A stretch of DNA of 64,000 bases, from the NCBI GenBank assembly GCA_028583405.1, contig JAPTMU010000091.1:495401-559400 (forward strand), read 5' to 3'. Of the stretch, positions 1-64,000 are shown one piece after another. The stretch is from Pogonophryne albipinna. Taxonomy: Eukaryota; Chordata; Actinopteri; Perciformes; Artedidraconidae. Positions within the stretch are counted from its first letter, which is position 1, and each line of letters begins with the position of its first letter. A program made the position numbers and the translations under genes. The notes under the pieces are model-generated. The model made no database searches and was not told the DNA's origin. It worked only from the letters and a program-made list of their open reading frames with translations.

Positions 1-148
1 GCTGCAGTGCATATTCATGTATGAGAAAACAACACAAAGTGACATTTACAACAACAACAGCATTAGCAACATAAACAGTCCTACATCTAGTGTTCGAAAA
101 GGAGTGAGAAGAAGTATAACTTATTTAATCTCACCCCCTTGTCCCTAA

Positions 149-184
149 ATTATTATTATTAATTATTATTGTTATTATTATTAT
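149..184. repeat. ATT-rich microsatellite
   Basis: Short imperfect (ATT)n tract in the intron upstream of the first tet3 exon seen here. No other function visible. Confidence 0.6.
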
Positions 185-436
185 GAATCTGCTTTACTTG
201 TTGATTGACATATATATATATACACATACATATACATCGATACATACAGTCAAACACCCTCCCCATCCCTGTACCTGGAGAAAACAAGTTGCGAACAGGT
301 GAATGTTATGGATGTTGTTTCAAAAGGTCCGGTGTTTAACAGTCTTATGGCCAGTGGGGTGAAGCTGTCCCTGAGTCCGGTGCTTTTAGTAAAGCAAAAG
401 AGATAGTTTAATCTACTCTCCCTCTCTGTGTTTTAG

Positions 437-779
437 GTGTGTACGTTGACGAAGGAGGACAACCGCACGGTGAAGGGTGTCCCTGAGGACGAGCAGCTGC
501 ACGTGCTGCCTCTCTACAGGATCTCTCCCACGGACGAGTTTGGCAGCGAGGAGGGGCAGCGGATGAAGACGGGAGCCATCCACGTGCTGCAGGCTTTCCG
601 ACGACCGGTGCGCAAGCTGCCCGAACCGGCCAAGTCCTGCCGACAGCGCCGCCTGGAGGCCAAGAAGGCAAACTCAGAGAAGAACAAACTCCTGCAGCAG
701 GCGGGGGAGACGCCGGAGAAAACCGTGGTGAAGGCAGAGGTCTGCGTCACGGGGTCCCCTCACCCCCCAGGCAATAAAG
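437..779 (+). CDS. tet3: tet3 penultimate exon (TET methylcytosine dioxygenase)
   Basis: Internal exon of a TET-family 5-methylcytosine dioxygenase, a nuclear Fe(II)/2-oxoglutarate enzyme that oxidises 5mC to 5hmC, 5fC and 5caC. The acceptor ends TTTTAG at 436 and the donor GGTAAG begins at 780. The exon is 343 nt (114 codons plus one base, so the intron is phase 1). The translation contains [27 protein letters not shown] and [20 protein letters not shown], segments characteristic of the TET catalytic C-terminal half just before the low-complexity insert. The upstream exons (Cys-rich region and first part of the double-stranded beta-helix) lie outside the window. It joins in phase to the exon at 1542. 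Confidence 0.9.
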
Positions 780-1541
780 GTAAGATGATGTTTTGGTACT
801 CATGAATGAAATTGTCGTTTGAGCAGATGTTCAGTAGGGCTGTAAGGAATAATGATAATACACTTTATCTGTAGAGCACCTTTCATGCACAAAGCAGCCC
901 AAAGTAAACACAAGACAACACAACAACAATATTACAATAAATACAGAACAAGATAACACATGAAGTGATCCTAATGAAATTCCCTTAAATTAAAGCTGAC
1001 AAGAAATTAAAATAGGTTAAAATAAAACAATGTTAAAATGTAAAATAAAAGCAAAACAGAAAAAAGACAGAAAAACATGGACAATGATACCAGTGAGAAT
1101 TGAAAGTTAACCCAAATTAAAAGCCATAGTACTACCAACATTCATTCATGATATATGAGCACTGCACGGCTTTTCATATATCTAAACCTGGCTTTTCTGC
1201 ACAGTTGGAGATTGAGGCTACATTCATCTATTTGTAGAATTAGATTCCAGCGGTGGCTTTGTAGATATGGTTTCATTTAGATAACTGAAGAGCTTTGTAA
1301 AATACAAAAGTACATTTGTTGAATAAAGAGGTATTTAATCTCTCCCAAAATGGTGTTTATACAACCAAAGGCTCTTCCTCAATCCAGGGTAGCTTTGTTG
1401 CAGTAAGTTATTTTAGTGGGAATTGATTACCTTGCAAAGATTGTAAAGTATCTCATTAACACTAAACAGAAAGCTCAAACATTACAAACTGAAATGCATT
1501 TGAAGTTTGTTTTGACCTTGTCTTGTGTTTTAAACTTTCAG
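780..1541 (+). other. tet3 intron
   Basis: 762-bp phase-1 intron bounded by GT (780) and AG (1540-1541). It is A/T-rich and shows no convincing embedded gene; a stretch near 850-1090 looks like degraded repeat. Confidence 0.75.
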
Positions 1542-3088
1542 CAATTATAAAACAAGAGGTGAAGCCCAACATCAAGAAGGAGCCCTTCAACGGATCAATG
1601 GATGGATACCCTGTGCAGGCAGCAGACCCCTTCAACAGCAGGTACCCCCACCCTGCCTACTATGCAAGGGGAGGCCCCCCCCCCCACCGGCCAGCCCTCT
1701 GCACCCGACCCCGTCAACGGTCTCCACCCAAATCTGCCCGCAAGGCACTATGGCTACTACAACTACCCCGCCAATGCACTTTTCCGCCCCAAGCTGAGGA
1801 CCTACGAGGGTCGAAACGGCTCTTTGCCCAAACAGGGCGGCACTCCTGTCCCGGTGGACACTAAGCCGGATGTTCAGAGTCTCCAGGCCCGGCTGGCGCA
1901 GTCCTACCCGAACCCCCCCGAGCTCGCCAACCACCCGAACCACAGCGCTTACATCCAGCCTGCGGACTACACCCAGTCCCGCCCCTCCTCCGTCTGCTCC
2001 GACTCCTCCAACAGAGGCTCATCAAACAGGAGCCTATGGACATGCCGGTGTATGAGAACCCGATGCAGAGCCAGGCTAACACACCGAGCACCACCCCCCA
2101 GCCGGCCCCCTGGCCTGGGCACAAGCTCAATGGAAGTATCGCCCCCGAGGCCTCGCTGATGACCCCCGACAAGCAGCAGCCGTTCCCCCAGCAGTGGACG
2201 TCCTACCCCGGCTTAAACCCCCGGATGGCATCCCCTGCCCCGTCGCCATCACTCCAGATACCCCCCTCTCCATCTCCGTCCCCTCATCTCGTCCCAGCAC
2301 TCCCGGGTAACATCCACCAGGGGTCTCCCCGTCCGGGAACACCTCAGCACTGGCCCAGCCCGGCCCCCAGCCCTCAGCCCAACCCGTGGGCCATGGGGCC
2401 GGCGTTCTTCCCCGGTTTGAAGCACAGCAACCCCGCAGGAGCTTACCCCGACAAGATCTGGTCCAAGACGGGGGAGAGTCGGTGTCCCACTACCCTCGGG
2501 CTGCAGGAGAAATCATGGAGGTCGTGCGGCGGTTCGCTGGCGGGCAGCACGCCGTCCCCCGTCCCTGAGGGCCGCCTTTTCCCCGACGCCCTGCAGCAGT
2601 CGGATCAGGTGAGCTGGAACCCCGGCCGCGCAGAGAGCGACGCCGAGAGCAACAAGGGCCGCGACGAGGACGAGTGGTCCGACAGCGAGCATAACTTCCT
2701 GGACAACAACATCGGGGGTGTGGCGGTCGCCCCGACCCACGGCTCCATCCTGATCGAGTGTGCTCGGCGGGAGCTGCACGCCACCACTCCGCTCAAAAAG
2801 CCCGATCGCTCCCACCCCACGCGCATCTCCCTGGTCTTCTACCAGCACAAGAACCTGAACCAGCCCAACCACGGCCTGGCCATCTGGGAGGCCAAGATGA
2901 AGCTGCTGGCGGAGCGGGCGCGGCAGCTGGAGGGCGCGCTGCTCGGCCTCTCGCAGGAGGAGATCAAGGCGCTCTCGAAGAAGCGCAAGTGGGGGACGAC
3001 GGCGGCCGGCGCCAGCCCAGGACCGGGACAATCTAAAGACAACAGGGAGGGGCCGGTGACACGGTTAGCCCCCACTTGTACTAACTGA
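1542..3088 (+). CDS. tet3: tet3 terminal exon (catalytic C-terminus, two apparent frameshifts)
   Basis: Last coding exon. It begins [23 protein letters not shown], continues through a long Pro/Ser/Gln-rich low-complexity insert, and ends in the second half of the catalytic core: [50 protein letters not shown], then [14 protein letters not shown] and KKRKWG. The HPTRISLVF segment holds the distal iron-ligand His and 2-oxoglutarate-contacting residues of this family. [15 protein letters not shown]...AERAR and KKRKWG fit TET3 better than TET1 or TET2. The reading frame shifts at or near an 11-base C run (1675-1685) and returns near 2015-2035, so about 115 codons are read in another frame. Homopolymer sequencing error is the simplest cause. 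The C-terminal tail is shorter than in mammals; the stop is at 3086-3088. Confidence 0.88.
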
Positions 3089-3600
3089 AGATGTTTTGAT
3101 CAAAACAAGAACCTCCCTTCCTCTCCCTGTTCATGCACTTCCTCTACTCACCCCCTCTTTTTATTCCTCACACCTTGTATATTTTGTCTCACACACACAT
3201 ATTTACATCTCACTGTGTATGGCCCACTTTTAAAGGACACATCATTTAATTGTTGAACACTCTCTGAATTTTGAGACTTGGACTCTGGCCCCGTACGATA
3301 AAAAAAGATGAACCTACACAACGGCAGCTACATTCCTTTCTGAGTTTTAGGATTGTTCTTGGTTCTTTATTTTTCATGTCAAGGATGCAGTATGTACAAA
3401 GTGTTTTTGTTCAGTCTCTCTCTTTGTAGCTGTATGGTGTATTATGTGAATACATAGTGTATGTGGTGAAAACCCCACAATATTGTTTCATGTTGCGCGA
3501 TAAATAAAAAGTGAAAATGTGTTTCCTGAAGTGACTTATGTTTGTTTTCCCTCACAAATCTCCTGCTCGGAAATAAAAAGTTAGTTTGATAGCGAGTGGT
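3089..3600 (+). other. tet3 3'UTR with polyA signal
   Basis: A/T-rich non-coding sequence after the tet3 stop. An AATAAA lies at 3503-3508, preceded by T-rich sequence, and a second AATAAA at about 3571. This fits a short 3'UTR ending near 3.53-3.6 kb. Confidence 0.6.
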
Positions 3601-3636
3601 GAAGATAGATGGATAGATAGAGGATCTTTTATACAC

Positions 3637-3905
3637 TGAACACAAATATAAATGCAACTTTTGTTTTTGCTCCCATTTCTCATGAGATGAACTCAAAGAT
3701 CTAAAACATTTTCTAAATACACAAAATAACCATTTCTCTCAAATATTGTTCACAAATCTGAAAGAATGTGTGATAGTGAGCACTTCTCCTTTGCCGAGAT
3801 AATCCATCCCACCTCACAGGTGTGACATATCAAGATGCTGATTAGACAGCATGATTATTGCACAGGTGTGCCTTAGGCTGGCCACAATAAAAGGCCACTC
3901 TGAAC
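3637..3905. mobile_element. Tc1/mariner-like element remnant
   Basis: The sequence from ACACTGAACACAAATATAAATG to the ACAATAAAAGGCCACTCTGAA segment is a repeat very common in fish genomes and associated with Tc1-like DNA transposons, recognised from memory. It has no transposase reading frame, so it is a non-autonomous or truncated copy. Confidence 0.6.
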
Positions 3906-6510
3906 ACCCTTGAACAAAGCCCAGGAGTCTGATTGTTTTGGCTTATTATAACTAAACAATCTCCCCCCAGGATCGCCCTGCAAGGTGATCAACTCCAAGC
4001 AGTGTGTATTATAGGAACATGTAGCTGTGCGTGTGAGTTTTCAGCATTCAGGAGGATATGCAGCTATACGCGTGAGCACGAGAGATGCATTCGCTGCGCT
4101 GCATCAGGACAGAGTGAGCCGGAAAGGGCTTCCACACGCTGTTTATATAGAGGTGTAGGAGGGGCTTATTCCCCATGTAACTTTCGTGAAGCCTCCGTAT
4201 GTCACGGTGAGCAGGTGAGTATCCATCGTTTTTTCTTAATCCTGTTTTTGACCTTTGTGACCCCAATAAAATGTTCATTCCAAATTGTTATGTTGTCTCT
4301 GTATTTATTTACAATTCACGTGTTCTCTAAAGTGGGCCTCCATTGAATTATTTCAGGCATGAAGAGGAGTACTGTTCTAAACAGTTTAAAAGTGTCAGAC
4401 ATAGGTTGTTGCAATTGCACTGGTTTCAGTTGGCTTCAATTTGTTTTATATCGTCAGCCATAATGACTAACATAATGAAACCAGATAAATGCACGTGATT
4501 GTTGCAAAACAATATGATAACGTTACGTTTTTAATAAGTCACGTTTTTTGGGAGGGGCGGAGGACCATCTAATTAATGTGTCTACATGAATATAATTAAA
4601 TGGAATGAACGGCATCATTTAGGCATTGTATTTCCTGGATTAGGCTACCTTCGTTTTAAAATATACTATCCAAATTTCACATATGAAATGGCCAAAAAGT
4701 ATCACTTTAAACGTCATAGGCTACTTGATTATTATTATTATGTAATTATTAACATCCAACGCTTTTTGAGCCAAATACGCAACTGCGTGTGTTCATAATT
4801 GCATGATGTTAGCAGCTCGAATACATCGTCCTCATTTAGGGGAAACGCAACAAATGAATAGTTTATTTTCAGTAAGTGTTACTGGACAGCTCCTCAAAGT
4901 CCTACAGCTTGTATTTAAGGCAGCGCAGCGCTCTCCCTCGGGAGCTCCATTTCCCTTTAATCGTGCTCTGTGAATTCTGTAAATTCTTTCACTGCTCATA
5001 TATATATGCGAGTTCGGGTCGGGTTGCGGATCTTGTGCCGACGGGTCGGGTCGCGGAACTAATTGGCAATATGTGCGGGTAGCGGGGCGGATTCGGTATT
5101 GCACGTCGCGGGGGCAGATCTTGAAAATCAGACCCGTGCAGGACTCTGCCACACATACACACACCCTCCCGGTCCTCCCGATGGCCAGTCGGTGCCTGCC
5201 GGTGAGCGTGGAAGTGTGGTCTGCCGCAAGCGCGCGGCAGGAGCGGGGCTGTCAGCATCAGCTTGTAGATGGTATTTTAAACTTGATGCGCTCTGAAACT
5301 ACGGGGCGGCCGTGGACAAAAAAATACACATGCGTTAAAATAATTAGTGCCGTTAATTTTTTTTTTTTTTTTTGTTATTAACGCGTTAACTTGACAGCCC
5401 TAATAAAAACACAACAGTGTCATTGCAAGTGACACTCAGTTGACTTTTATGTCCACTGCTAAATTCGTTATTCAGGCACATTTTTAGTTGTGCGGTCCAT
5501 ATCTCATTAAAATATCTAATGTTAGTAACTATTAAAGAAAGAATGGGGACAATTCTGTTTCAATGTAGTTTGACCATTGTAACTGCTGTGCAGACATACT
5601 GATAAAATAGGGCCTCTAACTAATTACCTTAAATAAACTCACTAATGAAACCAGTTCAATTCACCTTATTCTTATCATTCTTTATGAGCGCAGTAACGGT
5701 AAGGTATCTAATTACTTATTTATTTAGTATTCCATAATTTAATAAGAGATGGTCAAACTGAAGTGGCAGAAATCCTACAACGAAGCGGGACAGTGAAGTG
5801 TTCTCCGTGAGAGGGTGATCAAGAAAAGAGAGCGAGCGGCCCCGTCGAGGGAGTTTACGGAGCAGAGTAAAAGACACAGAAAGACAGAAGCACACTAACA
5901 AGTATATGTAGGTGTTTTTTTTGTAAATAACCAACGGTGTCAAGAGGAAGTAAAGTCCCCTGATTTGTCCCTTATACTCTAACGCCAGGCAGGCATTTGG
6001 TGTGGTCACAATAGCCATATGAGGCCGGAGGGCTTTCCTTTGCTTCCAGCTGTCAGATTGTAAACAAAGTCACGTGACTGGGGGCAGATGACAGCGCGGA
6101 CAAGGTGTGTTTCCCGCAGCGAGACGCTACAATACTAATTGTGGGTTTATGTTGATTCGGCCACAATAGAACAAAAATTAAAACTGCTCTCTCCAGAGGG
6201 GCAGGTCAGACACAAATGGCAAACGGGCTGTTGCCCGGGCAACATTAGCCCGTACCTGCACGTCCCTGATTTTAGACAAACCTGGGACCATACCTAGAGA
6301 AAATGACCACTGCTATGCTTACCTATCATGCTTCAATCTAATGAGTTGTGTGACTTTTTAATGATGCTCTGAAAACACATTTTTCATCGCAACAAGGAAC
6401 ACTTATCTACAACTATAATTTAGCACAATAATTTGCATCTGATATTGTAATTGATGTTTGACAATCAATTATATAAACACCCGACAAACCTCTTTTTTTC
6501 TTTGTAACAC
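3906..6510. other. Intergenic, repeat-derived DNA
   Basis: No gene is supported. 4980-5160 is unusually G/C-rich for its surroundings (repeated GGGTCGGGT-type words). 5345-5400 has a T16 run followed by TTATTAACGCGTTAACTTGACAGCCC, a common fish repeat end. 6200-6270 resembles a hAT-type terminus (reverse strand CAGGGACGTGC). The short reading frames in this stretch show no coding character. Confidence 0.5.
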
Positions 6511-6513
6511 ACA

Positions 6514-6691
6514 GAAACAATGGATCGTCCTGTCCTGAGCCCCTGCTGCTCTACAATGATCGGCTGCAGGATCTGCGTGGAGCAGTGGCTGCAAACCTCA
6601 CCACACCGTCTCAAATGCAGGGGACCATCTAGCATTGACTCGTTGGTCCATGTGGTGGGTTTAGAGGAGTTCCTTACCTTGCTAAGGAATG
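6514..6691 (+). CDS. Isolated RING-like exon (partial gene or pseudogene)
   Basis: After a T-rich tract and the acceptor AACACACAG, a reading frame starts MDRPVLSPCCSTMIGCRICV and contains closely spaced Cys pairs (CC, CRIC), HRLKC and then VVGLEEFLTLLRNGS, ending at a good donor GTGAGT (6692). The Cys/His spacing resembles the core of a degenerate RING-type zinc-binding fold. I do not recognise the exact family. No partner exon was found within a few kb on either side, so this may be the relic of a transposon-carried gene. Confidence 0.35.
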
Positions 6692-7507
6692 GCAGTGAGT
6701 GTGACTAACACATTGTTACACTTTTATGTTAAGTTTGTGAGAAGAAAAGATGATGTTCCTTGTTGTGGTTGCCGCCCACAGTATTCTGTAGAGCTACTGT
6801 TTACAGCTGATTGTTTTGTTGTTATTGCAGAGAATAATTATGCTGTTAAAAACACTGATTAGTAAATAAAGTTAATTAAAACCCTGGTTACAAGCATTGT
6901 CATTTTGAAAGGTACATATGTATTTTCAATGATCATAATCCTGAAATATACTCAATACTGAAGAAGTGATCCTTGCATTTTTACCCCATGGAGTATCAAA
7001 TGAATAATGCCAGTAAAGGAAATTAGCCTAACAGGTACCGTGAGGAATTGAAAATGTCATAATTTACCTTATTGTTGTGTTTTTGTATTTGCTTGGCTTA
7101 CACAAGTGTGAAGAGTTTCATTCGGATATCAGTGGACATGGACATTGGGATGTCACCAGCATGTTACCGTCATCTTTATGTAAAACAATACACTCATTTC
7201 TATTAAGGCCCCAGGTAGACCACCACACCTGTCAGGGTGCGAGGAAAAGGTAGGACCCAAAAGCAGTATTAACAAAAAGCAAGCTTTAAATGTACAAAAA
7301 AAAAACGATGACAAAAGAAAACGAGACAAAGTTAGCATTACCAAAAAACAGGGGAGCACGAGTAAATAATCCAGGACCAAACTTCAAGGACAAACATGGG
7401 CCCTTTCTCATTTCATCAAATCCCCCTCCTCGACTCCTCGGTCCTCCGGTAGTGACCCGGAAATGAATTTCAGCGCGCCATGTTGAAGGACATCTCATTT
7501 CACATTG

Positions 7508-7905
7508 AGGACCGAGGGTCGAGGAGGCTCTCTGGAGGAGCTCTAACCGAGGAGAGAGGGTCGAGGAGGCTCTCTGGAGGAGCTCTAACCGAGGAGAGAG
7601 GGTCGAGGAGGCTCTCTGGAGGAGCTCTAACCGAGGAGAGAGGAGGCTCTCTGGAGGAGCAGAGAGGAGGCTCTCTGGAGGAGCTCTAACCGAGGAGAGA
7701 GGAGAGAGGAGGCTCTCTGGAGGAGCTCTAACCGAGGAGAGAGGAGAGAGGAGGCTCTCTGGAGGAGCTCTAACCGAGGAGAGAGGAGAGAGGAGAGAGG
7801 AGGCTCTCTGGAGGAGCTCTAACCGAGGAGAGAGGAGAGAGGAGGCTCTCTGGAGGAGCTCTAACCGAGGAGAGAGGAGGCTCTCTGGAGGAGCTCTAAC
7901 CGAGG
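7508..7905. repeat. Minisatellite, about ten units, upstream of a promoter
   Basis: Tandem array built on GAGGCTCTCTGGAGGAGCTC followed by TAACCGAGGAGAGAG, with variable GGTCGAG or GAGAGAG spacers (units about 35-50 bp). The long reading frames across it on both strands (Leu/Ser/Arg repeats one way, Arg/Gly/Glu the other) are consequences of the repetition and are not called as genes. It ends about 55 bp before a TATA box. Confidence 0.9.
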
Positions 7906-7961
7906 ATACACTGATGGGTCCTCCACGGCTCCTTCGCGGATGCATTTCCGGGAACGTTGGA

Positions 7962-7968
7962 TATAAAA
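7962..7968 (+). promoter_or_regulatory. TATA box of Myb/SANT-like gene
   Basis: TATAAAA lies 36 bp upstream of the ATG at 8004, between the minisatellite and the first exon. Spacing implies a very short 5' leader. Copy 2 has one A fewer here (TATAAAG). Confidence 0.5.
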
Positions 7969-8003
7969 GACGCGTGACACACCGCTGGAATCATTTCAAA
8001 ACC

Positions 8004-9447
8004 ATGGCGGGAGCAATGCACAAATGTAAGTGTTGATAATGATTTGTTGGATTAGTTATTTAAGAAGTGAAATGCGCGATCCAACTCCGCCCGTCTGTAT
8101 GCAGTTAGAGCCCTCTAACCACATTCCTTATTGACATTTCACCTGATATTCTTTATGTTTTTATTCACATTTTAAATACACCCAATCCTGCTACAGCATG
8201 CCATGATGTTTAAAAGTGTAAACGTTAATTTTTTTGTAAAAGTTAAATCAACCAGAACTTTGTTTAGCATTCAGCACCATCATTTGGTTTGGGCTATGTT
8301 GTACACTAGAATCCATCGCTCATTACAGTCTGTAAATCTTCCAACAGTTTTAAGCTACACTATTCATATCTTAGACTGCACTGTAACTTTTATCTATGTA
8401 TTTTTTCTTTTAATGTTTATTTTAGTATTTTTTCTTTTTAATGACTGATTTTAAATGCCATTTTCTTAATGTCTTTCATTTTTTGTAAAGCACTTTGAAT
8501 TCCCTTGTGTTGAAAAGTGCTATATAAATAAACTTGCCTTGCCTTACACCTTTTACTTTGTCTTTTCAAAGTGAGGGTCGAGAACGATAACCTTTTTACT
8601 GGCCGAAGGCACACTGCCAAGAAAGCCTGGGAGTGAGTGACATTTTCCTGGTTGGGAACATATGATCCTTAGCATTTACATATTGGTGGTTACAATTTGT
8701 ATTTTAATATTGTCTGCTGAACCTGTGAGTTTAAATATCGATTGCTTTGTTAGATGACACCTGTTGCTGCAGACCTTATTAATTGCTGACCAGCTTGAAA
8801 CCTCTCTTGTATCACTCAGGGAAATTCTAAAGGCCCTTGGCTTGTGCGGTTCGGTAACCCCCACGCAGATCGGGAAAAAGTGGGATAACCTGAAACGGAA
8901 ATACAAGGTAATGTGTTATCATTCTTTCGTTTACTCGTGTCTTGTGTGTCTGTGAAACCATGGTTGTGTCTGCTCGCTGCTTTTGTATAACTTTACCTCT
9001 CGTTTTTGTAGGAGTTGAGATGCCCCCCAACCGGGTCAGGGACCGACAGGGGAGAGGCCACAGCAGCCACATGGCCGTATTTTACGGCCATGCATGAGGC
9101 CATCGGTGGGACGCCATCCATCGACCCTCCCACCCTGATGGACTCGGCCACGGCTGCTGTGGCTTCTGGCAGTGGCTCAACATCCACTGAGGCTGTCCAG
9201 ACTCCAGAGCCAGGCCACAGTGGAGGATGAGGAGGCCACAGAGTCTGGCTCGGACAGCCAGGAGTGTGTTGAGCCATCCACCTCTGCTGCTCCCCCTCCC
9301 CGGAAAAAAAGACAAAGCCCTTTACTACAGTTCCTGGAGGCAGAGGCGGTCAAGGAGGAGGACCGCTTCAACCGCCAGCAGGCAGCCTCGGAGGAAGCCT
9401 CCGCCAAATTCCTCAAGCTCTTTGAGGAACTAGTTAGGAAGGAATAG
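8004..9447 (+). pseudogene. Myb/SANT-like (trihelix-type) DNA-binding protein, four exons, frameshifted
   Basis: Exons 8004-8025, 8572-8632, 8820-8907 and 9012-9447 have canonical GT/AG borders and compatible phases. They start MAGAMHK, then LRVENDNLFTGRRHTAKKAW, then EEILKALGLCGSVTPTQIGK, then KWDNLKRKYKELRCPPTGSG and EATAATWPYFTAMHEAIGG. This three-helix, Trp-spaced pattern is the Myb/SANT-like fold of many fish transposon-associated genes. Exon 4 hits TGA at 9228-9230, but another frame runs on with an acidic stretch and a basic PPPRKKRQ motif to a coiled C-terminal tail ending at 9447, so a 1-base shift near 9205-9225 splits the gene. The same shift is in copy 2. Intron 1 holds a LINE 3' tail. 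Exact family and function are unknown. Confidence 0.65.
8385..8546 (+). mobile_element. L2/CR1-type LINE 3' tail
   Basis: Ends with AAAGCACTTTGAATTCCCTT, then GTTGAAAAGTGCTATATAAA and TAAACTTGCCTTGCC. This is the same 3' end that starts, on the opposite strand, the LINE at 29209. It is 5'-truncated and lies in intron 1 of the Myb/SANT-like gene. Confidence 0.75.
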
Positions 9448-12161
9448 TGTCTGTTTTTCTTCTTTTTTCTGTACTTTGGATGTGTTCATTTATTCTTTAT
9501 TTATATATGTTACAACATTTAGTAAACATATTTAAGTTTGACCTTAACTCTTGTGTGGTGTGTTCATATTTCTGTTATTCAGCCAGTGTTCGTGGGTCTG
9601 GTGGACCCGAACACCCTGTATGTAATATCAATGTGTAGGGGGGGGGGTACAGTGGGTGGTCACTGAAAATGTGTTCTGATATCTTCACAGAAAATTCAAT
9701 TCAAATCCTTTATTTATCCAGGTGAAATCCCATTGAGATCATTGATCTCTTTTTCAAGGGAGACCTGCAGAGCCAAGGCCATTGAGTGAGTTAGAGAAAA
9801 TAAATTAGCATTTTTCTTTAGAAAAATAATAAACGGGTCCCACAGACCCGAACACCATAGGGTTACATCAAGCATGAAGCCTTCTTTACAATTAGACATA
9901 CAGAAACACACATGTTTACTGAAGATACAAGGAGATCTTTATTTGATACAAAGCTGAATATACATGTTATGATTGTGACCTGACTGAAAAGCCAACGTTT
10001 TTAAAGTCTTTTTGCAACCCAAGGCATAACTGTCTATAGTCATACAGAAAGTCATGGCCACTGATTTCCGCTTTTTAGATCTCCACCTCAAAAAATTCTG
10101 CGTATAAACCAACCGTGTGTAAAGTATCCAAATGCAATATCAGGGATGTTTTATTATAAATAATATATACATTAACATTGAGGCAAGTTACTGCATGTAG
10201 CTCAAACCCCACATAAGTACAATTGCTAACACAAGTCTCTTCTTTCTTTTCAAGTTCAGTCAAAGCATAACAATATTTTATCACTGAACATGACTCAATT
10301 TCAACACTAAACGTAACACTTTCTGAAGAGATTGTGCGATGGCCTATTTCACATACAATTTGTAATAAAGATATGTGTCTGTAAAGTCCTTTGCTCTAAA
10401 TAAACTTGAGCAAGGTGAAATTGGAAATAAGGCTTATAAATGGACAAACAAAAGAACCGAGTAATGCATCTGGCCAGTAAATGCATTTTTCATCGGTGAA
10501 GAAAACAAACGGGTAACAAAAAAACTGGCCATAAATAAAAATCCTCTCAACAATAATCGTGGTAGTTCAGCTGGACCGGGTTTTGGTCAGGAGCCGAGAT
10601 TTGGTTTGCCAGTCTGTCTCTCCGGCCCTGTCCACCTCGCTCCCCCCTCACAGGACGAGGTGGAGACCTCTCTACCCCCTCCTGCTGGGTCTGCTTCCTC
10701 CAGATGAGGAGCAAAGCCCGCCGGCAGACATGTCAGTACACCTGCTGCAAGAGTGGCCAGGCCAAGAGGATCGACACTGGCCACACTCGCATTGCAGACG
10801 GGCCTGGCACCACGAGGGGGCAAAAGGGGGCATTGACCCCTCAGTTGTATTCTTTGCCCCCTCACTTTGAGCATCTCTCTTCTTTTGATTCTTCCATCAA
10901 AAAGTACAATAAATGTCACAATTATTAAATTAAATAACTTTAAATAATTATTTTCCCCAATACACGTTACTTTGTTTAGATCAGATGTGTGGGCAGGCAG
11001 TCAAGCAAGGTGTAAAAAAGCCTCGTAACAGAGTAACAGTGTTGTGCCTGTTTGTAGCGTTAGCATATTTCTTCTTCTACCTACTTCTTCTTCTTCTAAT
11101 TCAATGTACCTGCCCGCAAAATATTGGACAAAAGAAACTCGGCTAGTAGTGTCAACTAAATCCATAGTATTACAACAAAAGTGCTTTAAACGAGGTAAAT
11201 TACGAATTTATGTTCTCAATCTCCAAGTGTGGGATTGAATATTAAATTAGATTACCTTTATTGTCCCCAGGGGGAAATTCATTTTCACAGTTCTGTGAAA
11301 AAAATAAGACTGAGAACTACAGATAGCACCACACATGATGGTTACTTGTTATTATTTAGGGCTGCAATGACTGTATGGATCAGGTTTTTGCCAAAGCGAG
11401 CCCTTTTAGTATATTAATCATAGGTTATGTATTATATCAGGGGTTGGCAACCCTAGGCACGCGGTACCGTAACCAGTGGCACACTAGGAATACGTGGAAT
11501 AAGTGTGCAAAATATAAGTTTTTTATTATCGGATCCTGAACAAGACCGCCGCCAGAGCGTGTCTCCCTGTTACCTGCAGAAGGAAGCCATGCACGCAACG
11601 CAGCGCAGAAGGATAGCTTCTAGGCCCCGCTCTCTTTAACTCCAGTCGACTTCCTGCTGCTTTCCTACGTGGTGAAACGATTAGGGGTGTAGTGCTGCCA
11701 GAGCGCACCGGAACGCTGCGCTGGTGTTAACGTATAACTTGTGGGACGAACAACTGGTGATATTCTATTATTTTAGACAGATGTATCGGGGCGTGTATCT
11801 TGAGGACCCATTGTTGACTCACCGGAAACATCTCGTCGTTAGCATTTTTTCGCTCGTGGCTAATTCATAGGCTCAGCGCTAACTTTGTGGTTAAAAAAAA
11901 TGATCAGTTAGCTGAGTTTCTTCCTGTTACATGGATATAAAACATTCATAGTTTATTGAATATTAAGATGCCCTCAGACGCTGTTACCTGCAGATGACGC
12001 GTTTTTCCCCCCGGTATCGGGGGGGCGGTCCAGAACAGGTTAAATGTGAGCAGAAAGCAATCCATTTAATTGGCAATCTTGTCTGTATCAAACCTGTGTC
12101 TCTACCATGGCTTACACTGTACAAGTACCAACAGGTTTAACAACTAAATTCTAATGACCAG
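9448..12161. other. Mosaic of transposon fragments, no supported gene
   Basis: 9693-9785 is a widespread fish repeat end (TTCAATTCAAATCCTTTATT, then CATTGAGATCATTGATCTC). 9585-9620 and 9825-9860 carry related GGGTCTG/ACCCGAACACC words in opposite sense, resembling MITE termini. 11250-11290 has a TTTATTGTCCCCAGGGGGAAA repeat end. 11437-11460 (CAGGGGTTGGCAACCC) resembles a hAT terminus. 11735-12050 is related to the repeats at 36230-36460 and 40430-40560. Reading frames here are short and show no recognised domain. Confidence 0.5.
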
Positions 12162-12443
12162 GGGCCTCATTTATAAAGCCTTGCGTAGGATTGGCGTGGG
12201 AAGGTTGCTTACATAGGACAAAGCAAATAAATACACACCGACACTTTCCGATTCATAAAAGACTGCGTACAGGCACAGGACTTGCATACGGCACATCCTG
12301 TGCCAGTATTCTTTATAAATCACAATCAACTCGAAATGCGGCGCAGCTTTTGCGGGCTTCACGTAACGCCCATATTTGCCCATAAATAGTCATTGAGACG
12401 CCCATAATGAATATTCATCAAACCGATTTCAGGTACAACGAAC
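12162..12443. mobile_element. PIF/Harbinger-type 5' end
   Basis: AGGGGCCTCATTTATAAAGC at 12162 resembles the terminal sequence of fish Harbinger elements (recognised from memory). The next ORF, a Myb-like protein, is the usual accessory gene of that superfamily. The matching opposite terminus (ATAAATGAGGCCCC) was not seen downstream, so the element is truncated or interrupted. Confidence 0.5.
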
Positions 12444-13281
12444 ATGGCAAAGAGCGAAAAAAGAGGCAAGAAAAGAAACTTCACAAATGGTGAAGTTGAA
12501 ATCCTTGTCGGAGAAGTAGAGACAAGGCAAAACATTTTGTTTGGTGGGCACAGTATTGGCGTAACAAATGCCAAAAAGGCAGCAGTGGCAGATGCTGTCA
12601 ACTCTGCATCAGCACAGGGTCGCACTGTCGCTGAAATAAAAAAGAAGCGGTCAGACGTAAAAGTGGAGGGCAAAAAACGCCTTGTCTCACACAGGCAGAG
12701 TGTCTGTGCCACGGGAGGGGGAAAGGGGGCACCGGAGCTCAGCCCCATGGATGAAAAGCTGGCAGGTATAATCGGTGAATCCCTCCTGAGTGGAGTGGTG
12801 ACGGAGGCAGAGGGGGACACCGATGTTCAGGGTGCACCGGATGAACCAGGTAACCACATTAATGTACCCGTGTTTGAAATGAGAGTAAACCAAATGCATC
12901 AAGTTGTGTTATATCTGCTGGTATGTAAAGAAAACAATAAGTCTATTTAGAAAAACAAATCATAACTTTATTTAACAAAACCATTTTCATTTAGATGCTG
13001 CTTGTTCCAGCGGGGTTGGGGAACAGTGTACCGAGGAACCTGTGTTGAGCCCCGGCGTCTCCACTGCACCTCCTGCGCAGCCCTCCAGCAGCGGCCGTGT
13101 CCTCACGGAGGCAGTCCTGCAGATGCAGAGTGAAACAATTTCTACTATACACAAGGTTGCAAGAGAGCTGGGACAACTTCGTAATGTGTTGGCTGACACT
13201 TCTTTAAAACAATTGGCTAATAAATTAAATGTTAATGGGTCAAGATATGTTTTTATTCAACACTTTTTTATTAAAACTTGA
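12444..13281 (+). CDS. Harbinger-type Myb-like DNA-binding protein
   Basis: Two exons, 12444-12849 and 12995-13281, with GT/AG borders (phase 1), about 230 aa. Residues about 8-80 (RNFTNGEVEILVGEVETRQN, then a V-T-N-A-K-K-A helix and AEIKKKRSDVKVEGKKR) form the Myb/SANT-like helix set of PIF/Harbinger second proteins and NAIF1-like proteins. Exon 2 is a Pro/Ser linker followed by an amphipathic helix (LTEAVLQMQSETISTIHKVA) typical of their C-terminus. In that superfamily this protein binds element ends and helps the transposase enter the nucleus. No transposase was found nearby. The last ~20 residues differ in copy 2 because of a 20-bp deletion. Confidence 0.7.
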
Positions 13282-13311
13282 CACTTTGTTTAATTTGTTG
13301 CACTTCCACAG

Positions 13312-13703
13312 ATCATGTATCTGAGGGGAAATAGGTCCCTTTTCTTGGACCCATTTGGGGCCACCAAAGACCAGATGAGCCGCTGCAAAGAGCTAACATG
13401 GTAAATCAAATATCAGCTGTAATGTCTTTACTAGAAAAATTCATGCATTCAGGATTATATTAAGGGAGCCACATAAATAATGTTCCTGATTACTACTGTT
13501 TTACTTGAATAACGTAAGATCGTTCTCTGTGAACATTCAGCTCTTCTTGACTTAAAAAAGGATTGTATGTCCAAAACATAATCTGTTCCCTGTGTAGATC
13601 GCTGGTCCGCCAGAAAAACCCAGCTGTTGGGAGATGGGCAAGCGAGAGCCTGGATCATCCCAAACAGCAGGACACGACATCATGCGGTGTGTTCATTTGC
13701 AAG
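13312..13703 (+). pseudogene. Ulp1/SENP-like (C48) cysteine protease remnant
   Basis: Two exon-like pieces, 13312-13400 and 13598-13703. The first reads LRGNRSLFLDPFGATKDQMS, the LDPFG segment carrying the catalytic Asp of this family. The second ends HPKQQDTTSCGVFICK, with the catalytic Cys in SCGVF. The junction codon formed by the apparent splice is TGA and no N-terminal part with the catalytic His was found, so this looks dead. Such domains are carried by several DNA transposon groups. It is cut off after FICK by a different repeat beginning near 13704. Confidence 0.55.
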
Positions 13704-14163
13704 GTAACACTTATGAATGTGTATAGAGTGGCGAAGTCACGCCCATCTACTTCCGGTCCATGGGACCTTATTTCGGAAAAAGTATGTATTGAAGTCAATG
13801 GAGAGAGAAAACGTATCTTTCGATCCCGTTTGAATTGTGCCACGAATTACACATATGATGTTTGTCAATCTTAAAAAATAATTTCCATGTCAAAAAAGTC
13901 AGTTTGTCGTAAAATTGTTGAAATATAAGACTATGAAAAATACGCAACTAGAAAGACTACAAAACCCAGGGTCGCGTAAGTGATGTCACAATTGTTTTCC
14001 TCCACTAAGAGATAGCTAAGATAAGATAACTTTAACAAGATGCCTGTGTGCTTAGTAGCAGGTTGTTATCATACCAGCAATGGGTCTTGCTCGTTCTTTC
14101 GCTTCCCATCTGATGAAAGGACCAGGAGTGGCTGGATCAAGTTAGCTACCTACCTACGTATGG
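13704..14163 (+). mobile_element. Repeat carrying a THAP-domain start
   Basis: From about 13720 (GCGAAGTCACGCCCATCTAC) the sequence matches a fish repeat type that carries THAP genes. An ATG at 14040 opens MPVCLVAGCYHTSNGSCSFF, then RFPSDERTRSGWIKLATYL, the first half of a C2CH THAP zinc finger (Cys pair, FRFP, then W). It stops at a possible donor GTATGT at 14164. The second half of the finger was not found, so the domain is incomplete. Confidence 0.5.
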
Positions 14164-14292
14164 GTATGTTTAACAAATATTTAGGTTCAAGTACCGTAAA
14201 TCATTAGAGTGATATTCCCTGAGCAGTTTGCCTTGATAATGATGGAAGAGTACCCATTTGATTAACACAAGCTATGCTATTTATCTTTACAG

Positions 14293-15965
14293 AGGAGCCA
14301 ACACGATGAACCTGAGCAGTCCATTGATGCACTTAAACAAGCAGGGACTGTTCAGCAGGAGGTAGGTCAACTTTGTATTATGCTTTGAAAGCATTGGGGT
14401 ATGTTTATTGCAGTTTATATGTGCATTTTTATTTCACAGGAATTGGAGGAGAGTTATCTTCCACTAACAGCTGTGTGGTTCAGCAGTGCAATGTTGGTTG
14501 AGATGGACAAAATTAGTCCATCCCATCTTCCTGGCCCTGATGAGTGCACACCAAAACGGCAAAAGGTAATTTGTTTGTTGCTTTGTATGTTGGTTGATGC
14601 CCTATTATAAAATGTATCCTTCCTGACAAACTTTAAATGTATTACAGTGAGGACAACTTATACTGTCCATAAGGAGTTATTAGTGGAGGATTAATCATTT
14701 TGTTTTCCTTCCGTTAGAAAGCAAAGATGGAGCTGAAGCAGAGGGCTCCTGCCTCCAAGAGGACCCTGGCAAAGCGACAGGTTGTTCTTGTTTTCTTCTT
14801 TTTTAAAGGCAATATAGGACTTGTTTAAAACTAAGAAATTACACAAATATTGGTGGTGTTATTTATTCTCAAGTTGACTTAATTGTTTTGTTTTTTTAGG
14901 GGGAGGCAGCTCCCATGGTTGTGGAGGTGATTTTACGGCCACCTACCAGTAGAGGGACAGTTGCTGTGGAGCAGCAGGTCTGTGCTCTTTGTGTGAAGGA
15001 TGTGATATAATAATAATAATAATTTTGTATTAATAATTGTATAGCTTTCTATTATTTAGTTAAACGTTTGTGAAACAATTTAAGACCGTGTTTTTAGCAG
15101 TTTTTTTTATATATTAATTTTCTTTTAGGTGGAGCCATTGCCAGGAGTGGAGCCATTGCCAGGAGTGGAGCCATTGCCAGGGGTGGAGCCATTGCCCAGC
15201 GTAGAGCCATCACTGAGCGTAGAGCCATCACTGAGCATGGAGCCATCACCAAGCAACGAGCCATCACCCAGCGTGATAGTGGATGTTGATGATGACAACA
15301 GATGGAGAACAGGTAAGGGCTATGCTTGCATGTGTTCAGAAAAAGTGCAGTTGGCTGTTGTCGCAGGGACTGATGCGAGGTCTGCATCAGTTTCTGACGA
15401 TAGAATATCTGTTGCATGTTCTATAGCGGCTGCGATCAAACATTTGATTGCGCCTGTGTGTACGGCAGTACACACAGGCGCAGTACAGAGCAGTACAGAT
15501 ATCGATGCCATACGTGTTGCAGGGTCAAAGCTTAACTCGTTTGTATTAGGGGAAGCCCATACAATGAATGTAAAGCCAAAGAACTTGTGCAGGTTGGTTG
15601 AGCAGACCAGTGTGTTTGGACGTAAGTGGAACTTCAATATGGGCCTGCCAGTGTACGGCGAATATAATTTGTCTGAAGGGGATAAGGTATTGTCGGAGAA
15701 GCTGCTTGAACACTTATCCAGGGATGGCATGTGTCTGTTTAACCTAAATTCCACAGCCAGTGCAATTATTAAACACAATGACTGTACTGTGGTCGTTGAT
15801 TGTGGCACACGTGGTGCGTCTGGGTTAGCATCCAGTGTTGGCACATCTGTAGCCGTGTTCAACACATGCCCTAATGACCTGATGCTTTACATCAGGAGTC
15901 TCAAGAAGTCATTGAAAACAGAGGTTTTGCATAACAAGCCTTTCTGTGAAAGCAGCTCAAGTTAA
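14293..15965 (+). CDS. Helitron accessory ORF: spliced leader plus first C76-like protease domain
   Basis: Five exons, 14293-14361, 14440-14565, 14718-14780, 14900-14977 and 15129-15965. The first four are whole codon numbers (23, 42, 21, 26), all introns are phase 0 and all have good GT/AG sites. The last opens with five-residue repeats (EPLPGV, EPLPSV, EPSLSV, EPSPSN) and an acidic VDVDDDN. It continues into a domain whose end, MCLFNLNSTASAII then VVVDCGTRGASGLASSVGTS, parallels the second domain at 25078. Here the usual D-x-H motif reads D-C-G, so this copy is probably inactive. A donor-like GTAAGG at 15313 could splice out the domain. The frame ends at 15965, then shifts by one base for the next segment. 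Confidence 0.55.
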
Positions 15966-16184
15966 TTTGGAGACGGCTAGAGTCATTTCAGACAGTGATG
16001 GGGACACGTGTGTCAGGGGAATATTCAGTCAGGGTGACCAACGGTTTAAATATGCAGGACTTCAGTGCATGGCTGTAAGTTTGGTAGGCATAGCAAAACA
16101 CACAGTTGACAGCGTGTTTACATGGCGGTCCGACCACCTGGATAAAGTTGTTCTTGGTGACAATCTGTACACCTCCCTGCGTGA
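15966..16184 (+). CDS. N-terminal half of second C76-like protease domain (interrupted)
   Basis: Open from about 15949 in a frame shifted from the preceding exon. It reads DTCVRGIFSQGDQRFKYAGL, then QCMAVSLVGIAKHTVDSVFT and LDKVVLGDNLYTSLRD. YAGLQCMAV supplies the candidate catalytic Cys. The frame is cut at 16184 by the retrovirus and resumes after its target duplication at 25078 in the same codon. A free-standing protease of this type is known from herpesvirus large tegument proteins (peptidase C76); the assignment is by motif only. Confidence 0.55.
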
Positions 16185-16773
16185 TGTTAGTGTATTCTAG
16201 AACCCTGAAGGCAGGAGAGACTGAAAAGAGTCAAGGGAAGCTTATAAAAGTTAACAGCATTTAATTACACAAAAGATGCGGTGGTGTACAAAATGAAATG
16301 TGCGAGTGGAGGCGCTCTCCTCATCCGACCGGTCAGTCCAGGTCAGCAGGTAGAAAGAGGTCAATTCTTGGCTTGCTCTTCCTGTTGTCATCTGAGGTCT
16401 TCTCCTATTGGCCGGCGTCGTCGGGGGGCGGGTCCAATGCAATTCCTGCCTTTTTCCGTTGTTAAATTATATCATTCTGGTGTCTGTGGTCATTTAAACA
16501 TTCCCTAATAAACGTTATTCAGCGGTAATAAATGAGTGCTAAACCCAGTGTGCTCGGTGTACAACATCACATGTCATTTCACCTTTGATTCACGGTTTGA
16601 AAATGCAGCATTTCGCCACATGCTAATGCTAACCGGAAGTGAATAATTTTCAGAATAAAAGTATTAAGTTAATAGTTAGTGAACTTCCGGTTTTTCAGAA
16701 TAAAACGGATTTAAATTAAATTGTGTATTTAATTCAAATTACGCCATATCAACATTGATTTTAATTTCTAACA
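16185..16773 (-). repeat. ERV 3' LTR
   Basis: 589 bp, the 3' LTR in element orientation. It is collinear with 24485-25073 at a constant offset of 8300. The only difference noticed is GGTCAGCAGG here against GGTCCGCAGG there. Confidence 0.9.
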
Positions 16774-16786
16774 ATCCCTCCTTACA
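16774..16786 (-). other. Polypurine tract
   Basis: Read on the minus strand, TAAGGAGGGAT lies directly before the 3' LTR, as expected for the plus-strand primer of reverse transcription. Confidence 0.65.
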
Positions 16787-19700
16787 TACCCTTTAAGGTA
16801 TGTAAATAATATTGAAATCAATTAGTTCTTCATCCGAACATTGCATGGTACATAACTCATAAAAGTAAAAAAATACAAATAAGAATACATATTCATCATA
16901 AATATGAAGTTTTTCATTTGTGCATAACTTCTAGCTTAAACCTTTAATGTCACTTCGTAAAATAGCAGCAATTAGCTTGGTATGGAAAACGTTTAACTCC
17001 CTCCTTTCACATCATAAATCATCTTCTTACTGTATCTGGTGTAAAGGCACTTGTTCTTTTACAAAGTATAAGAAGGATTAAAATATCTGAAAATAGCTAA
17101 ATATTACTCCTTATTTACTTTTACTGTGTCTCTGGTGTAATGTATGAATCTCTGCTGGTTCTAGTAGATATAGTTCTCCCCATCCACATTCTTGTTGGTT
17201 GTGGGACAGAGAAATAATAATTCAGAACCTGCTGATATTTGAATCTTACTACTTGGCATATGTTACAAACAAAAAACATCTTCATGGTGAACTAAATAAA
17301 ATCCTTGTAATCTTTCTCAAATCTAAATATAACAATGAACTATTCCTGTTTGTGGTAAAGACACACACTAACGTTATGTAATACAATTTCATTATGGATT
17401 CAAAAACAACTAAAGTCATGATGATGTCAGAGTGAATGATTTCCTGAGTGTATCTGTCCTGTAAGGTACGTCATTCTCTGCTTGGATCGTGTGCAGCAAT
17501 CCCATCGATTCACCTGGCAATACGGCTTCTACCTGTCTATTATCAAGCATTCAATGCATACAGAATTCCAACATACTGTCATCAAATGTCTTTCTATTAT
17601 GAATTTAAATGTATATCCCCATAATGAAATAAACAATAAAGTCTATGGCTTTTACTTCTAATTCTTTAACAGGCTAGTTACAAGATGTTGTCTAAATTAA
17701 ATTCAGTTTAATTACATTACCATGTTTTAGCTTAACTTAACTGTAATATGTTCTTTCTACATTTCAAACCTCAGTTACTCTAATGTCTGTTAAAATATTA
17801 CAAAATTGTTTCATTATCACAGGTCAATTTCTTCGGTAATTACATCTCTCACAGTAGCCCCTTTGCCACTGCTTCTGTGTTACCCGTTATAATTCAATCA
17901 ATATTTAGAAACATGTCAACATTCATCAAACAGTATCTTATCCCCAGATATGGAGCAGGTTAATTATAAAACTACCATTCAATGCTCAGTTTGAACATCT
18001 GGGTTGGGGCGGAAGTTTTCTGTCAATCCTTAAAAGAAAAATTTTAATTGTATATTTTACAGCCATGTTGACATTATACATTCTACACACTCCCCCCTTT
18101 TTACACATGAACTCATGTGTAACAAAACCCTGGAATGGGGAGGGGGGAAAAAACTGTCAGGTAAATATTGGTTAGGGACATAGCAAACATTATTTACAAT
18201 ATGACATCCATTATTTTCCACAGTAAACACTTCAGTGAAAATAAGTGTTCCTCTCTGTCCTTCAGGCCTAAAAGAAACAGAGTCTTCAGATTTTAGTTTG
18301 AGTTTTACATTTGCAAACCGCCAACTCATGTGGGAGTAAAATATCATCAAGTAGATTAGAAACGGGTCACATGTGCGGTTTCCCCTTTTTGTGGAATTTT
18401 TAGGAAACCTCTCGTTTCCCTTGGAGCTCCAAAATAATATGTTAGTCCAAAAACATGCTTGGTTAGTTATTGTTTTAGAATCATGCAGTTACACTGATCA
18501 CATGCCGGCATTCATTCACACTCACACTGTCTGGTTGTCACGTCAGGTTTGGTCAGGTACACCCCAGAGTCAGTCATGGACAGTGCTTTTGTCACACTGT
18601 CAGTCAGGGTCAAAGGTCATTTGGTCTTGGTCTTTTGGCCATGTCGTGCTCTGCAGTCTTTTCAGAGATATTTCAGCATAGGCGGGTACCCTTTATCTAC
18701 AAAAATATATCATATGCGGAGTGCCATTCATTATTCATTCACGATTTCAACTATGATTTTCAAGATGGTTCTAACTTTTCATTGGGACTTCTGCCTCCCA
18801 CCTTTCCTGAAACTTGGTACAAAACTCACTTCCTTATAGTACTACTACTGCAATTCATTTACACCTAATTAGTATTAAAATGTCTAATAGATCTATTTCA
18901 GAAACTTGTGTACATCACTATTATCTTGTGTCAAACCATTACTAGGATCTGTGTAGCTCTGCTATGCATTTCATAGCTCATCTTCAATTCTGGTCCACCT
19001 AAAAAACAATGTTAAACTCTTTAGCAGTGTGTGGAACCTTGGGTGTCCGACCATGCAACAATTACTCCCTCCTTTATCAAGGATTTAAAAACAGAAGTCA
19101 TTTCATATTTCCATCTTAAAGCCCTCCTATGGTAATAACTATGGCACAATGGTGAAATCAATACTTTAGATTGGAATACTATATCTGGCTTGGCACTAGC
19201 TCTCCCTTTAACATTATCCATTCAAATAAAGATTTGTCTTATAGAGTGGTTCCTAAAACTATCCCTTTAATGGTGATCAATATTGTAACAAATGAGATCA
19301 CTACTTTATTCACACGTGAATAAAAATCTCTTAGAGAATATTTTGTTAACATGATGAAAAGATTGAAGAATATGGTTCTACTCTGTACTTCTAAGTCCAA
19401 AACACCCACTGCTTAAAGTCTAGTGAATATTTCCATCATGTCTCCCCCTTTATCCCAGTGTGTTTTAGGATGATTCTCATTTTACTTTAATAGTTTCCTC
19501 TTTACTGCTATTTTTAATTTACCAATTGATTAATTCATGGTTAATAAATATTTCTGTCTTTATGTATTTATGAAGTTAATTAAAGTTCTTTAAATGTGCG
19601 TTTTGTGAATAAGTGTGTTTATGTGTAAACTCACTCATTCCCGTTCTCCTTTTCTCCTCCCCTGGTTTTCTCAAGCCGTGACCCTGGCCTGCTCACTTCT

Positions 19701-20792
19701 AATCGACCATGCCAACTCCTCTGATTCTGTCTTCTCTTCAGTCCATCAGCTGTTGAATCCATCCGCTGTAACTCTTTTAGGCAGCCATTGGCCCAGTTAC
19801 ATCTGCAGCCCCCATCATGCCACTGTTGTTGCACTGCTTTGCATTTCATCTCCTCCTTTACAGTCTCTGCTGTTTTTATGGAGGGCGGATTCTGCTCTCA
19901 TGTCCCACACTTTGCTCTTGTGCCAAATCTCGTGGCTCAGCTTGGAACTTCATGCCCCGTCTGAGGGACTGATGAGAGTATCTCTCTGTATGTCAGCATG
20001 CTGTTTGGTTCTGGATGCCACAGGTGGAGATAGTTCTGGCTGCAGTTCTGGATGCAGTCTTGTTGTTGTTGTTGTTGTTTCAGCTCTGGTTCTCTGTCTG
20101 TTCGATGGAGAAGGAGGAGTCTCCTGTTGGGTTAGGTCTTTTGTCTGCTTGGAGGGTCGGGATCGTAGCCTTTCTGACTCAGAGGGGGAGTCCAGGTCTC
20201 GGGACGCATTACCTATAGGAAGTCTAGCACACTGAGGTTAAATAAATCCAACCCTTTCCACTCTGTCTTTTTCTAATCATACTATCTGTCTTAGTTGTTA
20301 AATGCCATCTAAACAACACAATTAATGTCTACTAATGATATTACAAAAACTCACTCTAAAAATTGTTTCATCCATTGTTACATATTTACCCAACATAACT
20401 CTTTCATATAATTGAAATACCCACATGTTTCAAGCATCACATATTCCACACACTACGAAAGAACATCACCATATTTTCTCCAATATTTTAAATCCCACTG
20501 TTACTTAGAACAATAGTAAACCTGCAGAGGACACTAATCAGATAACAGTAATGAAATTTGACTCAAGTGTAGGCCTGTGTCTACTTTCCATTATACTTAT
20601 TACTTTTGCTGAACATTTATTTATATTGTCTAAATTCCTTGTCTATGATGTGCAAACAGTTTGAGTGTAAAAATGTGTTTTTCTCAATGTATTTACACTC
20701 TACGGATTTTTGAGTTTACTCATCTCCTAGTGCTGTCGTTGTAAAAAATGTTCAATTCCTTATTGTTTTGTACCAGTTTTCCAAAATCAGCT
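16787..20792 (-). other. ERV 3' internal region, unassigned
   Basis: About 4 kb between the gag-integrase fusion and the 3' LTR, where env would lie. On the minus strand there are only short open stretches, including one of 97 codons at 18057-18350 and an Arg/Ser/Pro-rich open stretch around 19860-20235. No hydrophobic fusion peptide, CX6CC or transmembrane pattern was recognised. 17510-18060 is the part that differs most between the two copies. Confidence 0.5.
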
Positions 20793-23120
20793 CTAACTGC
20801 CGTGCCGTTTCAGGAAAGGTGGCGGTACGGCTACACAATGTGTAAATGGGTGCCAACATGTTCCTTTTTTAACTTTGATCCGGAGCGCATCTGCAGTGCG
20901 TTCTACAACTTCCCATGGTCCACTCCATACAGGTTGCAACGAGTTCATCTTGTGGATTTTTACATTTACCCAATCACCTGATCCAACAGAAATATTCGTC
21001 ATGGCCCTGGCATATGCTTCCGCATCAATATTTCTAATATCTAACACTGGTTCTCCTCTGTATTGTGAGGTGCTACCTTGTGGTGGATATTGCTGAGTGG
21101 GGCAATCTCTGGCCAGATGTCTACAATCACCACATATGAAGCAGCCATCATCCCTTCTTCCTCTCCATTGTCCCTTTTGCTGATGCTGTATGGGAGTGTA
21201 TACCTGTGCTTGCGGCTGTACTTGGGTAGGAAGATACACAGGTGTTTGCTGTTGAAGATACTGTGGTGCTTGTGGCTGTACTTGCGTAGGAAGATACACA
21301 GGTGTTTGCTGTTGAAGATACTGTGGTGCTTGTGGCTGTACTTGCGTAGGAAGATACACAGGTGTCTGCTGAACCTGGTTTTGTGGACATACACTTCCTC
21401 CTCCGCTTTGTTGAACTGTTGGAGGTGTCCGCCCTGCCTTCTCTGCTAGTATGGCCATCTGCTTTGTTGATTTCTTGTTTTTATTAGCTTTGGCATCTTT
21501 CTCAGCTACTTGCATCTTCAAAAGTCTTAGTTGTAGTGTTTTAATTTCTTCGTCATTTTCCCACTTTGTTGCCTGGTATTTCATATCGTGGTGAATGAGA
21601 TTTAGTCTCCATTCTTCAATGGGTTTAGCGACTAAACCCACCACGTCTCCCAGGCCTGCCTGCACTGATCGGGGAAGGGCTTTAATGACAGCATCCTTCC
21701 ACAACATTACAACAGCCGGAGAAACGTCATGCCGTTCTCCAGTGTAGTCCTCCCACAGTCCTTCACATCTCTTCAAGAAGGCATGCATGTCTTCCCCCGG
21801 TTCTTTTCTCAGGCTGTTGAGGGCATGTAAACTGCGTGTTGTCGGGTAGATGTGACGAATAGCAGCCCAATAATTCGACCTGATGTAGTTGAATGGAGTG
21901 TCATCTGGGTCATTTGTGCAATTGGCATCGGAATCTATTGTTCTCGCTTCAAGTCGTCCTTCAATCCGTCCGAGCAGGGCTCTCATGTCTCCCAAGCACA
22001 GGTGGTCTTGGACGGTGTACATCTCCAGATCATTCACCCACTTCTGACCTCCTTTCGTAAGTGGAGGTAGCTTTGACACTAATGCTTCCATGTCCCTGTG
22101 AGTCCATGATTGGTATTGAAATCCTCCTCTTCCAGCCGCTATCAATGGCATGGAGGTATGTGCACCGGTCTTGGTTATTTTAGTTGTCTTGGTTCTTCTA
22201 GTTTTGGAGCATGTCCCAGGGTAATGTTGCTCGTTTTCGTCGCTACTATTATTCTCAGGAGGAGATGCAAAACTGCGTTGTTGCTGTGACTGTTCATGGT
22301 ATGGGGAGTGTCTACTGGTTTCAGACTGTGTACTGCCGTCGTCATCTTCATCTCCCCGTCCTTTGGAATAGTCAGGAGAGTAGTTTGTTCGCCGTTTTCT
22401 TTGAGTTCTTCGTTCTTCTTGTTCTCTCCTTTGTCTATCTGCCATCATGTCCTGGAACCTTACATCTTCTTGTCGTCTTTCCGCCAGAAGTTGTTGGTAT
22501 TTATCTTCCTCCCTTTGTCTTTCTGCAATAATGTCATTATGGGCTTCAACTGCCTTCCGTCTTTCTTCAATAATGTCATTATGGGCTTCATCTGCCTTTC
22601 GTCTCTCTTCCAGTCCTCTGATGAGTTCTGCTTCCATTCTTCTGTTGAGCTCCTCTTCCATTCTTCTGTTGAGTTCTTCCATTCTTCTGTCGAGTTCCTC
22701 CATTACTGGCAGATCTTCTGCTGCTACCACATGTAAGCTGTTTGTCAATCCCTGGCTGGTATATTTTAGATGGAGAATCAGTTTTGCAACCATAACTTTT
22801 CTTTTTTCAGCTTTTTTCATAGCGTTTTTAGCAGGTCCATACCGAGGGGGTTGTCCGGCTTTGATCCATGCTTTTTCCTGTTGTAGGTATTTAGCATTCT
22901 CATGTTCAACTACAGCTTTTCTATGGGCTTCCGTTGGTCGAGGTTGATCATCTGCTGGAATCAATCCTCTCGTTTGCCACTGCTTGAACAGTTCCTCTAT
23001 TTGGTTCCATGTCTTCTGTCTTTTACTGGGAACTGTCCCAGCATCTGACCAGGTGTTTACTCTCTCCTTAATATCTGCAGTTGTGCCTGGCACAGCGAGT
23101 GCTCTTAACTCTGGCGACAT
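20793..23120 (-). CDS. gag: Gag polyprotein fused to integrase C-terminal domain
   Basis: About 775 codons; the ATG at 23118-23120 is chosen because the frame upstream has only GTG. In order: a basic N-terminal region; a long coiled coil (residues about 145-255: MEELDRRMEELNRR, then EERRKAVEAHNDII); a Ser/Lys-rich linker; a capsid-like region (about 340-590, with LPPLTKGGQKWVNDLE and LHALNSLRKEPGEDMHAFLK); three 20-residue repeats of the QTPVYLPTQVQPQ type; and one CCHC zinc knuckle (CX2CX4HX4C, CFICGDCRHLARDC). Straight after the knuckle comes a GDWVNVKIHK...VWSGPWEVVE segment resembling the C-terminal domain of gamma-type retroviral integrase. The pol between is missing, making an in-frame fusion. 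Gag would form particles; the fused tail has no catalytic core. Confidence 0.85.
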   Translation of the reverse strand: MSPELRALAVPGTTADIKERVNTWSDAGTVPSKRQKTWNQIEELFKQWQTRGLIPADDQPRPTEAHRKAVVEHENAKYLQQEKAWIKAGQPPRYGPAKNAMKKAEKRKVMVAKLILHLKYTSQGLTNSLHVVAAEDLPVMEELDRRMEELNRRMEEELNRRMEAELIRGLEERRKADEAHNDIIEERRKAVEAHNDIIAERQREEDKYQQLLAERRQEDVRFQDMMADRQRREQEERRTQRKRRTNYSPDYSKGRGDEDDDGSTQSETSRHSPYHEQSQQQRSFASPPENNSSDENEQHYPGTCSKTRRTKTTKITKTGAHTSMPLIAAGRGGFQYQSWTHRDMEALVSKLPPLTKGGQKWVNDLEMYTVQDHLCLGDMRALLGRIEGRLEARTIDSDANCTNDPDDTPFNYIRSNYWAAIRHIYPTTRSLHALNSLRKEPGEDMHAFLKRCEGLWEDYTGERHDVSPAVVMLWKDAVIKALPRSVQAGLGDVVGLVAKPIEEWRLNLIHHDMKYQATKWENDEEIKTLQLRLLKMQVAEKDAKANKNKKSTKQMAILAEKAGRTPPTVQQSGGGSVCPQNQVQQTPVYLPTQVQPQAPQYLQQQTPVYLPTQVQPQAPQYLQQQTPVYLPTQVQPQAQVYTPIQHQQKGQWRGRRDDGCFICGDCRHLARDCPTQQYPPQGSTSQYRGEPVLDIRNIDAEAYARAMTNISVGSGDWVNVKIHKMNSLQPVWSGPWEVVERTADALRIKVKKGTCWHPFTHCVAVPPPFLKRHGS
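21195..21372 (-). repeat. 60-bp tandem repeat within gag
   Basis: Three 60-bp units encode QTPVYLPTQVQPQAPQYLQQ and variants, upstream of the zinc knuckle in protein order reversed to DNA order. Units two and three are almost identical. Copy 2 shows several 1-base indels here. Confidence 0.85.
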
Positions 23121-24464
23121 GTTTCTTAAGTACACGGATAATATTATTAAGTTATCAAAAATGAATTACTAATCCTCTGAATAGTACACTTGTATTCTTT
23201 ATAAAGATATCTTATGCCATCTGAACTTAACTTTAAAATCTGGTAATTTTTTACAGAATTTGGAAAAATAAATGTAAATGTTGTAAAACTGAGATTGGAA
23301 AATCTAAATTAGACAAATTAAATTAAAATTTTGAAATTATGCAAATTTTAAAATCTGAATAAATAAATACAAATGAACAGTGTATGGTTTTGACTTTGTA
23401 ATATGAAAATAGGAATATGGTGGAAATCCAAATAAACCGTGTACACTCAAGTTTATGAAATTATGCAAATGTCATAAAATGTGTTAACTACAATACTTCA
23501 ATTCAAAGAAACCACATGTAATCTTTATCTGTGTGGTGAAGAATGTATTAACTGTAATACTTATTATGTCCGCTAGGGGAGCTGTTTTATTTGTAACTCC
23601 TCTCAAATGTATCAACTAGTACTTCCGGTTCATAAACCTACTTCCTGTTTATTTCCTCAAAATATAAAGTTCAAATTACTTTCTTTGAAAAGCATGAAAA
23701 ACAAAACAACTCAATCTACTCTCAACGTTTATCTACACCATCCCTGTGTATTTAATCAGTAGTTACCGGTTGTATCTTTACTCAAACTATTTCACCATCT
23801 AGTAATGCTAACTGGCTAGCTAACTAGCTTAGCAGTATAGCATTAACCACATGTGACTGGGGGAAGGGAACAATGGGAAAACTCAACATCTGCAGATAAA
23901 AAACCACACTGCTTGACAATACAAAACAACACAATCTTCATTTATCTTAGCTCTAAATTCTATAGATGCTGACCTTAAAAGCTGATCTCATACCAATCTT
24001 GTACACAATCGTTTCGGCTTAGAACATCACACAAAAATATACTTTTCGGCTTAAAAACTCCACACAATATACTTTATTAAACCAGACTACGCAGGTTTAA
24101 CACATCAAACATATAGACTAACATGAAAGGACCCAGTCCAGTGTAAAACAGATCAGGTCTGGTACCTACCCAGAGGTATTTAACACAATGTGGACCCAGT
24201 CCTATCCCAGATAAAATCTAGTGCCTCCCCAGAAGGTCTTAATACGATGTAATATTCACATTAATCGGGCGGCGGCGAAGATACAACAGAGACGAATAGA
24301 AACACTATATACAAACTCCACACCACTCGCAATCACCACGGAATTAAACAGGTAACTGTCTCACCTTTCGTTTTGGCCCAGCCAAAAACTCATTTTCTGC
24401 AGCCTAGTGTGATGCTAGTTAGCTTGCAGCCTTCCCCTTTCTTCCAGCTCTATCCCGCTTCAGG
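23121..24464 (-). other. ERV leader between primer site and gag
   Basis: 1.34 kb without a supported coding region on either strand; A/T-rich. Packaging and splice-donor functions would be expected here but no specific signal was identified. Confidence 0.5.
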
Positions 24465-24482
24465 GCCCACCCAGGGACGCCA
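24465..24482 (-). promoter_or_regulatory. Primer-binding site matching tRNA-Asn
   Basis: On the minus strand TGGCGTCCCTGGGTGGGC starts 2 nt after the 5' LTR. It is complementary to the 3' end of vertebrate tRNA-Asn(GUU), including the CCA tail, as I recall that tRNA. Copy 2 carries one mismatch (CCCAACCAGG on the + strand). Confidence 0.75.
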
Positions 24483-24484
24483 AA

Positions 24485-25073
24485 TGTTAGTGTATTCTAG
24501 AACCCTGAAGGCAGGAGAGACTGAAAAGAGTCAAGGGAAGCTTATAAAAGTTAACAGCATTTAATTACACAAAAGATGCGGTGGTGTACAAAATGAAATG
24601 TGCGAGTGGAGGCGCTCTCCTCATCCGACCGGTCAGTCCAGGTCCGCAGGTAGAAAGAGGTCAATTCTTGGCTTGCTCTTCCTGTTGTCATCTGAGGTCT
24701 TCTCCTATTGGCCGGCGTCGTCGGGGGGCGGGTCCAATGCAATTCCTGCCTTTTTCCGTTGTTAAATTATATCATTCTGGTGTCTGTGGTCATTTAAACA
24801 TTCCCTAATAAACGTTATTCAGCGGTAATAAATGAGTGCTAAACCCAGTGTGCTCGGTGTACAACATCACATGTCATTTCACCTTTGATTCACGGTTTGA
24901 AAATGCAGCATTTCGCCACATGCTAATGCTAACCGGAAGTGAATAATTTTCAGAATAAAAGTATTAAGTTAATAGTTAGTGAACTTCCGGTTTTTCAGAA
25001 TAAAACGGATTTAAATTAAATTGTGTATTTAATTCAAATTACGCCATATCAACATTGATTTTAATTTCTAACA
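24485..25073 (-). repeat. ERV 5' LTR
   Basis: 589 bp, begins TGTTAG and ends CTAACA on the + strand. The related but older solo copy at 34385-34950 shows the family has inserted here before. Confidence 0.9.
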
Positions 25074-25077
25074 GTGA

Positions 25078-25999
25078 CCAACAAGGTATCAGTGGCGGAT
25101 ACAAACTACTTTCGGTTCCAGATCTGCCCAAGGAGACCATTATCGACGGACAAAGATTTCTGTTTGAATACAGTGACTTTGTGTCTGGAGATGTGGTTGA
25201 GGGGGATCTCATTGATGAGTGTGTGCACACCACTCTAAAATACGGACTGGAAAGGATGTGTACTAACAATGACACATGCTTTCTGACAATGAATGGCGGC
25301 ACATGTGCCATCATTGGTCAAGATGGACACTACGCAGCGGTCGACTCCCATGCACGCAGTGCGTCTGGGATGAGCGATGGCGAGGGGCGTAGTGTTGTTT
25401 TGTATTTCAGAGGCCTTGAAAACGTGTTTGAATACATATGGACATTTGCAGCGTTCCTCAAGAAGTCTCAAAAACAGTTTGAGATCGCTGGTGTCCGAGT
25501 CACTCAAATAGGCCCAATAGAAAACAGTAATCTGTCTTTGGCTCCAAGAGTGACTCCCAAACCGACAGAGACTGATTTGGGTTGTAGTTCAGCTATTCAG
25601 TCCACACTTGGCTGCACCAACATTCAGATGGGTGCAAAGCGTAAGATTCGTAAGGGATCTTCTGCTTGCAAAAAAATAAAAAAGAGTGATGTTACCGCAG
25701 TTAATTCAGACGTTGTTTTTGTCAAAGAAGTAACAAGTGAACGACTGCAGTTTAATCCTCTTAGTAATCAACTTGCACAAGCTCTTTGTGACCAGTTACA
25801 TGTGCAGTCAGAGAAAGTAGATGTTGTGTCTACACAAATTGGTTTGTTAGGGGCTCCATGTCTCAATGACAAAATAGAGGGTGACGGGAACTGTTTCTTC
25901 AGAGCAGTGAGTCAAGCTGTGTGTGGTACACAAAGGCAGCACACAATAATTAGGCGTGCAGTGGTTCATCAAATGCAGAGCAACACTGGTGACTTGTGA
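25078..25999 (+). CDS. C-terminal half of C76-like protease domain plus OTU protease N-half
   Basis: Continues the frame cut at 16184. The first part, through CFLTMNGGTCAIIGQDGHYA, reaches AVDSHARSASGMSDGEGRSV. D-S-H matches the Asp/His pair of C76-type proteases, which with the Cys of GLQCMA completes a plausible catalytic set. A basic linker (AKRKIRKGSSACKKIKKS) follows, then LQFNPLSNQLAQALCDQLHV and the OTU signature KIEGDGNCFFRAVSQAVCG (catalytic Asp/Cys loop D-G-N-C). The frame stops at 25997-25999 and the OTU domain resumes one frame over. OTU proteases cleave ubiquitin chains. OTU domains accompany many fish Helitrons, consistent with the downstream Helitron domain. Confidence 0.7.
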
Positions 26000-26272
26000 G
26001 CGTATTTTGACCTCCTCCATGTCAGAATACCTCAGCACATCGAAAATGCGTGAGGTTGGCAGTTGGGCAACAGAATTAGAAATTCAAGCAGCAGATTGGT
26101 TTGGAGTTAATATATTCACATATTGTGATCCACGCTGGCTTAAATATAGTTGCGAGAACGGGCAGTTGTCTAATCAGGGGGTTTATTTGGAAAACTGCAA
26201 TGGTAACCATTATGAGACTGTTGTTGTTGTGGGTGTTGCAAAGTGGATACTTCGTGTTCAAGACTGTACAAT
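25986..26272 (+). pseudogene. OTU protease C-half (frameshifted)
   Basis: Continues the OTU domain in another frame: SEYLSTSKMREVGSWATELE, then IQAADWFGVNIFTYCDPRWL and VYLENCNGNHYETVVVV. N-H-Y supplies the catalytic His. The shift relative to 25078-25999 lies within a few bases of 25995, so the protein is broken here unless it is a sequencing error. Confidence 0.65.
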
Positions 26273-26339
26273 GTCAGACGGACAACTAGAGGCAAAAGGA
26301 GGGTTACGGAACAAACGCATGGTACATCGTCTGCTGGGG

Positions 26340-26808
26340 ACACAGATTGTGTGGAAAAGAGTGATGCAAGTAAAATCACTCTTAAATTTAATCCATTGTG
26401 CAATGAAGTGCAAAAAACACTTTGTAATATAGACTTTGAAAAGCAGGATGTGCAGGGACCTACAGTAACTAGGTGCTCAAATACACTTGTAATTGTGCAA
26501 TGCTTTCAAAAGAAAAAATATACTTGAAACACTGATAAAAATCATTTTGAGCCAGTGGTTTGTATCATACCTTATGATAAACAAAGGTGCTTTAAATTGT
26601 GTAAAGTGGGTGGTTCGTAAGAGACACGGTGTATGTGTAGCAGTGTTGATATCTGTACTGGGAAGGGTGGGGTTAAAAAGACTGCAGAGTGTTGCAAACA
26701 GCTGCAGTCGACAGATTTAAAAAAGAGATACAGGTCACACATTAAACTGTATTATAAAAGTGACACCATGTAGCAGCAAAGGATCAACAGGTTATCAAGA
26801 GAGTCAGG
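26340..26808 (+). pseudogene. Second, decayed OTU module and Lys/Tyr-rich region
   Basis: KITLKFNPLCNEVQKTLCNI parallels LQFNPLSNQLAQALCDQLHV before the first OTU domain. HFEPVVCIIPYDKQRCFKLC parallels the segment around its catalytic His, so a second module existed but has lost its centre. Further on, LKKRYRSHIKLYYKSD resembles the Lys/Tyr-rich repeats that precede the replication-helicase part of fish Helitrons. Several frame changes and stops are present. The circovirus insert begins at about 26810. Confidence 0.5.
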
Positions 26809-26814
26809 TTTTCA

Positions 26815-27117
26815 TCAGAGTGGAGGTTTTAGTTCATCATCATAATCAATCCACCCGTAGTTGATGGATGTGTCATCCTCACTACGGTTGAAAGTGGAGC
26901 TTTGCGCTGGTATAAATGACACAATACAGTTAATCTTGTAATAATCATATGCGACAGCCCCCATGAAGTCACTGAGTTTGAAGATCCACTGGTAGTTGGT
27001 ATCTGCTTTGGGCCCCACATCGAAGCCATCCATCTTGCGTAATACCACGTGATGTAGACCGTCTCTGCGCCTGCGCGGCGCCCTTCTCCGGGCTCTCATT
27101 CTCGGGCGGGAGATCAC
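26815..27117 (-). pseudogene. cap: Circovirus capsid, N-terminal part
   Basis: About 100 codons on the minus strand. It begins with an Arg-rich tract (RMRARRRAPRRRRDG), the nuclear-localisation and DNA-binding arm typical of circovirus capsids, followed by a beta-rich region with YQWIFKLSDFMGAVAYDYYK. It terminates at 26815 where the virus-host junction lies. The remainder of the gene is at 28350-28577. Role in the virus: single structural protein of the shell. Confidence 0.75.
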
Positions 27118-27171
27118 TGTCCTGCGCCGTGCTCCTCCTCTTTCTCTGGAACCTATAAGACAAAAAACGTT

Positions 27172-27239
27172 CCGAGGTTGCCGTTAGTATCTGGAACCAT
27201 GGCACCAGCACCATCATCCATCACCATGTCCAACCTCGG
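27172..27239. other. Candidate degenerate circovirus origin region
   Basis: CCGAGGTTG (27172-27180) and CAACCTCGG (27231-27239) are exact inverted repeats in the cap-rep intergenic region, enclosing TTAGTATCTGG. Circovirus origins have a stem-loop with a TAGTATTAC-like nonamer; TAGTAT is kept, the rest is not. The loop is too long for a normal origin, so this may be decayed or coincidental. Confidence 0.4.
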
Positions 27240-27274
27240 CACCTTGGAACCATGGCTCCAACTCGGTCTAAACC

Positions 27275-27299
27275 ATCATTTTTGCACAGCAAAAATGAT
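27275..27299. repeat. Perfect 11-bp hairpin over the rep start
   Basis: ATCATTTTTGC, loop ACA, GCAAAAATGAT. The right arm contains the rep ATG (27295-27297). Confidence 0.6.
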
Positions 27300-28215
27300 C
27301 ATCCCTCAACTAAAAGGGATAACCCCTTATAAGCGATGGTGTTTCACTCTGAATAATTACACCGAAGCTGATCTGGAGCCGATTAAATCCAAGCTAACCG
27401 AAGCTACATGCCTGTATGCTATCGTTGCTAAGGAGACCGGAGCTAACGGTACTCCGCATCTTCAGGGATTCATAAACCTGATAAAAAAGGTACGACTTTC
27501 ACAAGTAAAAGCCTTTGTAACTACCCGAGCCCACTTGGAGCAGGCGAAGGGCAGTGATGCCGACAATGAAAAGTACTGTTCTAAGGACGGAGATATTTAC
27601 CTAGCCATTGGTAAACAGTCAGCGTCTGGAAAGCGGACCGATCTCGATGCAGCCGTTGAGATTTTGAAAAATAACAGTGGGAACATGTTCGAACTAGCCA
27701 ACCAACTGCCGGCTGTCTACATTCGATATGGGCGTGGCTTCAACAACTGGGTGGATACGGCGCGAATCCAGAAGCCACGTGACTGGAAGACCAACGTCAT
27801 CGTCTACGTAGGTCCTCCAGGATGTGGAAAATCTCGCGCATGCGCAGACGCTTTCCCTGCCGTCGAGAACGTCTACTACTAAACCCGCGGGGAGTGGTGG
27901 GATGGCTACTCCGGACAGGAAACTGTCATAATGGATGACTTCTACGGCTGAATGAAGTATGATGAGATGTTACGAATCTGCGACTGCTACCCCCATCGTG
28001 TCCCTGTGAAAGGTGCCTTCATCCAGTTTATGGCTAAAACCCTGTGAATCATCTCCAACTCCCCCGTGGATCAGTGGTATAAATTCAACAAGTTCGACCC
28101 CGCTGCCCTCATGCGGCGGGTTAATGTGTACAAAATGTGGAATGGAGCCAACGACACCTTTGAGGAACTGAAAGACACACCAGCGTACAACCCAACTTTA
28201 CCGTATCATTTTTAA
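27295..28215 (+). pseudogene. rep: Circovirus replication-associated protein (Rep), three stops
   Basis: 306 codons from ATG 27295 to TAA 28213-28215, about the length of circovirus Rep. HUH endonuclease motifs: I CFTLNNYT, II TPHLQGF, III KYCSK (catalytic Tyr). Superfamily-3 helicase: Walker A GPPGCGKS, Walker B VIMDD, motif C IISNS. Rep nicks the origin and drives rolling-circle replication. In-frame stops lie at 27880-27882, 27949-27951 and 28045-28047. The frame is otherwise unshifted from start to end, which is remarkable for an old insertion. An alternative ATG at 27178 extends the frame upstream but does not match the family start. AATAAA follows the stop directly. Confidence 0.92.
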
Positions 28216-28349
28216 TAAAAATTGTCAAAGTTAAACATTACATCTCATGTCATTTTTATAACACATTGGTACGTTAAGGGAGCGAGCCGTTAGGCGAAGG
28301 GACCGATTACTCAGGCCGAAGGGCATGCTTGCACAGCGGGGAATCGAGA

Positions 28350-28577
28350 TTACTGTAAGGTTAGCAGACTCTTGAATTTCATCCAGGCTGTAATTCGAAC
28401 CATGTACGTTCTGGGCTCTGTTGCTGGTTCATGCCATACCTTGAGCCCGTAATGTAACACACTTTGTCCCTGTTCACTGTCTAACCAGTTACTCTTCCCC
28501 GCTTGTGCCCCACTGACAAGGTAGTACTTCGGCACGTAAGTACGGGTAAACCCCTGTTTACCCTTCCATTCCCTGGA
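28350..28577 (-). pseudogene. cap: Circovirus capsid, C-terminal part
   Basis: Minus-strand frame ending at 28350. It contains TSREWKGK, TRTYVPKYY, SVLHYGLKVW and YMVRITAWMKFKS. The HYGL...ITAW.KFKS ending resembles the last strand region of circovirus capsids. The gene is split from its N-terminal part by the viral rep, as expected if the circle was opened within cap. I cannot tell from the sequence whether any capsid codons were lost at the junction. Confidence 0.65.
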
Positions 28578-28599
28578 TGTTGAATGTCCGTAGTATGGT

Positions 28600-29208
28600 G
28601 GGACATTTGTGGGTGTCTTGAGCTTTTACACGACAGGCAACAGCATTGCATGTTTCAGGACACATGTCTGATGCCTGTTGATGTTGGACAGGAAGTGTTG
28701 GATCAGTATTTTGATAGTACATTACATGTCGCTCCAGCAGAGGGTAATAGTCCTGTGAGGCTGTGAGCAGACATTTCCAACAAAGCAAAATGCTTTCCTG
28801 TATTGCTCCCACTGGGCTTTAACACCTACCAAGATAACATTATCACGCTATTTTAATATGCGTGTTTTAAATGCTGATGTTAGGTTTGCACAAAATATAG
28901 AATACATTTTTTATGCTCAGTATTTGTCTGAGGTGCAACAGGTATTGTCCAGTGTGTCTATTGCATTGTGAAAAGGCAAAGCAGGCTTTCCATCCAAACC
29001 GATGGAAGATCATTTGTTGAATCAGGAAACCATAAGAAAACTGTTGCAATTTGATGATGGCTTTCGTTGACTCTCACCTATTAGAGTACTGCAGCATTTT
29101 GGCAGCGCGCACAGAATGACCTCCTAGCTTGTGTGCGTACCTGGTTTTGTTCATTCTCTTCGGCTGATCTTCGGTGGGCAAATCTACTCAACACTATTTT
29201 AAAACAGT
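28600..29208 (+). pseudogene. Helitron Rep/helicase N-terminal region (Helitron_like_N), decayed
   Basis: Reading across frames: LHVAPAEGNSPVRL, then DISNKAKCFPVLLPLGFNTY, then RYFNMRVLNADVRFAQNIEY, then IFYAQYLSEVQQVLSSVSIA and finally QNDLLACV and CSFSSADLRWANLLNTILKQ. This order matches the region preceding the Helitron nuclease in fish Helitron/Helentron proteins. At least three frame changes and several stops are present. It ends abruptly at 29208 where a LINE begins; the HUH nuclease and helicase parts are not in the window. It identifies the host element of the proteases and of the circovirus insert. Confidence 0.75.
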
Positions 29209-30905
29209 AAGGCAAGGCAAGTTTATTTATATAGCACCTTTCAACAAAAGGCAATTCAAAGTGCTTTACAAAAAAAACGAAAGACATTTAGAAAATGGCA
29301 TTTAAAATCAGTCATTAAAAAGAAAAGATAATAAAATAAACATTAAAAGAAAAAATACATGGATAAAAGTTACAGTGCAGTTTAAGATGTAAATAGTTCA
29401 ATTAAAAGCAGCGACAAAAAGAAAAGTCTTCTTGCTGGATTTGAAAGTAGTCAGAGTTGCAGCGGACCTGCAGGTTTCTGGGAGTTTGTTCCAGATATTT
29501 GGAGCATAATAACTGAACGCTGCTTCTCCATGTTTAGTTCTGACTCTGGGGACAGAAAGCTGACCAGTCCCTGAAGACCTGAGAGATCTGGATGGTTCAT
29601 CATTTAGCAGGAGGTCAGAAATGTATTTTGGGCCTAAACCATTCAGTGCTTTATAAACCAGCAGCAGTATTTTGAAATCTATTCTTTGACACACAGGAAG
29701 CCAGTGTAAAGACTTCAGAACAGGAGTGATGTGATCCACTTTCTTAGTGTTAGTGAGGACTCGAGCAGCGGCGTTCTGAATCAGCTGCAGCTTTCTAATA
29801 GATTTTTTAGTGAGACCTGTGAAGACACCATTGCAGTAGTCCAGTCTACTGAAGATAAAAGCATGGACAAGTTTTTCCAAATCCTGCTGTGACATTAGTC
29901 TTTTAATCCTAGATATGTTCTTTAGGTGATAGTAGGCTGATTTAGTAACTGTTTTAATGTGACTGTTGAAACTCAGGTCAGAGTGTCACGATTCTCTTGT
30001 TATGTCGTTTTGTAGTTTTGTATGTTTGGGTGTTTGCTGTCATGTTTTCCTCCCTGTTTATTGTCTGGTCCTTTTCCTTGTGTTTTTTCCTCCCGTCGTT
30101 AGTTCCCTGGTGTGTCTAAGTGTCTGATTGTGTTCACCTGTTGTCCTTGTGTTTCTCCTCCCCTGCCCAGCTGTTTCTCGTCCCGTGATTACCCCTCCCT
30201 GTATTTAGTCGTGTCTCTTCCTGTGTTCAGTGTTGGGTCGTCTTTCGTATGTGACTGAGTTCACCGGTGAGTGTTCTGTTTTGTCTATGTTATGTAGTTA
30301 TCCTTGAAATAAAGGTTTTTCACGTTAATCTGCATTTGGGTCCTGCTTGCTGCACACACCGTGACACAGAGTCCATGACTACACCTAGATTTCTGGCTTT
30401 ATCTGTTGTTTTGAACATTGCAGACTGAAGCTCAGCGCTAACTTTTATAAGTTCTGCCTTGGCTCCAAAAACCATTACCTCAGTTTTATCTTTGTTTAAT
30501 TGGAGAAAGTTCTGACACATCCAGTCATTGATTTGTTCAATGCACTTACTCAGTGTTTGAATTGGAGCATAGTCTCCTGGTGAAATTGTTATGTAAATTT
30601 GTGTGTCATCCGCATAGCTATGGTAACTTATTTTGTTGTTCTTCATTATCTGAGCCAGTGGTGGCATGTAGACGTTAAAGAGAAGAGGCCCCAAGATGGA
30701 GCCTTGAGGTACCCCACATGTCATATTTGTCAACTCAGATGTGTATTTACCTAAAGAAACAAAGTTGTTTCTGTCCTTTAAGTAGGATTCAAACCAATTT
30801 AGAACTGTTTCCGAAAGTCCCACCCAGTTTTCCAGTCGGTCTAGTAATATGTTGTGGTCAACAGTGTTGAACGCAGCACTGAGATCTAAGCAGCAGACTT
30901 CTAAA
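29209..30905 (-). mobile_element. L2/CR1-type LINE, 5'-truncated, with RT
   Basis: Minus strand. The 3' end (reverse of AAGGCAAGGCAAGTTTATTT) is at 29212. Reverse transcriptase at 30823-30370 reads GLSETVLNWFESYL, CGVPQGSILGPLLF and YADDTQIYI (catalytic D-D), then LNKDKTEVMVFG. The downstream part (29983-29398) reads FSRLDYCNGVFTGL, LLVYKALNGLGPKYI and FSYYAPNIWNKLP. A solo LTR at 29984-30366 splits the ORF. The endonuclease is missing. The element lies against the broken end of the Helitron. Confidence 0.85.
29984..30366. repeat. Solo LTR, 383 bp, inside the LINE
   Basis: Begins TGTCACG and ends CGTGACA, flanked by the 5-bp duplication CAGAG (29979-29983 and 30367-30371). An AATAAA is at 30308-30313. 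No internal retroelement sequence is present, so it is a solo LTR. Confidence 0.8.
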
Positions 30906-31017
30906 CAATGAACATACGCAACTTGGAAGAACTAAAGTTTTATGCGTTCTAGTATTGCAATGCAAACCCATGATGTAATGACAGTAATTAAGAATAATGT
31001 AGTCATTGAATGCTCAT
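30906..31017. other. Short unassigned spacer with left target duplication
   Basis: No gene seen; the TGAATGCTCAT copy at 31007-31017 is the left target duplication of the next element. Confidence 0.5.
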
Positions 31018-31438
31018 GACCGAAAGAACGAGATTGCGGATACAAGCGGCCGAGATGGGTTTTCTCCGCAGGGTGGCTGGCGTCTCCCTTAGGGATAAGG
31101 TGAGAAGTTCAGTCATCCGGGAGGGACTCGGAGTTGAACCGCTCCTCCTTCGCGTCGAAAGGAGCCAGTTGAGGGGGTTCGGGCACCTAGTAAGGATGCC
31201 ACCTGGGCGCCTCCCTAGGGAGGTATTCCAGGCACGTCCAGCTGGGAAGAGACCAAGGGGTAGACCTAGGACCAGGTGGAGGGATTATATCTCTTCGCTG
31301 GCCTGGGAGTGCCTTGGGATCCCCCAGTCAGAGCTGGTTGATGTGGCCAGGGAAAAGAAAGTTTGGGGCTCTCTGCTGGAATTGCTACCCCCGCGACCCG
31401 ACCACGGATAAGCGGGAGAAGATGGATGGATGGATGGA
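31018..31438 (+). mobile_element. Non-LTR retrotransposon 3' end with GATG tail
   Basis: 5'-truncated insertion flanked by an 11-bp duplication TGAATGCTCAT (31007-31017 and 31439-31449). It encodes the last 130 or so residues of a LINE ORF2 (GFLRRVAGVSLRDKVRSSVI, LLLRVERSQLRGFGHLVRMP, RGRPRTRWRDYI) and ends in (GATG)n, the type of tail found in RTE/Rex3-like and related fish elements. The reading frame is intact from 31010 to 31411. Confidence 0.75.
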
Positions 31439-31449
31439 TGAATGCTCAT

Positions 31450-31797
31450 TTCAGTAGATTTAATCAAACAAAACAAACATATTGGACATGGCCTCAAGAC
31501 TGTAACCTCTTCACATTCTATTGAAATGGTCAATTACTAGCCATATCTTACACATTGCTGTTTTGAATCATTAATATGTGGATGACGGTTGAACTGGATG
31601 ATGTAACATGTATGCCATCTGCTGGAATGAAGACGTATCACACTGTTGGCGTTGTTTTTTAGACAACAAAAATTGAATGAAGCTCTCATCTCATAAACAA
31701 TATTTGAGTACAGACACCATCCTGCAGAGAGCACACTACCCAACAGCACGTTTTTGGTCTAGCATCACTTTACAAAACATTTGCATTAAGACACTAA
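31450..31797. other. Unassigned, no gene seen
   Basis: About 350 bp with no recognised repeat or coding signal; it may be the continuation of whatever was present before the LINE insertions. Confidence 0.4.
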
Positions 31798-32558
31798 TGG
31801 CGCGTTTCCACTGCAGCGGGTAGCTCGCTTTAAGCGTGCCGAGGCGTGCGGGGCCCGTTTTTGGTTGCGTTTCCACTTGGCCTAGTACCGGCTAGCGGGT
31901 CCTAATTCACAGTTTTTCTGGCCCCATAAAATCGTGGTTCTAGGGCCAGGAACTACCAGGCTGAGTCGGGCTGAGTATGCTAAACTAGAGAGAGAATCGC
32001 TGGCAAGGGGGCTACAACTACAACAAGATGAACATATTTGACCGTGATTTAATTGTAATACACGTTTCAAAATGATGCCGAAGTAACAACATACTGATAC
32101 CGGTTAGTAAAAACCATGAGTTAATGCTTTGACAAGTCTGTAGACAGACGGCAGGCGAAAAAAACCTTTTTAAAATGCGTGTTTTCTAAATGGAGCTTGG
32201 CTAAGCTCACGTTATATATGCTCTGACCGTCCACACTCACAACAACGGCCTATACAGACATAAATAAACCAGCGACTGTATTCTCCATGACACAGGCAGT
32301 CTGTGGTTTGTACTTGTTTAACTTTTGTCTGAACAGATATGAAGAGCTGTGAGCTCTGAGTGCTAACAGCTAACGGCTGTGTTGTTTTTCTGGGGCTCTC
32401 ATTGAAGATGACGTCACGGCTCCGCCTACACTGCGTTACTATAGTAACTACCCCAGTTCCTAAACTGTAATGGAAGCGCAGCATTAAAGTGAGCCGGGCC
32501 TAATAAGGCCTAACCAAACCGAGCGAGGCCGAGCGAGGCCTGCAGTGGAAACGCGCCA
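31798..32558. mobile_element. MITE, 761 bp, 19-bp terminal inverted repeats, TAA duplication
   Basis: Starts TGGCGCGTTTCCACTGCAG and ends with its exact reverse complement. TAA is duplicated at both sides (31795-31797, 32559-32561). A TAA target duplication fits the PIF/Harbinger superfamily. No transposase is encoded. Confidence 0.8.
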
Positions 32559-32849
32559 TAAGACTAGCTGGTCCCTTGTAAAGGTGAGTCCACCTTAAAT
32601 GAGCAGTCGTGATCAGCAGGTGAAAGGCAGGACACTGTAACTTGGTCCTGAGGAGATGTAACGATTATTAAACAATAAATAGTCGAGTCAAGGGGTCAAA
32701 GAAAATGAAGATTTGTGATTATTAGCGAATCGGTTGCAGGTGGGTGAAATCACGCTTAGGGAGTAACGTATTATATGTAACGGCATTAGGTCATCAGGAT
32801 ACAAAATAGACAAATGTATTCCCTGACAGTTACAGAAGCAGTTGACGAC

Positions 32850-32913
32850 CAACACACTTATGTCTTTTGAAACGATTATGCCATTTAAATCTTTTGTCAC
32901 AAACATTGCAGCT
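32850..32913 (-). pseudogene. Extra zinc-finger-like tail after the ZNF stop
   Basis: Beyond the TAG at 32914-32916, the same frame continues SCNVCDKRFKWHNRFKRHKC and VGRQLL to a second stop. C-x2-C...H-K-C is the degenerate last finger typical of FiNZ proteins, so the TAG may be a premature stop that trims one finger. Confidence 0.55.
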
Positions 32914-33920
32914 CTATTTTTCCGCTCCTGTGTGGACTCTCATGTGTGCCTTTAAACTATCACTCCGTGAAAATGCTTTCTTACAGACTGAGCAGCTGTG
33001 TGGTTTCTCTCCTGTGTGGACTCTCATGTGTTTCTTTACATTTGCACTATGTGAAAAAGCTTTCTTACAGACTGAGCAGCTGTGTGCTTTCTCTCCTGTG
33101 TGGACTTTCATGTGGTTCCTTAAACTATCACTCCGTGAAAAAGCTTTCTTACAGACTGAGCAGCTGTGTGCTTTCTCTCCTGTGTGGACTCTCATGTGTT
33201 TCTTTAAATCTGCACTCTGTGAAAAAGCTTTCTTACAGACTGAGCAGCTGAATGGTTTCTCTCCTGTGTGGACTCTCATGTGTTTATTTAAATGTGCACT
33301 CTGTGAAAAAGCTTTCTTACAGACTGAGCAGCTGTGTGGTTTCTCTCCTGTGTGGACTCTCGTGTGCTCCTTTAAATGTCCACTCTGTGAAAAAGCTTTC
33401 TTACAGACTGAGCAGCTGAATGGTTTATTTTCAGCACTAGGTTGTGGATCACTGACAGATTCATGTCTATTTTTCAGTGAGTTTGAGTCTGATGCAGGTT
33501 CTCTGGCCTCCTTCCAATCAGCACTGTCTTCATTGCCAGGTTCAGAAGAGTCTCCAGTGTCGTCCTCAGTCTTTGGTTGTAAACTGCTCTCTGGATCTGA
33601 GCTCCTGGCTGGTTCTGGTCCTCGACAGTCATCTCCATCAGCTTCTGTTTCCATGTGTTCAGTTTGTCTTTGATGAGGCTGAGAGGACTGAGGTTTCTCT
33701 TTATCATCTTCACTCTTCACAGGGTCAGGAGTGAAAGTGGACTTGGTGATCTCAGCCTCCTCCAGCTCCTGAAGCTGCTCTCCCTCCTGACTGATCCTGA
33801 GTTCCTCCTGTTCCTGCTTAATGTGTGGGGGGGGCACTGGGTCCTCCGGGTCCAGACTGGTGCTCCACTCCTGCTGGTCAGGGAGAAACTCTTCTTTAAC
33901 CACCACCAGCAGCTGGACAT
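32914..33920 (-). CDS. FiNZ-type C2H2 zinc-finger protein, exon 2
   Basis: Exon 2 of a fish-specific zinc-finger gene. The acceptor TTTCCTGCAG ends at 33921 and joins in phase to the exon at 39932-40124. An acidic linker (DVQLLVVVKEEFLPDQQEWS, then HIKQEQEELRISQEGEQLQE) is followed by six tandem C2H2 fingers of consensus SCSVCKKAFSQS-x-L-x-x-HMRVHTGEK. Finger contact positions differ between units (GHLKE, AHLNK, ADLKK, DSLRN, ANVKK, DSLKA), as in arrays diversifying for new DNA targets. Likely a nuclear DNA-binding repressor. FiNZ proteins have been proposed to silence transposons, and this one sits in a transposon-dense region. Confidence 0.88.
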
Positions 33921-34384
33921 CTGCAGGAAACAGGAAACACACTGTCAGAACAAACTGTTAAGTGTTAGCATTTAAAAATCTAATCACCATTACAATGGGA
34001 GATATTTTGCAGCCCTAATTAATGCCTTTGTTTTTATATTTTCACATTATCTTTCTTAGTACCACCTATTGTGTATTTGTGTTGGCTCAATTCACCTTAT
34101 GTAGGCCCGCCCCTTTCCACTTCCAGTTAAAAATGAAAACGGTTTTTCTTTTTCCGGCGTAGCACTAGCTGCAATGTAAACAATGAATTGTATTTGGGAT
34201 CGTTCACAGATACACTACGCCTACAGTTAGTGCTGCGTACCGGTACCCCGAACCGGTACTGGACTTGTAAAAAGTTTCGGTTCAAGTCCGGTTAAAACCG
34301 GAACGTCGGGAACCGGTACTTGGACTCGCAAAAAAACTAGCACTTACGTATATTCTCCTTCTTGTTCTAAACCATCTAAAACAT

Positions 34385-34950
34385 CCCTGAAGGCAGGAGA
34401 GACTGAAAAGAGTCAAGGGAAGCTTATAAAAGTTAACAGCATTTAATTACACAAAAGATGCGGTGGTGTACAAATGAAATTGCAAAAGGAGGCGCTCTCC
34501 TCATCTCCCGTCAGCCCAGGTCAGCAGGTAGAAGAGATCAATTCTTGGCTTGCTCTTCCTGTTGTCATCTGAGGTCTTCTCCTATTGGCCGGCGTCGTCG
34601 GGGGGCGGGTTCAATGCAATTCCTGCCTTTTTCTGTTGCTAAATTACATAATTCTGGTGTCTGTGGTTATTTAAACATTCCCTGATAAACGTTATTCAGC
34701 GTCAATAAATGAGTGCTAATCCCAGTGTGCTCAGTGTACAACATCACATGTCATTTCACCTTCGATTCACGGTTTGAAAACGTAGCATTTCGCCACATGC
34801 TAATGCTAACCGGAAGTGAAGAATTTTCAGAATAAAAGTATTAAGTTAATAGTGTGAACTTCCGTTTTTTTCAGAATAAAACTGATTTAAATTAAATAGT
34901 GTATTTAATAGAAAATTACGCCATATCAACATTGATTTTAATTTCTAACA
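34385..34950 (-). repeat. Solo LTR of the same ERV family
   Basis: Matches the ERV LTR from CCCTGAAGGCAGGAGAG to TTTCTAACA with many substitutions and small indels. The first 20 or so bases are missing or diverged. It is older than the 16185-25073 insertion. Confidence 0.85.
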
Positions 34951-35281
34951 GTATATATGTACATCACTATGTATGTAGTATGTACTGTAGAGTTGTAGAA
35001 AAGACATGGTGTACAGACAGTACAGTACACTCTGACTGTACAGTGACTACAGTGTAGCCTATACTGTATAGTAGGTGTGTAACAGTGTAATGCGTATATT
35101 CTACTCTACACTCTACCTTTCAGCAACGTTTTAGGGATTTAGGCTCAGTCAGCTCAGGGACTGTTTAGTTACTTTAGTTTGGTAAATGAAATAAATGTTT
35201 GAACTTTGTAGTAGTTCACTGTAGTTGCTGTCATTAGTCATTTGTAGACTAAGTGGCAAAAAGTGTTTTACAAGCCTGAAA

Positions 35282-35335
35282 CCTGAAAAACAGGCTCAGG
35301 GCTTAAGAGGTTAAGCCCAGAGCCTGTTTTTCAGG
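35282..35335. repeat. 25-bp hairpin, 4-nt loop
   Basis: Arms 35282-35306 and 35311-35335 are complementary with one mismatch, loop GAGG. The TTAAGCCC word at the centre also occurs at the ends of the inverted repeat pair nearby (36446, 38013). Confidence 0.75.
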
Positions 35336-35859
35336 TCTCAGGCTCGAAAATGACATTCCCAGAACAAATGACCATATCTTCCCTTCTAAAAGGGTTAAAT
35401 TAATAATCTTTGTTCCCAAAGCAAGGTTACACCTGTGAGTTGGATGTAGAAGTGTCAGAATCAATAGATTTTTTTATTTTAAAGTAAATTCAGATTGAAC
35501 ACAGTAAAAAACAATTATATTATTGTGTCCGTCCAAAAAAAAAAATGACTTGTAGTGAAAACCACCCTTGAATGATGGGATGGTAGACTAAAAGCTTTAG
35601 GAATCCAAACTACAACATATAATAAGTACCCTGTATCAAGATTGATGCAAAACAAGTTAAATTTGACCTTTTTAGAAAGATTTAGCAACAAAAAAACGCA
35701 CTTCTGGGGTCAATTGGGTGGATTTGACCTATCTCTGGCCCCCCTTTCTCGATTTTGCTGAATGACATCTCTTTCTAACCGTCAGTGCCAATGGAATCGA
35801 GGGGAACTCCCACATACTCCTTATTTGGTAATGTGTGTGTGAGACTGACGCATAGCCAA

Positions 35860-36460
35860 AACCGGAAGCTGCGATAACTCTGGTGGCTACCATTAGCAGC
35901 TAACTTTTACTCTCCGATTTTTACATAGAAATGGAATTATGGATTATAAATAAAAATAATTATTCCACAGAAACATTATCAACCTATGGATTAACCGATT
36001 CAGCCGCGTTTTTTCTCGTTTTAATGCCATTGAACAGATTGACAGCTAAGGTGAGACGATCTCCCGTAAAGGTACGTGTTGTGATGTCTGTGTTTGCTTC
36101 CTCTGTCACGAGTTTGGATCACTCAGTGATGATACTATACCTAAATAATCTGTGGAACCTCAGCTTTAATCGGATATCTTGTATGTGCAGCTACGATAAG
36201 TAATAAGGGTATCTTTTATCTTGAGTTCTGTGCCAAAGTGAGTTAGCATTTTTCGCTCAGGAGTCATTTAGATGCTTCTTATGAGACTTGTGTTTTGTTT
36301 TGGTAAAAATGGTTTGTATCGTCAGTTAGCTGAGATTATTCCCATTAATCTGGTAGAACATATTAATAGGTTCTTAAATATTAAGATCCCCCGAGACACA
36401 GTGTAGTGAAAAAAAAAAAAAGTACCCGACGAGGGGGACCTTGGGGCTTAACAGGTTAAC
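35860..36460 (+). repeat. Inverted repeat pair, arm A
   Basis: About 600 bp, beginning near GCAGCTAACTTTTACTC and ending at TTGGGGCTTAACAGG, recurs inverted at 38010-38612. A related diverged piece is at 11830-12050. It is a repeat family without an obvious protein. Confidence 0.8.
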
Positions 36461-36654
36461 AGAACATTTGACGGCACCTTCTTATGTAAAAGTAATGATG
36501 GTGCAGTAAAATGTTCCCTGTCAGTGTTTAATGTATGATGTTTCTTGATTATTTCGTATGTTGCATTTCACTGCTGTACATGTTCAAAGTTGCGCTTGTA
36601 TAAATGATTATAGATGAGGGAACCTGCTAAATATTAAAATGTGTGTGTTTTATA

Positions 36655-37375
36655 TACAGTACCAGTCAAAGTTTGGACACACCTTCTCATTCAATGTTTT
36701 TTGTTTATTTTAATATGTTTCTACTTTGTAGATTAATACTGAAGACATCAAAACTATGAAAGAACACATATGGAATTATCTAGTTAACAAAAAAGTGTTA
36801 AAAAAATCAAGAATATAATTTTTATTTTAGATTCTTCAAAGTAGCTCCCTTTTGCCTTGATGACAGCTTTGCACCCTCTTGGCTTCTCTCAGTCAGCTTC
36901 ATGAGGGAGAAACCTGGAATGGTTTTCAATTAACACGAGTGCCTTGTCAAGAGTCAATGTGTGGAATGACTTGCCTTCTTAATGTGTTTGAGACCATCAG
37001 TTGTGTTGTGCAGAGGTAGAATTAGTGCACAGTGGAAAGCCTTATTTGACTGCTGTTTTAATCCATATTATAGCAAGAACGACTCAACCCAGTAAAGAGA
37101 AACGACCGTCCATCATTACTTTAAGAAATGAAGGTCAGTTGATCCGGAAAATGTCAAGAACTTTGAATGTATCCTCAAGTGCAGTCGCAAAAACCATCGA
37201 ATGCTATGATGAGACTGGCTCTCATGAGGACCCCCTCGGAAAGGAAGAGCAAGAGTTACCTCTGCTGCAAAGGATAAATACATCAGAGTTACCAGCCTCA
37301 GAAACCGCAAATTAAAAGCACCTCAGATTAGAGCCCACATCAATGATCAAAGAGCTCAAGGAGCAGACAATCTTA
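36655..37375 (+). mobile_element. Tc1-like transposon, 5' part with transposase N-terminus
   Basis: ACAGTACCAGTCAAAGTTTG and following is the terminal repeat of a widespread fish Tc1 family. 37080-37320 encodes a transposase helix-turn-helix fragment (LRNEGQLIRKMSRTLNVSSS, then AVAKTIECYDETGSHEDP). It is interrupted near 37376 by an unrelated insertion and resumes at 38613. Confidence 0.8.
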
Positions 37376-38612
37376 AAGGTCCCATGACATGGCCATTTCT
37401 ACTGATCATATTTCCATTGTTGAGGTCTACTAGAATAGATTTACATTGTTCAATGTTCCAAAACCACATAGGTTCTCATAAAGCATCTCTGTATAGTATC
37501 TGTATTCACTCTCTGTCCTACACGCCTTGTTGGAGCTCCTGCTGCTCCAGCTGACTCAGATAAGGAAATATATGATACATTATGATGTGATATGCTGCGG
37601 ACTGTACTGTTACTTTGATCCGGTTACTTATGTTGTGGCAGATATTTAATTAAGCTTTCTAAACGCTAATGTTATATTAGTCAGATTGCTCTGAAGATGG
37701 GAGGTGATATTCTATTAATGTTCACGTTCACACAGTCGGTTGATTTGCCGTCTTTCCTGCAACGGCAGTTTTTCTGTATTTCCTTTCTCCTGTAATATGA
37801 CTTGATCGCTTTAAACTCCGCACACTGAGCTCTGATTGGTCAGCAGGCAGTGCTTTCACTGAGTTGAGCTCTTAGCCTGCAACCTAACCTGCTCCAGGGC
37901 AGGCACAGCATACGTTACCATGGAGATTAGGGCAGCACGATATTGAAAAAAACGGACATTGCGGTTTTTGTTCCCCTGCGATATATATATATATTGCGTT
38001 TTTTTAAACTGTTAAGCCCCAAAGTCCCGGCGGGTACTTTACTTTTTTTTTCACGACACTGTGTCTCAGGGGATCTTAATATTTAAGAACCTATTAATGT
38101 GTTATACCAGATTAACGACAAATAATCTCAGCTAACTGATGATACAAACCATTTTTACCAAAACAAACACAAGTCTCATAAGAAGCATCTAAATGACCCC
38201 TGAGCGAAAAATGCTAACGGACTTTGGCACAGAACTCAAGATAAAAGATACCCTTATTACTTATCGTAGCTGCACATACAAGATATCCGAGTAAAGCTGA
38301 GGTTCCACAGATTATTTAGGTATAGTATTATCACTGAGTCATCAAACTTGCGACAGGGGAAGCAAACACATACATCACAACACGTACCTTTACGGAGCTT
38401 CTAGGGAGATCGTCTCACCGTAGCTGTCAATCTGATCAAAAGACGTGTTCAATGGCATTAAAACGAGAAAAAACGCGGCTGAATCGGTTAATCCATAGGT
38501 TTTATAATGTCTCTGTGGCTTTGACAGCAATATTCAGTTATAATCCATAATTCCAATTTGTATGTAAAAATCACAGAGCACAAAGTTAGCTGCTAATGGT
38601 AGCCACCAGAGT
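37376..38612 (-). mobile_element. Insertion in the Tc1 copy, containing inverted arm B
   Basis: 37376-38009 starts GGTCCCATGACATGGCC, a common fish repeat end, and has no ORF. 38010-38612 is the inverted partner of 35860-36460, with about 1.5 kb between the arms. Confidence 0.7.
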
Positions 38613-38875
38613 GACTTGCTGGTGTCACTGTTGGTGATTTATTCAGAATTCAAGGCACCCTTAACCAGCATGGCTACCACAGCCTTCTGCAGTAGCCAGT
38701 AAAATATAAATCATATTCTGGATTTTTTAACACTTTTTTGTTTACTAGATAATTCCATATGTGTTCTTTTATAGTTTTGATGTCTTCAGTATAAATCTAC
38801 AAAGTAGAACCAATTTAAATAAATACAAAACTTTGAATGAGAAGACGTGTTCAAACTTTTGACTGTGTCTAATAC
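38613..38875 (+). mobile_element. Tc1-like transposon, 3' part
   Basis: 38613-38700 encodes VTVGDLFRIQGTLNQHGYHS, like the mid-part of Tc1 transposase. It is followed by the inverted copy of the 36655 terminus, ending GTTCAAACTTTTGACTGTGT. Confidence 0.75.
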
Positions 38876-39374
38876 TAGTGTATATCTCTCTCAATATATA
38901 TATAGAGAATATATTATAAATACATGTTGGCAATAATTGATTGATGAGATTTTACATTAATTTACATTAACATTTTAATTACTTAATGACCTTAGTACTA
39001 GTTCCCCTATTCTTTAACAAGTAACATTTTAGATGTGTTTAATTTATTATTGAACATATTTATTCATTGATTTCTTTATGAATTATCCTCGCGCAATTTG
39101 AATTAATCCAAAGTATTTATTTGTATTTGCTTTTTCACATTTAAAAGAAAAGGTGAATAAAGAAGCACATTAAAACTAAATTATCAAATTATGTCACATT
39201 TAACCAACTAGTGCCCACATGTATGGGTAATATTTAAATCAGTAAATTAAATGTATTATTCAATGTATGTATATTTATAAATATATTTATTTTGGTAGGT
39301 TTGCTCTTCCGTAATACATTTTAATTATCATAATAAAGTACATGTGTCTAATACTTACATACAGTACTTTAACT
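38876..39374. other. A/T-rich intronic DNA, nothing identified
   Basis: Strongly A/T-rich with TA-rich microsatellite-like runs; no gene or clear repeat recognised. Confidence 0.4.
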
Positions 39375-39790
39375 TGTAAATCAAATCAAGTTTATTTATA
39401 AAGCACATTTAAAAGCGATTTTTGGTCGGGCCAAAGTGCTGTACATGTAATAAATACTACAATCACAATAAAAGACAATAAATTACAACAGATATATAAA
39501 AAGCACAGGGAAAAGTCAGGAGTCGTGCTCCGCTCTGACTAAAAGGCCAGGGAGAAGAAGTGTGTTTTAAGAGTAGATTTAAAAACCCCTAGGGTCTGGG
39601 CCGACCTCACATGGAGGGGCAGAGTGTTCCAGAGCCTAGGGCCAGCTGCTGCGAAGGCTCGGTGCCCTCGGGGTTTGAGCCTGGTCTTGGGCACCATCAG
39701 CAGCTCTGGCTGGGGTGTAGCGCAGGAGGAGTTCAGCTATATAGGCCGGAGCCAGCCCATTTAGGGCTTTGAAAACAATAATGGAGTATT
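39375..39790 (-). mobile_element. LINE 3' end (L2/CR1-like), minus strand
   Basis: AAATCAAGTTTATTTATAAAGCAC is the reverse of a LINE tail. The following 350 bp are the typical C-terminal coding region and 3'UTR of a second LINE subfamily, distinct from the one at 29209. Confidence 0.65.
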
Positions 39791-39931
39791 TTCACAGTGT
39801 GGTGTTTGTACTTTTACTTCAGGATCTACTACCTGCAGCAAGTGCTGATAAAGGGTCTAAAGTGTTATTAATGTGATAATAAAGTGCTACTGAAGAGTGT
39901 AAAGTGTTAATTAAGGGTAAAGGGAACAGAC

Positions 39932-40124
39932 CTGCTCTGTGTATCCGAAGCTGAGGCTGTAAAACAGCGTCCAGAAGTTTCCGGAGTCTCTTGTTCTCCA
40001 CTTTGGAAAGAGACAGCTCCTCCTCGTACTCGGCTATCGTTTTTTCAAACCAAGCAAATATATCTTCAGTAGCAGCAGTGAGTCGCTGCTTCTTCAACGA
40101 CAGCAGCGTTTGGACTTTACTCAT
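39932..40124 (-). CDS. FiNZ-type zinc-finger protein, exon 1
   Basis: Starts MSKVQTLLSLKKQRLTAATE, then DIFAWFEKTIAEYEEELSLS and KVENKRLRKLLDAVLQPQL, ending IHRA. This helical, Leu-rich N-terminal segment is the fish N-terminal zinc-finger-associated (FiNZ) module. 193 nt, phase 1; donor GT lies at 39930-39931. An upstream in-frame ATG at 40184 exists, but MSKVQ matches the family start. It joins exon 2 at 33920. Confidence 0.88.
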
Positions 40125-40390
40125 GTTTACTCGATCACCTTTTCCTGCAAGCTCCGTTAAACACACCGTTTCTCTCTCCATCAAACTCTCAATCTGACTG
40201 GCGTTGCTGACGTGTTTCCAGCTAGCATGCTAAGCTAGCTCCTATAGTCCGAGGTAAACGCTCCAGAAAAAATAGCACACAGTCCATTCAGAGGTTTATC
40301 CAAACACACAGGTGATGGATCAGTAGTGCTGGAGCTCACACACACTTTCTCAGGAACACAGAGAGAGAGAACCGTAGCGACGAGACGCCG
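40125..40390 (-). promoter_or_regulatory. 5'UTR/promoter region of the FiNZ gene
   Basis: Moderately G/C-rich for this neighbourhood with no TATA box in a convincing place; inferred only from position. Confidence 0.4.
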
Positions 40391-40989
40391 TTGTTGCAGT
40401 ATAACTTGAGTCTTGACAACTTGCGACATTCTATTATTTTCGTCATAGGAATCCGGGGCGTGTACATTGAGGACCCATTGTTGACTTACGATGTCGATCG
40501 CCTCGTTTGTCGTTTACGTTCATCTTTTGCTATATCTGCCTTCCTAAGATCACTTTGATGCACATTCAGTACTCGTATGTGAGGTAACAGGGAGGTATCG
40601 AACATTACAAAGTAGGTGACTGTGTGGATGCCTGTTCAAAATATTGCAAACTTGAATAAATCATTTAAATTATATATTTGTGTCCGACTTTCATTTGTAC
40701 ATCGTTCTTAATGTGATGTATAGTAGCTTTGATAGCTGTCCATACCTTCAGACAGCCTAAAAGTAAAACACAAGTCGTTTTCATCACAGCCCGAATGCTC
40801 ATCGAGATGACTGGATCACTCATGACAAGTTGTGATCAGCTCCGATTAAATTGTGATATAAATGCTGTAGCTATTCTCCAGGGAGCACGTTTTTTTTAAT
40901 GACATACCTGTATCCCTCTCATCACAACAAGACTCTACACTGTGCAGAAAAACAATTACATACATGAAAATAACCTTGATGCATACATG

Positions 40990-42413
40990 TGTAGCAGGAT
41001 GAGAGTCCTAATCCCTTGTAAAGCATATTCTCCTCGTTTGGCTCTTGTGAGCATGTCGCCACCAGGGGGCACCCTATAAAAGGGCAGAGGTTTCTAGCTG
41101 GCTGTCTCTTGTTTGTTGGTACACAGACCCGCCCCACTTGCGTGTTTGCCGTGTTTGCTTCCGCCACCGGTGCAGGTATGTTGCATTGCTTGCTTCAGGA
41201 AAGGTTCTGCAATTTACCAGCGTATTGATACTTAGCCCTGCTTTGCCTCACCTAGTGGAGGATCCTCCGGGTGCAGCCTGTCAACGCAGCCATAAAAAGC
41301 ATGAAGCTCTCCCCTCTCTGCGTTATCGATAGGAAAGCCTGATCGGTATGTGCGCTGTACGGCAATCTATTTGGGTAATCCACCTCATTACTTTTATTGA
41401 TATTAATGCTGTATTTGTATTTATTCATCAACCTAGGGCCAATCCAATGGTTAAGGGACGTCTGCTGCTTTGCTTCACCGGAGAAAGTACGTTTATCGGC
41501 AGTAACGTCACAACTGCTGTTGATCCTGAGATGTTTGGGCTACCGTTACCACATTGTGGCTTCTGATTGCTGCTTCTGGCCAGCTTTGCGTCGCCTACTG
41601 CGGAGGCTCGCTCACCAGTTAAAGTGCTGCTTTAACTGCACGCCTTCCTGCTGCCTTGCTTGGGCCGACACTCGAAGTGTGGAAGTCACTGAACTCTGGG
41701 GCTAACTCCCTCTATAACTTGTCCTTACTTTGGCCAACTTGATTTAAATTAGTTTGTTTATTTTATTCTAGTTAATTGTTTATTTTGTTTAACTGAACCT
41801 TTTCTCTTTTGATTTGTTTTATTCTTAAATGTTTACACAAGTTATCTGCTTATGAGAACATATTTGATATTGTGTTTGTTTATTACTTTGATTTACTTAT
41901 TTAGCCCCCATTAACTGCGTTTCCCTCTTGTTTCCCTACTTAGTTACTGAGAGCTGAAGGTGGTGGTGCTGGTGTCCAAGGTGGTGGTTTTCCTCTTCTT
42001 TTGTGTGTGATGTGCTCCCCCGGGATTTGATTTCCTGCACGTATGACTGGGGTGATTTAAGTTTGGTTTGTTTGGGGAACCTTCCACTCACTCGTCGACC
42101 CTATCCCCCCCACTAGTAAGCCTCAGCCCCGAATTCATTTCCCCCCTTTTTTCTACAGCCCTGTGCGACTGTTTTTAACTGCATTTTAACTAGTGACTTG
42201 TGCCAAATAAAATTGTATATTTTTGATAACTTGAAACCGCGTCTCCTGCTCCATTAGTATTCGAACCTATGTGTCCTCTCTATAACTGAAAGAAGTGTTA
42301 ATATTTCCTTGGGTGAAACTCCCAAGGGGGCGTTGTCGGAATTGTGAATGGTGTAATCAAACTAACTTTAACAAATACATTCACCTATCCTCCCCTCTGC
42401 GGCTACTGCCACA
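40990..42413 (+). repeat. Probable solo LTR, 1424 bp
   Basis: Begins TGTAGCAG, ends GCCACA, with CATG duplicated at 40986-40989 and 42414-42417. It has a TATAAAA near 41077 and an AATAAA near 42206 in the same orientation, and interrupts the left arm of the long-inverted-repeat element. The retroelement family was not determined; the orientation call rests on these signals. Confidence 0.6.
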
Positions 42414-42652
42414 CATGGGAATGAATCACACAAACTATCTTCCGTGGCTATACTGATATGTCACAGTAACGGTCAACCACAGAAACGTAAGTCCAGCGGG
42501 GCACAAGTTGAATACATATAAAACATTTGTACATCGTTCTTGATGTGATGTATAGTAGCTTGGATAGCTGTCCATACTTTCAGACAGCCTAAAAGCAAAA
42601 CACAAGTTGTTTATTCACAGCCCGAAAGCAGCATCGAGATGACTGGATCATC

Positions 42653-42850
42653 TGCAGTGTTGGGCAAGTTACTTCCAAAATGTAATACAGTACATTACTT
42701 ATTACTGTCTTTAAGTAATAGGCTACGTTACATTACAATATTACTGTCTCTGAAATGTAATGACTTGCACTACTTTTATATTAGCCTACTTTTGAGTTAC
42801 TTTACCAAAATAACCTTAAAAGAATGGCCAAGTATTTTAAATGCTAAAAT
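42653..42850. mobile_element. hAT-like MITE fragment
   Basis: CAGTGTTGGGCAAGTTACTT followed by alternating GTAAT/ATTAC words is a typical start of fish hAT-derived MITEs. The other terminus was not found. Confidence 0.5.
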
Positions 42851-43224
42851 GTAGTTTAGTGCAGCTCATAATACATACATCGAAGGACAATGTGGTATAG
42901 CATAACAACTGTGTAGGCCATTACGGCTACTCACAACTTTTATTACACGGCTTAGTTGAATACTCGATTCTGATTCATTGAACATGTGACACGTTGTTAA
43001 TACAGTAGTACAGACCACTGTCGATGACTACAATGAAGGTTGCGAAGGAGGATCGAGAAAGAGAAAGCAAAAGAGGTTAAAAGACGGAGCGCTGAACGTC
43101 AGATAAATCACCAGAAGAAGGCAGAGAGGAAGTAAACGATAACAGGAACACGGAATGGGCTCTGTTTGTTTAGTATGGCCGTGTAATAAGCGGGATATTT
43201 GTGCAGCGAGGCGGTCATGGGGAA

Positions 43225-43545
43225 AAGAACATCCGACAGTCTGGTGCTCGGGCTTTTAGCTGCACTGCTCCCAGACTCTAGAACTCCCTCCCCCCGCACA
43301 TCCGACAGTCAGACACAATCACCATATTCAAATCCCAATTAAAAACCCACCTGTTCAAATCTGCTTACTCACTGTAGTGCTCCCCATTATGTTTCATTTG
43401 TGTCCACTTGACTGTCCCCTCCATGATTTCCTGTTTGTGTTTTTATCATGTTCTGTTGCCTATTAGCGTTTTCTTTTCTTTTTTTTAACAAATTGTACGG
43501 TGTCCTTGGGTGTCACGAAAGGCGCCTAAAAATAAAATGTTGTAT
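43225..43545 (+). mobile_element. LINE 3' end (CR1/L2-type)
   Basis: Encodes LWNSLPPHIRQS-like and ITIFKSQLKTHLFKSAYS, the end of a LINE ORF2, followed by a 3'UTR ending GGCGCCTAAAAATAAAATG. 5'-truncated. Confidence 0.7.
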
Positions 43546-44389
43546 TATCTTGATGAGCCTGAAGGGTAAACACCAGGTTTACTAATCTACCCGCACAATT
43601 TCTCTGGTGTCAGAATGTCTTGCGATGTTGGTAAATTGTTCAAAAACACCATTTCATTAAGGGTTAAAAGTTTACCGTTACTGTGACATATCAGTATAGC
43701 CACGGAGGATAGTTTGTGTGTTTCATTCCCATGCATCAAGGTTATTTTCATGTATGTAATTGTTTTTCCTGCACAGTGTAGAGTCTTGTTGTGATTAGAG
43801 GGATACAGGTATTTCATTAAAAAAACGTGCTCCCTGGAGAATAGCTACAGCATTTATATCACAATTTAATCGGAGCTGATCACAACTTGTCATGTCATCC
43901 AGTCATGTCGATGAGCGTTCGGGCTGTGAATAAACACTTGTGTTTTACTTTTAGGCTGTCTGAAGGTATGGACAGCTATCAAAGCTACTATACATCACAT
44001 TAAGAACGATGTACAAATGAAAGTCGGACACAAATATATCATTTAAATGATTTATTCAAGTTTGCAATATTTTGAACAGGCATCCACACAGTCACCTACT
44101 TTGTAATGTTCGATACCTCCCTGTAAGCGTCACGATATCCACCTCTCACCCACAACCTCACATACGAGTACTGAATGTGCATCAAAATGATCTTAGGAAG
44201 GCAGATATAGCAAAAGATGAACGTAAACGACAAACGAGGCGATCGACATGGTAAGTCAACAATGGGTCCTCAATGTACACGCCCCGGATTCCTATGACGA
44301 AAATAATATAATGTCGCAAGTTGTCATGACTCACGTTATACTGCAACACCGTTACCGAATAAAATGTGGAACGAACAACTGGTGATATC

Positions 44390-45153
44390 TTCTTCTTCTC
44401 TTGTTTTTGGCGGATTGCAAACAACTTAAAAAGGTGCCTACCGCCACCTACTGTACATGAGTATGAATCATCAAATCATTCTCTTTAACCTATGATCTAA
44501 ACAAAATTAAATTAAAATCAATCAATAAAACCATGAAATAAATAAAACAAAAATACAAATCTATGTTCTTTCCTGACCTAATGTTAAATTATTTTTCCTA
44601 CCCCAGTTTCACTCAAGAATTTAAACAATGCCTTTCTGGTAGCTCTTACTCCCTCTCCTTTTGTTCCCAAAACAGCAACCACACTCCATTCCCTCTCTGC
44701 CTCTAAAACTTTAGCCTTTAATTGTTCTCTTTCCGCTTTATAGATGTCACAATGTAACAAGATATGTTCTACATCTACTTTTACTGCACAGTTCCCACAC
44801 TTGTTACTGTCACTTTTCCCCATGATATACAGCGTACTATTCAAAGCCGTGTGATTTATTCTGAGTCTAGCCATCATGATTTCCTCCCTTCCGTTTCTTT
44901 CTTTATGAATATAATTGTATTTGTACTTTGTGATAGTCCTTGCCTTTCTGGTCTTTCTCCCACCTTTTCTGCCAGATCTCCATCCCTTTTTTCTTAATAA
45001 CTGCTTTTCCTTCTCCAAGTTGAACTGGTAATGTTATTTGCTTTTGTAGTGCACTTTTTGCTAATTTATCAGCACACTCGTTCCCTTTCACCCCCTCATG
45101 TGCACTCATTCCCTTTCACCCCCTCATGTGCAGGCACCCAGCAGAACTGCAGA
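44390..45153 (-). mobile_element. I/Nimb-type LINE fragment with RNase H end
   Basis: Minus strand. SAHEGVKGNECADKLAKSAL is the end of an RNase H domain (H...N-x-x-A-D). It is followed after a frame change by MARLRINHTALNSTLYIMGK, C-x2-C...H-x4-C (CGNCAVKVDVEHILLHC) and the 3'UTR, with a GGTGCCTACCGCCACCTACTG block near the tail. RNase H plus a CCHC-like end fits I-clade LINEs. It is cut by the assembly gap at 45154. Confidence 0.7.
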
Positions 45154-46153
45154 NNNNNNNNNNNNNNNNNNNNNNNNNNNNNNNNNNNNNNNNNNNNNNN
45201 NNNNNNNNNNNNNNNNNNNNNNNNNNNNNNNNNNNNNNNNNNNNNNNNNNNNNNNNNNNNNNNNNNNNNNNNNNNNNNNNNNNNNNNNNNNNNNNNNNNN
45301 NNNNNNNNNNNNNNNNNNNNNNNNNNNNNNNNNNNNNNNNNNNNNNNNNNNNNNNNNNNNNNNNNNNNNNNNNNNNNNNNNNNNNNNNNNNNNNNNNNNN
45401 NNNNNNNNNNNNNNNNNNNNNNNNNNNNNNNNNNNNNNNNNNNNNNNNNNNNNNNNNNNNNNNNNNNNNNNNNNNNNNNNNNNNNNNNNNNNNNNNNNNN
45501 NNNNNNNNNNNNNNNNNNNNNNNNNNNNNNNNNNNNNNNNNNNNNNNNNNNNNNNNNNNNNNNNNNNNNNNNNNNNNNNNNNNNNNNNNNNNNNNNNNNN
45601 NNNNNNNNNNNNNNNNNNNNNNNNNNNNNNNNNNNNNNNNNNNNNNNNNNNNNNNNNNNNNNNNNNNNNNNNNNNNNNNNNNNNNNNNNNNNNNNNNNNN
45701 NNNNNNNNNNNNNNNNNNNNNNNNNNNNNNNNNNNNNNNNNNNNNNNNNNNNNNNNNNNNNNNNNNNNNNNNNNNNNNNNNNNNNNNNNNNNNNNNNNNN
45801 NNNNNNNNNNNNNNNNNNNNNNNNNNNNNNNNNNNNNNNNNNNNNNNNNNNNNNNNNNNNNNNNNNNNNNNNNNNNNNNNNNNNNNNNNNNNNNNNNNNN
45901 NNNNNNNNNNNNNNNNNNNNNNNNNNNNNNNNNNNNNNNNNNNNNNNNNNNNNNNNNNNNNNNNNNNNNNNNNNNNNNNNNNNNNNNNNNNNNNNNNNNN
46001 NNNNNNNNNNNNNNNNNNNNNNNNNNNNNNNNNNNNNNNNNNNNNNNNNNNNNNNNNNNNNNNNNNNNNNNNNNNNNNNNNNNNNNNNNNNNNNNNNNNN
46101 NNNNNNNNNNNNNNNNNNNNNNNNNNNNNNNNNNNNNNNNNNNNNNNNNNNNN
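45154..46153. other. Assembly gap, exactly 1000 N
   Basis: A run of 1000 N, which suggests a fixed-size scaffold gap. Reading frames drawn through it are meaningless. Confidence 1.
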
Positions 46154-46679
46154 CCCATGGAGTATCAAATGAATAATGCCAGTAAAGGAAATTAGCCTAA
46201 CAGGTACCGTGAGGAATTGAAAATGTCATAATTTACCTTATTGTTGTGTTTTTGTATTTGCTTGGCTTACACAAGTGTGAAGAGTTTCATTCGGATATCA
46301 GTGGACATGGACATTGGGATGTCACCAGCATGTTACCGTCATCTTTATGTAAAACAATACACTCATTTCTATTAAGGCCCCAGGTAGACCACCACACCTG
46401 TCAGGGTGCGAGGAAAAGGTAGGACCCAAAAGCAGTATTAACAAAAAGCAAGCTTTAAATGTACAAAAAAAAAACGATGACAAAAGAAAACGAGACAAAG
46501 TTAGCATTACCAAAAAACAGGGGAGCACGAGTAAATAATCCAGGACCAAACTTCAAGGACAAACAGGGCCCTTTCTCATTTCATCAAATCCCCCTCCTCG
46601 ACTCCTCGGTCCTCCGGTAGTGACCCGGAAATGAATTTCAGCGCGCCATGTTGAAGGACATCTCATTTCACATTGAGGA

Positions 46680-47074
46680 CCGAGGGTCGAGGAGGCTCTC
46701 TGGAGGAGCTCTAACCGAGGAGAGAGGGTCGAGGAGGCTCTCTGGAGGAGCTCTAACCGAGGAGAGAGGGTCGAGGAGGCTCTCTGGAGGAGCTCTAACC
46801 GAGGAGAGAGGAGGCTCTCTGGAGGAGCAGAGAGGAGGCTCTCTGGAGGAGCTCTAACCGAGGAGAGAGGAGAGAGGAGGCTCTCTGGAGGAGCTCTAAC
46901 CGAGGAGAGAGGAGAGAGGAGGCTCTCTGGAGGAGCTCTAACCGAGGAGAGAGGAGAGAGGAGAGAGGAGGCTCTCTGGAGGAGCTCTAACCGAGGAGAG
47001 AGGAGAGAGGAGGCTCTCTGGAGGAGCTCTAACCGAGGAGAGAGGAGGCTCTCTGGAGGAGCTCTAACCGAGGA
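46680..47074. repeat. Minisatellite (copy 2)
   Basis: Same array and same unit order as 7508-7905. Confidence 0.9.
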
Positions 47075-47170
47075 TACACTGATGGGTCCTCCACGGCTCC
47101 TTCGCGGATGCATTTCCGGGAACGTTGGATATAAAGACGCGTGACACACCGCTGGAATCATTTCAAAACC

Positions 47171-48614
47171 ATGGCGGGAGCAATGCACAAATGTAAGTGT
47201 TGATAATGATTTGTTGGATTAGTTATTTAAGAAGTGAAATGCGCGATCCAACTCCGCCCGTCTGTATGCAGTTAGAGCCCTCTAACCACATTCCTTATTG
47301 ACATTTCACCTGATATTCTTTATGTTTTTATTCACATTTTAAATACACCCAATCCTGCTACAGCATGCCATGATGTTTAAAAGTGTAAACGTTAATTTTT
47401 TTGTAAAAGTTAAATCAACCAGAACTTTGTTTAGCATTCAGCACCATCATTTGGTTTGGGCTATGTTGTACACTAGAATCCATCGCTCATTACAGTCTGT
47501 AAATCTTCCAACAGTTTTAAGCTACACTATTCATATCTTAGACTGCACTGTAACTTTTATCTATGTATTTTTTCTTTTAATGTTTATTTTAGTATTTTTT
47601 CTTTTTAATGACTGATTTTAAATGCCATTTTCTTAATGTCTTTCATTTTTTGTAAAGCACTTTGAATTCCCTTGTGTTGAAAAGTGCTATATAAATAAAC
47701 TTGCCTTGCCTTACACCTTTTACTTTGTCTTTTCAAAGTGAGGGTCGAGAACGATAACCTTTTTACTGGCCGAAGGCACACTGCCAAGAAAGCCTGGGAG
47801 TGAGTGACATTTTCCTGGTTGGGAACATATGATCCTTAGCATTTACATATTGGTGGTTACAATTTGTATTTTAATATTGTCTGCTGAACCTGTGAGTTTA
47901 AATATCGATTGCTTTGTTAGATGACACCTGTTGCTGCAGACCTTATTAATTGCTGACCAGCTTGAAACCTCTCTTGTATCACTCAGGGAAATTCTAAAGG
48001 CCCTTGGCTTGTGCGGTTCGGTAACCCCCACGCAGATCGGGAAAAAGTGGGATAACCTGAAACGGAAATACAAGGTAATGTGTTATCATTCTTTCGTTTA
48101 CTCGTGTCTTGTGTGTCTGTGAAACCATGGTTGTGTCTGCTCGCTGCTTTTGTATAACTTTACCTCTCGTTTTTGTAGGAGTTGAGATGCCCCCCAACCG
48201 GGTCAGGGACCGACAGGGGAGAGGCCACAGCAGCCACATGGCCGTATTTTACGGCCATGCATGAGGCCATCGGTGGGACGCCATCCATCGACCCTCCCAC
48301 CCTGATGGACTCGGCCACGGCTGCTGTGGCTTCTGGCAGTGGCTCAACATCCACTGAGGCTGTCCAGACTCCAGAGCCAGGCCACAGTGGAGGATGAGGA
48401 GGCCACAGAGTCTGGCTCGGACAGCCAGGAGTGTGTTGAGCCATCCACCTCTGCTGCTCCCCCTCCCCGGAAAAAAAGACAAAGCCCTTTACTACAGTTC
48501 CTGGAGGCAGAGGCGGTCAAGGAGGAGGACCGCTTCAACCGCCAGCAGGCAGCCTCGGAGGAAGCCTCCGCCAAATTCCTCAAGCTCTTTGAGGAACTAG
48601 TTAGGAAGGAATAG
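47171..48614 (+). pseudogene. Myb/SANT-like protein (copy 2), frameshifted
   Basis: Exons 47171-47192, 47739-47799, 47987-48074 and 48179-48614, identical in plan to 8004-9447, including the TGA and +1 shift in exon 4. Confidence 0.65.
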
Positions 48615-51608
48615 TGTCTGTTTTTCTTCTTTTTTCTGTACTTTGGATGTGTTCATTTATTCTTTATTTATATATGTTACAACATTTAGTAAACATATTT
48701 AAGTTTGACCTTAACTCTTGTGTGGTGTGTTCATATTTCTGTTATTCAGCCAGTGTTCGTGGGTCTGGTGGACCCGAACACCCTGTATGTAATATCAATG
48801 TGTAGGGGGGGGGTACAGTGGGTGGTCACTGAAAATGTGTTCTGATATCTTCACAGAAAATTCAATTCAAATCCTTTATTTATCCAGGTGAAATCCCATT
48901 GAGATCATTGATCTCTTTTTCAAGGGAGACCTGCAGAGCCAAGGCCATTGAGTGAGTTAGAGAAAATAAATTAGCATTTTTCTTTAGAAAAATAATAAAC
49001 GGGTCCCACAGACCCGAACACCATAGGGTTACATCAAGCATGAAGCCTTCTTTACAATTAGACATACAGAAACACACATGTTTACTGAAGATACAAGGAG
49101 ATCTTTATTTGATACAAAGCTGAATATACATGTTATGATTGTGACCTGACTGAAAAGCCAACGTTTTTAAAGTCTTTTTGCAACCCAAGGCATAACTGTC
49201 TATAGTCATACAGAAAGTCATGGCCACTGATTTCCGCTTTTTAGATCTCCACCTCAAAAAATTCTGCGTATAAACCAACCGTGTGTAAAGTATCCAAATG
49301 CAATATCAGGGATGTTTTATTATAAATAATATATACATTAACATTGAGGCAAGTTACTGCATGTAGCTCAAACCCCACATAAGTACAATTGCTAACACAA
49401 GTCTCTTCTTTCTTTTCAAGTTCAGTCAAAGCATAACAATATTTTATCACTGAACATGACTCAATTTCAACACTAAACGTAACACTTTCTGAAGAGATTG
49501 TGCGATGGCCTATTTCACATACAATTTGTAATAAAGATATGTGTCTGTAAAGTCCTTTGCTCTAAATAAACTTGAGCAAGGTGAAATTGGAAATAAGGCT
49601 TATAAATGGACAAACAAAAGAACCGAGTAATGCATCTGGCCAGTAAATGCATTTTTCATCGGTGAAGAAAACAAACGGGTAACAAAAAAACTGGCCATAA
49701 ATAAAAATCCTCTCAACAATAATCGTGGTAGTTCAGCTGGACCGGGTTTTGGTCAGGAGCCGAGATTTGGTTTGCCAGTCTGTCTCTCCGGCCCTGTCCA
49801 CCTCGCTCCCCCCTCACAGGACGAGGTGGAGACCTCTCTACCCCCTCCTGCTGGGTCTGCTTCCTCCAGATGAGGAGCAAAGCCCGCCGGCAGACATGTC
49901 AGTACACCTGCTGCAAGAGTGGCCAGGCCAAGAGGATCGACACTGGCCACACTCGCATTGCAGACGGGCCTGGCACCACGAGGGGGCAAAAGGGGGCATT
50001 GACCCCTCAGTTGTATTCTTTGCCCCCTCACTTTGAGCATCTCTCTTCTTTGATTCTTCCATCAAAAAGTACAATAAATGTCACAATTATTAAATTAAAT
50101 AACTTTAAATAATTATTTTCCCCAATACACGTTACTTTGTTTAGATCAGATGTGTGGGCAGGCAGTCAAGCAAGGTGTAAAAAAGCCTCGTAACAGAGTA
50201 ACAGTGTTGTGCCTGTTTGTAGCGTTAGCATATTTCTTCTTCTACCTACTTCTTCTTCTTCTAATTCAATGTACCTGCCCGCAAAATATTGGACAAAAGA
50301 AACTCGGCTAGTAGTGTCAACTAAATCCATAGTATTACAACAAAAGTGCTTTAAACGAGGTAAATTACGAATTTATGTTCTCAATCTCCAAGTGTGGGAT
50401 TGAATATTAAATTAGATTACCTTTATTGTCCCCAGGGGGAAATTCATTTTCACAGTTCTGTGAAAAAAATAAGACTGAGAACTACAGATAGCACCACACA
50501 TGATGGTTACTTGTTATTATTTAGGGCTGCAATGACTGTATGGATCAGGTTTTTGCCAAAGCGAGCCCTTTTAGTATATTAATCATAGGTTATGTATTAT
50601 ATCAGGGGTTGGCAACCCTAGGCACGCGGTACCGTAACCAGTGGCACACTAGGAATACGTGGAATAAGTGTGCAAAATATAAGTTTTTTATTATCGGATC
50701 CTGAACAAGACCGCCGCCAGAGCGTGTCTCCCTGTTACCTGCAGAAGGAAGCCATGCACGCAACGCAGCGCAGAAGGATAGCTTCTAGGCCCCGCTCTCT
50801 TTAACTCCAGTCGACTTCCTGCTGCTTTCCTACGTGGTGAAACGATTAGGGGTGTAGTGCTGCCAGAGCGCACCGGAACGCTGCGCTGGTGTTAACGTAT
50901 AACTTGTGGGACGAACAACTGGTGATATTCTATTATTTTAGACAGATGTATCGGGGCGTGTATCTTGAGGACCCATTGTTGACTCACCGGAAACATCTCG
51001 TCGTTAGCATTTTTTCGCTCGTGGCTAATTCATAGGCTCAGCGCTAACTTTGTGGTTAAAAAAAATGATCAGTTAGCTGAGTTTCTTCCTGTTACATGGA
51101 TATAAAACATTCATAGTTTATTGAATATTAAGATGCCCTCAGACGCTGTTACCTGCAGATGACGCGTTTTTCCCCCCGGTATCGGGGGGGCGGTCCAGAA
51201 CAGGTTAAATGTGAGCAGAAAGCAATCCATTTAATTGGCAATCTTGTCTGTATCAAACCTGTGTCTCTACCATGGCTTACACTGTACAAGTACCAACAGG
51301 TTTAACAACTAAATTCTAATGACCAGGGGCCTCATTTATAAAGCCTTGCGTAGGATTGGCGTGGGAAGGTTGCTTACATAGGACAAAGCAAATAAATACA
51401 CACCGACACTTTCCGATTCATAAAAGACTGCGTACAGGCACAGGACTTGCATACGGCACATCCTGTGCCAGTATTCTTTATAAATCACAATCAACTCGAA
51501 ATGCGGCGCAGCTTTTGCGGGCTTCACGTAACGCCCATATTTGCCCATAAATAGTCATTGAGACGCCCATAATGAATATTCATCAAACCGATTTCAGGTA
51601 CAACGAAC

Positions 51609-52470
51609 ATGGCAAAGAGCGAAAAAAGAGGCAAGAAAAGAAACTTCACAAATGGTGAAGTTGAAATCCTTGTCGGAGAAGTAGAGACAAGGCAAAACAT
51701 TTTGTTTGGTGGGCACAGTATTGGCGTAACAAATGCCAAAAAGGCAGCAGTGGCAGATGCTGTCAACTCTGCATCAGCACAGGGTCGCACTGTCGCTGAA
51801 ATAAAAAAGAAGCGGTCAGACGTAAAAGTGGAGGGCAAAAAACGCCTTGTCTCACACAGGCAGAGTGTCTGTGCCACGGGAGGGGGAAAGGGGGCACCGG
51901 AGCTCAGCCCCATGGATGAAAAGCTGGCAGGTATAATCGGTGAATCCCTCCTGAGTGGAGTGGTGACGGAGGCAGAGGGGGACACCGATGTTCAGGGTGC
52001 ACCGGATGAACCAGGTAACCACATTAATGTACCCGTGTTTGAAATGAGAGTAAACCAAATGCATCAAGTTGTGTTATATCTGCTGGTATGTAAAGAAAAC
52101 AATAAGTCTATTTAGAAAAACAAATCATAACTTTATTTAACAAAACCATTTTCATTTAGATGCTGCTTGTTCCAGCGGGGTTGGGGAACAGTGTACCGAG
52201 GAACCTGTGTTGAGCCCCGGCGTCTCCACTGCACCTCCTGCGCAGCCCTCCAGCAGCGGCCGTGTCCTCACGGAGGCAGTCCTGCAGATGCAGAGTGAAA
52301 CAATTTCTACTATACACAAGGTTGCAAGAGAGCTGGGACAACTTCGTAATGTGTTGGCTGACACTTCTTTAAAACAATTGGCTAATAAATTAAATGTTAA
52401 TGGGTCAAGATATGTTTTTATTCAACACTTTTTTATTAAAACGTTGCACTTCCACAGATCATGTATCTGA
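51609..52470 (+). CDS. Harbinger-type Myb-like protein (copy 2)
   Basis: Exons 51609-52014 and 52160-52470. The N-terminal DNA-binding part is unchanged. A 20-bp deletion near 52440 changes the last residues and moves the stop to 52468-52470. Confidence 0.65.
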
Positions 52471-52849
52471 GGGGAAATAGGTCCCTTTTCTTGGACCCAT
52501 TTGGGGCCACCAAAGACCAGATGAGCCGCTGCAAAGAGCTAACATGGTAAATCAAATATCAGCTGTAATGTCTTTACTAGAAAAATTCATGCATTCAGGA
52601 TTATATTAAGGGAGCCACATAAATAATGTTCCTGATTACTACTGTTTTACTTGAATAACGTAAGATCGTTCTCTGTGAACATTCAGCTCTTCTTGACTTA
52701 AAAAAGGATTGTATGTCCAAAACATAATCTGTTCCCTGTGTAGATCGCTGGTCCGCCAGAAAAACCCAGCTGTTGGGAGATGGGCAAGCGAGAGCCTGGA
52801 TCATCCCAAACAGCAGGACACGACATCATGCGGTGTGTTCATTTGCAAG
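52458..52849 (+). pseudogene. Ulp1-like protease remnant (copy 2)
   Basis: Pieces 52458-52546 and 52744-52849, equivalent to 13312-13703, with the same SCGVFICK end and the same TGA at the junction. Confidence 0.5.
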
Positions 52850-53185
52850 GTAACACTTATGAATGTGTATAGAGTGGCGAAGTCACGCCCATCTACTTCC
52901 GGTCCATGGGACCTTATTTCGGAAAAAGTATGTATTGAAGTCAATGGAGAGAGAAAACGTATCTTTCGATCCCGTTTGAATTGTGCCACGAATTACACAT
53001 ATGATGTTTGTCAATCTTAAAAAATAATTTCCATGTCAAAAAAGTCAGTTTGTCGTAAAATTGTTGAAATATAAGACTATGAAAAATACGCAACTAGAAA
53101 GACTACAAAACCCAGGGTCGCGTAAGTGATGTCACAATTGTTTTCCTCCACTAAGAGATAGCTAAGATAAGATAACTTTAACAAG

Positions 53186-53309
53186 ATGCCTGTGTGCTTA
53201 GTAGCAGGTTGTTATCATACCAGCAATGGGTCTTGCTCGTTCTTTCGCTTCCCATCTGATGAAAGGACCAGGAGTGGCTGGATCAAGTTAGCTACCTACC
53301 TACGTATGG
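53186..53309 (+). mobile_element. THAP-domain start (copy 2)
   Basis: Equivalent to 14040-14163; the half-finger MPVCLVAGCYHTSNGSCSFF is unchanged. Confidence 0.5.
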
Positions 53310-53438
53310 GTATGTTTAACAAATATTTAGGTTCAAGTACCGTAAATCATTAGAGTGATATTCCCTGAGCAGTTTGCCTTGATAATGATGGAAGAGTACC
53401 CATTTGATTAACACAAGCTATGCTATTTATCTTTACAG

Positions 53439-55330
53439 AGGAGCCAACACGATGAACCTGAGCAGTCCATTGATGCACTTAAACAAGCAGGGACTGTTCA
53501 GCAGGAGGTAGGTCAACTTTGTATTATGCTTTGAAAGCATTGGGGTATGTTTATTGCAGTTTATATGTGCATTTTTATTTCACAGGAATTGGAGGAGAGT
53601 TATCTTCCACTAACAGCTGTGTGGTTCAGCAGTGCAATGTTGGTTGAGATGGACAAAATTAGTCCATCCCATCTTCCTGGCCCTGATGAGTGCACACCAA
53701 AACGGCAAAAGGTAATTTGTTTGTTGCTTTGTATGTTGGTTGATGCCCTATTATAAAATGTATCCTTCCTGACAAACTTTAAATGTATTACAGTGAGGAC
53801 AACTTATACTGTCCATAAGGAGTTATTAGTGGAGGATTAATCATTTTGTTTTCCTTCCGTTAGAAAGCAAAGATGGAGCTGAAGCAGAGGGCTCCTGCCT
53901 CCAAGAGGACCCTGGCAAAGCGACAGGTTGTTCTTGTTTTCTTCTTTTTTAAAGGCAATATAGGACTTGTTTAAAACTAAGAAATTACACAAATATTGGT
54001 GGTGTTATTTATTCTCAAGTTGACTTAATTGTTTTGTTTTTTTAGGGGGAGGCAGCTCCCATGGTTGTGGAGGTGATTTTACGGCCACCTACCAGTAGAG
54101 GGACAGTTGCTGTGGAGCAGCAGGTCTGTGCTCTTTGTGTGAAGGATGTGATATAATAATAATAATAATTTTGTATTAATAATTGTATAGCTTTCTATTA
54201 TTTAGTTAAACGTTTGTGAAACAATTTAAGACCGTGTTTTTAGCAGTTTTTTTTATATATTAATTTTCTTTTAGGTGGAGCCATTGCCAGGAGTGGAGCC
54301 ATTGCCAGGAGTGGAGCCATTGCCAGGGGTGGAGCCATTGCCCAGCGTAGAGCCATCACTGAGCGTAGAGCCATCACTGAGCATGGAGCCATCACCAAGC
54401 AACGAGCCATCACCCAGCGTGATAGTGGATGTTGATGATGACAACAGATGGAGAACAGGTAAGGGCTATGCTTGCATGTGTTCAGAAAAAGTGCAGTTGG
54501 CTGTTGTCGCAGGGACTGATGCGAGGTCTGCATCAGTTTCTGACGATAGAATATCTGTTGCATGTTCTATAGCGGCTGCGATCAAACATTTGATTGCGCC
54601 TGTGTGTACGGCAGTACACACAGGCGCAGTACAGAGCAGTACAGATATCGATGCCATACGTGTTGCAGGGTCAAAGCTTAACTCGTTTGTATTAGGGGAA
54701 GCCCATACAATGAATGTAAAGCCAAAGAACTTGTGCAGGTTGGTTGAGCAGACCAGTGTGTTTGGACGTAAGTGGAACTTCAATATGGGCCTGCCAGTGT
54801 ACGGCGAATATAATTTGTCTGAAGGGGATAAGGTATTGTCGGAGAAGCTGCTTGAACACTTATCCAGGGATGGCATGTGTCTGTTTAACCTAAATTCCAC
54901 AGCCAGTGCAATTATTAAACACAATGACTGTACTGTGGTCGTTGATTGTGGCACACGTGGTGCGTCTGGGTTAGCATCCAGTGTTGGCACATCTGTAGCC
55001 GTGTTCAACACATGCCCTAATGACCTGATGCTTTACATCAGGAGTCTCAAGAAGTCATTGAAAACAGAGGTTTTGCATAACAAGCCTTTCTGTGAAAGCA
55101 GCTCAAGTTAATTTGGAGACGGCTAGAGTCATTTCAGACAGTGATGGGGACACGTGTGTCAGGGGAATATTCAGTCAGGGTGACCAACGGTTTAAATATG
55201 CAGGACTTCAGTGCATGGCTGTAAGTTTGGTAGGCATAGCAAAACACACAGTTGACAGCGTGTTTACATGGCGGTCCGACCACCTGGATAAAGTTGTTCT
55301 TGGTGACAATCTGTACACCTCCCTGCGTGA
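53439..55330 (+). CDS. Helitron accessory ORF with C76-like domains (copy 2)
   Basis: Exons 53439-53507, 53586-53711, 53864-53926, 54046-54123 and 54275-55111, then the shifted segment to 55330 where the ERV begins. It keeps every splice site and the same frameshift at the end of the fifth exon, so both features predate the duplication or are shared by two alleles. Confidence 0.55.
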
Positions 55331-55919
55331 TGTTAGTGTATTCTAGAACCCTGAAGGCAGGAGAGACTGAAAAGAGTCAAGGGAAGCTTATAAAAGTTAA
55401 CAGCATTTAATTACACAAAAGATGCGGTGGTGTACAAAATGAAATGTGCGAGTGGAGGCGCTCTCCTCATCCGACCGGTCAGTCCAGGTCAGCAGGTAGA
55501 AAGAGGTCAATTCTTGGCTTGCTCTTCCTGTTGTCATCTGAGGTCTTCTCCTATTGGCCGGCGTCGTCGGGGGGCGGGTCCAATGCAATTCCTGCCTTTT
55601 TCCGTTGTTAAATTATATCATTCTGGTGTCTGTGGTTATTTAAACATTCCCTAATAAACGTTATTCAGCGGTAATAAATGAGTGCTAAACCCAGTGTGCT
55701 CGGTGTACAACATCACATGTCATTTCACCTTTGATTCACGGTTTGAAAATGCAGCATTTCGCCACATGCTAATGCTAACCGGAAGTGAATAATTTTCAGA
55801 ATAAAAGTATTAAGTTAATAGTTAGTGAACTTCCGGTTTTTCAGAATAAAACGGATTTAAATTAAATTGTGTATTTAATTCAAATTACGCCATATCAACA
55901 TTGATTTTAATTTCTAACA
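55331..55919 (-). repeat. ERV 3' LTR (copy 2)
   Basis: 589 bp as in copy 1, with rare substitutions (for example GTGGTTATTT against GTGGTCATTT). Confidence 0.85.
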
Positions 55920-58900
55920 ATCCCTCCTTACATACCCTTTAAGGTATGTAAATAATATTGAAATCAATTAGTTCTTCATCCGAACATTGCATGGTACATA
56001 ACTCATAAAAGTAAAAAAATACAAATAAGAATACATATTCATCATAAATATGAAGTTTTTCATTTGTGCATAACTTCTAGCTTAAACCTTTAATGTCACT
56101 TCGTAAAATAGCAGCAATTAGCTTGGTATGGAAAACGTTTAACTCCCTCCTTTCACATCATAAATCATCTTCTTACTGTATCTGGTGTAAAGGCACTTGT
56201 TCTTTTACAAAGTATAAGAAGGATTAAAATATCTGAAAATAGCTAAATATTACCTTATTTACTTTTACTGTGTCTCTGGTGTAATGTATGAATCTCTGCT
56301 GGTTCTAGTAGATATAGTTCTCCCCATCCACATTCTTGTTGGTTGTGGGACAGAGAAATAATAATTCAGAACCTGCTGATATTTGAATCTTACTACTTGG
56401 CATATGTTACAAACAAAAAACATCTTCATGGTGAACTAAATAAAATCCTTGTAATCTTTCTCAAATCTAAATATAACAATGAACTATTCCTGTTTGTGGT
56501 AAAGACACACACTAACGTTATGTAATACAATTTCATTATGGATTCAAAAACAACTAAAGTCATGATGATGTCAGAGTGAATGATTTCCTGAGTGTATCTG
56601 TCCTGTAAGGTACGTCATTCTCTGCTTGGATCGTGTGCAGAAATCCCATCGAGTCACCTGGCAATACGGCTTCTACCCGTCTATTATCAAGCATTCAATG
56701 CATACAGAATTCCAACAAACTGTCATCAAATGTCTTTCTATTATGAATTTAGATGAAATGTATATCCCCATAATGACCTAAACAATAGAGTCTATGGCTT
56801 TTACTTCTTTACCAGGCTAGTTACATGATGTTGTCTAAATTAAATTCTGTCTCATTACATTACTATGTTTTAGCTTTAACTGTAATATGTTCTTTGTACA
56901 TTTCAAACCTCAGTTACTTTAATACCTGTTGAAATATTACTCACCGGTCAACTTCCTCAGTAGTCCATTCTGGACTTACATCACTCACAGTAGCCCCTTG
57001 GCCACTGATTCTGCATCTGTGTTACCTGTTATAACTCAATCAATATTAGAAACATGTCAACATTCATCAAACAGTATCTTATCCCCAGATATGGAGCAGG
57101 TCCATTCTAAAACTGTCAATCAATGGTCAGATTGAACAATTGAGTTGGGGCGGAAGGTTTCTGTCAATCCTTAAAAGAAAAATTTAAATTGTATTTTACA
57201 GCCATGTTGACATTATACATTCTACACACTCCCCCCTTTTTACACATTAACTCATGTGTAACAAAACCCTGTAATGGGGAGGGGGGAAAAAACTGTCAGG
57301 TAAATATTGGTTAGGGACATAGCAAACATTATTTACAATATGACATCCATTATTTTCCACAGTAAACACTCAGTGAAATAAGTGTTCCTCTCTGTCCTTC
57401 AGGCCTAAAAGAAACAGAGTCTTCAGATTTTAGTTTGAGTTTTACATTTGCAAACCGCCAACTCATGTGGGAGTAAAATATCATCAAGTAGATTAGAAAC
57501 GGGTCACATGTGCGGTTTCCCCTTTTTGTGGAATTTTTAGGAAACCTCTCGTTTCCCTTGGAGCTCCAAAATAATATGTTAGTCCAAAAACATGCTTGGT
57601 TAGTTATTGTTTTAGAATCATGCAGTTACACTGATCACATGCCGGCATTCATTCACACTCACACTGTCTGGTTGTCACGTCAGGTTTGGTCAGGTACACC
57701 CCAGAGTCAGTCATGGACAGTGCTTTTGTCACACTGTCAGTCAGGGTCAAAGGTCATTTGGTCTTGGTCTTTTGGCCATGTCGTGCTCTGCAGTCTTTTC
57801 AGATATTTCAGCATAGGCGGGTACCCTTTATCTACAAAAATATATCATATGCGGAGTGCCATTCATTATTCATTCACGATTTCAACTATGATTTTCAAGA
57901 TGGTTCTAACTTTTCATTGGGACTTCTGCCTCCCACCTTTCCTGAAACTTGGTACAAAACTCACTTCCTTATAGTACTACTACTGCAATTCATTTACACC
58001 TAATTAGTATTAAAATGTCTAATAGATCTATTTCAGAAACTTGTGTACATCACTATTATCTTGTGTCAAACCATTACTAGGATCTGTGTAGCTCTGCTAT
58101 GCATTTCATAGCTCATCTTCAATTCTGGTCCACCTAAAAAACAATGTTAAACTCTTTAGCAGTGTGTGGAACCTTGGGTGTCCGAACCATGCAACAATTA
58201 CTCCCTCCTTTATCAAGGATTTAAAAACAGAAGTCATTTCATATTTCCATCTTAAAGCCCTCCTATGGTAATAACTATGGCACAATGGTGAAATCAATAC
58301 TTTAGATTGGAATACTATATCTGGCTTGGCACTAGCTCTCCCTTTAACATTATCCATTCAAATAAAGATTTGTCTTATAGAGTGGTTCCTAAACTATCCC
58401 TTTAATGGTGATCAATATTGTAACAAATGAGATCACTACTTTATTCACACGTGAATAAAATCTCTTAGAGAATATTTTGTAACATGATGAAAAGATTGAA
58501 GAATATGGTTCTACTCTGTACTTTCTAAGTCCAAAACACCACTGCTTAAGGTCTAGTGAATATTTCCATCATGTCTCCCCTTTATCCCAGTGTGTTTTTA
58601 GGATGATTCTCATTTTACTTAATAGTTTCCTCTTTACTGCTATTTTTAATTTACCAATTGATTAATTCATGGTTAATAAATATTTCTGTCTTTATGTATT
58701 TATGAAGTTAATTAAAGTTCTTTAAATGTGCGTTTTGTGAATAAGTGTGTTTATGTGTAAACTCACTCATTCCCGTTCTCCTTTTCTCCTCCCCTGGTTT
58801 TCTCAAGCCGTGACCCGGCCTCCTCACTTCTAATCGACCATGCCAACTCCTCTGATTCTGTCTTCTCTTCAGTCCATCAGCTGTTGAATCCATCCGCTGT

Positions 58901-59918
58901 AACTCTTTTAGGCAGCCATTGGCCCAGTTACATCTGCAGCCCCCATCATGCCACTGTTGTTGCACTGCTTTGCATTTCATCTCCTCCTTTACAGTCTCTG
59001 CTGTTTTTATGGAGGGCGGATTCTGCTCTCATGTCCCACACTTTGCTCTTGTGCCAAATCTCGTGGCTCAGCTTGGAACTTCATGCCCCGTCTGAGGGAC
59101 TGATGAGAGTATCTCTCTGTATGTCAGCATGCTGTTTGGTTCTGGATGCCACAGGTGGAGATAGTTCTGGCTGCAGTTCTGGATGCAGTTGTTGTTGTTG
59201 TTGTTTCAGCTCTGGTTCTCTGTCTGTTCGATGGAGAAGGAGGAGTCTCCTGTTGGGTTAGGTCTTTTGTCTGCTTGGAGGGTCGGGATCGTAGCCTTTC
59301 TGACTCAGAGGGGGAGTCCAGGTCTCGGGACGCATTACCTATAGGAAGTCTAGCACACTGAGGTTAAATAAATCCAACCCTTTCCACTCTGTCTTTTTCT
59401 AATCATACTATCTGTCTTAGTTGTTAAATGCCATCTAAACAACACAATTAATGTCTACTAATGATATTACAAAAACTCACTCTAAAAATTGTTTCATCCA
59501 TTGTTACATATTTACCCAACATAACTCTTTCATATAATTGAAATACCCACATGTTTCAAGCATCACATATTCCACACACTACGAAAGAACATCACCATAT
59601 TTTCTCCAATATTTTAAATCCCACTGTTACTTAGAACAATAGTAAACCTGCAGAGGACACTAATCAGATAACAGTAATGAAATTTGACTCAAGTGTAGGC
59701 CTGTGTCTACTTTCCATTATACTTATTACTTTTGCTGAACATTTATTTATATTGTCTAAATTCCTTGTCTATGATGTGCAAACAGTTTGAGTGTAAAAAT
59801 GTGTTTTTCTCAATGTATTTACACTCTACGGATTTTTGAGTTTACTCATCTCCTAGTGCTGTCGTTGTAAAAAATGTTCAATTCCTTATTGTTTTGTACC
59901 AGTTTTCCAAAATCAGCT

Positions 59919-62243
59919 CTAACTGCCGTGCCGTTTCAGGAAAGGTGGCGGTACGGCTACACAATGTGTAAGTGGGTGCCAACATGTTCCTTTTTTAACT
60001 TTGATCCGGAGCGCATCTGCAGTGCGTTCTACAACTTCCCATGGTCCACTCCATACAGGTTGCAACAAGTTCATCTTGTGGATTTTTACATTTACCCAAT
60101 CACCTGATCCAACAGAAATATTCGTCATGGCCCTGGCATATGCTTCCGCATCAATATTTCTAATATCTAACACTGGTTCTCCTCTGTATTGTGAGGTGCT
60201 ACCTTGTGGTGGATATTGCTGAGTGGGGCAATCTCTGGCCAGATGTCTACAATCACCACATATGAAGCAGCCATCATCCCTTCTTCCTCTCCATTGTCCC
60301 TTTTGTTGATGCTGTATGGGAGTGTATACCTGTGCTTGCGGCTGTACTTGCGTAGGAAGATACACAGGTGTTTGCTGTTGAAGATACTGTGGGTGCTTGT
60401 GGCTGTACTTGCGTAGGAAGATACACAGGTGTTTGCTGTTGAAGATACTGTGGTGCTGTGGCTGTACTTGCGTAGGAAGATACACAGGTGTCTGCTGACC
60501 TGGTTTTGTGGACATACACTTCCTCCTCCGCTTTGTTGAACTGTTGGAGGTGTCCGCCCTGCCTTCTCTGCTAGTAGGCCATCTGCTTTGTTGATTTCTT
60601 GTTTTTATTAGCTTTGGCATCTTTCTCAGCTACTTGCATCTTCAAAGTCTTAGTTGTAGTGTTTTAATTTCTTCGTCATTTTCCCACTTTGTTGCCTGGT
60701 ATTTCATATCGTGGTGAATGAGATTTAGTCTCCATTCTTCAATGGGTTTAGCGACTAAACCCACCACGTCTCCCAGGCCTGCCTGCACTGATCGGGGAAG
60801 GGCTTTAATGACAGCATCCTTCCACAACATTACAACAGCCGGAGAAACGTCATGCCGTTCTCCAGTGTAGTCCTCCCACAGTCCTTCACATCTCTTCAAG
60901 AAGGCATGCATGTCTTCCCCCGGTTCTTTTCTCAGGCTGTTGAGGGCATGTAAACTGCGTGTTGTCGGGTAGATGTGACGAATAGCAGCCCAATAATTCG
61001 ACCTGATGTAGTTGAATGGAGTGTCATCTGGGTCATTTGTGCAATTGGCATCGGAATCTATTGTTCTCGCTTCAAGTCGTCCTTCAATCCGTCCGAGCAG
61101 GGCTCTCATGTCTCCCAAGCACAGGTGGTCTTGGACGGTGTACATCTCCAGATCATTCACCCACTTCTGACCTCCTTTCGTAAGTGGAGGTAGCTTTGAC
61201 ACTAATGCTTCCATGTCCCTGTGAGTCCATGATTGGTATTGAAATCCTCCTCTTCCAGCCGCTATCAATGGCATGGAGGTATGTGCACCGGTCTTGGTTA
61301 TTTTAGTTGTCTTGGTTCTTCTAGTTTTGGAGCATGTCCCAGGGTAATGTTGCTCGTTTTCGTCGCTACTATTATTCTCAGGAGGAGATGCAAAACTGCG
61401 TTGTTGCTGTGACTGTTCATGGTATGGGGAGTGTCTACTGGTTTCAGACTGTGTACTGCCGTCGTCATCTTCATCTCCCCGTCCTTTGGAATAGTCAGGA
61501 GAGTAGTTTGTTCGCCGTTTTCTTTGAGTTCTTCGTTCTTCTTGTTCTCTCCTTTGTCTATCTGCCATCATGTCCTGGAACCTTACATCTTCTTGTCGTC
61601 TTTCCGCCAGAAGTTGTTGGTATTTATCTTCCTCCCTTTGTCTTTCTGCAATAATGTCATTATGGGCTTCAACTGCCTTCCGTCTTTCTTCAATAATGTC
61701 ATTATGGGCTTCATCTGCCTTTCGTCTCTCTTCCAGTCCTCTGATGAGTTCTGCTTCCATTCTTCTGTTGAGCTCCTCTTCCATTCTTCTGTTGAGTTCT
61801 TCCATTCTTCTGTCGAGTTCCTCCATTACTGGCAGATCTTCTGCTGCTACCACATGTAAGCTGTTTGTCAATCCCTGGCTGGTATATTTTAGATGGAGAA
61901 TCAGTTTTGCAACCATAACTTTTCTTTTTTCAGCTTTTTTCATAGCGTTTTTAGCAGGTCCATACCGAGGGGGTTGTCCGGCTTTGATCCATGCTTTTTC
62001 CTGTTGTAGGTATTTAGCATTCTCATGTTCAACTACAGCTTTTCTATGGGCTTCCGTTGGTCGAGGTTGATCATCTGCTGGAATCAATCCTCTCGTTTGC
62101 CACTGCTTGAACAGTTCCTCTATTTGGTTCCATGTCTTCTGTCTTTTACTGGGAACTGTCCCAGCATCTGACCAGGTGTTTACTCTCTCCTTAATATCTG
62201 CAGTTGTGCCTGGCACAGCGAGTGCTCTTAACTCTGGCGACAT
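59919..62243 (-). pseudogene. gag: Gag-integrase C-terminal fusion (copy 2), frameshifted
   Basis: Same protein as 20793-23120 but split. 60642-62243 holds the coiled coil and capsid part; 59919-60620 holds the zinc knuckle and integrase C-terminal part. Loss of one A at about 60643 and further single-base changes in the tandem repeat region break the frame. Copy 1 is intact over the same stretch, so sequencing or consensus error is a real possibility. Confidence 0.75.
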
Positions 62244-64000
62244 GTTTCTTAAGTACACGGATAATATTATTAAGTTATCAAAAATGAATTACTAATCCTC
62301 TGAATAGTACACTTGTATTCTTTATAAAGATATCTTATGCCATCTGAACTTAACTTTAAAATCTGGTAATTTTTTACAGAATTTGGAAAAATAAATGTAA
62401 ATGTTTGTAAAACTGAGATTGGAAAATCTAAATTAGACAAATTAAATTAAAATTTTGAAATTATGCAAATTTTAAAATCTGAATAAATAAATACAAATGA
62501 ACAGTGTATGGTTTTGACTTTGTAATATGAAAATAGGAATATGGTGGAAATCCAAATAAACCGTGTACACTCAAGTTTATGAAATTATGCAAATGTCATA
62601 AAATGTGTTAACTACAATACTTCAATTCAAAGAAACCACATGTAATCTTTATCTGTGTGGTGAAGAATGTATTAACTGTAATACTTATTATGTCCGCTAG
62701 GGAGCTGTTTTATTTGTAACTCCTCTCAAATGTATCAACTAGTACTTCCGGTTCATAAACCTACTTCCTGTTTATTTCCTCAAAATATAAAGTTCAAATT
62801 ACTTTCTTTGAAAAGCATGAAAAACAAAACAACTCAATCTACTCTCAACGTTTATCTACACCATCCCTGTGTATTTAATCAGTAGTTACCGGTTGTATCT
62901 TTACTCAAACTATTTCACCATCTAGTAATGCTAACTGGCTAGCTAACTAGCTTAGCAGTATAGCATTAACCACATGTGACTGGGGGAAGGGAACAATGGG
63001 AAAACTCAACATCTGCAGATAAATAACCACACTGCTTGACAATACAAAACAACACAATCTTCATTTATCTTAGCTCTAAATTCTATAGATGCTGACCTTA
63101 AAAGCTGATCTCATACCAATCTTGTACACAATCGTTTCGGCTTAGAACATCACACAAAAATATACTTTTCGGCTTAAAAACTCCACACAATATACTTTAT
63201 TAAACCAGACTACGCAGGTTTAACACATCAAACATATAGACTAACATGAAAGGACCCAGTCCAGTGTAAAACAGATCAGGTCTGGTACCTACCCAGAGGT
63301 ATTTAACACAATGTGGACCCAGTCCTATCCCAGATAAAATCTAGTGCCTCCCCAGAAGGTCTTAATACTATGTAATATTCACATTAATCGGGCGGCGGCG
63401 AAGATACAACAGAGACGAATAGAAACACTATATACAAACTCCACACCACTCGCAATCACCACGGAATTAAACAGGTAACTGTCTCACCTTTCGTTTTGGC
63501 CCAGCCAAAAACTCATTTTCTGCAGCCTAGTGTGATGCTAGTTAGCTTGCAGCCTTCCCCTTTCTTCCAGCTCTATCCCCGCTTCAGGGCCCAACCAGGG
63601 ACGCCAAATGTTAGTGTATTCTAGAACCCTGAAGGCAGGAGAGACTGAAAAGAGTCAAGGGACGCTTATAAAAGTTAACAGCATTTAATTACACAAAAGA
63701 TGCGGTGGTGTACAAAATGAAATGTGCGAGTGGAGGCGCTCTCCTCATCCGACCGGTCAGTCCAGGTCCGCAGGTAGAAAGAGGTCAATTCTTGGCTTGC
63801 TCTTCCTGTTGTCATCTGAGGTCTTCTCCTATTGGCCGGCGTCGTCGGGGGGCGGGTCCAATGCAATTCCTGCCTTTTTCCGTTGTTAAATTATATCATT
63901 CTGGTGTCTGTGGTCATTTAAACATTCCCTAATAAACGTTATTCAGCGGTAATAAATGAGTGCTAAACCCAGTGTGCTCGGTGTACAACATCACATGTCA

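What the first reader, a model, noticed from the sequence alone, without database searches (positions are those of the whole stretch)
26810..28600. Complete circovirus genome captured inside a Helitron, opened within the capsid gene
The Rep frame is full length. The capsid start lies to its left and the capsid end to its right, both on the minus strand. Only a single circular genome linearised inside cap and integrated once gives this arrangement. Helitron-family coding sequence flanks both sides. Most described circoviral insertions are rep fragments (general knowledge), so a whole permuted genome is unusual. The breakpoint is not at the origin, which argues against Rep-mediated nicking at the origin as the joining step and for repair of a linearised circle.
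Basis: partly seen in the sequence, partly recalled or inferred. Interest (0 to 1): 0.92.

Follow-up and report, generated by a model that had tools for sequence, protein, structure and literature searches.

The report
Unit-length circovirus fossil inside a Helentron
A vertebrate (probably fish) chromosome carries the decayed remains of one whole small circular virus, broken open inside its coat-protein gene and pasted into an older jumping gene, and that stretch was later copied together with its chromosomal surroundings.

Summary
Window ~26804-28618 (1.8 kb) is an endogenous circoviral element of about one genome length. Rep (+) is covered end to end by homology, but its frame is broken by a stop that all four genomic copies share. 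The capsid's N-terminal part lies left of Rep and its C-terminal part right, both on -, with no overlap (Pfam positions 2-99 and 124-222): one circle opened inside cap, away from the cap/rep intergenic region. Both flanks are one Helentron reading frame (residues up to ~493 on the left, from 984 on the right, of a 2482-aa open relative in the same genome). The 1.2-1.6 kb lying between these points in five virus-free copies is absent here and no target-site duplication is seen: end-joining of linear viral DNA into a broken Helentron is the best fit. "Captured by a Helitron" is not supported: the host Helentron is truncated, and the copies share DNA outside it, so they spread by segmental duplication. 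All Rep (4) and capsid (7) matches found in the 1.07-Gb genome lie in these four copies, consistent with one integration. Complete tandem and Rep-Cap endogenous circoviruses are already reported; this is a well-resolved new member.

The parts
26804..28618 (.). circoviral insert, about 1815 bp (1831 bp if the left edge is put at 26788)
   Evidence: edges set by alignment to virus-free Helentron copies; corresponding insert from 26788 is 1830 bp in L005 and 1879 bp in L006
27256..28212 (+). rep, homologous over its length but with a premature stop (open frame 27058-27882)
26818..27183 (-). capsid gene, N-terminal part (Circo_capsid positions 2-99)
   Evidence: L005 and L006 carry 29 more bases here and a 142-aa frame
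28350..28618 (-). capsid gene, C-terminal part and its stop (Circo_capsid positions 124-222)
27176..27199 (+). possible decayed origin stem-loop between cap and rep (weak)
   Evidence: seen by eye; identical in L005, L006 and L007; fold not better than shuffles, z 0.59, 142 of 200; origin motif absent from the insert
14203..16184 (+). Helentron, left (5') portion as present in the window, before the ERV
25074..26803 (+). Helentron, left flank of the insert, with OTU protease coding region
   Evidence: Pfam OTU E 1.6e-9 in the L005 copy, OTU weak in the window (6.9e-4, below cut-off)
28619..29212 (+). Helentron, right flank of the insert (residues 984-1193 of the C1 relative, start of the Rep-like domain)
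29213..30889 (-). LINE-like element with reverse transcriptase, inserted in the Helentron after the virus flank, itself cut by a 382-bp insertion at 29985-30366
   Evidence: RVT_1; in L005/L006 the Helentron resumes beyond it for 120 bp
16184..25073 (-). endogenous retrovirus with 590-bp LTRs (1 difference) and 4-bp target duplication, present in the window copy and its near copy, absent from L005 and L006
6985..30761 (+). block carrying the whole locus, present again about 39.1 kb downstream (from window 46154 on, past the window end)

Best explanation
A circular circovirus genome (most likely its double-stranded replicative form) was cut at one point inside cap, and the linear molecule was joined into a break in an old Helentron copy in the germ line; about 1.2-1.6 kb of Helentron coding sequence was lost at the join. 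The virus was then dead DNA: rep acquired a stop, a LINE landed next to it, and the surrounding chromosomal block was duplicated to at least three places, one of which took an endogenous retrovirus and was duplicated again. Shown: permuted order, non-overlapping capsid halves, edges, missing Helentron segment, shared stop, shared outside flanks. Inferred: the double-stranded form, the joining pathway, that the Helentron loss happened at integration and not before, and the order of LINE and virus.
For: Capsid halves at 2-99 and 124-222 on either side of rep (same order in L005 and L006). Insert of 1815-1879 bp, against contig lengths of 1853, 1906 and 1960 listed for Werosea, bream and bee-eater circovirus. 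Right edge at 28619 in 6 of the 7 fetched loci that were compared (L034-L039; L040 has no match there) and left edge at 26787 in 5 of them (L034-L038; L039 has its own gap). 1467, 1467, 1209, 1199 and 1631 bp lie between these points in the five (about 45 bp less if the left edge is 26803). Of 7 virus-free places of the left flank, 6 have the right flank 1.2-1.6 kb on in the list (one, on C3, matches the left flank only in part), none close by; the seventh (C4:7113417) has no right flank in that list. Edges identical in the copies compared, L005, L006 and L007. Viral_Rep 4 places (4 candidates scored) and Circo_capsid 7 places (8 scored), all within the four copies. Outside-Helentron sequence shared on both sides between L005 and L006 blocks, and on the left by the window.
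Against: The virus-free Helentrons are 5-13% different from the host copy at DNA level, so the true parent copy, and whether it already had the gap, is not seen. The left edge is uncertain by about 16 bp. Substitutions between blocks are higher outside the Helentron (mostly 1.3-1.9%, range 0.2-4.2% for collinear pieces) than across the insert and its Helentron flanks (0.5-0.9%), which a single clean duplication does not predict; gene conversion or alignment noise in repeats would have to explain it. No integration intermediate can be seen.
Confidence: 0.8

Rival explanations
1. Helentron capture: the transposon took up the viral DNA as filler during its own transposition or repair and then moved it.
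For: The insert lies within Helentron coding sequence and replaces part of it; related Helentrons in this genome are young, with long fragments 98.4-99.9% identical and one 2482-aa open frame. Helentrons are said to capture gene fragments (PMC4067079, passages).
Against: Host Helentron has no match beyond its Rep-like domain start in the L005 and L006 surroundings; L005 and L006 blocks match on both sides outside the Helentron and the window on the left; no virus-bearing Helentron elsewhere.
Confidence: 0.1
2. Remnant of a tandem array of circovirus genomes, trimmed by deletions to one unit, like the tandem genomes reported in carp and golden-line barbel.
For: Such arrays exist in fish (PMC6372831, passages).
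Against: The two capsid parts do not overlap in the profile and the insert is one genome long; no second viral piece in the genome outside the four copies.
Confidence: 0.07
3. Rep-mediated joining at the viral origin, with later rearrangement.
For: Origin nicking is a known Rep activity (recalled); not seen here.
Against: The break is in cap, about 370 bp from the possible origin stem-loop; all copies have the same edges.
Confidence: 0.02
4. Assembly artefact or contaminating virus.
For: Three of four copies lie on one 692-kb contig, and two of these differ at 1 of 4111 bases, so that pair could be an assembly duplicate.
Against: The same junctions stand on a 44.9-Mb contig (C6) with a different surrounding and private differences; the rep stop is shared.
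Confidence: 0.01

Closest known systems
Endogenous circoviral elements of cyprinid fish (carp, golden-line barbel), PMC6372831
   Same: whole circovirus genomes fixed in fish chromosomes
   Different: those are several complete genomes in tandem; here one unit, permuted in cap, in a Helentron
Rep-Cap elements of vipers, tinamou and parrots (Table 1 of PMC6372831)
   Same: both genes present
   Different: their exact breakpoints and target elements were not seen by me
LINE-1-associated circoviral elements of carnivores (PMC6372831, PMC11089739)
   Same: viral fossil inside or beside a transposable element, several copies per genome
   Different: rep only there and amplified apparently with LINE-1; here whole genome, Helentron target, copies by block duplication
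Rep-like protein of the icefish Chaenocephalus aceratus (P0001)
   Same: closest Rep, 77% over 264 residues, sister in the tree with support 100/99
   Different: known to me only as a predicted protein on a 120-kb contig; its surroundings were not available
Helentrons with OTU and tegument-like protease domains (PMC9741609, PMC4067079)
   Same: OTU, Helitron_like_N, PIF1 and endonuclease domains in the virus-free relatives; Herpes_teg_N in proteins matching the left flank
   Different: the host copy is a broken fragment holding a virus

Membership tests
Endogenous circoviral element (genus Circovirus-like) | Rep with Viral_Rep domain | tested here: met
   E 1.2e-22, 80.4 bits against cut-off 26
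Endogenous circoviral element (genus Circovirus-like) | capsid of the Circo_capsid family on the opposite strand | tested here: met
   37.3 and 41 bits against cut-off 36.2 for the two parts
Endogenous circoviral element (genus Circovirus-like) | groups with circoviruses in a Rep tree | tested here: met
   42-row tree, in an 8-row set with support 99/98 that holds Werosea circovirus and the Kryptolebias element
Endogenous circoviral element (genus Circovirus-like) | joined to host DNA on both sides | tested here: met
   Helentron on both sides in all four copies
Endogenous circoviral element (genus Circovirus-like) | origin stem-loop with conserved nonanucleotide | tested here: not met
   motif as recalled absent from the insert; fold not better than shuffles; a decayed version is possible; not decisive for a fossil
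Endogenous circoviral element (genus Circovirus-like) | fixed in the population or shared by related species | not testable with these tools
   no reads and no relatives of this host held
Helentron (flanking element) | Rep-helicase protein with PIF1 and C-terminal endonuclease | tested here: met
   in the virus-free C1 relative: Helitron_like_N 1069-1262, PIF1 1784-1984, Exo_endo_phos 2282-2470; the host copy keeps only residues ~6-493 and 984 to about 1230 of it
Helentron (flanking element) | terminal repeats and 3' hairpin, T-rich target | not tested
   ends not examined; 3' end absent from the host copy
Helitron gene capture with mobilisation | captured DNA found in copies at unrelated sites bounded by Helitron ends | tested here: not met
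   all four virus-bearing copies share outside flanks
Tandem endogenous circovirus array | more than one copy of some viral segment side by side | tested here: not met
   no overlap of capsid parts

The most novel reading that the evidence does not exclude
A Helentron break repaired with a whole circovirus circle: a transposon with its own rolling-circle nuclease acting, through its breaks, as a natural trap for replicating rolling-circle virus DNA, giving unit-length viral fossils opened at random points and not at the origin.
Probability: 0.12. Interest if true: 0.6.

Novelty: new member of a known kind. Interest (0 to 1): 0.42.

Why it matters
Most circoviral fossils are rep fragments (highlights and passages of PMC6372831). 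A whole unit with both edges resolved against virus-free copies of the target gives one clean look at how a small circular virus enters a chromosome without an integrase: break away from the origin, no target duplication, target loss. It also records a capsid of an extinct fish-clade circovirus, and shows that a circoviral fossil can multiply by segmental duplication and not only by a transposon.

Tried and rejected
Rfam and tRNA scans of the window gave nothing. Repeat search for terminal repeats around the insert gave no pair joining both edges. PDB searches with capsid pieces: no significant match. Protein search with the N-terminal capsid piece: none. The origin motif and fold gave no support. 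I first read the right flank as LINE only, because Pfam saw no Helitron domain near it; the genome search with P0121 corrected this. I first thought the rep lesions might be private to each copy; one search shows the stop is common to all four. I first set the left edge at 26788; one search moved it to about 26804 (12-nt match, reached by 1 of 5000 shuffles). A selection test on rep was not meaningful: 14 copy-private substitutions in all (7, 4 and 3). Host species was not established: the nearest relatives of both Rep and Helentron protein in the protein search are from the icefish Chaenocephalus aceratus, but that Rep is not among the four places of this genome. A DNA search of the right flank and a count of Helitron_like_N in the genome did not complete.

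Full report
What was checked. The window is part of a 692-kb contig (C668) of an unnamed 1.07-Gb genome in 861 contigs.

The virus. A plus-strand frame of 274 codons ends at 27882. It matches Viral_Rep (E 1.2e-22) and porcine circovirus 2 Rep residues 10-188 of 314 (E 2.1e-41; that the entry is PCV2 is my recollection). Public circovirus Reps align in this same frame through the stop to 28212, e.g. residues 7-305 of 305 for Werosea circovirus (61%) and 4-295 of 303 for bee-eater circovirus (57%). Rep is thus covered over its length but broken; L005 and L006 also change frame, and the stop is in all four copies. In a 42-row tree the window Rep is sister to a predicted protein of the icefish Chaenocephalus aceratus (support 100/99), within a set of 8 rows with Werosea circovirus and the Kryptolebias element (99/98). 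The protein search listed the best 120 of 1273 matches; 41 of these 120 went into the tree.

The capsid. Minus-strand frame 26818-27183 matches Circo_capsid positions 2-99 (E 4.8e-9), and 28353-28625 matches 124-222 (E 3.4e-10), both above the curated cut-off. L005 and L006 show the same order (the right part in L006 reaches only 205 and is below cut-off). The parts do not overlap. In L005 the left frame is open to within a few bases of the insert edge, and the right frame likewise in the window. One circle opened inside cap explains this most simply.

The edges and the target. A 52-residue piece of the right flank (P0121) has 18 matches in the genome: four at the virus copies and six in open frames of 689 to 2482 aa, with further weaker ones. 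The 2482-aa frame on C1 has OTU, DUF6570, Helitron_like_N, PIF1 and endonuclease domains, the make-up described for Helentrons (PMC4067079 and PMC9741609, passages read). The window's left flank matches its residues 6 to 493 and the right flank 984 to 1193. Of seven fetched loci compared, six (L034-L039) resume at window 28619 and five (L034-L038) break off at 26787. A further 12-nt match after a 29-nt gap puts the left edge at about 26804. Between the two points these five hold 1467, 1467, 1209, 1199 and 1631 bp that the virus site lacks. Of 7 virus-free places of the left flank, 6 pair with a right flank 1.2-1.6 kb away, one of them only partly matched; the seventh has none in the list. None shows the gap without virus. 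No target-site duplication is visible.

The copies. Viral_Rep gives 4 places and Circo_capsid 7 in the genome, all in four copies: C6:6.54 Mb and C668 at 333, 522 (window) and 561 kb; counts are lower bounds by the tool's own statement. The edges are the same in L005, L006 and L007, apart from an extra 20 bases just inside the left edge in L006; the window and L007 lack 29 bases of cap. Over the insert the window differs from L005 at 15 of 1772 and from L006 at 17 of 1800 bases, L005 from L006 at 12 of 1800, and the window from its near copy at 0 of 1802. The L005 and L006 blocks match collinearly from about 313 to 342 kb of C668, beyond the Helentron on both sides; the window shares the left outside flank with both (1.9% and 1.3% substitutions), while on the right its match to them ends at 30889 inside the LINE. 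So the copies are segmental duplications. Against a single simple duplication stands the higher divergence outside (mostly 1.3-1.9%) than inside (0.5-0.9%). At a few substitutions per billion years and site (recalled order of magnitude for fish), the duplications would be around a million years old; the integration is older by an unknown amount, since the stop was already there.

Mechanism. Joining of a linear circovirus molecule at a chromosomal break, with loss of Helentron sequence, fits best (0.8). The pathway itself is inferred. Helentron capture (0.1) lacks a moved copy with Helentron ends. A trimmed tandem array (0.07) lacks overlap. Origin-based joining (0.02) and artefact (0.01) are unlikely.

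What is known. PMC6372831 (passages) lists Rep-Cap elements in cyprinids, vipers, tinamou and parrots, complete tandem genomes in carp and golden-line barbel, and LINE-1-linked expansion in carnivores. A search for 'endogenous circovir' with 'Helitron' held one paper, whose passages discuss Helitrons only as relatives of Rep proteins (PMC3198968); 'circovirus' with 'Helitron' and 'transposable element' held eight, of which I saw passages of two (PMC3198968, PMC4778049) and the listing of the rest. Within those searches I found no report of a circovirus inside a Helentron; subscription papers are mostly not in that library.

Verdict. A real, well-resolved endogenous circovirus of one genome length. 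New member of a known kind, with an unusual target and clear edges.

Noticed in passing
window 16184-25073: Very young endogenous retrovirus: two 590-bp LTRs with one difference, 4-bp target duplication, MLV-type integrase C-terminal match (below cut-off), inserted into the Helentron before the latest block duplication.
   Followed up: partly
window 6985-30761 and 46154-64000 (continuing past the window): Block repeated about 39.1 kb apart, 99.2% identical over 17.9 kb in the window and 99.86% over 8.3 kb across its end; either recent segmental duplication or an assembly duplicate.
   Followed up: partly
L042:247-7692 (+): Helentron with an uninterrupted 2482-aa frame (OTU, DUF6570, Helitron_like_N, PIF1, endonuclease); sibling copies 98.4-99.9% identical over long stretches, so this family moved recently.
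   Followed up: partly
window 1865-3085 (+): 407-aa frame with a Tet_JBP oxygenase domain match at residues 279-329 (E 3.7e-13).
   Followed up: no
window 32917-33957 (-): 347-aa C2H2 zinc-finger frame with an 84-bp tandem unit (6 copies), best PDB match ZNF568.
   Followed up: no
window 45001-46225: Low-G+C stretch (22% over 44001-46000) open in all six frames for 346-391 codons; looks like a simple-sequence array.
   Followed up: no
L005/L006 blocks against each other: Substitutions are about twice as frequent in the shared sequence outside the Helentron as in the Helentron-virus part; gene conversion is one possible reason.
   Followed up: partly
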